Shown here: one piece after another, positions 1-64,000 of the stretch | How the letters are laid out: every line of letters starts with the position of its first letter | Position numbering within the stretch: the stretch's first letter is position 1 | NCBI GenBank assembly: GCA_905250025.1 | Contig: CAJNOJ010000173.1 | Span: forward strand, 1 to 64,000 | Reading direction: 5' to 3' | Source: Adineta ricciae | Taxonomy: Eukaryota; Rotifera; Eurotatoria; Adinetida; Adinetidae | DNA length: 64,000 nucleotides | Notes under the pieces: generated by a model | The model's input: only the letters and a program-made list of their open reading frames with translations | Databases searched by the model: none | Told to the model about the DNA's origin: nothing | Made by a program: the position numbers and the translations under genes

Positions 1-157
1 GATAATCTGGATTACTGCTGTGAATGTGAGTGTCCAGCCAAATGACAGAAATATCTTGCGTCTCTTCAATTTTTATACGATTAAATTCATTTGCTTGTTG
101 AAAGGTGGCTGGTGTCTGCTCGAACATATCCAAGTCGCCTTGTTTCTGATTTGTCAT
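1..157 (-). CDS. 5' part of an unrecognised gene, cut by the window edge
   Basis: Reading leftwards from an ATG at 157-155, the frame stays open to the window edge for 52 codons. The product begins MTNQKQGDLDMFEQ and later reads VIWLDTHIHSSNPDY. A short acidic, Gln-rich lead followed by a hydrophobic strand ending in WLD resembles the N-termini of bdelloid ART/TPR or caspase-like proteins as I remember them. That resemblance is weak and comes from memory, so I assign no function. No intron is needed within the visible part. Confidence 0.4.
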   Translation of the reverse strand, partial: MTNQKQGDLDMFEQTPATFQQANEFNRIKIEETQDISVIWLDTHIHSSNPDY

Positions 158-2243
158 TGCTGTGAGATTGGATTATTTATAAGGTAGTTGTTGTAAGATG
201 TGAGAAATGGGTGTCTGGTAAAGAACGATAAAAGTAATGTGTTCCTTCACGTTTTATAAAACTTGGGAAAAACATTCCTTCTTCTTCCTATACAAACATT
301 CTTACTCTTAAAATGAATCTCTGACTACAGCATAAGACGAAAAAGAAAAATAACGGCATTTTGATTTTGAAAACTCGTGAATACAGCGCAAAGCCGCCAA
401 AACGCTGTGGTTTGCTTATACAGCTTCATGCCGATAGTCAGACAAAAATCGAACAGAGAAAGTCTCAGCTGGATCAGCAGCCTCTCCAGTTTCAGTCGAA
501 TATAAATGCAGATTTCAAACGCAAATCGAAGTATAAAATTATTTCTGAAGGAAAACATAATTCCATACATGTACGAGATTAGAACTGCATTCAGTTCTAA
601 TACATTTTCAAGGTTCAATTCTCGTCTTTCTAACTTATTTTTGAAGTTAACAAAAACAGTCGAGTATTCATGTGCATTCGAAGTTATATTTGGCAGCTCA
701 TGTTCTGATCACGAATTACTCGCACCAAGCTTCTGAAACTTGCGTAATTCTATAGCAAACAACACGTAAACACAGTACTAATTATATGAGGATGATGAAA
801 TTGAAAATGCCGTCAAAAACGATTATAGTTTCAAGTTTGATAATCTAAACGCAGAGGTGCAGAATTTTCCAAAAAATCGAAAATTTCCCCCACCAAGAAA
901 ATTTGTCCAAGAAATTTCCCCAAGCGGTTTTATCTTCACTGCTCACAGATCCGCTTTATTTGATATAAAATATAAGTCAAAAAGCATGACAACATTTTTT
1001 CTGTTCGTGACTATTCGTACATTATAGGAATTCTTTCTAATTGTTCTTTTCTGAAGCGGTTCAAAACAACCGATAGTTTCTTTACTGCGAAACATCCTAA
1101 TCAATTTGAAAACCGGTAAGAGTCAAGAGATGAAACACAAGAACGAAAGTCAGCAAAAATAAGCGTATTTGCTATTCACTGCGTGCGAAAAAAGATGAAA
1201 ACAATCTCTCTCTTTTCTCTCCCTTATAAATTTTCTATGTAAACTTGGATTCGATTTTATTCAATGACACTAACGACATAGAAGAGAAAAAATCAAGCGA
1301 GACAGAAAAAGAACGAAGGAATAACTAAAATAAAGAAGTGATAAACGTATATGTGCATAAACAGAAAAAAGGACGCAAGAGAAAGGGAAAAAACCAACAC
1401 AGTATATAGGGAAAATCAGTGTGTCATGCACAAGCACATAGAAGACAAGATTCAACAGTTGTACTATTATCATAAGGAAAGAATTAACATATATTGGAAT
1501 TATCCATATTGGAAAAATTACTCACATATCTTTCTTCGGTCACGATGTAGGGTAGCAAGCGATAAGAGAGTGCAAAGAAATCTATAGAAAAAGAATTGCC
1601 AAGAAGTTATACCTTAGCAGTAATGTGTCTGTTCTTGACGAGATTAAGAACAGAGTATACAAATAAAGCAACAAATGCAAAAGAATGAATTATATCCTAT
1701 GACAGTTAACTATGAAGAGAGGAAAGTTTCTCTTTCTAACAGTTTTTTTCAAAAAATTGCCTCCACCGGTCGGTGGCGCAAGAGGAAGATCCTGCACCTC
1801 TGTCTAAACGTCTCGTTGTTATAATTGACTCATTACCCTAAATATGATTTTTGAGTTACGAAAAAGCATTGAAATACAATGTATTCTCATGGCGTGCTGT
1901 GATATTTTTTGTCACGCAAATTGCTTTTGCGTTCTTTTTTCCAATGATATACAAAGCAATATAAGTTCTTGTATTTTTCTTATCTGAATGTATATATGAA
2001 AGGTAAATACAGACAGGTGTGCAAATATAAGAAAGAGAAACACCAACTGTCGTATGAAATTACGGTTTGCTTTTGACGGAGAGTGAAAAAGAAAGGAAAT
2101 AAAATGCGTTTGCCAATGTTTTTGACAACATTCTTTTACGAAGTCAAAGCACGTTGTGCAACGAAAGAAACCAACTCTTCCTTCTGTTTGATCCTATTTG
2201 CACACCGATAAAATCTACAGAAGTCACCTGTCTAGTGTACAAA
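158..2243. other. No supportable gene (about 2.1 kb)
   Basis: AT-rich sequence with scattered short ORFs in all frames and no recognisable protein similarity. It separates the partial gene at the edge from the TIR-domain gene. A short perfect-looking hairpin, CCACCGGTCGGTGG, lies near 1763-1776. The rest shows no repeat or RNA gene that I can identify. Confidence 0.5.
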
Positions 2244-3739
2244 ATGGCCACATCCAAAGACAATGAAGATTCGGAAATTTCAGAGTTACTTGGCATTGTG
2301 ATGACTGATACATTACAAGTAACGTTGCGTATAACATACTCTCAGCTAAAGAAAGAATATATCGCTGATTTGTAGGAACAATTGCTTGATGGCGCAGATA
2401 GCATGCCGCAAACCGCGGTGTCCAACGCTCGTAAATGATCATCTGTAAGAAACGTTTTCCTAACACTTCCGTTAACTCTTTCTAGAAGGAACCACCAGCA
2501 ATATTGACACGTTGATTTTCTCAAGTGCCTCAAATGATAGTTCGATGTCATCTCAACTTACTCCAGTTGCAGAAGGCGTAGTCGAAGCATTTCAAGACTT
2601 AGAAGATCGGTTATATCACATATGCAGTTCGGCTAACACTCCTAGAGAATCCAATTCTAATCCGTTTGGTGCTGATGCGAATAATGTACAAACGCATGCA
2701 GAAGCTGTGACTCTCAATACGGATAATCATGAAGGATTGAATTCGAGACTGGGACAACATATAATGATAAGTTATCATCATGATTCATCATATCAAATAT
2801 GTGAAGAACTGTTCAGAAGACTGAGAGTTCGTATTGGAAAACGAGATAAATTTATGCTGATTGTCTTTTTAGAATCGTGGTTATAAAGTATGGATGGATA
2901 GAAATGATTTACATGGTTCTATACATCAAGGAATGGCTGATGCAATTGAAAATGCATTTGTTGTTCTATTTCTTATGAATCATGACTACTACGAAAGTGA
3001 ATTTTGCCAAAAAGGTGATCTATTTCGAGTGGTTTATATACTTTTACTAATGATGAGATCTGTTGTAGAAGTGTTGTATACCGATAAAAAACGCATCAAC
3101 TTCGTTCCGTGCCTTCTACAAGCAGGATACGAACCTTCTGGTTACTTGGGTCTTGTCATTCGTGATCGACTATATATTGATTTTACTGCACCAGGTAATT
3201 TTGATGCAAGTTTCGAAGAATTGATGGCTGAAATTCATACTATTGAAAAGCAAACGCAAGCTTCTCCTAGTAAATAAATCCATTGATTTTCATAGTAAAA
3301 TGCGTACGTATTTATTATTTTGCTTTCAGCATCCAGCATGAAAACATTCCAAACAACTTGCTCAAGGCCTTTATCTACAGATATATTTACCGATGGGCTA
3401 ATTTCGCATGAATCTCTTCGAACAGTTATACGTGAATTCAAAGAGTCAATTAATCAGATCTACAATGATGCACAACCGATAACAGAAGAAGAGTTTCCTC
3501 AATTTGTTGATTATATACGTCAACATGTCTTTCCTAATGAACTTCAATCATCTTCAACAGGACACAATAATTCACAACAAATATTACGAGAAATTTTGCT
3601 ACATTCACGAACTCAAACCGAATATCTTCGACGAATTACTGAGATTCTTTCGAACCTCACCGAAACTAGAACAGTTATTAAATTATCCCTGGCGGTTGTA
3701 TTACTATATACGATCAATAAATTTTTTCAACATGGATGA
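2244..3739 (+). CDS. TIR-domain protein with C-terminal membrane anchor, copy alpha-1
   Basis: Six exons can be joined in frame: 2244-2318, 2376-2430, 2486-2826, 2873-3014, 3069-3269 and 3330-3739. All introns are 46-60 bp GT-AG. The middle of the product is a TIR domain: HIMISYHHD as strand A, then GYKVWMDRNDLHGS as the BB-loop region, then VVLFLMNHDYYESEFCQKE and LYIDF. The Glu of FCQKE occupies the position of the catalytic Glu in NAD-cleaving TIRs, and its codon is split by the fourth intron. The N-terminal ~100 residues are polar and look disordered. The last ~20 residues (VIKLSLAVVLLYTINKFF) form one hydrophobic segment, so a tail anchor is likely. The stop lies two bases from the stop of the convergent FkbM gene. 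TIR proteins act in immune or NAD signalling; the role here is unknown. Donor GTTCGT at 2827 is unusual. Confidence 0.8.
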
Positions 3740-3741
3740 AA

Positions 3742-4734
3742 TCACGTTTTTGTAAACCATAATTCTATTTGTTCACCATTACTTAATCTTCGTAGATCGT
3801 CATCAGATTTGTGAATCGGTACTGATTGCCATGCTTTTTGCTCATATAAACTTGCTAATTGATCAGTAACGATTCGAATGCTATACCCGCGAGAGGCGAA
3901 GAATTTCAAGTATTCGTATGGATCACTTTGCTTCTCTCGCATCATTCGAGGACTGAATTCCGATATGATGTGACGAACTGTATATTCATCGAACAAACGA
4001 ATGCCACTTTGTACTGCATATAATTCTGATCCTTCGACATCGATTTTCATCACATCGATGTTCTGATTAACTAGAGTATCAAGTCGTGTACTATTAATAA
4101 CTTGTCTGAGTGAATAACCCCCAGGTATACGTCTACTAGCTTCTTTCTCGGATGTGATGTCACATATCGTATGCCCATCACCGACATTACGATTATCACT
4201 GTAGAGTATACACAAGCTCGGTTTGACACCAAGACCATTGGGATGTACTATAACATTTTGTGACACTTGCGATGCGTGTACGGATGCTTGCAGTAGCTTA
4301 ACATTATTCTGCATGGGTTCTATAGCGATAACTTTGTGGCCAAGTGTTGCCATGACTAGAGTAAACCAACCAATGTTAGCACCAATGTCTAAGAAAGCAG
4401 CTGATTTTGATGGAGTATCAGCCAGAATAGATGCAATTAATCTAGTTTGATGTGGCATCCATGAATGAGACGTAGCGATTGAATTCGAAACGATATCTTC
4501 AGACAGTAAATGTATACAGAAAGAACGTGAACTAAGAAATGATATTCTCGTCGCTCTCTTATCTTTTGGACAAGCAGGACTCTGTGTGCTACTGGGAATA
4601 GGCGCCGATATCCACGTCGTAGCTGGTTGTGTAGTTCGTCGTATATAGATAATCCCAACGATTAATGAAATTAGTAACAGAGCTATGGACGAGACCCATC
4701 GGCGAATTGAACGAGAAAAAAACTGCTTCATCAT
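3742..4734 (-). CDS. FkbM-family methyltransferase, type II membrane protein, copy alpha-1
   Basis: A single uninterrupted exon encodes 330 aa from the MMKQFF start. The frame extends 18 codons further upstream, but copy alpha-2 lacks that extension, so 4734 is preferred. A basic N-terminus and one membrane span at about 14-30 predict a Golgi/ER type II protein with a lumenal catalytic domain. Motif I is FLDIGANIGWF (about 115-124), followed by AIEP (about 137-140) and MKIDVEGSE (about 245), which together are typical of FkbM SAM-dependent O-methyltransferases. The likely substrate is a sugar or another small hydroxyl-bearing group; this cannot be read from the sequence. The absence of introns contrasts with the neighbouring genes and could mean retroposition or acquisition from bacteria, where FkbM is widespread. 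Confidence 0.88.
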   Translation of the reverse strand: MMKQFFSRSIRRWVSSIALLLISLIVGIIYIRRTTQPATTWISAPIPSSTQSPACPKDKRATRISFLSSRSFCIHLLSEDIVSNSIATSHSWMPHQTRLIASILADTPSKSAAFLDIGANIGWFTLVMATLGHKVIAIEPMQNNVKLLQASVHASQVSQNVIVHPNGLGVKPSLCILYSDNRNVGDGHTICDITSEKEASRRIPGGYSLRQVINSTRLDTLVNQNIDVMKIDVEGSELYAVQSGIRLFDEYTVRHIISEFSPRMMREKQSDPYEYLKFFASRGYSIRIVTDQLASLYEQKAWQSVPIHKSDDDLRRLSNGEQIELWFTKT

Positions 4735-6769
4735 TGAATAACGCTTTCGAAAAAAGTTGAAAATTGTTTCAAAGTACACATATTTCAACGTAAAGAAATG
4801 AAAGAGAAAGAAAAAAGGTTCTTATCTTTATAATAAAAGCTGTTCTTTAGCTATGGTAGCAGCAACTGATTATATTTATAAAACTGAAGAACAAAAAAAA
4901 AGCGTGTGCAAGAAGAGAAAGTGGTTCTGTCATTTTAAGTAACTAAAATAATATTTGATAACGGGGAGCATGATGTAAATCATACTTGCAATGCTTCAAT
5001 TACGGGAAGCAAATAAAACGTTGACATATGTGAGTTTCTAACGGAGTATATAGAAGGAAACAAATACAAGCTGTCAAAACGTAGCTGTATACAATGCAAA
5101 CATTTATTTCATTTTCACGTACATTGTCAAAATTTGACTTCAAAAGAAACATATTCTTAGGACTTGACATCATTCAAAGATATCATACATTAACATCGTT
5201 TATTTTCCGTCTCTCTTTGTGACTTGCTTATAAGAAGAAATCATACCGATTAGCCGACATTTAACGGCTCGATTTCGTAGTAGCGACATTCGCATTCATA
5301 TATTCCTTTCTCGAAGAGATTTAAGCTATTTGATAAACATTTTTCTGAAATTAAAATCAATGTGTTTGACTTCATTGCTTATCTTGTTGATATGATTGAA
5401 GGTTTTTTCTTCATCGAAATCAAATGTTGTATAACGAGTAAAAACTGGAGTAATTATCATCAAGTGTCAGTTTATCAAAAATGAAACCTTTCTGTAGTTG
5501 CTGATGAGTTGAAAAATGATCAACCTATTTTATAATCGCTATTGAAACAAGAACGACTAGTTTAAAGTTGACAACGCTTTGTAATTTTCGTGAGTTACTT
5601 GCTGATACAAACTTAAAGTGGTAGACAGCATATGAATGATTAGAAAATGAGTTAGGTGATGGTTCACTCAAAACAGGTTTCTCTTTTACTCTAATCGCAC
5701 GATTATCAGAAATAGCAATTTCGACGGTTGCTGATTGTTAATAATATATCGAGTGGATTACGAAGAATGGCACAGTCGAACAACTAATAATAGCATCTAT
5801 TATGCCAATTATCGCATACTTGTTATAATATATTGGTAATTCATGTATCAAATTCATTAAACAACTTCTTGAGATGGAATTTTTAATTTGTCTATGTCAG
5901 TTTTGGGAATCTTCTTAAACCGATGGTCCACCCTTGTACTTGCTCAAAATTTCAGAATACTCAGCAAGTTAGAGAAATGTACACATTGCATAATATGGTT
6001 TCCGATCGACAAATAACCATGTGTTGTCATTATGTTCGCATTGCATCTCTTTCGATGTGTCTACGCTTGCAATGTGTGATTCAAATAGAGCAACTGGGAA
6101 AATTCATTACGGTGTAAAATTATTGATAGACATCTTGATTGATTTGTTTTCTCTACCTATCCGTTACTATAAAAAAGAACACACGAAAACAAGCCTAATC
6201 TTACACTACGTCCAGCATTATTGTCGACAATAGATCAACAAGTATTATAAGCTCACTAAGCTACACCGTGAATGCCTTCCGGATGAATCGTTTTAGTGTT
6301 AATAACGTCAGTCTCTTGACTGTCGACAGATCCTTCATATTGAAATTCAAAACTTTTTGCTCTCGGGGATGAAAAGGAAATGGCCGATTGAGATTATGTT
6401 TAAGAAAGCGCAGTCCGACAAACAAGTAATTGGATTCATAGCGTAATGGTACGACTCCTAGAAATTATGTCCGAAATGCATATCCAATTCCGACCATTGA
6501 TATTCAAGGACTGTTTTCAAACTGAAATATTTTCAATTATTTCGAAATGTAGTTAATGAGAAATTGTTTTTTTTAAACATCGATAGAGAAAATACAAAGA
6601 ACAGAAAACACGCAACCTCATAACCAAGCGTAACAATTAATGATGTAACAAACGAAAAGTTACACTTCATTACTTTTCAATATGTATCGCTGTACGTTTG
6701 TACCTGCGCTCTGGTCTAAACACGATAATATATATTTCAACAGTTATCGTCAAATAACTTACTTTTCAA
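4735..6769. other. Intergenic region with a possible decayed minus-strand gene
   Basis: About 2 kb between the FkbM gene and the small heat-shock gene, which point away from each other. Parts on the minus strand keep codon-like stretches, for example HRFKKIPKTDIDKLKIPSQ near 5860-5925. The same stretches appear in copy alpha-2 with amino-acid changes, and alpha-1 lacks two short segments that alpha-2 has near 17785-17905. I see no complete gene. The two ends must carry the promoters of FkbM and the heat-shock gene, but I recognise no element. Confidence 0.35.
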
Positions 6770-7946
6770 ATGGCATGCTACAGATTCTGTTCACCGTACC
6801 TCTGCACGAGCGCGTGTGATGACTTGGATGCTTACGATCCATGGGATTGTTTTGATACATGCACATCAACTTGTTACATTCAACCACGAGTTTATCGATT
6901 GCGTAGTGCGAAATGTCAACCATCGACCAGTTTGTCGAAAACCCAAGGATGCAATTCAACGAACAGAGGGACAGAATCAGCAGCAGCCGAAGCCAATTCA
7001 GAAAAGTTCTGTGTCCATGTGAATATTCGTGGATTCGATCAGGAATCAGTCAAGATGAAGGTTGAAAATGGCAAACTAATTGTTGAAGCTAATGAAGAAG
7101 ACCGACAAGATGACGAAGAGTATACTATCCGACAATTTAAAAGAACATATCAAATACCTAAACAAGCCGGTAAGTAATAATCGAGAGATAACAATTTTTT
7201 TCTAATTTGCTGATATAGATCCATCATGTATGACTTCCCGAATGGTATCGGATAATATACTTCTAATTGAGGTGCCTTTTACTAAAAGTTCACCGGGTGA
7301 GAACTGTCTGGCACAAGGCGAAGAACAAAGTTTTCAGAACGGAAATTATCTAGGACAAGCTCCAGAGCAAAGCTACCAGAATGGAAACTATTCTGGCCAG
7401 GGTCAAGAACAAAGCAGCGGCTATGGAAATGATCTTCCACAATGTCAAGAGCAAAGCGTTCCAAATGATAACTACACTGGACAAGCTCCGGAACAAAGTT
7501 ATCCAAATAGTAATTATACTGGGCAAGCACCAGAGCAAAGTTATCCGAATAGAAGTTATTCTGGACAAGGTCATGTGCAAAATAGTCAATATGGAAACTT
7601 CCCTCAATCGGAATCACAAGAATCACGTGATTCATTGGCTTCTTATGTTAAACTTTTAATGAGTGCAGATTTTCATCCATGCATTGCTGACCTTGGTGGA
7701 AATAGGAAAGCGTTGCAAATGACAATCGATGTGAAAAACTGTCAACTCGAAGATATGAATGTTTCTATAGAAAACAATGAGTTAGTTGTTCGAGGTCAGT
7801 GTAAACATAAAGAAAATCATCATTCCAAACGAGCACGGTTCTTCCGATCGACAACATTACCAGCTGGAGCACAAACTCAACAGATGACAAAGCAATTGGA
7901 TAAAGATGGTCAATTGAAGATACAAATACCAATTACACTTACATAA
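6770..7946 (+). CDS. Double alpha-crystallin small heat-shock protein with Gln/Asn/Gly/Tyr linker, copy alpha-1
   Basis: Two exons (6770-7169 and 7219-7946) around a 49-bp intron encode 375 aa. Residues 1-60 are Cys-rich (MACYRFCSPYLCTSACDD and onwards). A first alpha-crystallin (Hsp20) domain follows: FCVHVNIRGFDQESVKMKVE, then MTSRMVSDNILLIEVP, which contains the usual end-of-domain pattern. Next come about 80 residues of imperfect repeats built on GQAPEQSYPNSNYT, low in complexity and prion-like. A second, more diverged domain closes the protein (MTIDVKNCQLEDMNVSIE, then ARFFRSTTLPAGA). Small heat-shock proteins hold unfolding proteins in the cytosol without ATP. Two domains in one chain are uncommon and recall other invertebrate double-ACD proteins. 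The Cys-rich head could bind metal or form disulfides; this is inference. Confidence 0.88.
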
Positions 7947-8602
7947 ACCTAACAGAATTTCATAATTGAAACAATGTAGAACAGAAAGATAAATATTCTC
8001 ATTTGTATGTCATAAATTTATAAAAAAAGAATAAATGCAATAAGTATGTGGAGTGTTTAGTTCAAGTTCGTCATTTGAATATGAAGGAATCTTAGAATCA
8101 TGATGAATAACCACAATATCTTTGACGTAAACACGTTGATCACATGAAAATGAATATTCACCATTTCATTTGCCACGCAAACAAATATACCAGAACGATT
8201 TGCATATAATTATATAATAGTCTATAAATACTCTCCGACTTCAAAACAAATCCGAAAGAATTACGTTTTTTTTCATTGCGTCGTAAATAGTTAATTATTT
8301 TGCTATATACCACACACACACGTCAGGTAAATATTTTCAAAACACTCTGACGTCACCCAATGATATGGGGAAATGTAGAAAGCGGTGATGGGATAAAATA
8401 ACAAGCGCATATCTATAATTAATATTCTAATAGTAGTGTCATACATATACCTTCTGCTTGATTGCCAACGTGATTTGAGTGAGTATATATGTACCAATAT
8501 GGTTTGATACGATATACATATACACATCTTCGATACGAAGTAAGAATCAAAATGTACGATGTGCTTTATTTCTATCGTTCTCTTCTCCTTTAGATATTAA
8601 TC
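7947..8602. other. Intergenic, no gene seen
   Basis: AT-rich spacer with a short CA run near 8312-8321. An AG follows a pyrimidine tract shortly before the next start codon and could be a trans-splice or 5'-UTR acceptor. Confidence 0.5.
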
Positions 8603-9339
8603 ATGTTTCACTACGTCGTGTACATTACAATCTCTTTACTTGTATCCAATGGCTATGGTAGATCGATCAGAGCAGCTGTAAAGGAACCAGAACGTTGCTG
8701 TTGGATGAGACAATACAATGCAGATGCTGTAACGCGTATCTACATTCGATCAACTGATGGAAGCGTAGAAGAAACCATCGTGAGATATTCTCTTTTCTAC
8801 AAGTTATTTGATACAGCTAGTTTTTATTCTAATAGGGCTCTAATACGTTATCGTATGATGCAGATCGTGGTTTGATAGGAATCAAAGGTGAAGTGCTAAC
8901 GATGTCAAGCGGAGCTTCATATTCAATGTGGTCTATTCAAAGCTTTAATGACAACCAAACGTATATTATAGATGAAGCTTCAAAATCCTGTTCAGCCGTT
9001 CCATTCTCAGAACAAACAATGAGATGTATACCATGTATGCTATTCATGTTGATATTCTTTCTCATTTTAACTTGCAATTTTCTTTTAGCATGGGCTTCCT
9101 ATGTAAACGAAAGTACAACTGAATTTAATGGAAAGACAATCGTATCTGATACTTGGTTAATTGAAAAAGATGGAGTGTCAGCTTATACAACCGTGAGTCG
9201 CGATGGTCAGTGTATTCCATTGAGAGCACAATTACGTGTACCAGCTGCCCGCATGATTTCGATACAAGAACTTACTCGTTTTGAACCAAACATCAAGGAT
9301 CCAAGTATCATGGATATCCCGATACAGTGTCTTGTTTGA
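8603..9339 (+). CDS. Ependymin-like secreted protein, copy alpha-1
   Basis: Three exons (8603-8779, 8836-9034, 9089-9339) join in frame to about 208 aa. A signal peptide (MFHYVVYITISLLVSNGYG) opens the protein. The body has the ependymin pattern: paired Cys near the start (RCCW), SYDADRGLIGIKGE, a Cys within DEASKSCSAVPF, another within RCIP, a DTW motif and a late Cys (DGQCIPL). Ependymin-related proteins are secreted, bind calcium or hydrophobic ligands and are found in many invertebrates. An apparent membrane segment when the third frame is read straight through is actually the second intron, so the protein should be soluble and extracellular. Start position may be off by two bases. Function here is unknown. 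Confidence 0.68.
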
Positions 9340-10028
9340 ACTTACTTTTTACCTAAGTTTTCTGTTGTTGTTGTCTTCTATATAGATATATAAAAACAAT
9401 TCGTCTGACACCGCATTTTAGCTAACATGTTTGCGACTATTGAAACAAATGAATTTCACAGGATTTCTCTAGAAGAATAAGCACTCGACTATATGTCTAA
9501 AGCTCTGAGACTTTTTCAGTACCCCGACATCCTCGGGCTCGGTGCGTTCCTTTGTTTCACAATTGATTTAGAATAAATCATCTTACACGAATCCGATAAA
9601 AGCTTCTGATATAAGTTACAAAGGCAAATGTTGAAATTCTTAATTTTCTTTACCATTTGAAACCAACATCAGGCTATATCATTAGAGTATTCGCAGTTTG
9701 GAATATAGAACTGAATAAATTCGTTTCGTTTGCTTTTCTCATGTTAAAATCATGCTGCTAACGTACACAATGTTTACAATAACGACCTCGCACTTTTTAG
9801 AGGGGGGGCATGTATAAAAGGGGGAGCCTTAGTGAATGAATAAGTGTTTAAGGAAGAGGGGTGGTGGCAATAGACACCTCCGAAAAGAAGAATGCATGCA
9901 CAAAAGGGGTGCTTTCAGAAGGCGTGGGCTCTCGGTGTATATATGTTTCCATGAATAATGTATTTTACAGAAAGCAGTGTTGTTAGTAAGGATCTATAAT
10001 ATATATAGCTTGCCATTTTCTGGAGACA
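9340..10028. other. NAS upstream region
   Basis: Non-coding spacer between the ependymin-like gene and NAS. It holds a G-rich stretch and a TATA box (separate entry), and an acceptor-like TTTTACAG near 9966-9970 that could receive a spliced leader or end a 5'-UTR intron. Confidence 0.5.
9813..9820 (+). promoter_or_regulatory. TATA box of the NAS gene, copy alpha-1
   Basis: TATAAAAG followed by a GGGGGAG run, 216 bp before the NAS start. The same box with the same G-run occurs before the alpha-2 copy, although the surrounding sequence has drifted, which supports function. Confidence 0.55.
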
Positions 10029-11003
10029 ATGGAACTTATTATGACGAGTAATTCTGTTCGCGAAAAGCTCATCGACTTTAACACAGCTATTTCTAAACTT
10101 AGTCTATTCAATCCTTCTTCCGAAGCAACAAACTTATTCGATGAACTTCTGAAATTTTGTTGCTCGACTGCATTGGACTCATCTATATTTGAACGTATGC
10201 TGGAAACAGATTTGGTTCTTCAAGCAGTATGTGATCAATTGCGCCGTTCACGATCGCAATATGAATATTATCTCGAAAAGAATTTGGCGAAGATATATAC
10301 CACCAATCCTGGCCAAAATTTGATTGAACAATTTTCCGACGATGGTGATTATCATCGATTAATTGAATTTGAGATTAAAATGCTACACGAACTCGGCATT
10401 CAGTTCTCTCAAAGTTCAATACCAAATGATACAAGCAACATTTTGGTAAACAAAATAGCTTTTATTGGTTCAGGTCCTATTCCCATCTCTTCCATACTTA
10501 TTCTTCGTAAGTACGCTCCATTTGCTGATATTTACAACTTTGACATGTCATATGAGGCGAATCAGTTGGCATTAGGAATAACAAAGCAATTATTACCTGG
10601 ACATCTAATCGAAAGAATGCATTTCATTACGCAGGATATTGGTCAGAAGTCGATTCCAATCGAAGTAGAATCAATCCTAAAAGAATGTCAAATCATTTTT
10701 CTCGCAGCACTTGTTGGTCATGATGAAATGACTAAATTAGACATCCTTCGAAATGTCGTGAAGCACTCGAAAAATGAGTCAAATCCGACAAAAGTGCAAC
10801 ATATAGTGATCAGAAGTACTGATGGATTATGCCAAGTTCTATATCCCAAGCTGAGTCCTAAATTAATTATAACACTTGAAGCATCGCCAAGTAACGAAAC
10901 ACGAAGTAACAAGCAAAACATTTCACTGGACATACAAAAAGTTAGTCTTTCGGAAAATGGCTCTGCTATCTCAACGATTATCGCAAAAATGATCAAAAAA
11001 TAA
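10029..11003 (+). CDS. Nicotianamine synthase, copy alpha-1
   Basis: A single exon of 324 aa, the usual length for plant nicotianamine synthases. The Rossmann core is clear: KIAFIGSGPIPISS (142-155) is the SAM-binding loop, NFDMSYEAN (170-178) matches the plant NYDIDHSAN strand, RMHFITQDI follows, and FLAALVG (224-230) is the family signature, ending with IRSTDGLCQVLYP, which parallels the plant RSAHALRAFLYP. Glu115 in YHRLIEFEIKML aligns with the catalytic Glu of the YVKLSKLEF region. The enzyme joins aminocarboxypropyl groups of S-adenosylmethionine into nicotianamine, a chelator of Fe, Zn, Ni and Cu. The gene stands next to a ZIP importer and a ZnT exporter. NAS is known from plants, fungi and archaea, so acquisition by transfer is likely. 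Another opine-type metallophore product cannot be excluded. Confidence 0.88.
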   Translation: MELIMTSNSVREKLIDFNTAISKLSLFNPSSEATNLFDELLKFCCSTALDSSIFERMLETDLVLQAVCDQLRRSRSQYEYYLEKNLAKIYTTNPGQNLIEQFSDDGDYHRLIEFEIKMLHELGIQFSQSSIPNDTSNILVNKIAFIGSGPIPISSILILRKYAPFADIYNFDMSYEANQLALGITKQLLPGHLIERMHFITQDIGQKSIPIEVESILKECQIIFLAALVGHDEMTKLDILRNVVKHSKNESNPTKVQHIVIRSTDGLCQVLYPKLSPKLIITLEASPSNETRSNKQNISLDIQKVSLSENGSAISTIIAKMIKK

Positions 11004-11371
11004 ATCTTTTTTAGTATTCTGTTTTTTGTAACTCATACATTTGTGATAACTTGTGAAATTGTAATATAGTTCTGTCTTTTTCTTTTAGTTTTACTTGCAA
11101 TTGCAGATTGAATCCGATATTCGATAAAGTGTCAGTCTTAGCAATTAGAAAGAGAATATCCGTCAATATAGATTCGAAACGAAACTTATCGCTAGGATAC
11201 ATGACATTGAAAATTCTACCAGTAGTCCTCCTAGGTACTCTTCAAGGACAAGGAGACAACTCAAATCAGTCGCACGAGCAATATATGACAAAGTATTTGT
11301 TTCGAGAAATGATTGTAATGAAGATCATACTGGGTTACACTAAAACGCTAATAGATGAGAAAAAAAAAGAG
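11004..11371. other. Short spacer between convergent NAS and ZIP genes
   Basis: About 370 bp holding the 3' ends of both transcripts. No independent gene is supported: the open frame on the plus strand here overlaps the ZIP gene and has no recognisable features. Confidence 0.5.
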
Positions 11372-12445
11372 TCACTTTGTTGCAAATATAAGAGTGGCAG
11401 TGGCAGCAAAACCGATAAGTATAAAACATGTCTTGATCAGTCGTTGTAATTTTGATATGGACGATGATCCTGCTGGTATTGATGTACTATTGAGCTCATG
11501 AGGTAAGACATCGAAAAATGTTATGTAGAAAAATGTACCACATGCAAAAGCACGAAGACAGTCGTTGACAAGTTTAGTCGAACGATGATTTGGCAAAATT
11601 CCTTGCATACTTAACATAGTTAATATACCTGTAGGTGTTGCAGCAGCAAAAATAACACAGGCGAGATAGGCCGATCGGGTTTTTGATGTGGGTAGCAATT
11701 TAAGACCAACACTAAATGAAATAATTGATTTATGAATCAGTATAGCAAGAGATAGTTGTATAATTGTTTGAGAATCCGTCAATGAACCAATGGCGATACC
11801 TTCAAACACGGAATGAATAACAAGTGACAATATCATAAGTAAATTTCGGGTAATTAGTAGATCGTTTGCATTTCTGGTTGTATCACATTTGGGGCTCATC
11901 AACGACATTTGATGTTCGATAGTCGATGAAGAATTGTTATTATGCATTAGTAAAACTTGTTCATTTTTCTCACCATCTCTTTCGATATGTGTCTTTTCCG
12001 AAACAGTAAGAGAAGGTGTTTCACGAAATATTGGAGTTAAACTTGCTGTTGGTGACCGAATGGACAAAGTGATTTGTTCAATAAAGAGAACAATGAAAAA
12101 GCCACACGTGATAAGTATTTCAGCAATAGGATATTCCTTTGGATTATCATATTTGAACTCGTTTTTCAAAGTTGCATCGATGTGATGGATAACGTCAGGT
12201 AGAAGATCTAATAAGCAAGCAGCAAGGAAAACGCCACCACCAAAACAAGTTACACCGCTGATGAGTATTTTTCTCAGGACAATCTTCGTAGAACGTTGTT
12301 TTGATGACTCAGAGAATGCAAATGTTTTGGATTTATTATGTCGTTTCTTCATCCAAAATGAAATGACAATTGGACACACGGAACAGGTTAGTGTAGTGAG
12401 AAAAAAACTGAGAGCGGTTATTATTTTTACGACAAAAGAATCCAT
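11372..12445 (-). CDS. ZIP-family (SLC39) metal importer, copy alpha-1
   Basis: One exon of 357 aa. It has eight hydrophobic segments and a long polar loop at about 130-195, as in ZIP proteins of the ZIP1/2/3 group. The core metal site is visible: HSVFEGIAIG at 211-220 in the fourth span and HKSIISFSVGL at 238-248 in the fifth. DLLPDVIHH at 80-88 follows the second span. The family moves Zn and sometimes Fe into the cytosol from outside or from organelles. The central loop lacks the His-rich run seen in many relatives. The gene is convergent with NAS, and both are duplicated together in alpha-2. Substrate is inferred from family only. Confidence 0.9.
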   Translation of the reverse strand: MDSFVVKIITALSFFLTTLTCSVCPIVISFWMKKRHNKSKTFAFSESSKQRSTKIVLRKILISGVTCFGGGVFLAACLLDLLPDVIHHIDATLKNEFKYDNPKEYPIAEILITCGFFIVLFIEQITLSIRSPTASLTPIFRETPSLTVSEKTHIERDGEKNEQVLLMHNNNSSSTIEHQMSLMSPKCDTTRNANDLLITRNLLMILSLVIHSVFEGIAIGSLTDSQTIIQLSLAILIHKSIISFSVGLKLLPTSKTRSAYLACVIFAAATPTGILTMLSMQGILPNHRSTKLVNDCLRAFACGTFFYITFFDVLPHELNSTSIPAGSSSISKLQRLIKTCFILIGFAATATLIFATK

Positions 12446-12889
12446 TGTGAAAGGGAAACGAATGAAGATCTGAAATCTTAAAAGGAAAGTGTGTTATTAA
12501 TGAAAGATTCGTTCGAAAGAAATGAAAGCATGAAAAGAGGCCAAACTCACTTCCGTTTGATTATCTATTTGTAACAAAACTTGTACGCGATCTTCTTCGA
12601 AAACAAAAATGTAGTACTGAATATTGGAGTACTTGTCTATTTTATTTATCCTTCACCTCTAGTTGACAATTGCCTTAGAGAGAGAAAGAGAAGAAAGGTA
12701 AATAGAGGCGTATGTTTTGTCTTATCGAACAGCAAAGAAAATTATATATATAGATCATTTTTAGGCCCGTCATGTATAATATTCTAATAGAAATTCCTGT
12801 TAAAATTTATTTTTCCTCGTAGTGTTACATCTATGTCTTAAAGTATCAGTACAAGTACAACACTTCTAGCAGGAGTACCTACACTCGTC

Positions 12890-13390
12890 CTACCTCAGAT
12901 GTTGAAGACATTGTGAGAGATTCACAACTACAAGTGCAAAGCTGAATATTCAAGTTCTTTTTACGACGACGAATAATTCAATAAAGCGAATGAATGAATT
13001 TATGCATCCGTTATATAGATGAGATTAGATTTTATTAGGTGCAGTTTAGTTTCTTAAGGTGTCGTAAGTAGAAAATGTACGCACCCCTGTTATGTATTTT
13101 TGTACGTTACCTCCCCTGTTAAGCTTTAAAGGGGGTGTTGAAATGGTTTTTATGTGATTGAAATATGTCAAGTGCTAATTTCACAGGGAGGGAGAGAAAG
13201 AAAGAAAACGTTGTAGACCAATTGAACGAAAGATTTCGGAGTATTTTTGCTTTGATTGTTCTGGAGCCTGGTGGATATACGGATTGCATTTTTCTAAGTC
13301 ATAGAGAAATAACAAGAAGTGTTTTTGTACAGAATTGGATTGAACTTATTTAACCGACAATATTTCTTGTAGGAAAAATGAGTATATGCA
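12890..13390 (+). repeat. Inverted repeat, distal arm upstream of ZnT alpha-1
   Basis: This arm pairs with 14050-14410 in reverse orientation. The best-matching part is 13070-13215, which includes the CGCACCCCTGTTATGTAT, GTTACCTCCCCTGTTAAG and AGGGGGTGTTGA blocks. Similarity by eye is around 75-80 percent with small indels. Alpha-2 has both arms too. It looks like an old inverted duplication of the ZnT promoter region. Confidence 0.6.
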
Positions 13391-14049
13391 AGTTTTCTAA
13401 AATGAAATGATCACGACAAAGCGAAGGATGTTTTTGTGGTTTTTGAAACTCAAAGTAGACACCGTACCGCATCGATACCGGAGTGATTTTGCTCGTGTAT
13501 TATGTTCTCAAGATGTTAAAGTCCTCCAACAGAATTGATGTCATAGGAGTATATTTTAAATTACAATCCAAGTAATCGAATATCGTAATCAATCAGTAAC
13601 ATGATGTTTAATTAAGAGAAAAGGTCTTGTTTCAGGTGGTGATCATTTTAGCATCCGGCAATAATCTTTTCATTAAGTAAGAAGAAGAAATGAAAGAAAA
13701 AAGTGGGTACACATCACTCATTTTTAAAAGAGTTCGAAGAATTCATCGAAAAATACTTGACCATTTCAAATCCATCTTCTTCAAACAAATGAATAATAAC
13801 TAATAGAAAATCAGTGTGTACCGTTTTTGTCTTTACGTCACATTTTCTGGTCATTTTTTCATTCAGATGTTGAACATTCAATATGATACTGAGACTGATT
13901 ATTCGGAATACAATTATTGAACTTCCGATTTACTATCTTGACGAACACTTGTATAAATCAATCACTCTCTGGTCAAATAACAATACGTATTATCAAATCA
14001 ATACTTAAATTATATCTTCTTTTTCAGGGAAAGCAATCGAATTTATCTG

Positions 14050-14410
14050 ACCCATTTATGATTCCTACAAAATAACACTGAATGACTTATATTCGCCAGA
14101 ACTTACGATAATGAGAGCGAGAATCATATGAAAACTTATTTCGAAGTAGCTCGACAACGTTTTCTTTCTTCCTCCCCCTGCGAAATTAACGCTTGACATA
14201 TTGCAATCATATAAAACCTATCTCAACACCCCCTTGAAAGTTTCACAGGGGAGGTAACATACAAATATACATAACAGGGGTGCGCACATGTTTGCTGACG
14301 TCATTGTACACAGTATATTACATCCAATACCCAACAATATATATAAACTACATATAAATTCATCATTGTAAAGGAAAACTTAAATAATCACCTATTGCAG
14401 TTATAATAGT
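14050..14410 (-). repeat. Inverted repeat, proximal arm upstream of ZnT alpha-1
   Basis: Partner of the distal arm. It ends a few bases before the ZnT start and therefore lies in the likely promoter. It contains the TCAACACCCCCTTGAAAG, AGGGGAGGTAAC and ACAGGGGTGCGCAC blocks. Confidence 0.6.
14281..14287 (+). promoter_or_regulatory. Metal-response-element-like core upstream of ZnT alpha-1
   Basis: TGCGCAC fits the MTF-1 core TGCRCNC and lies about 140 bp before the ZnT start. It reads as a core on the other strand as well. One core of seven bases can occur by chance; its weight comes from similar cores before the other ZnT copies. Confidence 0.35.
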
Positions 14411-14422
14411 GAATCCCTTTGA

Positions 14423-15275
14423 ATGTCGTTATCAACTCAAAAGGATACTCGATTCTATTCAACCAAGACATTTCGTCTGGTATCGATGATGATATTGACA
14501 TTTTCATATTTCGTCGTCGAACTTGTTGTCGGTAACATCACCAATTCATTAGCACTGGTAGCCGATGCTTTCCACATGCTCTCTGATCTGATAGCTCTTG
14601 CAATCGGATTAATAGTTGTGCGGATAGCTAAAAGACGTTCTAATATCAACACATTCGGATGGGTACGTGCTGAAGTCGTTGGTGCCAATATCAACTCTGT
14701 CTTCTTGTTAGCTCTTTGTTTAACAATTATTTTTGACACTATCAAACGGTACATTCAACCGGAACCTATCGAGAATCCTACTCTTCTTCTCATTGTTGGA
14801 TCGGTGGGTCTAGGAATTAATATCATTGGTCTGTTTCTATTTCAAGGCTTTCATGGTCATTCACATGGTGGTAGTAGTGACGCTGATGAGCCGCATGGTC
14901 ACAGTCATCATACGCCTCACGAATCAAAGTTACGGAAACAATCCAATAGAACTTCGGAAACCAACCCGAATACCGCTACGTCAAAAATTGATGAAAACAT
15001 CGAACCAATTGAAGTCGTTGTCACTTCCTCTGACTTCAGAAGACACAGCCTTCGAGCTCTCGACGAGGTAACACTCCTGCGTCTTTCTCATCATCTCATA
15101 ACCATTCCTATCTCCTCTAGGTTATTGTCGACTGCATTTATCATCCTCCTTCACCATCATCGCCACAGATCCATTCTCCGACACACGTCAACAAAAAAGA
15201 AAAAAAGTCATCCATGAATATGCACGGCGTGTTCCTCCATGTCCTAGCTGATGCTCTCGGCTCAGTCGCCGTCAT
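14423..15275 (+). CDS. CDF/ZnT zinc exporter, copy alpha-1, cut by an assembly join
   Basis: Exon 1 is 14423-15067 and exon 2 starts at 15121, with a 53-bp intron; the frame ends at the N at 15276. Zinc-binding HMLSD (51-55) in span 2 and HVLAD in span 5 give the HD/HD site of zinc-specific CDF proteins. A His-rich loop (GHSHGG, HGHSHH) lies between spans 4 and 5. By resemblance to ZnT1/ZnT10, the protein exports cytosolic Zn, or possibly Mn, across the plasma membrane or into vesicles. The missing part should include span 6 and the cytosolic ferredoxin-like domain seen in the beta copies. The loop is of the short type, shared with beta-2, while the intron matches beta-1 exactly by eye. Confidence 0.88.
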
Positions 15276-15276
15276 N
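15276..15276. other. Assembly join (single N)
   Basis: One N between ZnT exon 2 and the middle of a TIR-domain gene exon. Neither gene continues across it, so two contigs were joined here. Confidence 0.9.
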
Positions 15277-15945
15277 GTTTTGTAGACCGATAAAAAACGC
15301 ATCAATTTCGTTCCGTGTCTTCTACAAGCAGGATACGAACCTTCTGGTTATTTGGGTCTTGTCATTCGTGATCGACTATATATTGATTTTACTGCACCAG
15401 GTAGTTTTGATGCAAGTTTCGAAGAATTGATGGCTGAAATTCATACTATTGAAAAGCAAACACAAGCTTCTCCCAGTAAATAAATCCATTGATTTTCATA
15501 GTAAAATTCATACGTATTTATTATTCTGCTTTCAGCATGCAGCATGAAAACATTCCAAACAACTTGCTCAAGACCTTCATCTACAGGCGTATCTACCAAT
15601 GGGCAAATTTCGCATGAATCTCTTCGAATAGTTATACGTGAATTCAAAGAGTCAATTAATCAGATCTACAATGATGCACAACCGATAACAGAAGAAGAGT
15701 TTCCTCAATTTGTTGATTATATACGTCAACATGTCTTCTCTAATGAATTTCAATCATCGTCAACAGGACACAATAATTCACAACAAATACTACGAGAAAT
15801 TTTGCTACATTCACGAACTCAAACCGAATGTCTTCGACGAATCACTGAGATTCTTTCGAACCTCACCGAAACTAGAACAGTTATTAAATTATCCCTAGCA
15901 GTTGTATTACTATATACGATCAATAAATTTTTTCAACATAGATGA
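15277..15945 (+). CDS. TIR-domain protein, copy alpha-2, 5' part missing at a join
   Basis: Only the last two exons are present (to 15475, and 15536-15945). They match the alpha-1 gene almost throughout, including the conserved intron and the C-terminal hydrophobic anchor. The first bases after the N carry a few differences from alpha-1, including an in-frame stop close to the contig end, which may be sequencing error at the edge. Relative to alpha-1 the bulk of the TIR domain lies in missing sequence. It is convergent with FkbM alpha-2, as in alpha-1. Confidence 0.75.
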
Positions 15946-15947
15946 AA

Positions 15948-16940
15948 TCACGTTTTTGTAAACCATAATTCTATTTGTTCACCATTACTTAATCTTCGTA
16001 GATCGTCATCAGATTTGTGAGTCGGTACTGATTGCCATGCTTTTTGCTCATATAAACTTGCTAATTGATCGGTAACGATTCGAATGCTATACCCGCGAGA
16101 GGCGAAGAATTTCAAGTATTCGTATGGATCACTTTGCTTCTCTCGCATCATTCGAGGACTGAATTCCGATATGACGTGACGAACTGTATATTCATCGAAC
16201 AAACGAATGCCACTTTGTACTGCATATAATTCTGATCCTTCAACATCGATTTTCATCACATCGATATTCTGATTAACTAGAGTATCAAGTCGTGTACTAT
16301 TAATAACTTGTCTGAGTGAATAACCTCCAGGTATACGTCTACTGGCCTCTTCCTCGGATGTGATGTCACATATCGTATGCCCATCACCGACATTACGATT
16401 ATCACTGTAGAGTATACACAAGCTCGGTTTGACACCAAGACCATTGGGATGTACGATAACATTTTGTGACACTTGCGATGCGTGTACGGATGCTTGCAGT
16501 AGCTTAACATTATTCTGCATGGGTTCTATAGCGATAACTTTGTGGCCAAGTGTTGCCATGACTAGAGTAAACCAACCAATGTTAGCACCAATGTCTAAGA
16601 AAGCAGCTGATTTTGATGGAGTATCAGCCAGAATAGATGCAATTAATCTAGTTTGATGTGGCATCCATGAATGAGACATAGCGATTGAATTCGAAACGAT
16701 ATCCTCTGACAGTAAATGTATACAGAAAGAACGTGAACTAAGAAATGATATTCTCATCGCTCTCTCATCTTTTGGACAAGCAGGACTTTGTGTACTACTG
16801 GGAATAGGCGCCGATATCCACGTCGTAGCTGGTTGTGTAGTTCGTTGTACATAGATAATCCCAACGGTTAATGAAATTAGTAACAGAGCTATGAACGAGA
16901 TCCATCGGCGAATTGAACGAGAAAAAAACTGCTTCATCAA
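15948..16940 (-). CDS. FkbM-family methyltransferase, copy alpha-2
   Basis: An intronless 330-aa frame with the same motifs as alpha-1 (FLDIGANIGWF, AIEP, MKIDVEGSE) and the same N-terminal membrane span. About ten residues differ between the two, mostly in the membrane and stem region, so the catalytic domain is under constraint in both. There is no longer upstream frame here, which supports the MMKQFF start for both copies. Confidence 0.88.
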   Translation of the reverse strand: MMKQFFSRSIRRWISFIALLLISLTVGIIYVQRTTQPATTWISAPIPSSTQSPACPKDERAMRISFLSSRSFCIHLLSEDIVSNSIAMSHSWMPHQTRLIASILADTPSKSAAFLDIGANIGWFTLVMATLGHKVIAIEPMQNNVKLLQASVHASQVSQNVIVHPNGLGVKPSLCILYSDNRNVGDGHTICDITSEEEASRRIPGGYSLRQVINSTRLDTLVNQNIDVMKIDVEGSELYAVQSGIRLFDEYTVRHVISEFSPRMMREKQSDPYEYLKFFASRGYSIRIVTDQLASLYEQKAWQSVPTHKSDDDLRRLSNGEQIELWFTKT

Positions 16941-18934
16941 TGAATAACGCTTTCAAAAAAGATTGAAAATTGTTTCAGAGTACACATATTTCAACGTAAA
17001 GAAATGAAAGAGAAAGAAAAAAGCTTCTTATCTTTATAATAAAAGCTGTTCTTTAGCTATGGTAGCAGCAACTGATAATATTTATAAAACTCAAGAACAA
17101 AAAAAAATGCTTGTGGAAGAAGAGAAAGTGGTTCTGTCATTTTAAGTGACTAAAATAATATTTGATAACGGGGAGCATGATATAAATCATACTTGCAATG
17201 CTTCAATTACAGGAAGCAAATAAAACGTTGACACATGCGAGTTTTTAACCATAGAAACTTTCTAACGGAGTATACAGAAGGAAACAAATACGAACTGTTA
17301 AAACATAGCTGTATACAATGCGAACATCTATTTCATTAACGTCTCAATTACGCAGTAGCGACATTCGAGTTCATATATTCCCTTCTCGAAGTGATTTGAA
17401 CTATTTGATAAACATTTTTCTGAAATTAAAATCAATGTGTTTGACCTTCATTGTTTATCTTGTTGATATGATTGAAGGTTTTTTCTTCATCGAAATCAAA
17501 TATTGTATAACGAGTAAAAACTGGAGTAATTATCATCTAAATTTCATTTTCTCATCAAGTGTCAGCTTATCAAAAGTGAAACCTTTCTGTAGTTGCTGAT
17601 GAGCTGAAAAATAATCAACCTATTTTATAATCGCTATTGAAACAAGAACGACTAGTTTAAAGTTGACAACGCTTTGTAATTTTCGTGAGTTGCTTGCTGA
17701 TACAAACTTAAAGTGGTAGACAGCATATGAATGATTAGAAAATGAGTTAGACGATGGTTCACTCAAGACAGATTTCTATTTTACTCTAATCAGATATTGG
17801 ATTTGTACTGACTGTGGAAGTACACGTCGTACATTATTAACACGGTTATCGGAAATAGCAATATCGACGGTTGTAGGACTTCCTTCGAATCGGCTGCTGA
17901 TTGTTAATAATATATCAAGTGGATTACGAAGAATGGAACAGTCGAACAACTAATAATAGCATCTATTATGCCAATCATCACATACTTGTTATAGTATATT
18001 GGTAATTCATGAATCAAATTGATTAAACAACTTCTTGAGATGGAATTCGTAATTTGTCTATTTCAGTTTTGTGGATTTTCTTAAACCGATGGTCCATCCT
18101 TGTTCTTACTCGAAATTTCAGAATACTCAGCAAGTTAGAGAAATGTACACATTGCATAATATGGTTTTCGATCGACAAATAACCATGCGTTTGTCATTAC
18201 ATTCGCATTGCATCTTTTTCGATGTGTCTACGCTTGCAATGTGTGATTCAAATAGAGCAATTGGGAAAATTCATTACGGTGTAAAATTATTGATAAACAT
18301 CTTGATTGATTTGTTTTCTCTACCTTTCCGTTATACTATAAAAAAACACACGAAAACAAGCCTAATCTTACACTACTTCCAGTATTATTGTCGACAATAG
18401 ATCAATAAGTATTATAAGCTCACTAAACTACACCGTGAATACCTTCTGGATGAATCGTTTTGGTGTTAATAACGTCAGTTTCTTGACTGTAGGCATATCC
18501 TCCATATTGAAATTCAAAACTTTTTGTTCTCGGGATGAAAAGGAAATGGCCGATTGAGATTATGTTTAAAAAAGCGCAGTCCGGCAAACAAGTAATTGGG
18601 TTCATAGCGTAATGGTACGGCTCCTAGAAATTATGTCCGAAATGCATATCCAACTCCGATCATTGGTGTTCAAGAACTGTTTTCGAACTGAAATATTTTT
18701 AATTATTTCGAAATGTAGTTAATGAGAAATTGTTTTTTTTAACATCGATAGAGAAAAAACAAAGAACAGAAAACACACAACCTCATAACCAAGCGTAACA
18801 ATTAATGATGTAACAAACGAAAAGTTACACTTCATTACTTTTCAATATGTATCGTCGTACGTTTGTACGTGCGCTCTGGTCTAAACACGATAATATATAT
18901 TTCAACAGTTATCGTCAAATAACTTACTTTTCAA
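16941..18934. other. Intergenic region matching 4735-6769
   Basis: About 2 kb of non-coding sequence that aligns along its length with alpha-1 but has several indels of 10-60 bp. It contains a clearer version of the minus-strand codon-like stretches, listed separately as a possible decayed gene. Confidence 0.5.
17400..18605 (-). pseudogene. Possible decayed or many-exon gene of unknown function
   Basis: Several minus-strand stretches read like coding sequence but no long frame joins them. From about 17950 to 17785: LFDCSILRNPLDILLTIS, then RFEGSPTTVDIAISDNRV, running on for about 55 open codons. Near 18030-18110: MDHRFKKIHKTEIDKLRIP. From 18605: MNPITCLPDCAFLNIISIGH and onwards for 60 codons. 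In alpha-1 the same pieces have amino-acid changes and two deletions. I do not recognise the protein. A gene with very short exons is possible, but decay is the simpler reading. Confidence 0.3.
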
Positions 18935-20114
18935 ATGGCATGCTACAGATTCTGTTCACCCTACCTTTGCACAAGCGCGTGTGATGACTCGGATGCTTAT
19001 GAACCATGGGATTGTTTTGATACATGCACATCAACTTGTTACATTCAACCACGAGTTTATCGATTGTGTAGTGCGAAGTGTCAACCATCGATCAGTTTGT
19101 CGAAAACGCAAGGATGCAATTCAACGAACGGAGGAACAGAATCAGCAGCAGCCGAAGCCAATTCAGAAAAGTTCTGTGTCCATGTGAATATTCGTGGATT
19201 CGATCAGGAATCAGTCAAGATGAAGGTTGAAAATGGCAAACTAATTGTTGAAGCTAATCAAGAAGACCGACAAGATGACGAAGAGTATACTATCCGACAA
19301 TTTAAAAGAACATATCAAATACCTAAACAAGCTGGTAAGTAATAATTGAGAAATATCAATTCTTTTTTTCTAATTTGCTGATATAGATCCATCACGTCTG
19401 ACTTCTCGAATGGTATCGGATAATATACTTCTAATTGAGGCGCCTTTTACTAAAAGTTCGCCGGGTGAGAATTGTCTGACACAAGGTGAAGAACAAAGTT
19501 TTCAAAACGGAAATTATCTAGGACAAGCTCCAGAGCAAAGCTACCAAAATAGAAACTATTCTGGTCAGGGTCAAGAACAAAGCAGCGGCTATGGAAATGA
19601 TCTTCCACAATGTCAGGAGCACAGCGTTCCAAATGATAACTACACTGGACAAGCCCCGGAGCAAAGTTATCCAAATAGTAATTATACTGGGCAAGCACCA
19701 GAGCAAAGTTATCCGAACAGAAGTTATTCTGGACAAGGTCACATGCAAAATAGTCAATATGGAAACTTCCCTCAATCGGAATCGCAAGAATCACGTGATT
19801 CATTGGCTTCTTATGTTAAACTTTTGATAAGTGCAGATTTTCATCCATGCATTGCTGACCTTGGTGGCAATAGGAAAGCGTTGCAAATGACAATCGATGT
19901 GAAAAACTGTCAACTCGAAGATATGAATGTTTCTATAGAAAACAATGAGTTAGTTGTTCGAGGTCAGTGTAAACATAAAGAAAATCATCATTCCAAACGA
20001 GCACGGTTCTTCCGATCGACAACATTACCAGCTGGAGCACAAACTCAACAGATGACAAAGCAATTGGATAAAGATGGTCAATTAAAGATACAAATACCAA
20101 TTGCACTTACATAA
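18935..20114 (+). CDS. Double alpha-crystallin small heat-shock protein, copy alpha-2
   Basis: Two exons (18935-19334 and 19387-20114), with exon lengths identical to alpha-1, encode 375 aa. The Cys-rich head, first alpha-crystallin domain, Gln/Asn/Gly/Tyr repeat linker and second domain are all present. Several repeat units differ by one residue between copies while the unit number is the same. Both copies keep an open frame with mostly mild changes, which argues that both are used. Confidence 0.88.
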
Positions 20115-20737
20115 ACCTAACAGAATCTCATAATTGAAACAATGTAGAACAGAAAGATAAATATTCTCATTTGTATATCATAAATCTATAAAAAAAAGAA
20201 TAAATGCAATAAGTATGTGGAGTGTTTAGTCCAAGTTTGTCATTTGAATATGAAGGAATCTTAGAATCATGATAAATAATCACAATATCTTTGACGTAAA
20301 TACTTTGATCACATGAAAATGAATATTCATCATTTCATTTGCCACAAACAAATATACCAGAACGATTTGCATATAATTATATAATAGTCTATAAATACTC
20401 TCCGACTTCAAAACCAATTTGAAAGAATTACGTTTTTTTCCATTGCGTCGTAAATAGTTATTTTGCTGTATACCACACACACACGTCAGGTAAACATTTT
20501 CAAACCACTCTGACGTCACTCAAGGATATGGGGAAAGGTAGAAAGCAGTGATGGGACAAAATAACAAACGCATATCTATAATTAATATTCTAATAGTATG
20601 TGTCATACATATACTTTCTGCTTAATTGCTAACGTGATTTGAATGAGTATATAAGTGTCAATATATTTCGATACGAATTAAGAATTAAAATGTACGATGT
20701 GCTTTATTTCTATCGTTCTTTTCTTTAGATATTGATC
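20115..20737. other. Intergenic, no gene seen
   Basis: Counterpart of 7947-8602, with small indels and a CA run near 20474-20483. A polypyrimidine tract and AG lie about ten bases before the next start codon. Confidence 0.5.
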
Positions 20738-21474
20738 ATGTTTCACTACGTCGTGTACATTACCATCTCTTTACTTGTATCCAATGGCTATGGCAGATCG
20801 ATCAGGGCAGCTGTAAAGGAACCAGAACGTTGCTGTTGGATCAAACAGTACAACGCAGATGTTCTAACGCATATCTACATTCGATCAACTGATGGAAACG
20901 TAGAAGAAACCATCGTGAGATATTCTCTTTTCTACAAGTTATTTGATAAAACTAGTTTTTATTCTATTAGGGCTCTAATACGTTATCGTATGATGCCGAT
21001 CGTGGTTTGATGGGAATCAAAGGTGAAATGCGAACGGTGTCAAGTGGAGCTTCATATCCAATGTGGTCTATTCAAAGCTTTAATGACAATCAAACGTATA
21101 CTATAGATGAAGCTTCAAAATCCTGTTCAGCCATTCCATTTTCAGAACAACCAATGAGATGTATACCATGTATGATATTTATCTTGATCTTCTTTCTCAT
21201 TTTGACTTGCAATTTTCTTTTAGCATGGGCTTCTTATGTAAACGAAAGTACAACTGAACTTAATGGAAAGAAAATCGTATCTGATACTTGGTTGATTGAA
21301 AAAGATGGAGTGTCAGCTTATACAACCGTGAGCCGCGATGGTCAGTGCATTCCATTGAAAGCACAATTACGTGTACCAGCTGTCCGCATGATTTCAATAC
21401 AAGAACTTACTCGTTTTGAACCAAAAATCAAGGATCCAAGTATCATGGATATCCCGATACAGTGTCTTGTTTGA
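20738..21474 (+). CDS. Ependymin-like secreted protein, copy alpha-2
   Basis: Exons 20738-20914, 20971-21169 and 21224-21474 have the same lengths and phases as alpha-1 and encode about 208 aa. Signal peptide and Cys positions are kept. Substitutions are scattered. The intron-encoded hydrophobic stretch is again removed by splicing, with the donor at 21170. Confidence 0.68.
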
Positions 21475-22191
21475 ATTTATTTTTTACCTAAGTTTTCTGT
21501 CGTTGTCTTCTGTATAGATGTATAAAATCAATTCGTTTAACACTGCTACTATTGAAACAAATGAATTTCACAAGATTTCTCTAGAAAAATAAGTACTCGA
21601 CTATGCATCTAAAGTTCTGATACTTTCCGCTACCTCGACATCCTCGGGCTCGATGCATTTCTTTGTTCCACAATTGATTTAGAACAAATCATCTTACGCA
21701 AATCTGATAAAAGCTTCTCATATAAGTCACAAAGGCAAATGTTGAAACTCTTTATATGTGAAATTCTTAATTTTCTTCACCATTCTAAACCAGCATCAGA
21801 CTCTATCGTTAAAGTATTCGCAGTTTGGAATATAGAGCCGAATACATTCGTTTCGTTTGCTGTTCTCATGTTAAAATCATTACTACTAACGTACACACTG
21901 TTTACAATAACACCCTCGCCCTTTTTAGAGGGGAGCGTGTATAAAAGGGGGAGCTTTAATGAATGAATAAGCGTTTACAGAAAGGGGGGAGTGGCAATAG
22001 ACACCTCCGAAAAGAAGAATACTAGCACAAAAGGGGTGCTTTCAGAAGGCGTGGGCTCTCGGTGTATTTATGTTTCCATGAATAATGTATTTTTTGCAGA
22101 GAGCAGTGTTGATAATAAGGATCTATATGTGCTGTATGAAATTATTCCCAGATCAATTTTGCACTATATAGCTTGCCATTTTCTGGAGACA
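21475..22191. other. NAS upstream region, copy alpha-2
   Basis: Counterpart of 9340-10028, with about 35 extra bases just before the start codon. It happens to keep an open frame that would extend NAS upstream, but alpha-1 is not open there, so it is treated as leader. Confidence 0.5.
21940..21947 (+). promoter_or_regulatory. TATA box of the NAS gene, copy alpha-2
   Basis: TATAAAAG followed by GGGGGAG, 252 bp before the start; conserved with alpha-1. Confidence 0.55.
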
Positions 22192-23166
22192 ATGGAACTT
22201 ATTGCGACGAGTAATTCTATTCGCGAAACGCTCATCGACTATAACAAAGCAATTTCTCAACTTAGTCTATTCAATCCTTCTTCCGAAGCAACAAAATTAT
22301 TCGATGAACTTCTGAAATTTTGTTGCTCGACTGCATTGGACCCATCTATATTTGAACGTATGCTAGAAACAGATTTGGTTCTTCAAGCAGTATGTGATCA
22401 ATTGCGCCGTTCACGATCACAATATGAATATTATCTCGAACAGAACTTGGCAAAGATATATACGACCAATCCTGGCCTAAATTTGATTGAACAGTTTTCC
22501 GACGATGGTGATTATCATCGATTAATTGAATTTGAGATTAACATGCTACACGAACTCGGCATTCGGTTCTCTCAAAGTTCAATACCGAATGATACAAGCA
22601 ACATTTTGGTAAACAAAATAGCTTTTATTGGTTCAGGTCCTATTCCCATCTCTTCCATACTTATTCTTCGTAAGTACGCTCCATTTGCTGATATTTACAA
22701 CATTGACGTGTCACATGAGGCGAATCAGTTGGCATTAAGCATAACTAAGCAATTATTACCTGGACATCTAATCGAAAGAATGCATTTCATTACGCAGGAT
22801 ATTGGTCAGAAGTCGATTCCAATCGAAGTAGAATCAATCCTGAAAGAATGTGAAATCATTTTTCTCGCAGCACTTGTTGGTCATGATGAAATGACTAAAT
22901 TAGACATCCTTCGAAATGTTGTGAAGCACTCGAAAAATGAATCAAATCTGACAAAAGTGCAGCATATAGTGATCAGAAGTACTGATGGATTATGCCAAGT
23001 TCTATATCCTAAGTTGAGCCCTGAACTAATTATAACACTCGAAGCATCGTCAAGTAATGAAACACGAAATAATAAGCAAAACATTTCACTGGACATACGA
23101 AAAGTTAGTCTTTCGGAAAATGGCTCTGCGATCTCAACTATTATCGCAAAAATGATCAAAAAATAA
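22192..23166 (+). CDS. Nicotianamine synthase, copy alpha-2
   Basis: A 324-aa single exon. The start at MELIATSNS is chosen because alpha-1 begins at the same codon; the frame is open further upstream only in this copy. All family signatures are kept: AFIGSGPIPISS, the Asp of NIDVSHEAN, RMHFITQDI, FLAALVG and the Glu equivalent to 115. About 20-25 residues differ from alpha-1, mainly in the first 60 residues, with the catalytic core nearly unchanged. This pattern indicates selection for enzyme activity on both copies. The neighbours ZIP (convergent) and ependymin-like (upstream) are as in alpha-1. Confidence 0.88.
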   Translation: MELIATSNSIRETLIDYNKAISQLSLFNPSSEATKLFDELLKFCCSTALDPSIFERMLETDLVLQAVCDQLRRSRSQYEYYLEQNLAKIYTTNPGLNLIEQFSDDGDYHRLIEFEINMLHELGIRFSQSSIPNDTSNILVNKIAFIGSGPIPISSILILRKYAPFADIYNIDVSHEANQLALSITKQLLPGHLIERMHFITQDIGQKSIPIEVESILKECEIIFLAALVGHDEMTKLDILRNVVKHSKNESNLTKVQHIVIRSTDGLCQVLYPKLSPELIITLEASSSNETRNNKQNISLDIRKVSLSENGSAISTIIAKMIKK

Positions 23167-23534
23167 TTCTTTTTTTTTGTATTTTTTGTTATAACTCATA
23201 CATTTGTGATGACTTGTGAGATTTAATATACGTATTTCTGTCTTTTTCTTTTAGTTTTACTTGCAATTACTGATTGAATCCAATATTTGATAAAGTGTCA
23301 ATCTTAACAATTAGAAAGAGAATATCTGTCAGTACAGATTCGAAACGAAACTTAGTGCCAGGGCACATGACATTGAAAATTCTACCAGTAGTCCTCCTAG
23401 ATACTCTTCAAGGACAAGGAGACAACTCAAACCAGTCGCACGAGCAGTATATGACAAAGTATTTGTTTCGAGAAAATCTTGTAATGAAGATCATAATGAG
23501 TTACACTAAAACGCTAATAAATAAAAAGAAAGAG
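23167..23534. other. Short spacer between convergent NAS and ZIP genes, copy alpha-2
   Basis: About 370 bp of 3' ends, with a T-run after the NAS stop. No gene. Confidence 0.5.
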
Positions 23535-24608
23535 TCACTTTGTTGCAAATATAAGAGCGGCAGTGACAGCGAAACCAATAAATATAAAACATGTCTTGAT
23601 CAGTCGTTGTAGTTTCGATATGGGCGATGGTCCTGCTGGTATTGATGTACTATTGAGTTCATGGGGTAAAACATCGAAAAATGTTATGTAGAAAAAAGTA
23701 CCACATGCAAAAGCACGAAGACAGTCATTGACAAGTTTAGTCGAACGATGATTTGGCAAAATTCCTTGCATACTTAGCATAGTTAATATACCTGTAGGCG
23801 TTGCAGCAGCAAAAATAACACAGGCGAGATAGGCCGATTGATTCTTTGATGTAGGTATCAATTTAAGACCAACACTAAATGAAATAATTGATTTATGAAT
23901 AAGTATAGCAAGAGATAATTGTATAATTGTTTGAGAATCAGTCAATGAACCAATGGCGATACCTTCAAATACTGAATGAATAACAAGTGACAATATCATA
24001 AGCAAATTTCGGGTAATAAGTAGATCATTTGCATTCCTGGTTGTATCACATTTGGGGTTCATCAATGACATTTGATGTTCGATAGTTGATGAAGAATTGT
24101 TACTAAGCATTAGTAAAACTTGTTCATTTTTCTCACCATCTCTTTCGACATGTGCCATTTCCGAAACATTAGGAGAAGATGTTTCACGAAATATCGGAGT
24201 TAAACTTGCTGTTGGTGACCGAATGGACAAAGTGATTTGTTCGATAAAGAGAACAATGAAAAAGCCAGAAGTGATAAGTATTTCAGCAATAGGATATTCC
24301 TTCGGATTATCATATTTGAACTCGTTTTTCAAAGTTGTATTGATGTGATGGATAACGTCGGGTAGAAGATCTAATAAGCAAGCAGCAAGGAAAACCCCGC
24401 CACCAAAACAAGTTACACTACTGATGAGTATTTTTCTTAAGATAGTCTTCGTAGAACGTTGTTTTGATGACTCAGAGAATGCAACTGTTTTGAATTTATT
24501 ATGTTGTTTCTTCATCCAAAATGAAATGACAATTGGACATATGGAACAGGTTAATGTAATAAGAAAAAAATTGAGAGCGGTTATTATTTTTACGACAAAA
24601 GAATCCAT
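23535..24608 (-). CDS. ZIP-family (SLC39) metal importer, copy alpha-2
   Basis: A single exon of 357 aa, colinear with alpha-1. The metal-site segments HSVFEGIAIG and HKSIISFSVGL are unchanged, and differences cluster in the N-terminus and in the polar loop between spans 3 and 4. It is convergent with NAS as in alpha-1. Upstream, a Tc5-like end begins at 24867, so its promoter region is interrupted in this copy. Confidence 0.9.
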   Translation of the reverse strand: MDSFVVKIITALNFFLITLTCSICPIVISFWMKKQHNKFKTVAFSESSKQRSTKTILRKILISSVTCFGGGVFLAACLLDLLPDVIHHINTTLKNEFKYDNPKEYPIAEILITSGFFIVLFIEQITLSIRSPTASLTPIFRETSSPNVSEMAHVERDGEKNEQVLLMLSNNSSSTIEHQMSLMNPKCDTTRNANDLLITRNLLMILSLVIHSVFEGIAIGSLTDSQTIIQLSLAILIHKSIISFSVGLKLIPTSKNQSAYLACVIFAAATPTGILTMLSMQGILPNHRSTKLVNDCLRAFACGTFFYITFFDVLPHELNSTSIPAGPSPISKLQRLIKTCFIFIGFAVTAALIFATK

Positions 24609-24866
24609 TGTGAAAGAGGAGCGAATGAATATCTGAAATTTTAAAAGGAACGTATATTATCAATGAAAGATTCATTTGAAAGAAATAAAATCATGAAAAG
24701 AGGTCAAACTCACTTCCGTTTGATTATTTATTTGCAACAAAAATTGTACGCGATCTTCTTGGATCTACTAGAATGTGGACGTCGACAGATTGCGAAAATG
24801 CAATACCGAATATTGGAGCATTTGTTTATTTCATTTATCCTTCACCTATATTTGACAGTTGACTTA

Positions 24867-25078
24867 CGAGGGAACATATTTAGGTGATTAAGCGATTTAG
24901 ATCCCATCTTTTGGTGATAGATAGACCTCAATGAGGTATGAAAAACCTCAAGAGGATTCGTGCCCTCGCGCCTTTATTTCAAAGATACTGAGTTCTCAGG
25001 ATGTATACGAAAAGAGACTGAAATGAAGGATGATCGTTTTTATAGAACAGTAGAGTTTTCAGGTGAAAACTTTTTTCA
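24867..25078 (+). mobile_element. End of a Tc5-like DNA transposon (212 bp), cut at a join
   Basis: Matches the first 212 bp of the full element at 43925, starting CGAGGGAACATATTTAGG, and is preceded by TTA. The sequence stops at the N at 25079. The flank matches alpha-1 near 12660, where the transposon is absent, so this marks one edge of an insertion specific to alpha-2. Confidence 0.85.
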
Positions 25079-25079
25079 N
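25079..25079. other. Assembly join (single N)
   Basis: Transposon end on the left, ZnT exon 2 on the right; an abrupt, unrelated junction. Confidence 0.9.
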
Positions 25080-25863
25080 ATGCAGTCGACAATAACCTAG
25101 AGGAGATAGGAATGATTATGCAATGATGAGAAAAGTGTAGGAGTGTTACCTCGTCGAGAGCTCGAAGGCTGTGTCTTCTGAAGTCAGAGGAAGTGACAAC
25201 GACTTCAAGTGGTTCGATGTTTTCATCAGATATTGACGGTGTAATATCGTGCGTGTTCTTTCCGATCGAAGTTACTGTTTTTGCTTGTTCTGTCGGCGAT
25301 TTGTCATCTACATGATGGCTTAGTGCACGCTTCGTTTTATGTTTGTGACTATGACCATGATCACGTTCTGTGCTCTTATGGCTATGACCATGTGCCTCAT
25401 GAACATCGCTACCACCACCATGTGAATGACCATGAAAACCTTGGAATAGAAACAGACCAATGATATTAATTCCAAGACCCACCGATCCAACAATGAGGAG
25501 TAGAGTAGGATTCTCGATAGATTCCGGTTGAATGTACCGTTTGATAGTATCAAAAATAATTGTTAAACAAAGAGCCAACAAGAAGACAGAGTTGATATTG
25601 GCACCAACGACTTCAGCACGTACCCATCCGAATGTGTTAATATCAGAACGTCTTTTAGCTATCCGCACAACTATTAATCCGATTGCAAGAGCTATTAGAT
25701 CAGATAGCATGTGGAAAGCATCGGCTACCAATGCTAATGAATTGGTAATGTTGCCGACAACAAGTTCGACGACGAAATATGAAAATGTCAATGTCATCAT
25801 CGATACCAGCCGAAATGTCTTGGTTGAATAGAATCGAGTATTCTTGTGAGCTGATGACGGCAT
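25080..25863 (-). CDS. CDF/ZnT zinc exporter, copy alpha-2, cut by an assembly join
   Basis: Exon 1 is 25150-25863 (238 aa), a 53-bp intron follows, and only 17 bp of exon 2 remain before the N. The HMLSD zinc site and a long His-rich loop are present (HGHSHK, DHGHSHKHKTK, SHHVDD). The N-terminus (SYFVVELVVGN) is of the alpha type, the loop is of the long type shared with beta-1, and the intron matches beta-2 exactly by eye. Gene orientation is opposite to alpha-1 because the whole 25080-27790 segment is reversed. Confidence 0.85.
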
Positions 25864-27574
25864 TCCGAGAAATTCACAATTATAACTGCAGTAGGTGATT
25901 CTTCAAGTTTTTCTTTACAATGATGAATTTATATGTGCCTTATATAGATTGTTTAGTATTGGGTGTAATATATTGTGTAAAGTGATGTCAGCAAACATGT
26001 ACGCACCCCCGTTAAACTTTCAAGGGGGTGTTGAAATAGGTTTTATGTGATTGAAATACGTCAAGCGTTAATTTCACAGGGGGAGGAAAAAAGAAACCGT
26101 TGTCGACCAGCTTCGAAATAAGTTTTTATAATATTCTCGCTCTCATTATCGTAAGTTCGAGTGAATACAAGTCATTGAATGTTATTTTGCAGCAATCATA
26201 AATGGGTCAGATAAATTCGAATATGTTTTCTCTGAAAAAGAAGCTATAATTTAAGTACTGATTTGATAATATGTATTATTCTTTGACCAGAGAATGATTG
26301 ATTTATATAAATGTTCGGCAAGATAGTATATTCAAAGCTCAACAATTGTTGTCCGAGTAATAAGTCTCTATATTATAGTGAATGTTCTACATTTGAATAA
26401 AAAAATGACCAGAGAATGTGACATCAAGACAAAAACGGTATACACTGATTATCTATCAGTTATTATTCATTTGTTTGAAGAAGATGTATTTGAAATGGTC
26501 AAGTGTTTTTCGATACGTTTTTCGAACTCTTTTAAAAATGAGTGACATGTACCCACTTTTTTCTTTCATTTCTTCTTACTTAATGAAAAGATTATTGTCG
26601 GATGCTAAAATGATCACTACCTGAAACGAGACCTTTTCTCTTAATTCAACATCATGTTACTGATTGATTACGATATTCGATTACTTGCTTTGTAATTTAA
26701 AATATACTCCTATGACATGAAATTCTTTTGGAGGACTTTAACATCTTGAAAACATAATAAACACGAGCAAAATCACTTCAGTATCGATGCGGTACCGTGT
26801 CTACTTTGAATTTCAAAAACCGCAAAAACTGCTTCATTTTGTCGTGATCATTCTATTTATAAGTTCATTAGAAAACTTGCATATACTCATTTTTCCTACA
26901 AGAAATTTCGTCGGTTGAATACATCCAATCGAATTCTGTACAAAAACACTTCTTGTTATTTCTCTATGACTTGGAGAAATGCAATCCGTATATCCATCAG
27001 ACTCTAGAACAATCAAAGCGGAAATACTTCGAAGTCTTTCGTTCAATTGGTCGACAGCGTTTTCTTTCTCCCTCTCCCTGGGAAATTAACACTTGACATA
27101 TTTCAATCACATGAAAACCATCTCAACACCCCCTTCAAAGCTTAACAGGGGAGGTAACGTACAAAAATACATAACAGGGGTGCGCACATTTTCTACTTAC
27201 GTCACCTTACGAAACTAAATTGCACCCAATAAAATCTAATCTCATCTATATAATGGATGCATAAATTCATTCATTCACTTTATTGAATTATTCGTCGTTG
27301 TAAAAAAAGAACTTGAATATTCAGCTATTGCAGTTGTAGTTGTGAATCTCTCACAATATCTTCCACATCTGAGGTAAGACGAGTGTAGGTACTCCTGCTA
27401 GAAGTGTTGTACTTGTACAGATACAACACTATGAGAAAAGATAAACTTTAACAGGAATTTCTATTAGAATGTTATACATGGGCGGCTTAAAAATAATCTA
27501 CATATAATTTTCTTTACTGTTCGATAATACAGAACATACGCCTCTATTTTTACCTTCCTTCTCTTTCTCTCTAA
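25864..27574. other. ZnT upstream region, copy alpha-2, reversed
   Basis: Aligns in reverse with 12670-14422 of alpha-1, including both arms of the inverted repeat (about 25985-26130 and 27040-27190). A TGCGCAC core lies at 27181. No gene is supported. Confidence 0.6.
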
Positions 27575-27790
27575 CGAGGGAACATATTTAGGTGATTAAG
27601 CGATTTAGATCCCATCTTTTGGTGATAGATAGACCTCAATGAGGTATGAAAAACCTCAAGAGGATTCGTGCCCTCGCGCCTTTATTTCAAAGATACTGAG
27701 TTCTCAGGATGTATACGAAAAGAGACTGAAATGAAGGATGATCGTTTTTATAGAACAGTAGAGTTTTCAGGTGAAAACTTTTTTCAGTTT
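27575..27790 (+). mobile_element. Second end of the alpha-2 Tc5-like transposon (216 bp), cut at a join
   Basis: The same terminal sequence as at 24867, preceded by TAA, and cut at the N at 27791. Its flank (TTCTCTTTCTCTC), read in reverse, matches the right side of the empty site in alpha-1. With the piece at 24867 it gives both edges of one insertion with a TTA target duplication. Confidence 0.85.
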
Positions 27791-27791
27791 N
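27791..27791. other. Assembly join (single N)
   Basis: Separates a transposon end from sequence downstream of ZnT beta-1. Confidence 0.9.
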
Positions 27792-27830
27792 CAAGAAGAA
27801 GTAAGAGAAATATACCAACAATAATTCGTG

Positions 27831-29464
27831 TCACACTGCTTCAGTTCCCATTAATCGATCATTTTCTTCTTGTTCACAAAACAATGGTTCATTCTCCGTT
27901 TTGCTATATGTTGCACTTGGGCTATTTGCGTCTACGCGTGTTGGATTCATATTAACCACGCTATATACCGCATTACTACGTATTGAATCTTTCGTGCAAC
28001 ATGTTTTCATTTCACAAACTTCATCAGAACAACTCAGTAAACAACTCGCTTTCATTTCTCCATCAACTTCATTCTTCCCCACCAATCTGTCACGTTCTTC
28101 ATCATTCCAGTACTCATACTGAATCGTGGTCGAGTGAATACCGGCATCATGAAAGAATCGTTTTACTTTGTCAGCCACAGTCATATAGTCTGAGAATGAG
28201 CGACGATGTAGATGAGCAGTGGCAACAATTGCATTACTAGTCAATCGCCATACATGTAAATCATGAATCCCATCCACTTCCGACACCTTTTCTAGTAATT
28301 GTTTCTTGAGCGTCGATACTTGCAGATCTTTGGGAACAGTTTGAAGAAGAACATGGGTTGTTTCTTTCAGTAGTGGAATAGCAGAGACAGTGATGATGAT
28401 AACAATGATGACAGACAAGGTCGGATCGACATAGACTGTCCAATGTTTGTTATTGTCTGGATCGTGAGGTACAAACTTGATGATGAGAGAACTGATGATG
28501 ACGGCGACTGAGCCGAGAGCATCAGCTAGGACATGGAGGAACACGCCGTGCATATTCATGGATGACTTTTTTTCTTTTTTGTTGACGTGTGTCGGAGAAT
28601 GGATCTGTGGGGATGATGGTGAAGGAGGATGATAAATGCAGTCGACAATAACCTAGAGGAGATAGGAATGGTTATGAGATGATGAGAAAGACGCAGGAGT
28701 GTTACCTCGTTGAGAGCTCGAAGGCTGTGTCTTCTGAAGTCAGAAGAAGTAACAACGACTTCGAGTGGTTCGATGTTTTCATCAGATATCGACGGTGTAA
28801 TATCGTGTGTGTTCTCTCTGATCGAAGTTACTGTTTTTGGTTGTTCTGTCTGCGATTTGTCATCTACGTGATGGCTTTGTGCACGCTTCGTTTTATGTTT
28901 GTGACTATGACCATGATCACGTGCTGTGCTGTTATGGCTGTGACCATGTGCCTCATCAGCGTCACTACTACCACCATGTGAATGACCATGAAAGCCTTGG
29001 AATAGAAACAGACCAATAATATTAATTCCAAGACCCACCGATCCAACAATGAGGAGAAGAGTAGGATTCTCGATAGGTTCTGGTTGAATGTACCGTTTGA
29101 TGGCATCAAAGATGATCGTTAAACAAAGAGCCAGCAAGAAGACAGTGTTGATATTGGCACCAACGACTTCAGCACGTACCCATCCGAATGTGTTAATATC
29201 AGAACGTCTTTTAGCTATCCGCACAGCAAATAAACCGATGAAAAGTGAGATGACATCGGAAAGCATGTGGAAAGCATCGGCTACCAGTGCTAATGAATTG
29301 GTGATGTTACCAACAATAAGTTCGATGAAAAAAAAGGAGAATGTGAGTGAAAGCATAGTCAGGAGACGAAATGTCTTGGTTGAATAACATCGAGTAGAAT
29401 TATGGTGTGTTGGTGTGGCTGCTGATGAACTATGAGTGGCATGCTCATTAGATTTTGCTCTCAT
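27831..29464 (-). CDS. CDF/ZnT zinc exporter, copy beta-1 (complete)
   Basis: Exons 28706-29464 and 27831-28652 with a 53-bp intron encode 526 aa, long for the family because of the His loop and C-tail. HMLSD in span 2 and HVLAD in span 5 form the zinc site. The long loop carries GHSHGG, HGHSHN, DHGHSHKHK and SHHVDD. A cytosolic C-terminal domain follows (VDGIHDLHVWRLTSNAIVAT is its core strand region), then a Cys-rich tail with SCLLSCSDEVCEMKTCC. The architecture is ZnT1/ZnT10-like zinc efflux. It lies head-to-head with the beta-1 small heat-shock gene across 1.8 kb. An acceptor-like TTTCAG sits 14 bases before the ATG. Confidence 0.92.
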
Positions 29465-30117
29465 TGTTGAATACTTGTCTGAAATAAATATTTACATTAT
29501 AAATCTGATTGCATCTATCGCATGGTAAAGTGTACGTGTTAAACAAATGTTGAATGCGTTTTCTTTTAGAGAAAGAAAAAAAATTGATGGAATTGTTTTT
29601 ATGCTTTGAGAAGCACATTGGTATTGAAATAAGAGAAGAATCGATAAAACATATCAAAACACTGTGAAAAGGTGACTCAATTCTAACGTGCTGCCTATGT
29701 ATGAATTCGTTTTCGGGTTTGAGGTTGAAACGATTTCATACTTTGAATTTTGACATACTCTGTAAATGAAAAGCACACTACGTCTAAAGTTGAATATATT
29801 TGAGCAGTATACTTTCATATTTTTTTGTATAAAATCAGTCGTTCTATTTACTTACATGCAAGTCTCAAGTTGCTCTAAAGCTTCCAAAGAAAATCTCGTC
29901 CCTGTAGACATTACTAATCATCGCTTGCCATTTGTTCTCACCTAGGTATATCTTCAAACGCTATCTAATTACAAAAAATGCTAGTTGTTGGATGTATTCT
30001 CAAATGACGTTTTCTCTTAGCAGCTTTTCTATTTATAAAAGTTTGTCTGCTATGAAGAATTATTAATTTTAGTGGCACCCCTTTCATATTCTTGTGTGAG
30101 CAATAGCTTCTCAATGG

Positions 30118-30206
30118 TGCACCCCCTATGATATTTTGCTTTGCAAATGTTTTTCTCTTTCCTGGTGCACCCCCGATAGAACTTATTCTTTTTCACATTT
30201 GCACCC
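30118..30206 (+). promoter_or_regulatory. Cluster of three metal-response-element-like cores, beta-1
   Basis: TGCACCC at 30118-30124, 30166-30172 and 30200-30206 each fit TGCRCNC, the core bound by the zinc sensor MTF-1. All three are on the same strand and are followed by C or CC. They lie 650-740 bp before ZnT beta-1 and about 1.1 kb before the heat-shock gene. The spacing is almost unchanged in beta-2. Confidence 0.45.
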
Positions 30207-30880
30207 CTGTTACAAATAAATAACGCTCGTTGTATGTGACTAGGCGTGTTACGTTCTCTTTATTTTATGAAATAGCAGTAAAAGTAGTCGTTATGTAAAC
30301 AGAATGAAGTATATGAAGAAACACAGTTGTGTTGCTCGAAAGTCTATAACATTCAATAAAGAGTATTTGCTTGATTGATTGAAACACATTAACTATCGTA
30401 TAAAGCTACAAATTAAGTCATAATCACACTAATATAGTAAAGTGTTAACATCGATATGTAGGACGAGTGAGGATGAGACTACACTTCTGAATTATGACGT
30501 TCCTGAATATATAGAAGCAAACATTGGTGGAGAACTTTATAACCAAGCATAATTGATTATGTAGTGGTATTGAAATACTTCCGTACGGTCGTCAGCGATT
30601 TTAAAGAGCAAAGCAATCAAATACTTGAATTATTTGTAAGAACTCCAGTTCTATTGCATGGTAGACACGTTTGCGTATTCATCACTTTCGAAATTTTTGT
30701 CATATGGAATCGATGAGAAAAGATGATTCCTTATATTCAAGATAACATGGTTTGAAGAAACGTATGCATATCGGTACAGGCAGCTCAGGCTAAAATCAAT
30801 GAGCTGCGTAATGATCATTCTTACACTTAAAATGCAGTCTATGTAAACATGACTTCTAGTATTTTATATTAGGATGCGCT

Positions 30881-30907
30881 GGTATGTATGTATGTATGTA
30901 TGTATGT
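30881..30907 (+). repeat. TATG microsatellite
   Basis: About six TATG units; beta-2 has about half as many at the same place. Confidence 0.8.
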
Positions 30908-31307
30908 AATATGAACGCCATCTATGAGTGCCTCAGATCTATCGACACGACTGTAGTTTCTGGTACAGAGAACAAACCGTCAGTGTATAAAGATAGCTGT
31001 TGTTACGGCATGAAGTCCAGCTTCAGTCGTTACGTAAACATTGAATCGTATGGCATAACAATACGCTAATATACAATGCTATCTTCGTATACTAACGGTT
31101 CATTTTCTGCGCCAGAAATGATGGGCGTACTGTGAGACCTGGGTATATAAAAAGTCAAATTAGCATGGCAAATCAAGATGCAACAGGTGGAAAATGTTAC
31201 ACTTCTGTATTTTCAATACGCATCATCGTATATGTGTACACATGTGTGTATAAATTTGTGTGTTTTGAATAGAATTCAATATCATTTTCGTTTGATTTGT
31301 CTCCATA

Positions 31308-32237
31308 ATGGCGTGCTTTAAAATATCTTCTCCTTCGGATTGTAAAGATTCATGTGATCAACTGGATGGTTGCGATATATGGGATTGTTTGGATCCGTGC
31401 TCAGCGGACTGCTGTATGCGACCAATGGGCTATCGATGTTGTAAACCTTCAACATCGACGAATAAAACAGCCGATAAAAAGTCATCATCACAGACAGACA
31501 AATCAGCAAATACCGGTTCAGAAAAGAGCAAGAAATGTCCCACACCAGCACCAGTGGCTAAAAAGAAGCCAGAAAAGTTTTGTATTCGTGTGAATGTTGC
31601 TGGATTCGATGAAAAGGATGTGAAAGTAAAAGCCGAAAATGGCAAAGTAACCGTCGAAGCGAATCAAGGTGATCGACAACAATATTGTGGTTGTAGTGTT
31701 CAGAAAGTAAAAAACTGCTATAGTTTACCGAAACAAGCTGGTTAGTAAAAAGTTTTTTTTTAATCGTTCATTTGGTAATCTTATCGCTATATAGATGCGG
31801 CACGTATGACTTCGAAAATGGTGTCAGACGGCATTCTTCTGATCGAAGTACCTTATGGTGATTCACAAAAAGCAAATAGCTCCGAAAAAGCAGAAAAATG
31901 CAAAGACAAAGGTTCAACACAGTCACCACCTGATTCGTTAGAAGACTATATTAAACGTTTAGCGAATGCAGACTTCTGTCCACGTATCATCGATCTCGAT
32001 AATGCAAAGGCATTAGAAATGACAATTGATGTAAAAAAATGTCCTTTGGAAGAAATTGACGCTTCAATAAAAGACAATGAACTAGTTGTCCAAGGTGAAC
32101 ATATACGTAAAGAAAACGGTCGGTCGAAACGCGCACGTTTCTATCGATTGACAACGTTACCAGACGGTGCAAAAACTGATCAAATGACAAAAAAACTAGA
32201 CGAAGAGGGACAATTAGTCGTTCAAATTCCCCTTTGA
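31308..32237 (+). CDS. Cys-rich double alpha-crystallin small heat-shock protein, copy beta-1
   Basis: Exons 31308-31740 and 31795-32237 (donor GTTAGT) encode 291 aa. The first 46 residues contain ten cysteines, including DCCMRP and YRCCKP. A Ser/Lys-rich spacer leads to the first alpha-crystallin domain (FCIRVNVAGFDEKDVKVKAE, then MTSKMVSDGILLIEVP). A short charged linker and the second domain follow (MTIDVKKCPLEEIDASIK, then ARFYRLTTLPDGA). Gene structure and domain order match the alpha copies, so the two are paralogues, but the linker is short and Lys/Glu-rich rather than Gln/Asn-rich. The Cys-rich head may bind zinc, consistent with the divergent ZnT neighbour; this is inference. Confidence 0.88.
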
Positions 32238-33800
32238 ATCAAATAAATAGACGTAAGTGATACGCAAATGTATTTTTGATGCTGTACTGTATATTGACGA
32301 CTTTTTTTCCGTAAATAAATAAAGAAGTCCGGGAAAAGGTTACTTCAATGGTGAATGCACTGAGAATATGAGTAGCAACATGAAGAGAGAAAATATCTAC
32401 ATATAACAACACTCATAACGATATTCTCTTAGAATAGAAACAACTTCAAAATGTCATGGTCTCATACGAATGATGATGAGAGAAACGAACTGTCTCATGC
32501 GTGGCCGTGAATACTAATTTTTGAAGAGGTGACATACATATTCTGTCATTCATGTTTTTCTCTTATTTCGTAAATGTCTTCAACATAAATGTACGCTATC
32601 ATTTTAAGTTGAGGAGTTATTCATACGGTAAATATTTTTATAGTTACTCTCTCATACTTTTTCGGGTCTGGTAATCGTGCTCTATACTACACAACAGTCA
32701 TATTGATTGAGATTGTCATCTACTCAACTGATGGTACTCCGGAAAAGCATCACTGATATGTGATTTTGATATTTCTAAACTTGATCTTCGATCATCTTCT
32801 TTGAATAAATACATGCGTAAACGTTACACAATCTTTTATTGACGTCTACTTTTCGATGATAGCATGTTTCCAAATTGTTAGCTCGTTGCATTTGTCTTTT
32901 ACTCGTTTTCTTGCTCCAAAGATAATTCTTGATAAGTATTTTCGTTGAAACATGCAAACAGATAAAATCTCTTGAAAAGATAATCGACGTTCACCGATCA
33001 ATTTGATGTTTTTGTTGAGGGTGTTCGAATAGAGTTCGTGAATGCTGATCTGAATATTATTTTCATTTTTTTCTTTCGCGTCACCGTTGTCTGACTATAA
33101 GCTTCTTTATATTACTTTACTTTTGAAACTACGGATGCCAAGCATACCATAATTTCAATATATAATAGTAAAGTATGAAGCATTTATGAGCATTCTGAAA
33201 GTAAAGATCGCTAGAACTTCAGAAATTGAATACAAAAACTTTTACCAGTGGACATTTAATCTTACTTGATAAGATTTTTGGAACAATTACAAGTATCACT
33301 TTCCACAATTGTTTGTTATGAACTTTATTAATTGATGCACTCGATTAAAACTATATCTACACATATGTACAAAATTTTGTTCTCTTAAGTACGACGATGG
33401 ATAGAGAGGAATCTAAGATATGTATGACTTGGTTGGAATTTCTGTTGTATCTCAAGCACGATCAGCAACAACCTTCGCTGGAAAATTGCAAGATTTATTC
33501 CCTCAATTTGAAATGAGAGTAGTGGGAAAAAATGCAAGCACATCTGTTTATACGGAGGTCTGTTTGTAACGGATCAGAGGCGAATGTTTGACCTTTTGCT
33601 CGTCTGATACTGTCAGGAATGTGATGTAACGATCCTTTCAATAGACGTTACATTTTATCTTGACATGCCCTCTTACGGTATTGGTGAGGAATTCCTCATA
33701 AATCATCTGAATCACACGATCATCACGCTTTTGGAAATTTAAGTGCTTGCCCATTAATGTTCTGTAGGCTTTTCTGAACGGTTTTCGGACAGGTAATGCT
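32238..33800. other. Non-coding region; includes a 740-bp segment absent from beta-2
   Basis: No complete gene. Segment 32840-33565 is missing from beta-2, where the flanks meet at a short AACG. A plus-strand stretch at about 33420-33565 reads as open code (MYDLVGISVVSQARSAT and onwards, about 50 codons), and a minus-strand stretch at 33790-33655 reads FRKAYRTLMGKHLNFQKR. I do not recognise either. Confidence 0.4.
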
Positions 33801-33929
33801 TGAAGAAAGGTGTTGTTAGTTGGGTACTACATTTTGCAATATCTTCGGCATTCGAACACGCGTAGTTTTCATCACCGCGTGAACGTGAACCGGAATTTTT
33901 TATGGCTACTTAACCAAATAAAATCTTCT

Positions 33930-34320
33930 TCATTCGATTCCAAGAATTACCAACACGATCACATCAGGACTTATTTGTGGATCATAAGAGAGTAGTACTA
34001 TTCTAAATGATACCAGATGAAATCGAGCGTGACATTTCCGACATGGATGACCACAGAAGTGAGCAAGCTCCCTTGAAAGTAGTCTACTGTAGTCCAAACC
34101 ATATAGCCGTTGACAAATATTATATATTCGAATATTTTCATAGAGAATATCGCTTATTTCTCCCATATGTCCTTCTTTACCCGAACGAGATTTCAAAGAA
34201 ACGCCTTTGAATGTATTATACATCGTATAATCCCAAAACGTTATGTTTTGCACACACCAATGTGTACCAGAGGCAATGAATAAGCCCACACCGGAAATAC
34301 CATGAAAATCCGCTATATGT
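33930..34320 (-). pseudogene. GH28 (polygalacturonase-like) gene remnant, beta-1
   Basis: About 60 codons of the minus strand carry the beta-helix rungs typical of glycoside hydrolase 28: GLFIASGTHWCVQNITF, then FWDYTMYNTFKGVSLKSR, then GEISDILYENIRIYN, matching the family pattern of an N-strand, a GV-K rung and an NI-Y-N-I rung. The reading then drifts into sequence without family features, and no start or catalytic Asp motifs are visible. The upstream part would lie where the LTR element is inserted. GH28 genes in animals usually come from bacteria or fungi. Confidence 0.5.
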
Positions 34321-34346
34321 CCTTGGAAAAATTGTTCTTACTAGAC

Positions 34347-34594
34347 TGTAGGTTGTTGTGTAAGAGGTGGTGTAGGTGAGTTCTGTTTATTACGGTAGTA
34401 TGAACACGAGAACGCACGCACAGATAAACGTAAGAGAGAAGAGAGAGAACGGTGATAGAGGGCGGAAGGTGAGTGCTAAGAACGACAAGAAACACGCGTA
34501 TATATATGTGTGTACACTGGATAATCCCAACATATGTTAAGCATATGTGAAGGAAAACTCCAACACATGACGTAATGGAATAGTCCATCCAACA
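34347..34594 (-). repeat. 3' LTR of the Ty3/Gypsy element
   Basis: Begins, in element sense, with TGTTGG right after a purine-rich tract and ends in CTACA. The 5' LTR is not in the assembled sequence, so LTR divergence, and hence age, cannot be measured here. Confidence 0.7.
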
Positions 34595-36726
34595 CCTCCA
34601 CCTTTAAAATTGCCACTACGGTGAATACCGGTCAGGTGGTCGCCGTTGTCGCTGTGGATATCGAGGTGATTGTTGCGGTGTGTGCTGTCGTGCCTGCTGC
34701 GGTGTGTGTTGTACCACAGGTGTTACTGTTGGTTTATTTCGGTTCAACAAATTTTCTGTTAGATCTTCCAGATCATCTTGAATGTCCGATTCTTGACGGA
34801 ATCGAAGTTGGTTTTGGTGACGTACGCATGTTTGTCCATTTCCTAATTCGATCCGATACATCATTGAACCTACTTGTTGTGTAATAACACCAGGAATCCA
34901 ATCGATACGTTTATTGCGTTGATGATTCCTTGCCCAAATTTCTTGTCCAATTTTATATTTGCTTGATTTTCTGGTTTGTGGTTTTGCCAAACTTGGATGT
35001 AATCTTGCCAGTTCCGTTCGAATTGGTCTTCGAAAGAGTGCTTCTGCTGGAGCGGTGCCAGTAGTAGTATGCGGTGTCCAGCGATAACTACGCAAGACAT
35101 TTCTCAATGCAACTGACTTATTTGTTTGACCTGACTCTTGTTGCATGATCATTCCTTCCTTGAAAGATCTAACGAATCTTTCGGCAATGCCGTTGCTTGG
35201 TGGGTGATATGGCGGTGTTGTGATGTGCTCGATGCCGTATTGCTTGTAAAATTCTTTCATTTCGAAGCTCGTAAACGGTGGTCCGTTGTCTGATACCAAT
35301 GTTGTCGGCGGGCCCAACCAATCAATGGCTTGTTCGAGAACATTGCATAGATTCTTGGCGCTTGTATCATGTCCCATGTCTGCCACGAACGGAAATTTGG
35401 ATTTTGCGTCGACCATAACTAACCATTTTGAATTCCATAATGGTCCCAGAAAATCCATGTGTACGCGAGACCATACAAGCTCAGGTTCTGGCCATGGCTT
35501 GAAATCTTCTTTTGGTTTTGCTGCTATCATAGCACATATCTTACATGACTTGGTCATGTTTTCAATATCCAGTTCCATTTTTGGCCACCAGCAATGGGCA
35601 CGGGCCAGCTGTTTCATTTTCACTACCCCTAAATGTCCCCGATGCAGCATTTGTAAAACTCGAAAGCGCAAAGACTTGGGTATGACCACTTGTACATCTT
35701 TCAGTATGCAGCCATGTGCTACTGATAATGCTTTCCGAACGCTAAAATACGGGAAAAGATCAGGATCACTTTTCTGTGACATCGAGTTAGGCCATTTGTT
35801 CATTATATATTTCTTGATTACTTGTAGATGATCATCTGTGTCGATGGCCATTTGAATTCTGTTCGAATCGATTAAGCCTTCTTCCACAATTTGTGCTTGG
35901 ATACGATTCACCTGAATCGATTCTTCGTCTACGAACGACTTGTCCTCACCAGCGGGGAGTCGCGATAGACCATCAGCATTTCCGTGCTGCAGTGTCGGCT
36001 TGTACTTGATTACATAGTTGTATCCCATAAGTGCCAACGACCATCGCTGAAGCCGATTCGCTGTTGTTCCCGAGATGCCTTTTGCTGGATTGAAAATGGC
36101 CAGCAAAGGTCTATGGTCCGTAACTAATTCAAAGAATTTCGCAGCCAAGTACTGATGAAATTTTTTTATTCCATACACGATGGAAAGAGCTTCTTTCTCA
36201 ATCTGGCTATAGTTACGTTCTGCTGAATTGAGCGTTTTCGATGCGTGTGCGATTGGCTTTTCGGTCCCATCTGGATAACGATGCATTAAAACTGCTCCGA
36301 TTCCATAGCTTGATGCGTCGGTTGCGAGTATCAACGGTAGTTGTTGGTCGAAGTGCACCAACATTGTTGTTTCCGAGAGTTGCTTTTTTAACGCGTCGAA
36401 AGCTTTTTGGCATGACGCGTCCCAATTCCATTTCACATTGTTTTGTCTCAACCGATTTAATGGATTGCAGAGGGTGGAGAAGTTCGGAATAAACTTTCCA
36501 TAGTAGTTTACTTTGCCAATGAAAGCCTCTACTTGTTTGACATCTGTCGGTACAGGTAACTTTTGAATTGCTTCAACACGCGTGGAATCTGGTTGTTTAC
36601 CATTTGAACTGATAATATACCCAAGATAAGTTACCTCTTCCTTGAAGAACGAACATTTTTCCATGTTGCAACGAAGACCAAAGTCTGAGAGTTTCTCCAA
36701 AACCATCTCTAGTGTCGCCAAATGCT
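34347..36726 (-). mobile_element. LTR retrotransposon, Ty3/Gypsy type, 3' portion
   Basis: Fossil or recent copy; only the 3' part is visible because its 5' side enters the 100-N gap. Parts, in element order: C-terminal part of reverse transcriptase, RNase H, the zinc-binding integrase head, the integrase core and a C-terminal tail with a chromo-like or basic region, then a polypurine tract and a 248-bp LTR (34347-34594) with TG...CA ends. The pol frame appears whole over the visible part, so the insertion is probably young. It ends exactly where beta-1 stops matching beta-2, within or next to the GH28-like remnant. Confidence 0.9.
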
Positions 36727-36826
36727 NNNNNNNNNNNNNNNNNNNNNNNNNNNNNNNNNNNNNNNNNNNNNNNNNNNNNNNNNNNNNNNNNNNNNNNNNN
36801 NNNNNNNNNNNNNNNNNNNNNNNNNN
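36727..36826. other. Assembly gap (100 N)
   Basis: A run of 100 N between the LTR element and the stop codon of ZnT beta-2; its true size is unknown. Confidence 0.95.
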
Positions 36827-38391
36827 TCACACTGTTTCAGCTTCCATTAATCGATCTTTTTCTTCTTGTTCACAACACAACGGTTCATTCTCCATTCTGA
36901 TATATGTTGCACTTGGACTATTTGCGTCTACGCGCGTTTGATTCATATTAACCACGCTATATACCGCATTGCTACGTATTGAATCTTTCGTGCAACATGT
37001 TTTCGTTTCACAAACTTCATCAGGACAACTCAGTAAGCAACTCGCTTTCATTTCTTCACCATTTTCATTCTTCTTCATCAATCTATCATGTTCTTCATCA
37101 TTCCAGTACTCATATTGAATCGTGGTCGAGTGAATACCGGCATCATGAAAGAATCGCTTGACTTTGTCAGCCACAGTCATATAGTCTGAGAATGAGCGAC
37201 GATGTAGATGAGCAGTGGCAACAATCGCATTACTAGTCAATCGCCATACATGTAAATCATGAATACCATCCACTTCGGACACATTCTCTAGTAATTGTTT
37301 CTTGAGCGTTGATACTTGTAGCTCTTTGGGAACAGTTTGAAGAAGAACATGGGTTGTTTCTTTCAGTAGTGGAATAGCGGAGACAGTGATGATGATAACA
37401 ATGATGACAGATAAGGTTGGATCGACATAGACTGTCCAATGTTTGGTGTCGTCGGGATTGTGAGGTACGAACTTGATGATGAGCGAACTGATGATGACGG
37501 CGACTGAGCCGAGAGCATCGGCTAGGACATGGAGAAACACACCATGCATATTCATGGAAGACTTTTTTGCTTTTTTGTTGGGTTGTGTTGGAGAATGGGT
37601 CTGTGTGGATGATGGTGAAGGAGGATGAGAAATGCAGTCGACAATAACCTAGAGGAGATAGGAATGATTATGCAATGATGAGAAAAGTGTAGGAGTGTTA
37701 CCTCGTCGAGAGCTCGAAGGCTGTGTCTTCTGAAGTCAGAGGAAGTGACAACAGCTTCGACAGGTTCGAAGTTGTCATCACTTTTTGACATATGGGTATT
37801 TGTATTGGTTTCCGAAGTTCTATTGGATTGTTTTCGTAGCTTTGATTTGTGAGGCGTATGATGACTGTGTCCATGTGCCTCATGAACATCGCTACCACCA
37901 CCATGTGAATGACCATGAAAACCTTGGAATAGAAACAGGCCAATGATATTAATTCCAAGACCCACCGATCCAACAATGAGGAGTAGAGTAGGATTCTCGA
38001 TAGGTTCTGGTTGAATATATCGTTTGATGGCATCAAAGATGATCGTTAAACAAAGAGCCAGCAAGAAGACAGTGTTGATATTGGCACCAACGACTTCAGC
38101 ACGTACCCATCCGTAGGTGTTAATATCGGAACGTCTTTTGGCTATCCGTACAGCAAATAAACCGATGAAAAGTGAGACGACATCGGAAAGCATGTGGAAA
38201 GCATCGGCTACCAATGCTAATGAATTGGTAATGTTGCCAACAATAAGTTCGATGAAAAAAAAGGAAAATGTGAGTGAAAGCATAGTCAAGAGACGAAATG
38301 TCTTGGTGGAATAACATCGAGTAGAATTATGGTGTGTTGGTGTGGCGGCTGATGAACTATGAGTGACATGCTCATTAGATTTTCCTCTCAT
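36827..38391 (-). CDS. CDF/ZnT zinc exporter, copy beta-2 (complete)
   Basis: Exons 37702-38391 and 36827-37648 encode 503 aa; the stop codon is the first triplet after the gap. It shares with beta-1 the N-terminus (FFFIELIVGN), HMLSD and HVLAD sites, C-terminal domain and Cys-rich tail (SCLLSCPDEVCETKTCC). Its His loop is of the short type (HGHSHHTPHKSKLRKQS), as in alpha-1, and its intron is the same as in alpha-2. It lies head-to-head with the beta-2 heat-shock gene. Confidence 0.92.
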
Positions 38392-40276
38392 TGTTGAATA
38401 CCCGTCTGAAATAAATTTTTAAATTATAAATACGATTGCTCCTATCGCATGCTAATATATATGTGTTAGACAAAGGTTGAATGCGTTTTCTTTTAGAGAA
38501 AGAAAAAAAATTGATGGAATTGTTTTTATCTTTTGAGAAGCACATTGATATTGAAATAAGAAAAGAACCGATAAAAGAATATCAAAACACTCTGAAGGGG
38601 TGACTCAGTTCTAACGTGCTGTCTATGCATGAGTTCGTTTTCTGTTTTGAGGTTGAAACGATTTCATACTTTGAATTTTGACATACCCTTTAAATGAAAA
38701 GCACACGCCGTCTAAATTTGAATATATTTGAGTAGTATACTTTCACATTTTTAGTATTAAATGAGCCGTTCTATTTACTTACATGCAAATTTCAAACTGC
38801 TCTAAAGCTTCCAAAGAAAATCTCGTACCTATAAAGATTACTAATCATCGTTTGCCGTTTGTTCTTACCTTGGTATATCTTCAAACGCTATCTAATTACA
38901 AAAATGCTGGTTGTTGAATGTATTCTCAAATGACGTTTTCTCTTAACAATTTTTCTGTTTATAAAAGTTTGTCTACTATGAAGAATTATTAATTTCAGTG
39001 GCACCCCTTTCATATTCTTGTGTGAGCAATAGCTTAGTGGTGCACCCCCTATGATATTTTGCTTTGCAAATGTTTTTCTCTTTCCTGGTGCACCCCCGAT
39101 AGAACTTATTCTTTTTCACATTTGCACCCCTGTTACAAATAAATAACGCTCGTTGTATGTGACTAGGCGTGTTACGTTCTCTTTACTTTGTGAAATAGCA
39201 GTAAAAGTAGTCGTTATGTAAACAGAATGAAGTATACGAAGAAACACAGTTGTGTTGCTCGGAAGTCTATAACATTTAATAAAGAGTATTTACTTGACTG
39301 ATTGAAACACATTAACGATCGTATAAAGCTACAAATTAAGTCGTAATCACACTAATATAGTAGTGTTAATAGCGATATTTAGGACGAGTGAGGATGAGAC
39401 TACACTTCTGAATTATGTCGCTCCTGAATATATAGAAGCAAATATTGGTGGAGAACTTTATAATCAAGCATAATTGATTATGTAATGGTATTGAAATACT
39501 TCCTTACGTTAAAGAGCAAAGCAATCAAATACTTGAATTATTGACATCTGAAATATAGATATAGCCACAGAAAATGTAAGAACTCCAGTTCTGTTGCATG
39601 GTAGACACGTTTGTGTATTCATCATTTTCGAAATTTTTGTCATATGGAATCAATGAGAAAATATGATTCCTTATATTCTTTTGAACATTTCTCGAATATT
39701 CAAGATAACATGATTTGAAGAAACGTATGCACATCAGTACAGACAGCTCAGGCTAAAATCAATGAGCTGCGTAATGATTATTCTCAAACTTAAAATGCAG
39801 TCTATGTAAACATGACTTTTAGTATTTTATATTGGGATGCGCCAGTATGTATGTATGTATGTAATAGGAACTCCATCTATGACTGTCCCAGATCCATCGA
39901 CACCACTGTAGTTTCTAGTACAGAGAACAAACCATCAGTGTATAAAGATAGTATGTTATATAAGCGTGTTGTTACGGTATGAAGTCCAGCATCAGTCGTT
40001 ACGTAAACACTGAACCGTATGGTGTAACAATACGCTAATATACAATGCTATCTTCGTATACTAACGGTTCGTTTTCTGTGCGAGAAATTATGAGCGTACT
40101 GTGAGACCTGGGTATATAAAAAGTCAAATTAGCATAGCAAATTAAGACGCAACAGGCGAAAAATGTTACACTTCAGTATTTTCAATACACATCATCGTAT
40201 ATGTGTACACATGTGTGTATAAATTTGTGTGTTTGGAACAGAATCGAATATCATTTTCATTTGATTTGTCTCCATA
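38392..40276. other. Divergent promoter region of ZnT beta-2 and the small heat-shock gene
   Basis: Aligns with 29465-31307 with small indels. It keeps the CACCCC boxes, a shorter TATG microsatellite near 39846 and the GTATATAAAAAG sequence near 40112. No gene. Confidence 0.6.
39041..39129 (+). promoter_or_regulatory. Cluster of three metal-response-element-like cores, beta-2
   Basis: TGCACCC at 39041-39047, 39089-39095 and 39123-39129. All three beta-1 cores are kept even though a few bases were lost beside the first. Confidence 0.45.
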
Positions 40277-41277
40277 ATGGCGTGCCTTAAAATATCTTCT
40301 CCTTCGGATTGCAAAGATTCATGTGACCAACTGGATAGTTGCGATATATGGGATTGTTTGGATCCGTGCTCAGCGGACTGCTGTATGCGACCAATGGGCT
40401 ATCGATGTTGTAAACCTCCAAAATCGGCAAATAAAACAGCTGATAAAAAGTCATCATCACAGACAGACAAATCAACAACAAAAACAGACAAATCAGCAAA
40501 TGCCAGTGCAGAAAAGACCAAGAAATGTCCCACACCGGTAACACCAGCACCAGCGGCTAAAAAGAAGCCAGAAAAGTTCTGTATTCGTGTGAATGTTGCA
40601 GGATTCGATCAAAAGGATGTGAAAGTAAAAGCCGAAAATGGCAAAGTAACCGTCGAAGCGAATCAAAGTGACCAAAAACAATATTGTGGTTGTAGTGTTC
40701 AGCAAGTAAAAAACTGCTATAGTTTACCCAAACAAGCTGGTTAGTAGGACGCTTTTTTGAATCGTTCATTTGTTAATCTTATCAATGTATAGATGCGGCA
40801 CGTATGACTTCGAAAATGGTGTCCGACAGCATTCTTCTGATCGAAGTACCTTATAGTGATTCACAAAAAGAAAATAGCTCCGAAAAAACAGAAAATAGCT
40901 CCGAAAAAACAAAAAATAGCTCCGAAAAAATAGAAAAGTGCAAAGACAAAGATTCAGTACAATCACCATCTGATTCATTAGATGATTATATTAAGCGTTT
41001 AGCGAATGCAGACTTTTGTCCACGTATTATCGATCTCGATAATAACAAGGCACTAGAAATGACAATTGATGTGAAAAAATGCCCTTTGGAAGAAATTGAC
41101 GCTTCAATAAAAGACAGTGAACTAATTGTTCAAGGTGAACATATACGTAAAGAAAACGGTCGGTCGAAACGCGCACGATTCTATCGATTGACAACGCTAC
41201 CAGACGGTGCAAAAACTGATCAAATGACAAAAAAACTAGATGAAGAGGGACAATTAGTCGTTCAAATTCCCCTTTGA
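40277..41277 (+). CDS. Cys-rich double alpha-crystallin small heat-shock protein, copy beta-2
   Basis: Exons 40277-40739 and 40793-41277 encode 315 aa. The Cys-rich head is nearly the same as in beta-1. Two regions have grown by repeats: the spacer before the first domain (TDKS units) and the linker between domains, where NSSEKT occurs three times in tandem plus a related copy, against one unit in beta-1. Both alpha-crystallin domains are intact. The two copies are therefore length variants in disordered regions only. Confidence 0.88.
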
Positions 41278-43924
41278 ATCAAATAAATAGACGTAAGTGA
41301 TATGCAAATGTATTTTTGATGCTGTACTGTATATTGACGATTTTTTTTTCATAAATAAATAAAGAAGTCCGGGAAAAGGTTGCTTCAATGGCAAATGCAC
41401 TGAAAATATGAGTAACAACATGAACAGAAGAAAGATCTACATACAACAACACTTATAATGATATTCTTTTAGAATAGAAACAACTTCAAAATGTCATAGT
41501 CTCAGTCAAGGACATGATAAACATATACGAATGATGATGAGAGAAACGAACTGTCTCATACGTGGCCGTGAATACTAATTTTTGAAGAGGCGACATACAT
41601 ATTCTATCATTCATGTTTTTCTCCTTCGTAAATGTCTTCGACATAAATGTACGCTATCATTTTAAGTTGAGGAGTAATTTATAGGGTAAATAGTTTTTTA
41701 TAGTTACTCTCTCATACTTTTTTAGGCCTGATAATCATGTTCTATACTACACAATGGTCATATTGATTAGAGATCGTCATCTACTCAACTGATGGTACTC
41801 CGAAAAAACATCATTCATATGTGATTTTGATATTTCTAAACTTTTTTTTTTGACCTTCGATCATCTTCTTTGAATAAATACATGCGTAAACGCGGATCAG
41901 AGGCCAATATTTGATCTTTTACTCGTTTGATACTGTCAGGAATCTGATGTAACGATCCTTTCAATATAGACATTACATTTTGTCCTCACATGACCTCTTA
42001 CGATATTTGAGAGAAATTCCTCATAAACCATCTGAATCACACGATCAACACGCTTTTGGAAACTTAAGTGCTTGTCCATCAATGTTCTGTAGACTTTTCT
42101 GAACGGTTTAGGACAGGCAATGTTTGAAGCAAGGTGGTGTTAGTTGAGTACTACCTTTTGCAATATCTTCGACATTCGAACATGCGTAGTATTTATCACC
42201 TCGTGGATGCGAACCGAAATTTTTGAAGACTACATTGTCAAATAAAATATTCTTCATTCGATTCGAACAATTACCAACACGATCACATCAGGATTTATTT
42301 GTGGATCATAAAAGAGAGTAGTACTATCCTAAGTGATGCCAGATGAAATCGAGCATGACATTTCCGGCATGAATGGCCAGAGAAATAAGCAAACTCTTTT
42401 GAAAGTAGTCCAAACCATGTAGCCCATTGACAAACATTGTATATTCGAATATTTTCATAGAGAATATTACTTATTTCGTCCCATATGGCCTTCTTTACCT
42501 GGACGAGATTTTAAAGAAACGCCTTTGAACGTATTATACATCGTATTATCCCAAAACGTTATGTTGCGCACACACGAATATGCGACAGAGGCAATGAAAA
42601 AGTCTACACTGGAAATACCATGAAAATCCTGGGAGTACGAAATCCGCTATTCGCTCTTGGAAAAATTGTTCTTATTAGATTAATTTACCTCCCATTCAAC
42701 CTTGCGTGTAGAACAATGAAACCAAACCAAATCATTTCGTTTGATTGAGCTAAAAGAACTCGTCAATACCATGGAAAATTCCTCGAAAGTTAAATTTAAT
42801 TTGGGCTCATGGCCATGAATAACAAATTAAAGAGCTTTTAAAACATCTGTCATTTGTTTTGCATCATTTCTTGTACTGAATAAAGATCTTTCCTTGACAT
42901 AATCACCGTTTTCAATGAAAAAAGCCATGCACCTTACGACGAGAATTGTTCGAATATTTTGCACGGGCCATGACAACAAGGATTTCTTACGTACTCTGTT
43001 GTCATAAAAGATAAAAGTTGAGTATTTGTTATTCGAGAAGAACGCGAATAGTATCAAGACTTTCCAATGTTGTTTATCTATTGAGAAATCTCGTTCATTT
43101 CATTCGAAAACATAGAGGTCAGTCATCATCTAAATGCTTTTGATGACATTTTAATTAATATTTCTTTGAAAAGATTCGATTTTTTCCTCTTCATGATTAT
43201 CTCGAGAACGAATGATTTTATCTGCACAGTCATTGTCCTTTCCATCAATCAAATTCGATATGTGTTTATTTACTCAATAGGATTTCCAGGTTAGATCTCA
43301 CGATTACACGGGACATATGGAATAAAATGAGAACAAGTTGATAAAAAACAACAGATAATGTTTATGAAGTTTCAAATGTGGATATTTTCCCCATAGGTTA
43401 GAGAATATAGAATCCGATCATAGATAAATTTTTCCTGTGACTAACAACATTTGATTTCAAAAACATTCCGATACACCGTGAGGACGATGATTTTCATGAA
43501 AAGAGGTTGAAATACTCACTAAAACTAATAGCATTTCTCGCAATGATTCAAAACAAATACTTTTCTGGCGATTAGAATTTATTTTCCAAACGTTGGCTTT
43601 GACAAGATTGGTCTCGATCATTCTACTCAACCTCAATCACATCCGCAATGTGGAAGGGAATTAGATACTTTGTTGAATGGCATTGTAATTATAAGCAGAG
43701 AAGAAATAGAAAATAATGTTGCAGTTTCTATTTCAGTTCGTTTCGAATAATTTTCTGCATAGAAAACGGAAGATTTTCTAATTATATTTTATGTTTACAT
43801 TAACACATTGTTGAACAAATACCAAACTCTATTGTCACTCGATTAAATAAGAACATAATCGACAACTCCTCCCGTGTGTTTATTCAAAATCAAAACTACA
43901 ATTTGTTTAACACTTATTTGCTTA
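41278..43924. other. Non-coding region with GH28-like remnant, beta-2 to transposon
   Basis: Up to about 42690 it aligns with the beta-1 downstream region (lacking the 740-bp segment). From there to the transposon at 43925 there is no counterpart in the window and no gene that I can support; a few minus-strand stretches near 42960-43060 look weakly codon-like. Confidence 0.45.
42300..42660 (-). pseudogene. GH28-like gene remnant, beta-2
   Basis: Homologous to 33930-34320. The rung FWDNTMYNTFKGVSLKSR-like region is present, but one inserted base after the GKEGHMG segment (near 42479) shifts the frame relative to beta-1, so the remnant is non-functional in this copy. Confidence 0.5.
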
Positions 43925-44278
43925 CGAGGGAACATATTTAGGTGATTAAGCGATTTAGATCCCATCTTTTGGTGATAGATAGACCTCAATGAGGTATGAA
44001 AAACCTCAAGAGGATTCGTGCCCTCGCGCCTTTATTTCAAAGATACTGAGTTCTCAGGATGTATACGAAAAGAGACTGAAATGAAGGATGATCGTTTTTA
44101 TAGAACAGTAGAGTTTTCAGGTGAAAACTTTTTTCAGTTTTGTGCACTGCTTGTATAATCCACTCTGGGTTATGAGTTACATCATATCTTATTAATATCA
44201 CGTCTACTCAATGTTCATTGACCCATGGAACTATCAGAATTCTTCACTTTACATCCAATATTGTTATACATCAGAAAA
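43925..44278 (+). repeat. Left terminal inverted repeat of the Tc5-like element
   Basis: Starts CGAGGGAACATATTTAGG. It contains subterminal short repeats around an ACCTCAATGAGGT palindrome that may serve as transposase sites. Confidence 0.9.
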
Positions 44279-44541
44279 ATGATTGCTGGAAAGAATGATG
44301 ACAGTCTATCGGTTATCTTCTTTTTCGTGTTCTTTACCAGCGTACCATCACGTCTTCTTGATAACTATTTGACGTTGGTATTCGATGGTTTTACTCTTCA
44401 TCAGTTACTTTTTTTCTTCTATTCTTTTTCTCATTTTTTATTTGTACCACGAGGTTACTCTTTTCTTCATTCGATTGTATACGATATACGAGTGGCATAC
44501 AAACAAGCAACCGATATCATTTTTTGTGCGTCCATTTCGAA

Positions 44542-46306
44542 ATGATCAATCCAGCAAATGTGGTAAAGATTTTCGCTGATCGAGCATCGAACTCACTGTC
44601 GTCCTTCGCCTCAGCCGCCTCAATCGTTACAAATCGTGAATGTGAAGTAGCCGAGTTGTTGTGTGGTGTACTGGAATCGATTACTAACAGTCACTCCCAT
44701 TCCATTGAAGTGGAAACAACCCTTGATCATGAACTAGTCGATGACGAATTGATTGACGATATCGAGGACGAAGATACAGATGAAGAAACATGGGATCCCG
44801 ACTGGAATCATGATGATGAAGATAAGGAGCTGTGCAAACAATTTTCACTTGATTATATGACCAAGGCAATCAACTTCTATGACGAGATTAATCCTCACAC
44901 TGGGAAACGAAAGAGGCGCTGGGAGACAGTAAAACATCAATTTCGACGTATTCCGCATCAAAGCTATCTCTCTCGCTTTCGCCATTATCTTGAAAAACAT
45001 GGAACGAAGAAACAAAAGCTCGAAAAAATCAATGACTATGTATTTGATATGTTCGAACGAGCTCGGGAGAATGCACTTCCAGTGCACGATATTGATCTAC
45101 GTCGATGGGCTCTTAAAAAGGCTATGGATGAATCGTTACACAACTTTGTCGCTTCAAGTTACTGGTTGCACTCCTTTAAAAACAAACACAATATCATCTC
45201 GCGCAAGGTGACCAAGGTAAGAGATTGCTGGTCAGTTTTATGAATGTGTGAGAGAAACCTTTCTTCTGAAAACAGATGATAAAAAGGAGATTTTGCTAGT
45301 TTCAGACTTTTTCACTTTCGTCAACCATTGACTTCGTCAAAAACGTTTGAAAAAACTTACTGAAATGATTTGTTATTTTTAGATTGTGACGAAGCGTCAG
45401 GTAGAAGATAAAACGATCATCAAAACTTCGGCCGATCAGTTCATAGCTGATGTTCGCAAACGTTTGCCCCAATACGAAGCCAACGAAGTTGTTAACACCG
45501 ATCAAAGTGGAATCCAGTTCGAGTTGCACTCTAATCGAACATTAAGCCACAAAGGAGAGAAAGTTACAACTGGAACTGTTCGCTCCATAAACGCCACTAC
45601 TCACAGTTATACAGTGCAGCCAACAATCACACTTGATGGTCAGCTCCTCTCACCACTTTATCTTTGCTTGAAGGAGCCCAACGGCCGTATGAGTGAGAAT
45701 ATTCGTTCACATCTTTTCAAGACGTCAAATCTAGTGATCACGTGCAGTAGTTCTGGAAAACTCTCAACATCTTTGGTTGAGTATTGGCGCGACAATGTAC
45801 TCCTCCCATCGCTTGGAAAACGTAAAAAGTTCCTACTTATTTCGGACTGTTGGGGTGGTCAGACATACGGAAAGGGATTGTACGATCATCTTCCTGGGTG
45901 CACAAGAGTCGAAATACCGAAGAAAACGACAGACCAAATTCAGCCATTAGATGTCTTTTTTAACAGACAGATGAAGGTGATCCCTCGTCGACTATACGAT
46001 CGTGTGCTGCTCGATCAAGTTGACATCAATATTAGCGAGCGGAATAATATTATTCGTCTTATGTCGCTCACTCATAACCAACTCTCTTCAGAAGTTTTTC
46101 GTCCAATGATTGAGTACGCTTGGTATGCCAGTGGGTATACAGACAAGCATCCAGGACCCTTCAAAACTGTGGCTCAAGTCTGTTTTTCCTTCGACACGAC
46201 AGTATGTGCCGCAGACTCATGCGATGTGGCTCCTTTTATCTGCTGCAGCTGGTGTGAGAAACCACTATGTTTTAATCACTTTTTTGTGAACTATCATTTT
46301 CACTGA
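44542..46306 (+). CDS. Tc5-like DDE transposase
   Basis: Exons 44542-45216 and 45383-46306 around a 166-bp intron give 532 aa. After an acidic N-terminal region (about 55-100), a helix-turn-helix DNA-binding region of the CENP-B/Tc5 type occupies about 110-230 (FVASSYWLHSFKNKHNIISR is its hallmark). The DDE core follows with D265 (VNTDQSG), D380 (LLISDCWGGQ) and D415 (IQPLDVFFNR). A Cys/His-rich C-terminus (CCSWCEKPLCFNHF) could be a zinc knuckle. The start is the first ATG in frame after an upstream stop-free stretch. It cuts and pastes the element at TNA sites. Confidence 0.88.
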
Positions 46307-46323
46307 TTTTCCTTTGCGAGGAC

Positions 46324-46677
46324 TTTTCTGATGTATAACAATATTGGATGTAAAGTGAAGAATTCTGATAGTTCCATGGGTCAATGAACATTGAGTAGAC
46401 GTGATATTAATAAGATATGATGTAACTCATAACCCAGAGTGGATTATACAAGCAGTGCACAAAACTGAAAAAAGTTTTCACCTGAAAACTCTACTGTTCT
46501 ATAAAAACGATCATCCTTCATTTCAGTCTCTTTTCGTATACATCCTGAGAACTCAGTATCTTTGAAATAAAGGCGCGAGGGCACGAATCCTCTTGAGGTT
46601 TTTCATACCTCATTGAGGTCTATCTATCACCAAAAGATGGGATCTAAATCGCTTAATCACCTAAATATGTTCCCTCG
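46324..46677 (-). repeat. Right terminal inverted repeat of the Tc5-like element
   Basis: Reverse complement of 43925-44278 over its whole length. Confidence 0.9.
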
Positions 46678-46680
46678 TTA

Positions 46681-47371
46681 GATGTCAATCTAATCGTCTT
46701 CGAATTGAAGTCATTTGTCCAAACATGTAGGCAAAACCAACACTGTTTCTCAATATTTATTCGTCGACCCTCTTCCGACTATTTAAAATCAAAAATCAGT
46801 TTAGCTTCACTTGTTTCATCTCCACTAAGGCACTCAATTAAACGCCTAGTCATTCCCATGTTTACTATTTTGACTCCATCCAGACGAAGATGGTTATCCG
46901 AAAGTAAGGTTATTTTGGAAAATCAATTCATAGCCGAAAACTTCAGAATTTTGCGAACAGTCCCAAATGTCCTTAGCAATATCCTTAGGACTGTTCGTCT
47001 TCTAAATAATGTTCTCTCGATCAAGTCTCCTCAGCCGCAAGAGTTCTTTAAAAATGACCTCGAATTATATGGGCCTTTCGAAAAATGTCCTCATGATCAA
47101 AATGTTCGTATGATATAAATTCGTCGAGTTCTATACTACAATAGGAAGCCAGATATGATTCATTGTTAAAAATGAAATTCAATTTTTTTCGAATCGACGA
47201 TCTAATTCTTCGATTCGAATAGAGTCAATGCATGACCATATGTTCGGATGATTTTTTCGTAAACGCTTATTGAACCTATTATTATACCCTAAAACATCAT
47301 TGCCGTTCTTTCCATTTGAAGTTTTCTAATCGCATTCAAATACCTTCACTGTAATTGTTCGTTCTCTAGGA
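46681..47371. other. No supportable gene
   Basis: About 690 bp between the transposon and the ART/TPR remnant. One 137-codon plus-strand frame (46705-47118) has no recognisable features and unusual composition; it may be chance or the remains of upstream exons. Confidence 0.4.
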
Positions 47372-49217
47372 AACTCGGGACACGTTCCATATAGTCGTAT
47401 TGGACATCCATTGGCTATGTACGCGCAAATGTTTAAGAAAATTCTCCTCGAAATGGAGCACGACAAACAAGCAATCAAAGACCTGGCCAATTATTGTCGT
47501 CAGCGTTTTCATGACAACTCCGCAGAGCAAAGGGTCATAGGTGAGTTCGAACGTGAATATCGTCCCGACAAAGCCATTTGGTGGTATACACGCGAGTGTT
47601 TTACCTACCAAATGCTCAATCGAGCACTTCGCACTTTGGATGGCGAAGTCATTATTAACATGGGATTTTTTCTTAATGATTTACACAAACAAATACAGCG
47701 GCTATACCACGAATAGATCAGAAGTTACAAACGAAAATCTTTCCTAGTCTACCGTGAACAGGGACTATCCAAGACAGATTTTGACCAGTTATAAAAAACT
47801 GTAGGTGGTCTTTTATCTTTCAACAACTTTTTATTCACCAGTACCAAACAAGAGAAATCTCTCGACTTTATCTACAGCACTCTCGATGATCCCGACAAGG
47901 TAGGTGTCCTGTTCGTGATCACAATCGATCCGAATATTGCTACAACTCCATTCACATCGATTGGAGATTTTAGTTATTTCAAGGACGAAGCAGAGATCCT
48001 GTTTTCCATGCACAGCGTGTTTCGAGCATCGGTGTGAAGCTAGCACCATCGAGCTAGCACCATCAAACTAAGGATTTTCTGAAAACGAATTCCGGTCAAT
48101 AAAACCGAGTTTATTCGATGCAGAATTTAATTCTGAGTCCAATGGTGACATTTTTATTCACCGGAAAACGTTCCGAGAAAAATTTTCTTTGATCTTTCTT
48201 TATCCTCGATACATGTATATGCATCATTTTTCGGCCGTCGGCACGCAATATCTCTGTCCAGAACGAATTCCGGTTCATGGAAAAGAGTCTATTCGACGCA
48301 GAATTTGATTCTGCATCGACTAGTGCCACTTTTATTCACCGGAAAACGTTCGGAAAAAAGTTTTTCGAATTAAAAAAAAAAAATTGTATATATATATGCG
48401 AAAAAATAAGAATCAAGGTAAGCTCTATACCGAACGTTTTCCGGTGAATAAAAGTGGCACTAGTCGATGCAGAATCAAATTCTGCGTCGAATAGACTCTT
48501 TTCCATGAACCGGAATTCGTTCTGGACAGAGATATTGCGTGCCGACGGCCGAAAAATGATGCATATACATGTATCGAGGATAAAGAAAGATCAAAGAAAA
48601 TTTTTCTCGGAACGTTTTCCGGTGAATAAAAATGTCACCATTGGACTCAGAATTAAATTCTGCATCGAATAAACTCGGTTTTATTGACCGGAATTCGTTT
48701 TCAGAAAATCCTTAGTTTGATGGTGCTAGCTCGATGGTGCTAGCTTCACACCGATGTTTCGAGCCGGTACAATTCGACAAATGAGTGACAAGAATAAACT
48801 TTATCATGAGTTACAACTTCAGTTGACTGCTGATGACGATCCACAACTGCATGTGTTAACGGATCGTATTGAAAGCGAAGTTCAAGGTAGTACCGGATGG
48901 AAATGTTTGGGTAACTTAACTTATTGCTCAAAATAGGACAGTTGGATAAAGCCGAAGAATTGTACGCCCTGTTATTGGAACAAACATCGGAAAAGAATGA
49001 CAGAGCACACTATCATCATCAACTTTACTACCTAAAAAATAATCAAGGTGATTACAAAATGGCTATAGAATACTATGAAAAAGCATTTTGGGATCAAAGA
49101 AAAAACTCTTCCTTCGAATCATCCTTCGCTGGCAACTTCGTACAGCAACATCGGTACGGTCTACTACAGCACCAAGGACTATCCGAAAGCGCTTACTTAT
49201 TTCGAACGTGCTCTTGA
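47372..49217 (+). pseudogene. ADP-ribosyltransferase/TPR gene, broken, with an inserted foldback element
   Basis: The part at 47372-48026 resembles the NAD:arginine ADP-ribosyltransferase (RT6-like) proteins that are abundant in bdelloids: YSRIGHPLAMYAQMF, then AIWWYTRECFTYQML, and later FTSIGDFSYFKDEAEILF, the usual end of the domain. After the foldback element (48027-48756) come remnants of tetratricopeptide units (GQLDKAEELYALLLEQ, GDYKMAIEYYEKA). The gene is broken by several changes besides the insertion and I treat it as a fossil. The first exons are not identified. No activity is claimed. Confidence 0.7.
48020..48763. mobile_element. Foldback element (730 bp) with 7-bp target duplication
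   Basis: The element spans 48027-48756. Two 327-bp arms (48027-48353 and 48430-48756) are near-perfect inverted copies around a 76-bp AT-rich loop. TTTCGAG stands at both borders (48020-48026 and 48757-48763) as the target duplication; it could be read as 8 bp. Each arm contains two related direct repeats of about 95 bp, each with GAATTCCGGT and TTCACCGGAAAACGTTC. It has no transposase, so it must depend on an element elsewhere. Two mirror-image 72-codon frames inside it are a by-product of the symmetry. Confidence 0.85.
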
Positions 49218-49680
49218 CATTTTGTAACGTGCATTATCGGCGGATCACTCTGATATAAAAACTGTAAGAGAAAGGATCGAAATTGAGGATGAGGGTGTTA
49301 GTGTGGTTCAGGTTGTTTCATAGTTTTATGTCGACCATACTATCTCTGGAACCTTACCTAGACTCATCCTCCAGTAATATGTAGGTAAGTAATCCCTAAA
49401 CTCTAGGGGTTATTTCCGTGAATTGGCAAAGATAACAGTGCGCCCTTCTCATTTAACCATCAAATTTGTAATTCCCGAATGAAATTTGGTGAAATATCAA
49501 GAAAATTTACCTAAATTGACTAGTTTATCTCACAATTTATAAGAACTTACGAGATCTATGTAGTTAGTCTCATTTCTTGTTTACATAGTGAATCGCAGTT
49601 TTTGCGCACTATAAAACTCGTTTTTTTTTCTTCGCTTATTTTCACTATATATCTTTTACTATCATAAGAACAGAAGCCGA
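49218..49680. other. Intergenic, no gene seen
   Basis: About 460 bp of AT-rich spacer between the ART/TPR remnant and a small gene. Confidence 0.5.
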
Positions 49681-50073
49681 ATGGATCGTGAACAAAAAGC
49701 TTCACACTATGAAGAATTCCAGCATGCATTATATACATTGAAAATAGCGATCGAAGATCTGTGGCGTGTCGAACTTCAACAATTCGACCAACACAGTGCT
49801 ATTCCTATGAATCTGCCAAACGGAAAACTAGATTTGCAAGTTCCATCAATCTATTCCTGTCGAACAATTTTGCCGCGAGCTAATGAAAAAAATCTGTATG
49901 TTCCTCCGAATGCAATCAGCGATAAAAATCTTCAATCCATGTCCTTGAAGAAAGAAGCACTGCACTCTTTAAGTAAACATTCGAGACATTATGTATCCAA
50001 TGACAGTCCTATTAAGAATCGCAGGAAGAAGGCTTTATTACATCTAAAATTTCAGTGTCCACAGCACATATGA
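49681..50073 (+). CDS. Small hypothetical protein, 130 aa
   Basis: An open frame with a credible start (MDREQKASHYEEFQHALY) and no need for introns. The first ~40 residues are predicted helical (HALYTLKIAIEDLWRVELQQ); the rest is polar and basic with many Lys and Ser, ending LHLKFQCPQHI. No membrane span, signal or known domain. It is convergent with the SLC17 gene, 50 bp away. Codon use looks like that of its neighbours, so it is plausibly real, but I cannot name it. Confidence 0.45.
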   Translation: MDREQKASHYEEFQHALYTLKIAIEDLWRVELQQFDQHSAIPMNLPNGKLDLQVPSIYSCRTILPRANEKNLYVPPNAISDKNLQSMSLKKEALHSLSKHSRHYVSNDSPIKNRRKKALLHLKFQCPQHI

Positions 50074-50124
50074 CAAACGATTTAAACTAATCATAAAAAT
50101 GAAAAATGATAGAAATTGAGTTTT

Positions 50125-52012
50125 CTATGGTTCATCTAGTGGTTTTGATGACGCAGTAGGTACAGGTTCTAAAAGAAAATATTCATAATAGACAAATAAA
50201 TCGGAAATGGAAACTCGACTCATTACCAGCAAGAGGCACTGCTTCGGGAATAGTAGACTTGTCTGCATCTTTTACTGCCCATGGCTGCACATCACCTGAG
50301 CCAATCAACAGAAATACAACCATTCCAATTACGTAAATTACTGCACAAATAAAGAAAACATAACGCCAATTGTTCGAATCCTAAATATTTCACGTACGAC
50401 AAGAGCATACTGTCTATCACAAATACATACCCGTTCGGTAAGTGCGCCAACTACATATGGGCTAAGGATACCAGGTAGTGTAGCAAATGTGTTCGAAATA
50501 CCAAAAATAATTCCTGCATAGGCAGGAGCAATATCATTTGCTGTAAGCATAAATCCTCCGCCATAGCAACAACCTCTAGATTTTTTATGGAGAAAGATAT
50601 CATTAATACAATAGAATCAATTATGACTCTACTCACGTAAAAGTCACTCCAATTGTTAAGAGAGCTACGGCAACGTATTTTATTTCACAGGTCATAAATG
50701 CTAAACCAATAACAAATATTGCCGGAAAGAGATTTCCTAGCACATTGAATACTTTTCGTGTTTGTGTTCGTGTTAATTTTTTCTTTCGAATAAGCGCATC
50801 TGCTATAGCACCTGACAGATTGATATTAAACCAAAACATGATATATGGTAATGATGAAAGAAAACCATTCTAAACGAAAAGATATTAATTCAATCAATTT
50901 ATTTCGCTTTTCTTCTTACTGATTTAATATCGAATTTCAATACTTCTGCCATATATTTTGGTATTGATGTTAAGAATGTATAAGTGCCCCAGTTGTTACA
51001 CGTATGCACAGCAAAAAGTGCCCAGCAAGCTGGTGATGTTAAAATTGCTTTCCATGGTGCTTGAAACTCATTCTTCGAATGATTTGATAATTGTTGTTGT
51101 GTCTCATGGAGAATATACTCTTTTTCTGAATTGCTAATACAACGCTGATCACGCGGTGAATCAGCATAGAAGATTATCCAAAAGATACCCCAAACGAAAC
51201 CAAGAATGCCTGTTGAATAATAGATCAAAGGCCAACCGCCAGCAAAGTCCCATGAGCACATCAAACCTCCTATGGATAAAGTTACTACGTTGCCAATCTG
51301 AGCACCTAAAAATAAACACTTTTCAAACATCACTTTACATAAACTTCATCTACCAGCATTCATGAAACCAACAAGTTTGCCTCGCTCGTTTGGTGGTGCC
51401 CAATGTGACATAATAACAGCCATACTTGGCCATATTACTCCATGTGCAAGACCAACAATCAATCGTAAAAACCAAATTACACCCCAATGTATACTTGCAC
51501 CCCATGGCATCACTACTGAGAACAAACCGGCAATAATCATCGCACCGCCGAATATAAATCGAGCACCGTAACGTCCAGCAAGATATCCGCCAGGCACCTC
51601 AGTGATTAAATACCCCCAAAAATAACCACCAAGGACGATGCCTTGAATATTTTTTGACCATGGATATGGACCTTCCTAGAAACAGACGAACTAGGTGAGA
51701 GAATGTAATCAATATTGTGTGTCTACAATCTTCGCAGCATTGCTCAAAACTGGACAATTGAGATTCGTTGGTGCCAACGTTTTCGAAAGAGAATTCTGTG
51801 GAGTTGCAATAGCAGAATGATTCACCATACAGACAAGTGCAATGCCAACACTTATCTTTTGTGAATAATGTGCAACCATCCCGAGAAATCCGACGAATGC
51901 AACAGCAACACGAATTGAGCACCAAAACGATACTAAAATCCATATTCAATCTTTAAGTATCGTGAACAAATTCTCTCGAAAATCTACCTGATTTAGTTCT
52001 TTCGACATCCAT
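50125..52012 (-). CDS. SLC17-family anion transporter (sialin/VGLUT type)
   Basis: Eight exons join in frame on the minus strand from the ATG at 52012 (MDVERTKSVSFWC) to the stop at 50125. Family landmarks: EGPYPWSKNIQGIVLGGYFW and GYLAGRYGA in the first half, GLAHGVIWPSMAVIMSHWAPP at the span 4 region, an AIL...W helix before the middle, and NDIAPAYAGIIFGISNTFAT followed by PGILSPYVVG in the second half. These are the standard SLC17 motifs, with twelve spans in the major facilitator fold. SLC17 proteins carry sialic acid, glutamate, phosphate or other organic anions using Na or H gradients. Which substrate applies cannot be told. Conserved eukaryotic gene. Confidence 0.88.
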
Positions 52013-52600
52013 TTGTTTCATTTCGTTCTGCCTGTTTGAAACCGAGTTTTGTTGCACTTTTTGCGTCCAAAACAAATATTTATTTGTCGCGTCTCAACTA
52101 CGGCAATGTCGATGATCGTAGATTTAATGCAATCAGAGTAACATTCTCAAGAGCACATTTTTTCCTTTCTTTTCTTCTTTGCTGTCTGACTGGTTGCAAC
52201 GAACGTGTATGAATTTCACACCTTTATCAATACCATTTTTTTTCTCACTCGAATTTCATGTCGCATACCATCCAATAGAACTTACTCACTGTTTTATTTT
52301 GAGACAGAAAAAAAAATTGAAAATGTCAATATTTAGAGCGCACACTCACACACACACACAAAGAAAGAAAAACGAAATTATTAAACAAAATTGATAATGA
52401 TAAAAATTCTTGATTATGTCTGTGATACACAAGTACGCACAACAGGTTGGCTATCTGAGACACATAGAAAGAAAATTAAGGATCAGACTGAATATGTTAA
52501 GTGGTAGTGAAACTTCAAATATGTCAGATGTGCGAGCGAATACAAAGTAAAAAGCATCACCGGAACAGATTAGAGAAGTGCAAAGAGATAACTATGCATT
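52013..52600. other. Intergenic, CA microsatellite
   Basis: About 590 bp between SLC17 and the diacylglycerol kinase gene, both minus strand. A CA run lies at about 52343-52361. No gene. Confidence 0.6.
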
Positions 52601-54697
52601 TTAGGTGCTCGAAACATTCATTAACATTTTCGCTTGAGAAAAATGTTGAATGTCGACAATACAGGGTCCTTCTTCAAATGGTTCGCCGTCGCATTGACAC
52701 GGAAAACGACGTTTGAGTGTTAGCTAAAATAGAAATCTCTTGTAATGAACATGAACAGTCAAGAAAAATCGTCTCTACTTTCACCCGACGGGCTTGTCCA
52801 ATACGAAATGGGTCGGCAAGGCCAACTTGCATCTGCGCAATATGAAATGAACTGTAAATACCAAAAACTTCGACCATACCATCATCAATTCTAAATAGAA
52901 CGAAATGAATTTTTTTTCTCTTGAAGCCATTTTTTCCTTTCTTACTGTTGTACTGGAATATTATCTCCTGAACCCCAAACACGAACACCAGCTCCCCAGG
53001 ATGGAATATTCAGTATACAAATACCTTCTAATGCTGGAAGATTGTTAATGACTCGTCCATCCATTTCAAGCTAAAATATGCAAATTCAACTTCTTTCATG
53101 CAGCAAACAATCCTCGGCTACATACGATCACATTGTTTTGTAAGTCTTTACATTCCTCTGCACAAAAGAAAAACGGACATGACTGGTTCAGTTCTTGTGC
53201 ATATGAAAGAAAACATACTTAAGAATGTATCTACCGTGCCATAATGAAAATAATGTAGTTTGTTCACGAAGCGACTGGCGAAAAATTCCGGGATTTTATC
53301 ACGACGACGATGAAAATTCAGAGTAACAAGTGCATCGCAGCCAACGGAGAAATAATTCGACATACGCATATTCTATACAGTTGGATAACTAGATAAGAAT
53401 TGAAATTATCAAACAACGAAATACATACACGTGCACTTGCTGTTGCCACACCAAAATGTCGTGCAGTAGCACATATGTCTACTGACCATCTGGTTTCAAA
53501 ATAAATAATAAGTAGATAACTGATCGAAAAAGAATCTTACCGATCGAGAGCAACGACTTTCGCAGTATTTAATCTTTTCAGGAAGAGACTAACATCCACG
53601 GCTGAGTCTTCTCCGTGGCCCCATTGTAAAATACGAGCTAAATCATTGCCTGTACCCATTGGAAGAATACCGACAGCTGGCTTTAACTAAATAAGAAATA
53701 GAAAAACAAATCACTCATTCATGGCTCATTGAGTACTTACGCCTGATGTTGTATTTTCAATACTTTCGAGGATCCAATTCACTGTTCCATCACCACCACA
53801 GACGAGAATATAGAAGCCAACATCTGGAAGAGAGTTACACCATTCAAGAATTGAAGTGGGTGCAATGGTTGAGATATCAATAACCTAAAAATGCAAATAT
53901 GATGAATAATTCATATTCATTTCTTGTTGTTGTAGTTTTACCTGGACCGAATTTAGGTAAGTTCGAAACGAATTTAAGACTAGATCAGTATTAGCTCCAC
54001 CTGATTTACGATTTCCAATGACTAATAATGGTCTCCAATCTTCAATTCCACACGGTAAAATACGCTCGACAACTGAATGAGCATAGCCAACAATTTGTTT
54101 ATTTCCTGTTCGAGAAACCACCGCATTCGGCTAAAGAGAATCTTTCGTACATGACCAATGACACAGAAGCTTTTTTCAAATTACCGGAATAATCAATTGA
54201 CGAAATTGTCCGAGATCACAGTCAGTCGATAATGCTCTCATACATGACTCATGCACAATTCGTTGACACCATATGCATCGGTAATCGCATAGTCGTGGTT
54301 CAGCTCCACATGGCCGATGACAGATGACGCATTCGGACTCTAATGGTAAATTACCACGAGTCCATTGATGTTGATGTTGTTCTTGCTTGTTACTTGTCAT
54401 ATGTTTGCAATGATAAAGTCGTCGGGCAGGACGTACACAACGTTCATGCAAATAGATGCCACACGATGAACAATGAAAACCAGCTAATAATGTCGATGAA
54501 CACACATTACATAGTGTTGGTTGGATAAGATAATCATCAAATGGCCATAAATGATGAACGTCGTCAACGAGACGGTGAAGATGAAAGTATCGACGACGAC
54601 GTTTTGTTAAACAAGAAACAATAATAATAAAACCGGTCACAAATGAACAAAATAAGCCTATTGACCAGAAATTATCTGTTAAAAGTCGAATACGCAT
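52601..54697 (-). CDS. Diacylglycerol kinase, epsilon-like
   Basis: Multi-exon gene. The first exon encodes an N-terminal membrane segment ([18 protein letters not shown]) and two Cys/His-rich C1 zinc domains ([40 protein letters not shown]). The catalytic part follows: [11 protein letters not shown], then the ATP-binding CGGDGT at about 53785, then [11 protein letters not shown] and the accessory domain with SVGCDALV and DGMVEVFG. The last exon ends with [10 protein letters not shown], close to the usual C-terminus. One membrane helix plus two C1 domains and no EF-hands or PH domain is the epsilon arrangement. It phosphorylates diacylglycerol to phosphatidic acid at membranes. The start is 121 bp from the TAB1 stop, with an acceptor-like TTTCAG between. 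Confidence 0.88.
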
Positions 54698-54817
54698 TTT
54701 TGTTTACGAGATGTTAAGAACATCTGAAAGAAAGAACAGAAAAAATAGATGAAAAGTTTCTTACACTAAAAATTAAAAACAAAGAATTGAAATTGCGACT
54801 TTCTTTTTTTTTCAGAT

Positions 54818-56398
54818 TCAGTCGCATTTTAACGATGGGTGCGTTTTAAGAAAGTCATCCAACTTCTCTTCGAGCATTGATGTAGATTGAGTGTAAAGAA
54901 GTTCAGTGATTAAAGCATTTGCTTGACGTAAATCATCATTATCATTCAATAGTTTTTCATAAGTATCGAATCGAACAAATGGTTCAATCGTATTATTATG
55001 TTTTTGGTTTTCCCGTATATGTCCGAAATTTCGCGATGTAGAACGATCTTTTTCTCGTCTTTCTTGCATTTCTTTGTGTTTATTGATGAATTTTCTCACT
55101 TCATCAACAGTCACTTCACCATTGCAAATACGACGACTGTGATTTTGCATCGTTTGCATAGACGATTGAACATTCGTTGTTTTCGGTTGAAGAAAAAAGT
55201 GAATTAATAGACCCATGTCTTGTATATCAATATCATCGTGTGTGGGATTGTTTTGCGCGTGATATCGTTTTTCAATTTTACTCAGAATATGTTCGGCGCA
55301 ATCAGGAGAGTTCAACGAATCGCGTAGTAGATCGAGAAAATCCGACGGAATGTCTTGTTCCGAAATACCTTAAATGAGAAATTTGATGGGAAATGAACAT
55401 GAACATATTGTACATACTTGTTTTCAAGTACATTTGATAGAGTTTATCCGTCATTAGCACCAATGCATAATCTCCGGGAAAAATTTTGAATTTATAAACA
55501 GTGGGCTCACATATTAATGGATTACAGCGAGCTTCGTTCACATCGTTTGCTGATGCAGCAGATGAAAGTAGTTTTTCCGATAACTTCCTGGAAACAAGCA
55601 GTGAAAATGCATGAAGAAACGTATCAACTTACCCAACACAACGTGTGAATTTCGATGATTTCCTATCCAAGCCTTCATTTTTTATCTTTTCTAAATCCAC
55701 ATCGAGATTCTTCAATCGACGGCATTCATCATCATTATCAATCGTATGTAATGAACCTTTGTGATAGTATTGTGGTCGACTGTTCGAAATACTTAATTCT
55801 CCATTGTTGTTTGAGACAAGAAAAGCTCGAATTGTTCCTACGAGAACAATTTGAAATCGAGTCAGCTGAGAAGAAAAATAAAATGTATCCTACCAACATA
55901 ACCGATATAAACATATGATTGTGTAACCGTAGCAGCGAATAAAAATGCTCCTGATTCTGCTTCATCCAACGAAGGTAAAAGTTTTTCAGGTTCACTTCCA
56001 CTCGAAGGCGTTGTTGAAATTTTCTCTTCGGCTTGATCGAATGTCATTTGTAAAAGGCGATTCTCGATTTCATAAAAAATTTTTTGCATTATATCATTAA
56101 TCTTTTCTTTATAAGATTCATCATCGAACGAAACTTCACTCAATTGTTCAACAAGCAGATTAACACTCACGTCGGATGCAAGTCTATTTGTATCAATCGG
56201 ATCAACAAGAGCGTATATTGCCATGCTATTATCACGTGCTCGTAGGCGACATACACGCGGAACAATTTCTCGTTGGGAATTCTGATCATGATGCTCTTGT
56301 TTAGTTCTTGTTGCAACAAATGTATGCTGACATGGATTGAAATTGGCAAGATTACTCGAATGTACTGGAGTATCCGAAGTTGCAAGTGCACTGGCCAT
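54818..56398 (-). CDS. TAB1-like PP2C-fold pseudophosphatase
   Basis: Exons 55894-56398, 55633-55837, 55418-55587 and 54818-55368 join to 476 aa, close to human TAB1 (504). Order of matches with TAB1: MAIYALVDPIDTNR for the FYGVFNGYDGNR region, FLFAATVTQSYVYIGYVGT for the VVAVLLNNKLYVANVGT strand, IDNDDECRRLKNLDVDLEKI for the DELFRLSQLGL segment, FTRCVG, then EPTVYKFKIFPGDYALVLM. The metal-binding Asp residues of active PP2C are missing (DPIDTN in place of DGHGG), as in TAB1. The C-terminus has EPFVRFDTYEKLL, similar in position and type to the TAK1-binding helix of TAB1. It would activate a TAK1 kinase in stress and immune signalling. Confidence 0.78.
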
Positions 56399-56731
56399 TG
56401 ATAATCTAGAACAGAAGCCAGAATGAGTATTCTTGTCCGCTGAAAGCTAAAATCGAATACAGAATTTTGAAGTTGAGTTTTTTTTTGAATGATAACAACG
56501 AGAATAGAAACAGCGAACAACAAAAGAAATAAAATAGAACGTCGGAATGCTAATACAACGAGTACTTCAGAAAGATAAATATGATTTTTATTTTGATTGC
56601 AATCACCATAAGTTTTGGCATTTTTTGACTGACTAGGAAGGCAGAACGCAAAAGCAAGCAGTTACACATTGAGTCGATCACCACAGCAGAGAGTAGAAGA
56701 ACAGAGAAGAGAGCAAATTCCCTTCTTTGTG
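56399..56731. other. Spacer between ERO1 and TAB1
   Basis: About 330 bp; the antisense hydrophobic frames here have no support. Contains the ERO1 3' end and the TAB1 leader. Confidence 0.5.
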
Positions 56732-58161
56732 TTAGAGTTCAATATGATTTCTCAGACATGTTTTGAATGAATGTTCTAGTCGATAGATACTGGTTGATAA
56801 CTGAGTAAAGCCATTGATTAATGCAACGATTTCCGATCTTTGCAATTGAATGGGACTTTCCGCAAAAAGAATTTTCAATGATGTTCCTAAAAAAAAACAC
56901 AAATGAAAGTGATTTCCTATTGGACAAATTAGTTTCCTCCGTTACCTAAAGCTTGTACTTGTAATTTACCCCATAATTTACATTTATCACACCCGACACA
57001 ATCCATAATTCGACTGATATTTCGAAAGTGTTCACGAAAATCAGCCTTTAACTCTTCATTTCCATTCTTGAAAAGATCATTCTCGTTGAAATAATTCGCA
57101 AATGGCTGAATTTGTTGAAATAAATTTTCGGTTAACAACTGCTTTGTATGAATATCATCGGTTTGGTTTCCGGTAAAATAATTTTGACTATGGAAATAAT
57201 CTCGTGCTTTGTAAATCGCGCGTAACTCAATCAAATAGATAAAGTAGAGATTTTTCAGCCATCCTGGTCCTTCGCCATCAGTTGTTTCCGGATCAAAACG
57301 ACGTCGAAATTCGTCAAGATTTGGTCCCCATCGTCCATCTGAGCCCGAATAGCCACCGCCAACACTGGGAAAAAAGTATTGGGCACATAAATGTATGCTG
57401 ATGCTCGAATGAAGACCAGAGATAAGACGATAAAATGTTCGACCTTCAAGACATAATTTATCTGCATTTAAACGCTTTTGTCTTAGATTGTAATAAAGTT
57501 TTGATTCAGGGAGAAAGAAGCAGTTTTCATTGTAAATTGCCGACCATATTCGTTGGGTTGATACACCTGAATAACCTGTGAAACGTTCGATATTGAGTGA
57601 TAAATCAATGTATTCCATATCCGATCTTGTTTCATCATCAACATCGCAGAAGTTCTCCGATTGAATATCATCAAATTGTTTCCACTTTTCAATTGTTTGC
57701 ATATGTTCCTCACTTAAATCTTTATTAACCAAACCCAGTGAAGCATTGTTGTCATTCGGTGGACATTGTTCTTGTTGTTTTTGCTTGTCTTGTTTGCTCA
57801 TACTCGAACGACTGAGTTTGTTACTATTGAATGTTTCACGGAGATTTTCAGGTAATTTTTCGATGGGACATGATTTGATTGCACACGTTCGTAGTGAACA
57901 TTGGCCATGGTCTGACCAAAATTGACATGGCTTTTTTAAATTAACTGGAAAGAATCGAAAATAATTTTGTTTAACTATCTGTCGTAATAATGGATATAAA
58001 TGTTGATTATTTAAATTGTTAATATCAGATATACGACAATTACAATCATCGACCATATCATTTTGTCGCGATAATTGACATTCTTCATTAGTTGAAACGA
58101 TATTTACATTATAAAAGCAGACGAATGTTACAAGAAGTGTCAAAGAGATTTTCAAAGCCAT
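56732..58161 (-). CDS. ERO1: ERO1 endoplasmic oxidoreductin
   Basis: Exons 56946-58161 and 56732-56886 encode 456 aa. A signal peptide (MALKISLTLLVTFVCFYNVN) sends it to the ER. The shuttle cysteine region DDCNCRISDI and the active-site CVGCDKCKLWGKLQ (a CXXCXXC) are intact, as are ERFTGYSG, LCLEGRTFYRLISGLHSSIS and the FAD-contact region. ERO1 oxidises protein disulfide isomerase with FAD and oxygen, driving disulfide formation in the ER. Length is close to the human proteins (467-468). It is divergent from cornichon by 386 bp. Confidence 0.96.
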
Positions 58162-58547
58162 AGATATCTGAAGATAGCGAAAGAATAACTTATTTTCTGT
58201 TATATACTAAAAGTTGAGCGACGTGTCACTAGAATTCTGATTCACAATCTGTCAGACTACCAACAAGACAAGTAAAAAATAACATGCAGTGAAAATGCCC
58301 AATCAGTAATATTCACGACATATCAGTTTGTCAACGAGGAGAATCAACAAATCAAAAGGGAGATGATGAAAACAAACGTATTGACATGAATCACAGCGCT
58401 CAGAATTTGATTGGTTGGAAGCCGACCAATCGTATCATTCCTATTCATTTACAGCAGCTTCTGCTTTCTGTTTTCTATTATACTCAACCTAAACTCAATA
58501 GTCCAAGCCAAGCGAACAAGCTTCATTCCATTCTCTTCGAATCCAAT
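58162..58547. other. Divergent promoter region of ERO1 and cornichon
   Basis: 386 bp; both are secretory-pathway genes and could share regulation, but I see no recognisable ER-stress element. Confidence 0.5.
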
Positions 58548-59038
58548 ATGTCATTTACATTTGTAGCTTTTGCCTACCTTGCTGCACTCATTCTTACAGC
58601 ATTACTTATCTTTTTCGCCATATGGCACGTAAGCTATCCCATTATTTTCTCCTATTCTCTACACATCTTCACTTACTGTCATAGATTATTGCATTCGATG
58701 AATTAAAAAATGATCACAAAAATCCGATTGAACAATGCAAATCTTTGAATCCGTTGATTATACCGGAATACGCGACGCACGCATTCATTAATTTACTATT
58801 TCTACTCGGTGGTCAATGGTTTACACTCTTTCTCAATATGCCATTGATCGCTTTTCATATCAATAAATTTCGCAACCGTCCAGTCATGAGTGGATTTGGT
58901 ATTTATGACCCTACAAGTATAATGAACGCTCAAGCATTGAATTCTCTTCAACGTGAAGGCTGGATCAAACTTGGTTTTTATGTGATTACGTTTTTCTACT
59001 ATCTTTACGGAATGATTGCTGAATTAATTCGTGATTAA
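58548..59038 (+). CDS. CNIH: Cornichon homologue (cargo receptor)
   Basis: Exons 58548-58628 and 58685-59038 give 144 aa, the family length. The N-terminal MSFTFVAFAYLAALILTALL, IIAFDELKNDHKNPIEQC and NPLIIPEYATHAFINLLFLL match cornichon segment by segment, with the conserved IAFDELK and NPLI-PEY motifs. It has three to four membrane spans. Cornichons package membrane cargo into COPII vesicles leaving the ER. The stop lies 102 bp before RMC1 on the same strand, close enough for an operon. Confidence 0.95.
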
Positions 59039-59140
59039 CTCGAGAGCAACTCGTTTTTCTCTTTCCTCAAAATAAACTCCGCATTTTTCCTCTTTTTGTT
59101 GTGTGACAAACAAAAATTCAGTCAATTTTTCACTTTCCAG

Positions 59141-62100
59141 ATGTTGAATAATCAATCGAGCTACTTTCTGAAACTATCAACTCAACCAATTATTTTCGAG
59201 CCGATCAGTAATGGCACCAGTGTGTTCTATGACAAAGATAATCAACAGTTGTTTTGCGTTCGCGGTTCTGGTGCAATGGGTAAGCATAACTGACAATACA
59301 TTTTCCACTGATTCTTTTTCAGATAACACATGTCGTATGAACAAGAAGAAAATACCGATAGTTTTCGTTTTACTCGACGTAAAAAACAAAATCGTCGCAC
59401 GATACCTGTCAATCCTCCAATCGAATCATCCATTTTCGATCCGGAGCAATTACTTAAAAATCTCGAAAATAAAATTCAATTGATTCGATCGAGTTATTTC
59501 TGGTCACAATTCCAAGAACGCCTTCAGCAGTGGATCTATCGTCAATCGACATCGATTGATATTTTATGTTACGGTCTTGGTCATATCAATCAATCTCTCT
59601 CCTCACAATATCAATACGCGCTACTGAAAGTGATCGAAGAACGTTTCGAAGATCGAATTCAGATTATTTACCTGTATGATCCGATTTGGACCAACGATGA
59701 ATACACTTTTCTCGAGAAGACAAACCAATGCTCTAAGTACGAGCTTATTCGAGAGAATAATCAAGCTTTTCAAACCATCGTTCGACCGTCCTTGTTCTAC
59801 ATACCGTTTTGTTCCAAGCCAATTCACAATAACCTTCTCTACTCAAACTGGACGAAAGAGAAATTGAAAGAAATTGTGATATTCGGAAATAGTCTGGAGA
59901 GATTCTCCAACGAAGTTCAATTTGACGAGAATAAATACTACTACATTTATCAAAGCACAAGTTTTTCAATTGAACTATCCTTACCATTATTCGAACATTA
60001 TACCAATGCCTTTCATGAACAAGTCTTTACGACATTTGATCGAACCGAGATTCCTATCATCAACGAAAAACTCATCCGATCATCAAAACGCGATAAACAG
60101 AAGAAAACTTCACTACCTAAAACTACTATTGAACAAGTGTCCGAAGAAATCTGGTTCATGAATATCAAACCAGTTTATTCGAACGATGATGAAATTGTTG
60201 TAAGATAGAATTCTACTATCTAAACTATAAAATGAAACATATTTTGTTGAAGAATAAAAATAACATGTTTGTTCTTGTTCGTTTTAGGTGTGACTGTGAA
60301 AGGTCAACGTCATGAACAAGCATATTCATTTCGTCTTGAAGATAAAGGTGCGATTCAATCGATTAAATTCAATCCTGATCTTTCGGTCTTAGCGATAAAA
60401 CGTAATTCCAATTCAGTAGAATTTCTCAATTTTCCATCGATTCCGTCAGTGCCCACATCACCTCGTTCACCCTCGTCATCAATGGCAACTACAGCAACTA
60501 TTCTTCAACCTGACACGATCGAGTATTCGCAATTATCGAAAACAAAAGCAAGTAAACTATACGATTTCAATTGGTTATCTGATAAAGAAATTGTCTTTGT
60601 GACTGATCTTTCACTGGAACATTACATCTTAAGTGCAAAACAACGAACTTTGCGACAATTGAAAACGCATGAACTTAGCAATATTCATTGGCAGTTGTTT
60701 TCACGCGAAATGAATCTTTTATTGATATCAGCTGGTACACCATCAGGCAATTCATTGATTCCATTTTCATTCCATAAGACACAGCAACAGCAATTAGTTA
60801 AACTACCGAAATTTGAAGTTGATTTACCTCAAGTGACAAACCTACGTTCGAATTCTACGGCATCCAGTGCAACGAATCAATCAACAAGTAAACGATGCAA
60901 TGAATTGACAGAACGAGATTGTATGTTAGCAAATATCTATGGCAAATCATATCTTTTCATTGTTCGACAATTGTTTCGAGTTGCTGGTTCGTGTTAAGCT
61001 CAACCTTTTCTTCACGAATCTCAACTTTTTCTCCTCTAGGACAAGGATCGATTGAGGTCGTTCTCTACCAGATCGAAGATGATCATAAACCTGCTCAAAA
61101 ACGTCATATTCTACGCTTGAACCTACATGGTAGATGTGCATTAAACGTTGTAGATAATCTAATCTTGATTCATCATCAACCGACAACTTCATGCTATATT
61201 TATGACATTGAAGATAAATCAACGTCACAATATGATGGATTTCAAACTTTACACGAACCTTTACTTTCGCAACTATTAATTCAACCGGTAAATGTTAATT
61301 GGCAATTACTTTCCTCGACGATGTCAACCGCACCAGCAACTATTGAACTATATTCATCTAACTGGATTGTGTTCTTACCTAATGTCATCATTGATGTCAA
61401 AATGGGTTGTTTGTGGTACTTATTAACCAATCTGGATTATTTACTAGATAATATACCTGATCGACTACTTTTGATCGATATTTTATTACGACGAACAAGT
61501 GGTAAAGCATCTATCTTGACTTTATTGCGAACATTACTAACAAATGTCACTGCACCTGTTCAAATTGACTCGAATAATGTTTCGAACATAAGCTCGAGTC
61601 ATGTCTTAGATTTGTGGATTGAAATGATTGACCATATCAATCGTGTTTTTATCGAAAACTCTCCTAATCGTCCTCTACTAGATCAATCAGACATATTTTC
61701 CGTTCTTTCACTATTTTCTACTATCGCGTCCATATCAGCGACAGGTAGTTCGACAAAATACCATCGTTCATTATCGATCACCTCGAATGATACAACATTA
61801 GACGAACATGATCAAAATCATTCGTTAAAATTCGCTATCAGTGTTGTCATTGAGTACATTCGTTCGTTAAATGATTATAATATCTCGGTTCAATATTTTA
61901 TCTACGAATTATTGGTTAATTTATTAGTAAGAAATAATCAATTTTTTCAGCTACAACAGTTAATTCAATATCAAGTGTTGACTGATTCCTTGCAACTCGG
62001 TAAGAACCTGTTTACTCTTTCTAATTGATAATCATCCACTAAGAACAGAACAAAACTATTTTAATCATCATTCGTTGTAAACAAATGATTCATATTCCTT

Positions 62101-62587
62101 ATCTTTGGTATTTTCCATCCATTCGCTTCGATTGGTCTTTAATCTATTTCCACTTGTCTTTGTAGCTTGTCTGCTTCTATCGCTCTCGAACACTCAACAG
62201 CCAACAACGCAACTAGCACTTGATATGCTTAAACGTTTGACGAATGCTAATGAAGAAATAGTCGAGATTCTCCTTGGCCATAATTTTATCATCGAAGCTC
62301 TGCATTTCTGCATCGATCATCTGCCGATCACTCGAACATTAGCACGTAAACTTTTAGAAGCGGCAATTAAATCCGATGAACTTCTGTCGTCGACGACATC
62401 CAATCAGAAGATTCTTTTTTATACTGTTTATACATTCTTTGAAGAATATTTTCAACGTACAACAACTATTAGTGCTTTAGCTCAATCGACAAGTAATAAT
62501 GAACAAAAAGATGAACTTGAAATGTTTAAATCCCTATTTAATTTACACTTTCGTAATCAAGAATCAGATGTGCCCAATATTCAGTGA
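59141..62587 (+). CDS. RMC1: Regulator of MON1-CCZ1 complex homologue
   Basis: Exons 59141-59279, 60288-60986, 61040-61999 and 62166-62587 encode 739 aa (human RMC1 has 657). Colinear matches with RMC1/C18orf8: SSYFLKLSTQPIIFEPISN, GVTVKGQRHEQAYSFRLEDK, LPKFEVDLPQ, LTERDCMLANIYGKSYLF, EVVLYQIEDDHKPAQKRHIL, CALNVVDNLILIHHQ, LDQSDIFSVL and ALDMLKRLTNANEEIVEILL. It is a beta-propeller N-half with a helical C-half that supports Rab7 activation on late endosomes. Intron 1 is 1008 bp, far longer than the other introns here, and holds another gene. AG lies directly before the ATG. The second intron uses donor GTTCGT. Confidence 0.93.
59330..60208 (+). CDS. SRR1-like protein nested in RMC1 intron 1
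   Basis: A complete 292-aa single-exon frame on the same strand as RMC1, inside its first intron. The SRR1 domain pattern is present: TSIDILCYGLGHINQSLSSQ (the CYGLG loop), IIYLYDPIWTNDEYTFLE, a central LFYIPFCSKPIHNNLLYSNW and KEIVIFGNSLERF. An N-terminal basic stretch (FRFTRRKKQNRR) precedes it. SRR1 proteins act in circadian or nuclear functions in plants and yeast and in haem regulation in animals; the role here is unknown. A polypyrimidine tract and CAG (59320-59322) stand 7 bp before the start. Splicing RMC1 exon 1 to that AG would not read into this frame, so a trans-spliced leader is the more likely use. Confidence 0.85.
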   Translation: MSYEQEENTDSFRFTRRKKQNRRTIPVNPPIESSIFDPEQLLKNLENKIQLIRSSYFWSQFQERLQQWIYRQSTSIDILCYGLGHINQSLSSQYQYALLKVIEERFEDRIQIIYLYDPIWTNDEYTFLEKTNQCSKYELIRENNQAFQTIVRPSLFYIPFCSKPIHNNLLYSNWTKEKLKEIVIFGNSLERFSNEVQFDENKYYYIYQSTSFSIELSLPLFEHYTNAFHEQVFTTFDRTEIPIINEKLIRSSKRDKQKKTSLPKTTIEQVSEEIWFMNIKPVYSNDDEIVVR

Positions 62588-62698
62588 TTAATCCATGTTT
62601 TTCTTTGTGTTTAGTTTTCTTACTTTCATTTATTTCGTGCTCAGATTCGTTTGTTCATTCATTGATTCGCTCTTTCATTATTCTTTCTTCTTTTTTAG
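62588..62698. other. Short intergenic spacer with acceptor-like AG
   Basis: 111 bp between RMC1 and the DED gene, T-rich, ending in TTTTTTAG directly before the ATG. Confidence 0.55.
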
Positions 62699-63079
62699 AT
62701 GGATCGAGCTAATTACCCGTTACGTACACTTTTATTGCATATCGATCAGCAATTATCCAATGACGAACGACGGGATCTATGTTTTCTTGTCGGTTGTGAA
62801 GACGTTCCACGTCGGATTCTTGACACAGTTATAAAAGACAACGCATCGCCAATGACCGAGGTGTGGGAAGCATTGTTCGATCGGCGAAAAATTACAACTG
62901 GCAATGTGGATTATTTAATCGAACGTTTGACACGAATAAATCGCTTAGATCTAGCAGAATTGTTGAAAAAGTTCTGTCCAGTACCATTCTCATTATCAAC
63001 TCAGCCGTTACCACAAATGGCAGGTCATGTGGAACAACAAGTAGCAATGTCAACTGGATTTGCCCAGATCGATCTGTAA
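62699..63079 (+). CDS. Small death-effector-domain protein, 126 aa
   Basis: A single exon. Residues 5-90 fit a death effector domain: YPLRTLLLHIDQQLSNDERR for helices 1-2, DLCFLVG for the FL motif, then WEALFDRRKITTGNVDYLIE and RINRLDLAELLKKF, including the RxDL-type motif near the last helix. The C-terminal 35 residues are polar. DED proteins bridge receptors and caspases or form filaments. A protein made of one DED could act as an adaptor or as a decoy. It follows RMC1 by 111 bp on the same strand. Confidence 0.72.
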   Translation: MDRANYPLRTLLLHIDQQLSNDERRDLCFLVGCEDVPRRILDTVIKDNASPMTEVWEALFDRRKITTGNVDYLIERLTRINRLDLAELLKKFCPVPFSLSTQPLPQMAGHVEQQVAMSTGFAQIDL

Positions 63080-63448
63080 AATATGTTTCACCTTTGTGAA
63101 CTTGTGAATACTTTTACATTCAAATTTCAAACGTATTATATGAATTGTCTTTTAAAATAAAAAATAAAACTAGGGTATAACGTTTAGAACTTCAACTACA
63201 TCTGCATGTGAAAAGTAGAGTAAACACCATCGACATAGTGTATTAGAATTGCCTCTCGAACGTGATTGACGATAAGAAAATTATACAGCTGCAAGGTACA
63301 TAGAATTGATTTCTATATAACAACATTTTATATAGTTGGACTGAAGAAAACGAACGAAAACACTTATACCGACGTTCTAATGTGTGAGCGTAACTATTTC
63401 ATATCCTACTTTTTATCTATAACAAGTCATCCATGACCTAGTTTATAT
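63080..63448. other. Intergenic, no gene seen
   Basis: About 370 bp, with an AATAAA-type tract after the DED stop near 63157-63168. Confidence 0.5.
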
Positions 63449-63968
63449 ATGTCTACACTACTATCAGTTCGTTTAAACAGTTTTCATCCGATGACTGGTT
63501 TAGACAATGATCAAAATGACATTAAGCTTCATGTTATCGAGACAACGCCCTCGAAAGACAAGTCTTCGACAAAGAATAACGTTGAATATCAACCGAATTC
63601 TGACTTAGACGACGGGAAACTTCTTCGTAAACTTGACCTTCATCTCATTCCTACAATGACAGTGCTTTACCTCTTGAGCTATCTGGATCGTGTCAACATT
63701 GGTCAAGCCAAGATCGATGGTCTGATGGAAACAATCAAACTGACAAGTGCTCAGTACAATACCTGTTTGAGTGTTTTCTTTGCCACATATGTTCTATTTG
63801 AAATTCCGTCGAATCTTGTTTTGAAAAAATTACGGCCAAGTCGATGGATTCCGATGATAATGATTTCATGGGGCATCGTTATGACACTAATGGGTTTGAT
63901 AAACTCATATGCAAGTTTAATTGTGTGTCGATTATTGTTAGGCGCAGCCGAATCGGGTCTTTTTCCAG
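63449..63968 (+). CDS. Fungal-type anion:cation symporter (ACS, Dal5-like MFS), first exon
   Basis: A 5' exon of 173 codons ending at a GTAAAG donor at 63969; the rest lies outside the window. The start is uncertain (MSTLLSV or MTGLDNDQ). After a polar head, RKLDLHLIPTMTVLYLLSYL and LDRVNIGQAKIDGL form the first span and loop, followed by QYNTCLSVFFATYVLFEIPS, NLVLKKLRPSRWIP and LLLGAAESGLFPG. This signature set belongs to the ACS family of fungi (allantoate, nicotinate, pantothenate and similar permeases). Such sequences are rare in animals, so transfer from a fungus is likely. Substrate unknown. Confidence 0.82.
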
Positions 63969-64000
63969 GTAAAGTAAGAAGTAGTTTCTAATAGATATCG

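Follow-up and report, generated by a model that had tools for sequence, protein, structure and literature searches.

A nicotianamine synthase family gene beside ZIP and ZnT zinc transporter genes in the bdelloid rotifer Adineta ricciae

We analyzed a 64,000-nucleotide stretch of Adineta ricciae DNA (contig CAJNOJ010000173.1; hereafter the window), in which a nicotianamine synthase (NAS) gene lies next to genes for a ZIP importer and a ZnT exporter. The order NAS, ZIP, ZnT is kept in a second copy, with the second ZnT reversed in the window as given. Three single Ns and one longer gap separate five contigs, A to E (Table 1).

Table 1. Features of the window
Feature	Position	Strand	Details
TATA-like box GTATAAAAGGGGGAG	9812-9826	+	217 bp before NAS copy 1 ATG
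NAS copy 1	10029-11003	+	single open frame, 324 aa; PF03059 E 6.6e-34
ZIP (SLC39-type) importer, copy 1	11372-12445	-	single open frame, 357 aa; PF02535 E 5.9e-50
Empty insertion site CTTAG	12674-12678		copy 1; filled by Tc5-type element in copy 2
Probable non-autonomous mobile element	13072-14293		between ZIP and ZnT; 86% inverted repeat
ZnT alpha copy 1	14423-15275	+	exon 1 14423-15067, GT-AG intron 15068-15120 (53 nt), start of exon 2; cut by contig end
Single N, join A/B	15276		contig A in ZnT; contig B in TIR-domain gene matching 3071 onward
NAS copy 2, probable allele	22192-23166	+	324 aa, 93% identical to copy 1; PF03059 E 1.5e-34
ZIP copy 2	23535-24608	-	PF02535 E 5.8e-49
Tc5-type element, left end	24867-25078		contig B end, after target duplicate TTA 24864-24866
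Single N, join B/C	25079		between contigs B and C
ZnT alpha copy 2	25080-25863	-	in contig C (probably inverted); intron 25097-25149; cut by contig end at N 25079
Tc5-type element, other end of same insertion	27575-27790		contig C end; TTA duplicate 27572-27574 (as TAA)
Single N, join C/D	27791		between contigs C and D
ZnT beta copy 1	27831-29464	-	contig D; complete, 526 aa; intron 28653-28705
Gap of 100 N	36727-36826		between contigs D and E
ZnT beta copy 2	36827-38391	-	contig E; complete, 503 aa; intron 37649-37701

Judged by profile and residues, the assignment of the copy 1 frame to the NAS family holds. The two NAS copies scored 117.9 and 120 bits against PF03059 (curated cut-off 27.1; the match to copy 2 is given from 22195), and NAS was the sole Pfam family matched by either at E<=0.01. 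For residue comparisons, we used an Arabidopsis NAS1 (AtNAS1) sequence whose anchor residues were checked against PMC10248798. E73, E77, and Y106 of AtNAS1, which are reported to be needed for its activity (PMC10248798), align with E79, E83, and Y108 of the window NAS, the catalytic Glu and Tyr being kept as E83 and Y108, and K275 aligns with K304. The FLAALVG stretch is identical in the two proteins, while the VGMD of AtNAS1 reads VGHD (M208 to His) and its autoinhibitory stretch (residues 287-298) has no counterpart in the protein from this animal host. The profile match and the conserved residues bear out the sequence-only reading, which had described a 324-aa NAS frame with family signatures. 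The AlphaFold model of the two alleles had a mean pLDDT of 41.4, too poor for fold comparison with MtNAS; sequence searches of the PDB returned no NAS entry, with one search giving four weak pentatricopeptide matches. The TATA-like box ahead of copy 1 recurs identically ahead of copy 2 (21939-21953).

NAS and ZIP are convergent, as had been claimed, with 368 bp between their stop codons. ZnT alpha was said to lie 2 kb beyond ZIP, and its start is indeed ~2 kb from that of ZIP and ~3.4 kb from NAS, but the gene is incomplete, ending at the N at 15276. Both alpha copies, although cut by contig ends, match PF01545 (E 4.9e-28 for 14423-15214 and E 1.5e-29 for 24982-25902), and ZnT beta carries cation efflux and dimerisation domains, with SLC30A1 (E 8.4e-79, 268.7 bits) and then SLC30A10 (E 9.5e-76, 258.6 bits) as the best PDB matches of copy 1. 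No PDB match was found for ZIP by sequence search. Since the window contains additional ZnT beta genes but just two pairs of NAS and ZIP genes (tblastn, whole window), ZnT forms a small local family. Compared with SLC30A1, SLC30A10, and the SLC39 family, the transporters are ordinary host genes, and the NAS neighbourhood is the unusual part.

This arrangement suggests a model in which an old horizontal transfer gave a bdelloid rotifer a nicotianamine synthase that would build nicotianamine, or a closely related compound, from three SAM-derived aminobutyrate units. ZIP would bring zinc in, nicotianamine, as a small intracellular chelator of Zn, Fe, Cu, and Ni, would hold it in a non-toxic form, and ZnT would remove the excess. 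We consider it likely that the locus represents a transferred NAS in an animal chromosome beside ZIP and an SLC30A1/A10-type ZnT, with a metal-buffering role and with the copies being homologous chromosomes. The sequence-only reading had proposed that a transferred chelator gene joined host zinc transporters; of this, we uphold the NAS identity, the physical linkage of NAS to host genes with introns, the adjacent zinc transporters, and a likely origin by transfer, while joint metal handling by the three genes is a plausible hypothesis.

The strongest competing explanation, to which we assign a little less than an even chance, is that NAS landed beside zinc transporters by accident and works alone. 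The association comes from one locus, ZnT beta genes occur without NAS, and a mobile element separates ZIP from ZnT. In addition, the metal response element motif TGCRCNC was absent upstream of NAS and between NAS and ZIP in both copies. Between ZIP and ZnT, the motif occurs twice in copy 1 (1.0 per kb) and three times in contig C (1.6 per kb), compared with 0.53 per kb for the whole window, and these sites lie in or beside mobile element ends. On the other hand, the linkage is present in both copies, and in Arabidopsis the targets of the zinc sensors bZIP19/23 include ZIP as well as NAS genes (PMC10341464), both of which argue against a chance neighbourhood.

An unlikely but by no means negligible alternative is that the window NAS has diverged and, rather than making nicotianamine, produces a different metallophore from coupled aminobutyrate units or serves another role. 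The protein is 26% identical to AtNAS1 over aligned columns (28% by blastp) and 19-23% identical to 13 actinobacterial NAS sequences, and NAS-like enzymes with other starter molecules have been described (PMC10248798). Phylogenetic trees grouped the window NAS and AtNAS1 away from the actinobacterial and Halocatena sequences (support 0.972 and 0.955) and gave the window NAS a very long branch (2.4-2.5 substitutions per site), making a changed function possible; two plant NAS proteins are reported to lack detectable activity (PMC10248798). The VGHD variant, together with a Met-Leu at the site alignable with the dileucine motif of OsNAS2 (placed by eye), a motif that the window NAS lacks, could alter activity or product. 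A dileucine requirement has been reported for rice NAS2 alone, however, and this site is variable in the actinobacterial sequences too. Retention of the residues equivalent to E73, E77, Y106, and the conserved Lys, along with the identical FLAALVG stretch, argues against this alternative. Since the E73 equivalent is present in 13/13 actinobacterial sequences and in the one haloarchaeal (Halocatena) sequence, this residue is not diagnostic of nicotianamine makers.

The 13 actinobacterial sequences came from 17 loci (L006-L022), in which 15 frames matched the profile; L008 and L009 gave no profile match, and L021 and L022, two fragments from one genome, were dropped from the alignment and trees. 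Searching plasmids with a single actinobacterial NAS gave two records, both from Halocatena, of which we used one (a Halocatena marina NAS-family protein); like the actinobacterial proteins, it belongs to the family and keeps the Glu, Glu, and Tyr. In family searches, 4/396 genomes from the phylum of an Occultella genome, which we take to be actinobacterial, had NAS above the cut-off, as did 1/30 and 13/198 genomes of two orders, with each order search repeating one match of the 396-genome set. Two further sets gave no match above the cut-off (0/247, with one below it, and 0/299, with four below it), while in the control set Methanosarcina acetivorans was the sole genome of 14 with NAS. Scans with patterns from the window NAS, mostly not conserved motifs, found no relative in 6 + 60 viral stretches or 66 genome-contig stretches, and nothing in plasmids. 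Five genome-contig loci from a degenerate DNA pattern scan were discarded, with none of their five genomes having NAS.

The most probable account of the paired genes is that scaffolding interleaved the two homologous copies of one chromosomal region and set one contig in reverse. Unrelated sequences abut at the three single Ns, and contigs A and B are collinear over ~9.6 kb. Six gene pairs diverge by 2.3-6.3% between copies, and the reported median divergence of A. ricciae homologues is 4.55% (PMC5916493). Because the Tc5-type insertion with its TTA duplicate fits only after a flip, contig C (25080-27790) is best explained as inverted. That the NAS-ZIP-ZnT block was truly duplicated in tandem is improbable. 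This reading would be consistent with both copies lying on one scaffold in the same order, with the two tandem homologous blocks reported in the A. ricciae assembly (PMC5916493), and with ZnT pairs diverging by more than the A. ricciae median (12.6% for the alpha genes of A and C, 9.4% for the beta genes of D and E). The higher ZnT divergence and an identity of 86-92% between contigs D and E over their whole DNA count against the reading as homologous copies. However, ZnT is interrupted by the single-N joins at 15276 and 25079, the Tc5-type insertion requires contig C to be reversed, divergence in the six other gene pairs is that of homologous copies, and many collinearity breaks span scaffold gaps in that assembly (PMC5916493). 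The earlier statement that a duplication keeps the gene order is thus borne out for the order, whereas the duplication itself is doubtful, given the single-N joins and allele-like divergence; if the copies are alleles, the argument from duplication falls. The case also illustrates that scaffolding which interleaves homologous chromosomes can mimic gene duplication. Two features of ZnT conflict over which alpha block belongs with which beta block: A and D share one intron sequence and C and E the other, while by the His-rich loop A goes with E and C goes with D.

The NAS copies differ at 46 bases that cause 22 amino-acid changes compared with 32.6 expected (p = 0.0002, 10,000 random draws), and dN/dS between copies is 0.28 for NAS and 0.23 for ZIP. 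NAS is thus kept by purifying selection. Contig A is free of N, and two of its genes, ZnT (spliced model) and HSP20 (by eye), have GT-AG introns. NAS has a GC content of 36% and a GC3 of 0.32 (0.25-0.35 in six other frames compared). Window GC is 36.5% compared with 35.6% for A. ricciae (PMC5916493), and both this value and the divergence of the six gene pairs fit that species. The ERO1 of contig E scores higher against ERO1-alpha (311 bits) than against shorter ERO1 entries (145 bits); we take these entries to be human and yeast. The earlier description of an animal-type genome is supported. Contamination, with NAS coming from a plant, fungus, or bacterium eaten as food, which a single open frame and the rarity of reported animal NAS might suggest, is very improbable because NAS shares an N-free contig with intron-bearing genes, with a collinear contig B, has neighbour-like GC, and differs greatly from the NAS sequences of plants and bacteria in our comparison.

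Horizontal transfer is the likely origin of the window NAS, as judged from the distribution of NAS in the literature, which places it in plants, fungi, bacteria, archaea, and the whitefly. According to a 2025 survey, no metazoan other than the whitefly Bemisia tabaci is currently known to carry NAS, and its gene (BtNAS) is plant-derived (PMC12454661). Both are NAS genes integrated in an animal genome, but BtNAS has an angiosperm origin (PMC12454661), whereas the window NAS is far from plant NAS as represented by AtNAS1 (26% identity). Among open-licence PMC papers (main text), we found none linking nicotianamine or its synthase with rotifers or bdelloids, and none that combines bdelloids and horizontal transfer with a metal chelator. 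The window NAS would be a second, independent metazoan case after the whitefly. Tentatively, bdelloids may have acquired nicotianamine making independently, with a microbe or fungus as the source, and incorporated it into a chromosomal importer-chelator-exporter zinc cluster that may limit metal-driven oxidative damage in desiccation; if so, it would be the first enzyme of this kind in an animal to come from a non-plant source. A divergent NAS under selection in a rotifer would mean that animals gained the chelator pathway more than once, and it would allow a connection between horizontal transfer and tolerance of metals or stress to be put to the test.

Within the window, Rfam searches gave nothing above gathering thresholds, and telomere-like and spliced-leader strings were not found. 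The probable mobile element between ZIP and ZnT has inverted ends of ~145 bp (13072-13217 and 14151-14293), and similar inverted pieces are present in contig C.

The sequence-only reading was right in its core observation: an intact, selected and strongly diverged nicotianamine synthase (NAS) gene adjoins zinc transporters in an animal-like genome. The 324-residue frame that it had reported was confirmed, since the Pfam NAS family matched both copies and neither copy matched any other Pfam family at E <= 0.01. The convergent ZIP importer gene and the ZnT exporter gene beyond it were likewise present. Although the ZnT gene beside ZIP (alpha) is cut, the complete ZnT genes farther along (beta) reveal the transporter type: the one of the two compared matched SLC30A1 best (268.7 bits), with SLC30A10 close behind (258.6 bits). 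ERO1 on contig E, after the 100-N gap at 36727-36826, scored 311 bits against ERO1-alpha, which we take to be the human entry, versus 145 bits against shorter, presumably yeast, entries. Judged by these two genes, the host is animal-like. An ependymin-like frame also lies upstream of NAS in both copies (8836-9336 and 20971-21471; the first with E 3.5e-6, under the Pfam cut-off).

Positions of the metal-related genes, contig joins and Tc5-type element
Feature	Position	Strand	Details
NAS copy 1, 324 aa	10029-11003		Pfam NAS 117.9 bits (cut-off 27.1)
NAS copy 2	22192-23166		Pfam NAS 120 bits (cut-off 27.1)
ZIP	11372-12445	minus	convergent with NAS
ZnT alpha, copy 1	14423-15275		53-nt GT-AG intron; exon 2 cut by N at 15276
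ZnT alpha, copy 2	25080-25863		cut
ZnT beta	27831-29464		complete
ZnT beta	36827-38391		complete
Join N	15276		ZnT against TIR-domain gene
Join N	25079		Tc5-type end against ZnT
Join N	27791		second Tc5-type end against 3' end of a ZnT gene
Tc5-type DNA transposon	about 43921-46681		both ends; 358-bp inverted ends, two open frames

When aligned with Arabidopsis NAS1 (AtNAS1), the window NAS carries E79, E83 and Y108 at the positions of E73, E77 and Y106, has VGHD in place of VGMD, and places K304 opposite K275, presumably the conserved lysine of the AtNAS1 C-terminal stretch. PMC10248798 describes E73, E77 and Y106 as required for activity and reports that AtNAS1 without its last 46 residues loses a conserved lysine and activity; the AtNAS1 sequence aligned here was verified against the residues that this paper shows. 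The conserved positions favour catalysis without proving the product, because 13 actinobacterial NAS sequences and one haloarchaeal sequence also keep both glutamates and the tyrosine. The two NAS copies differ at 46 bases, with amino-acid changes in 22 codons, while random placement of these differences gave a mean of 32.6 changes, and a count this small came up in 0.02% of 10,000 draws. The dN/dS of the pair was 0.28 (elsewhere in the window, ZIP 0.23, four other frame pairs 0.14-0.38, ZnT beta 0.29 and ZnT alpha 0.55). Taken together, the kept residues, the low number of amino-acid changes and this dN/dS indicate that the NAS gene is probably functional.

The window NAS was 26% identical to AtNAS1 and 19-23% identical to the 13 actinobacterial sequences, to which AtNAS1 itself was 28-36% identical. 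FastTree trees joined the window NAS to AtNAS1 with support values of 0.972 and 0.955, and its branch measured 2.4-2.5 substitutions per site. As the trees sampled AtNAS1 and the bacterial and archaeal set, they show only that the gene was not recently transferred from these lineages. PMC12454661 names the whitefly, whose NAS gene came from a plant, as at present the sole metazoan to carry one; in part of its sampling, the paper set e-30 as the Blastp limit. This limit might have missed the window NAS, since its one-sequence comparison with AtNAS1 gave E 8e-25.

The second NAS-ZIP-ZnT set, previously read as a duplication with gene order kept, is most likely an assembly effect; a true tandem duplication is less likely. 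At all three single Ns the sequences on the two sides are unrelated. Contig C (25080-27790) appears to be placed backwards, because it aligns in reverse to contig A (1-15275) and because contig B (15277-25078) terminates in a Tc5-type element's left end and contig C, when reversed, opens with the right end, both with a TTA duplicate; the matching site in contig A is an empty CTTAG. The ends of the element at 43921-46681 recur at contig ends 25078 and 27790, and the family name rests on Pfam matches in that copy (HTH_Tnp_Tc5 in one frame, Transp_Tc5_C with DDE_1 in the other). With C reversed, A plus D (the contig before the 100-N gap) and B plus C plus E would be two versions of one region, each running from NAS through ZIP and ZnT alpha to ZnT beta and HSP20 beta; the window holds no sequenced junction linking the alpha to the beta block. 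A TIR-domain gene at 2873-3274 (PF13676, E 8.4e-11) has a second copy that begins at the join, 15277, and a gypsy-like retroelement frame (34619-36826, named by eye) runs into the 100-N gap.

Six frame pairs differ by 2.3 to 6.3% and window GC is 36.5%, in line with the median divergence of 4.55% and GC of 35.6% given for A. ricciae in PMC5916493; on these figures the host is probably a bdelloid rotifer. In contrast, coding divergence of the ZnT pairs (alpha 12.6%, beta 9.4%) runs against this fit, as does the 86-92% identity of contigs D and E across all DNA. All four ZnT copies are mosaics: A shares its intron sequence with D, and C with E, whereas the His-rich loop links A to E and C to D. 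This pattern could reflect gene conversion or an assembly phase switch, and the two features point to opposite partnerships of the alpha and beta blocks. An FkbM-type methyltransferase pair (3745-4821 and 15951-16952; PF05050 for the second) is 97.7% identical, less diverged than its neighbours.

Contamination as the source of NAS is unlikely, since contig A contains zero N and carries GT-AG introns in ZnT (spliced model) and HSP20 (by eye), contig B matches it collinearly between about 3071 and 12680, NAS GC (36%) and GC3 (0.32) fall inside the range of neighbouring genes, and a TATA-like box upstream of NAS is common to both copies. A first screen of four bdelloids gave 11.7-14.5% candidate transferred genes (PMC5916493). 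In the window, a glycosyl hydrolase family 28 gene fragment at 33933-34337 (PF00295, E 4.2e-6) is a further candidate transferred gene.

Nicotianamine complexes have log K values of 14.7 for zinc, 18.6 for copper and 20.6 for ferric iron, and targets of the Arabidopsis zinc sensors bZIP19 and bZIP23 include both ZIP and NAS genes, according to PMC10341464. From gene identity and position, we infer that an importer, a cytosolic chelator and an exporter could form a coherent zinc buffer, and we hypothesize that NAS, ZIP and ZnT act as a joint system. TGCRCNC, which we take to be the metal response element, was absent upstream of NAS and between NAS and ZIP in both copies. Between ZIP and ZnT, copy 1 has two overlapping sites inside a mobile-element end (1.0 per kb), and contig C has three (1.6 per kb), compared to 0.53 per kb for the window.
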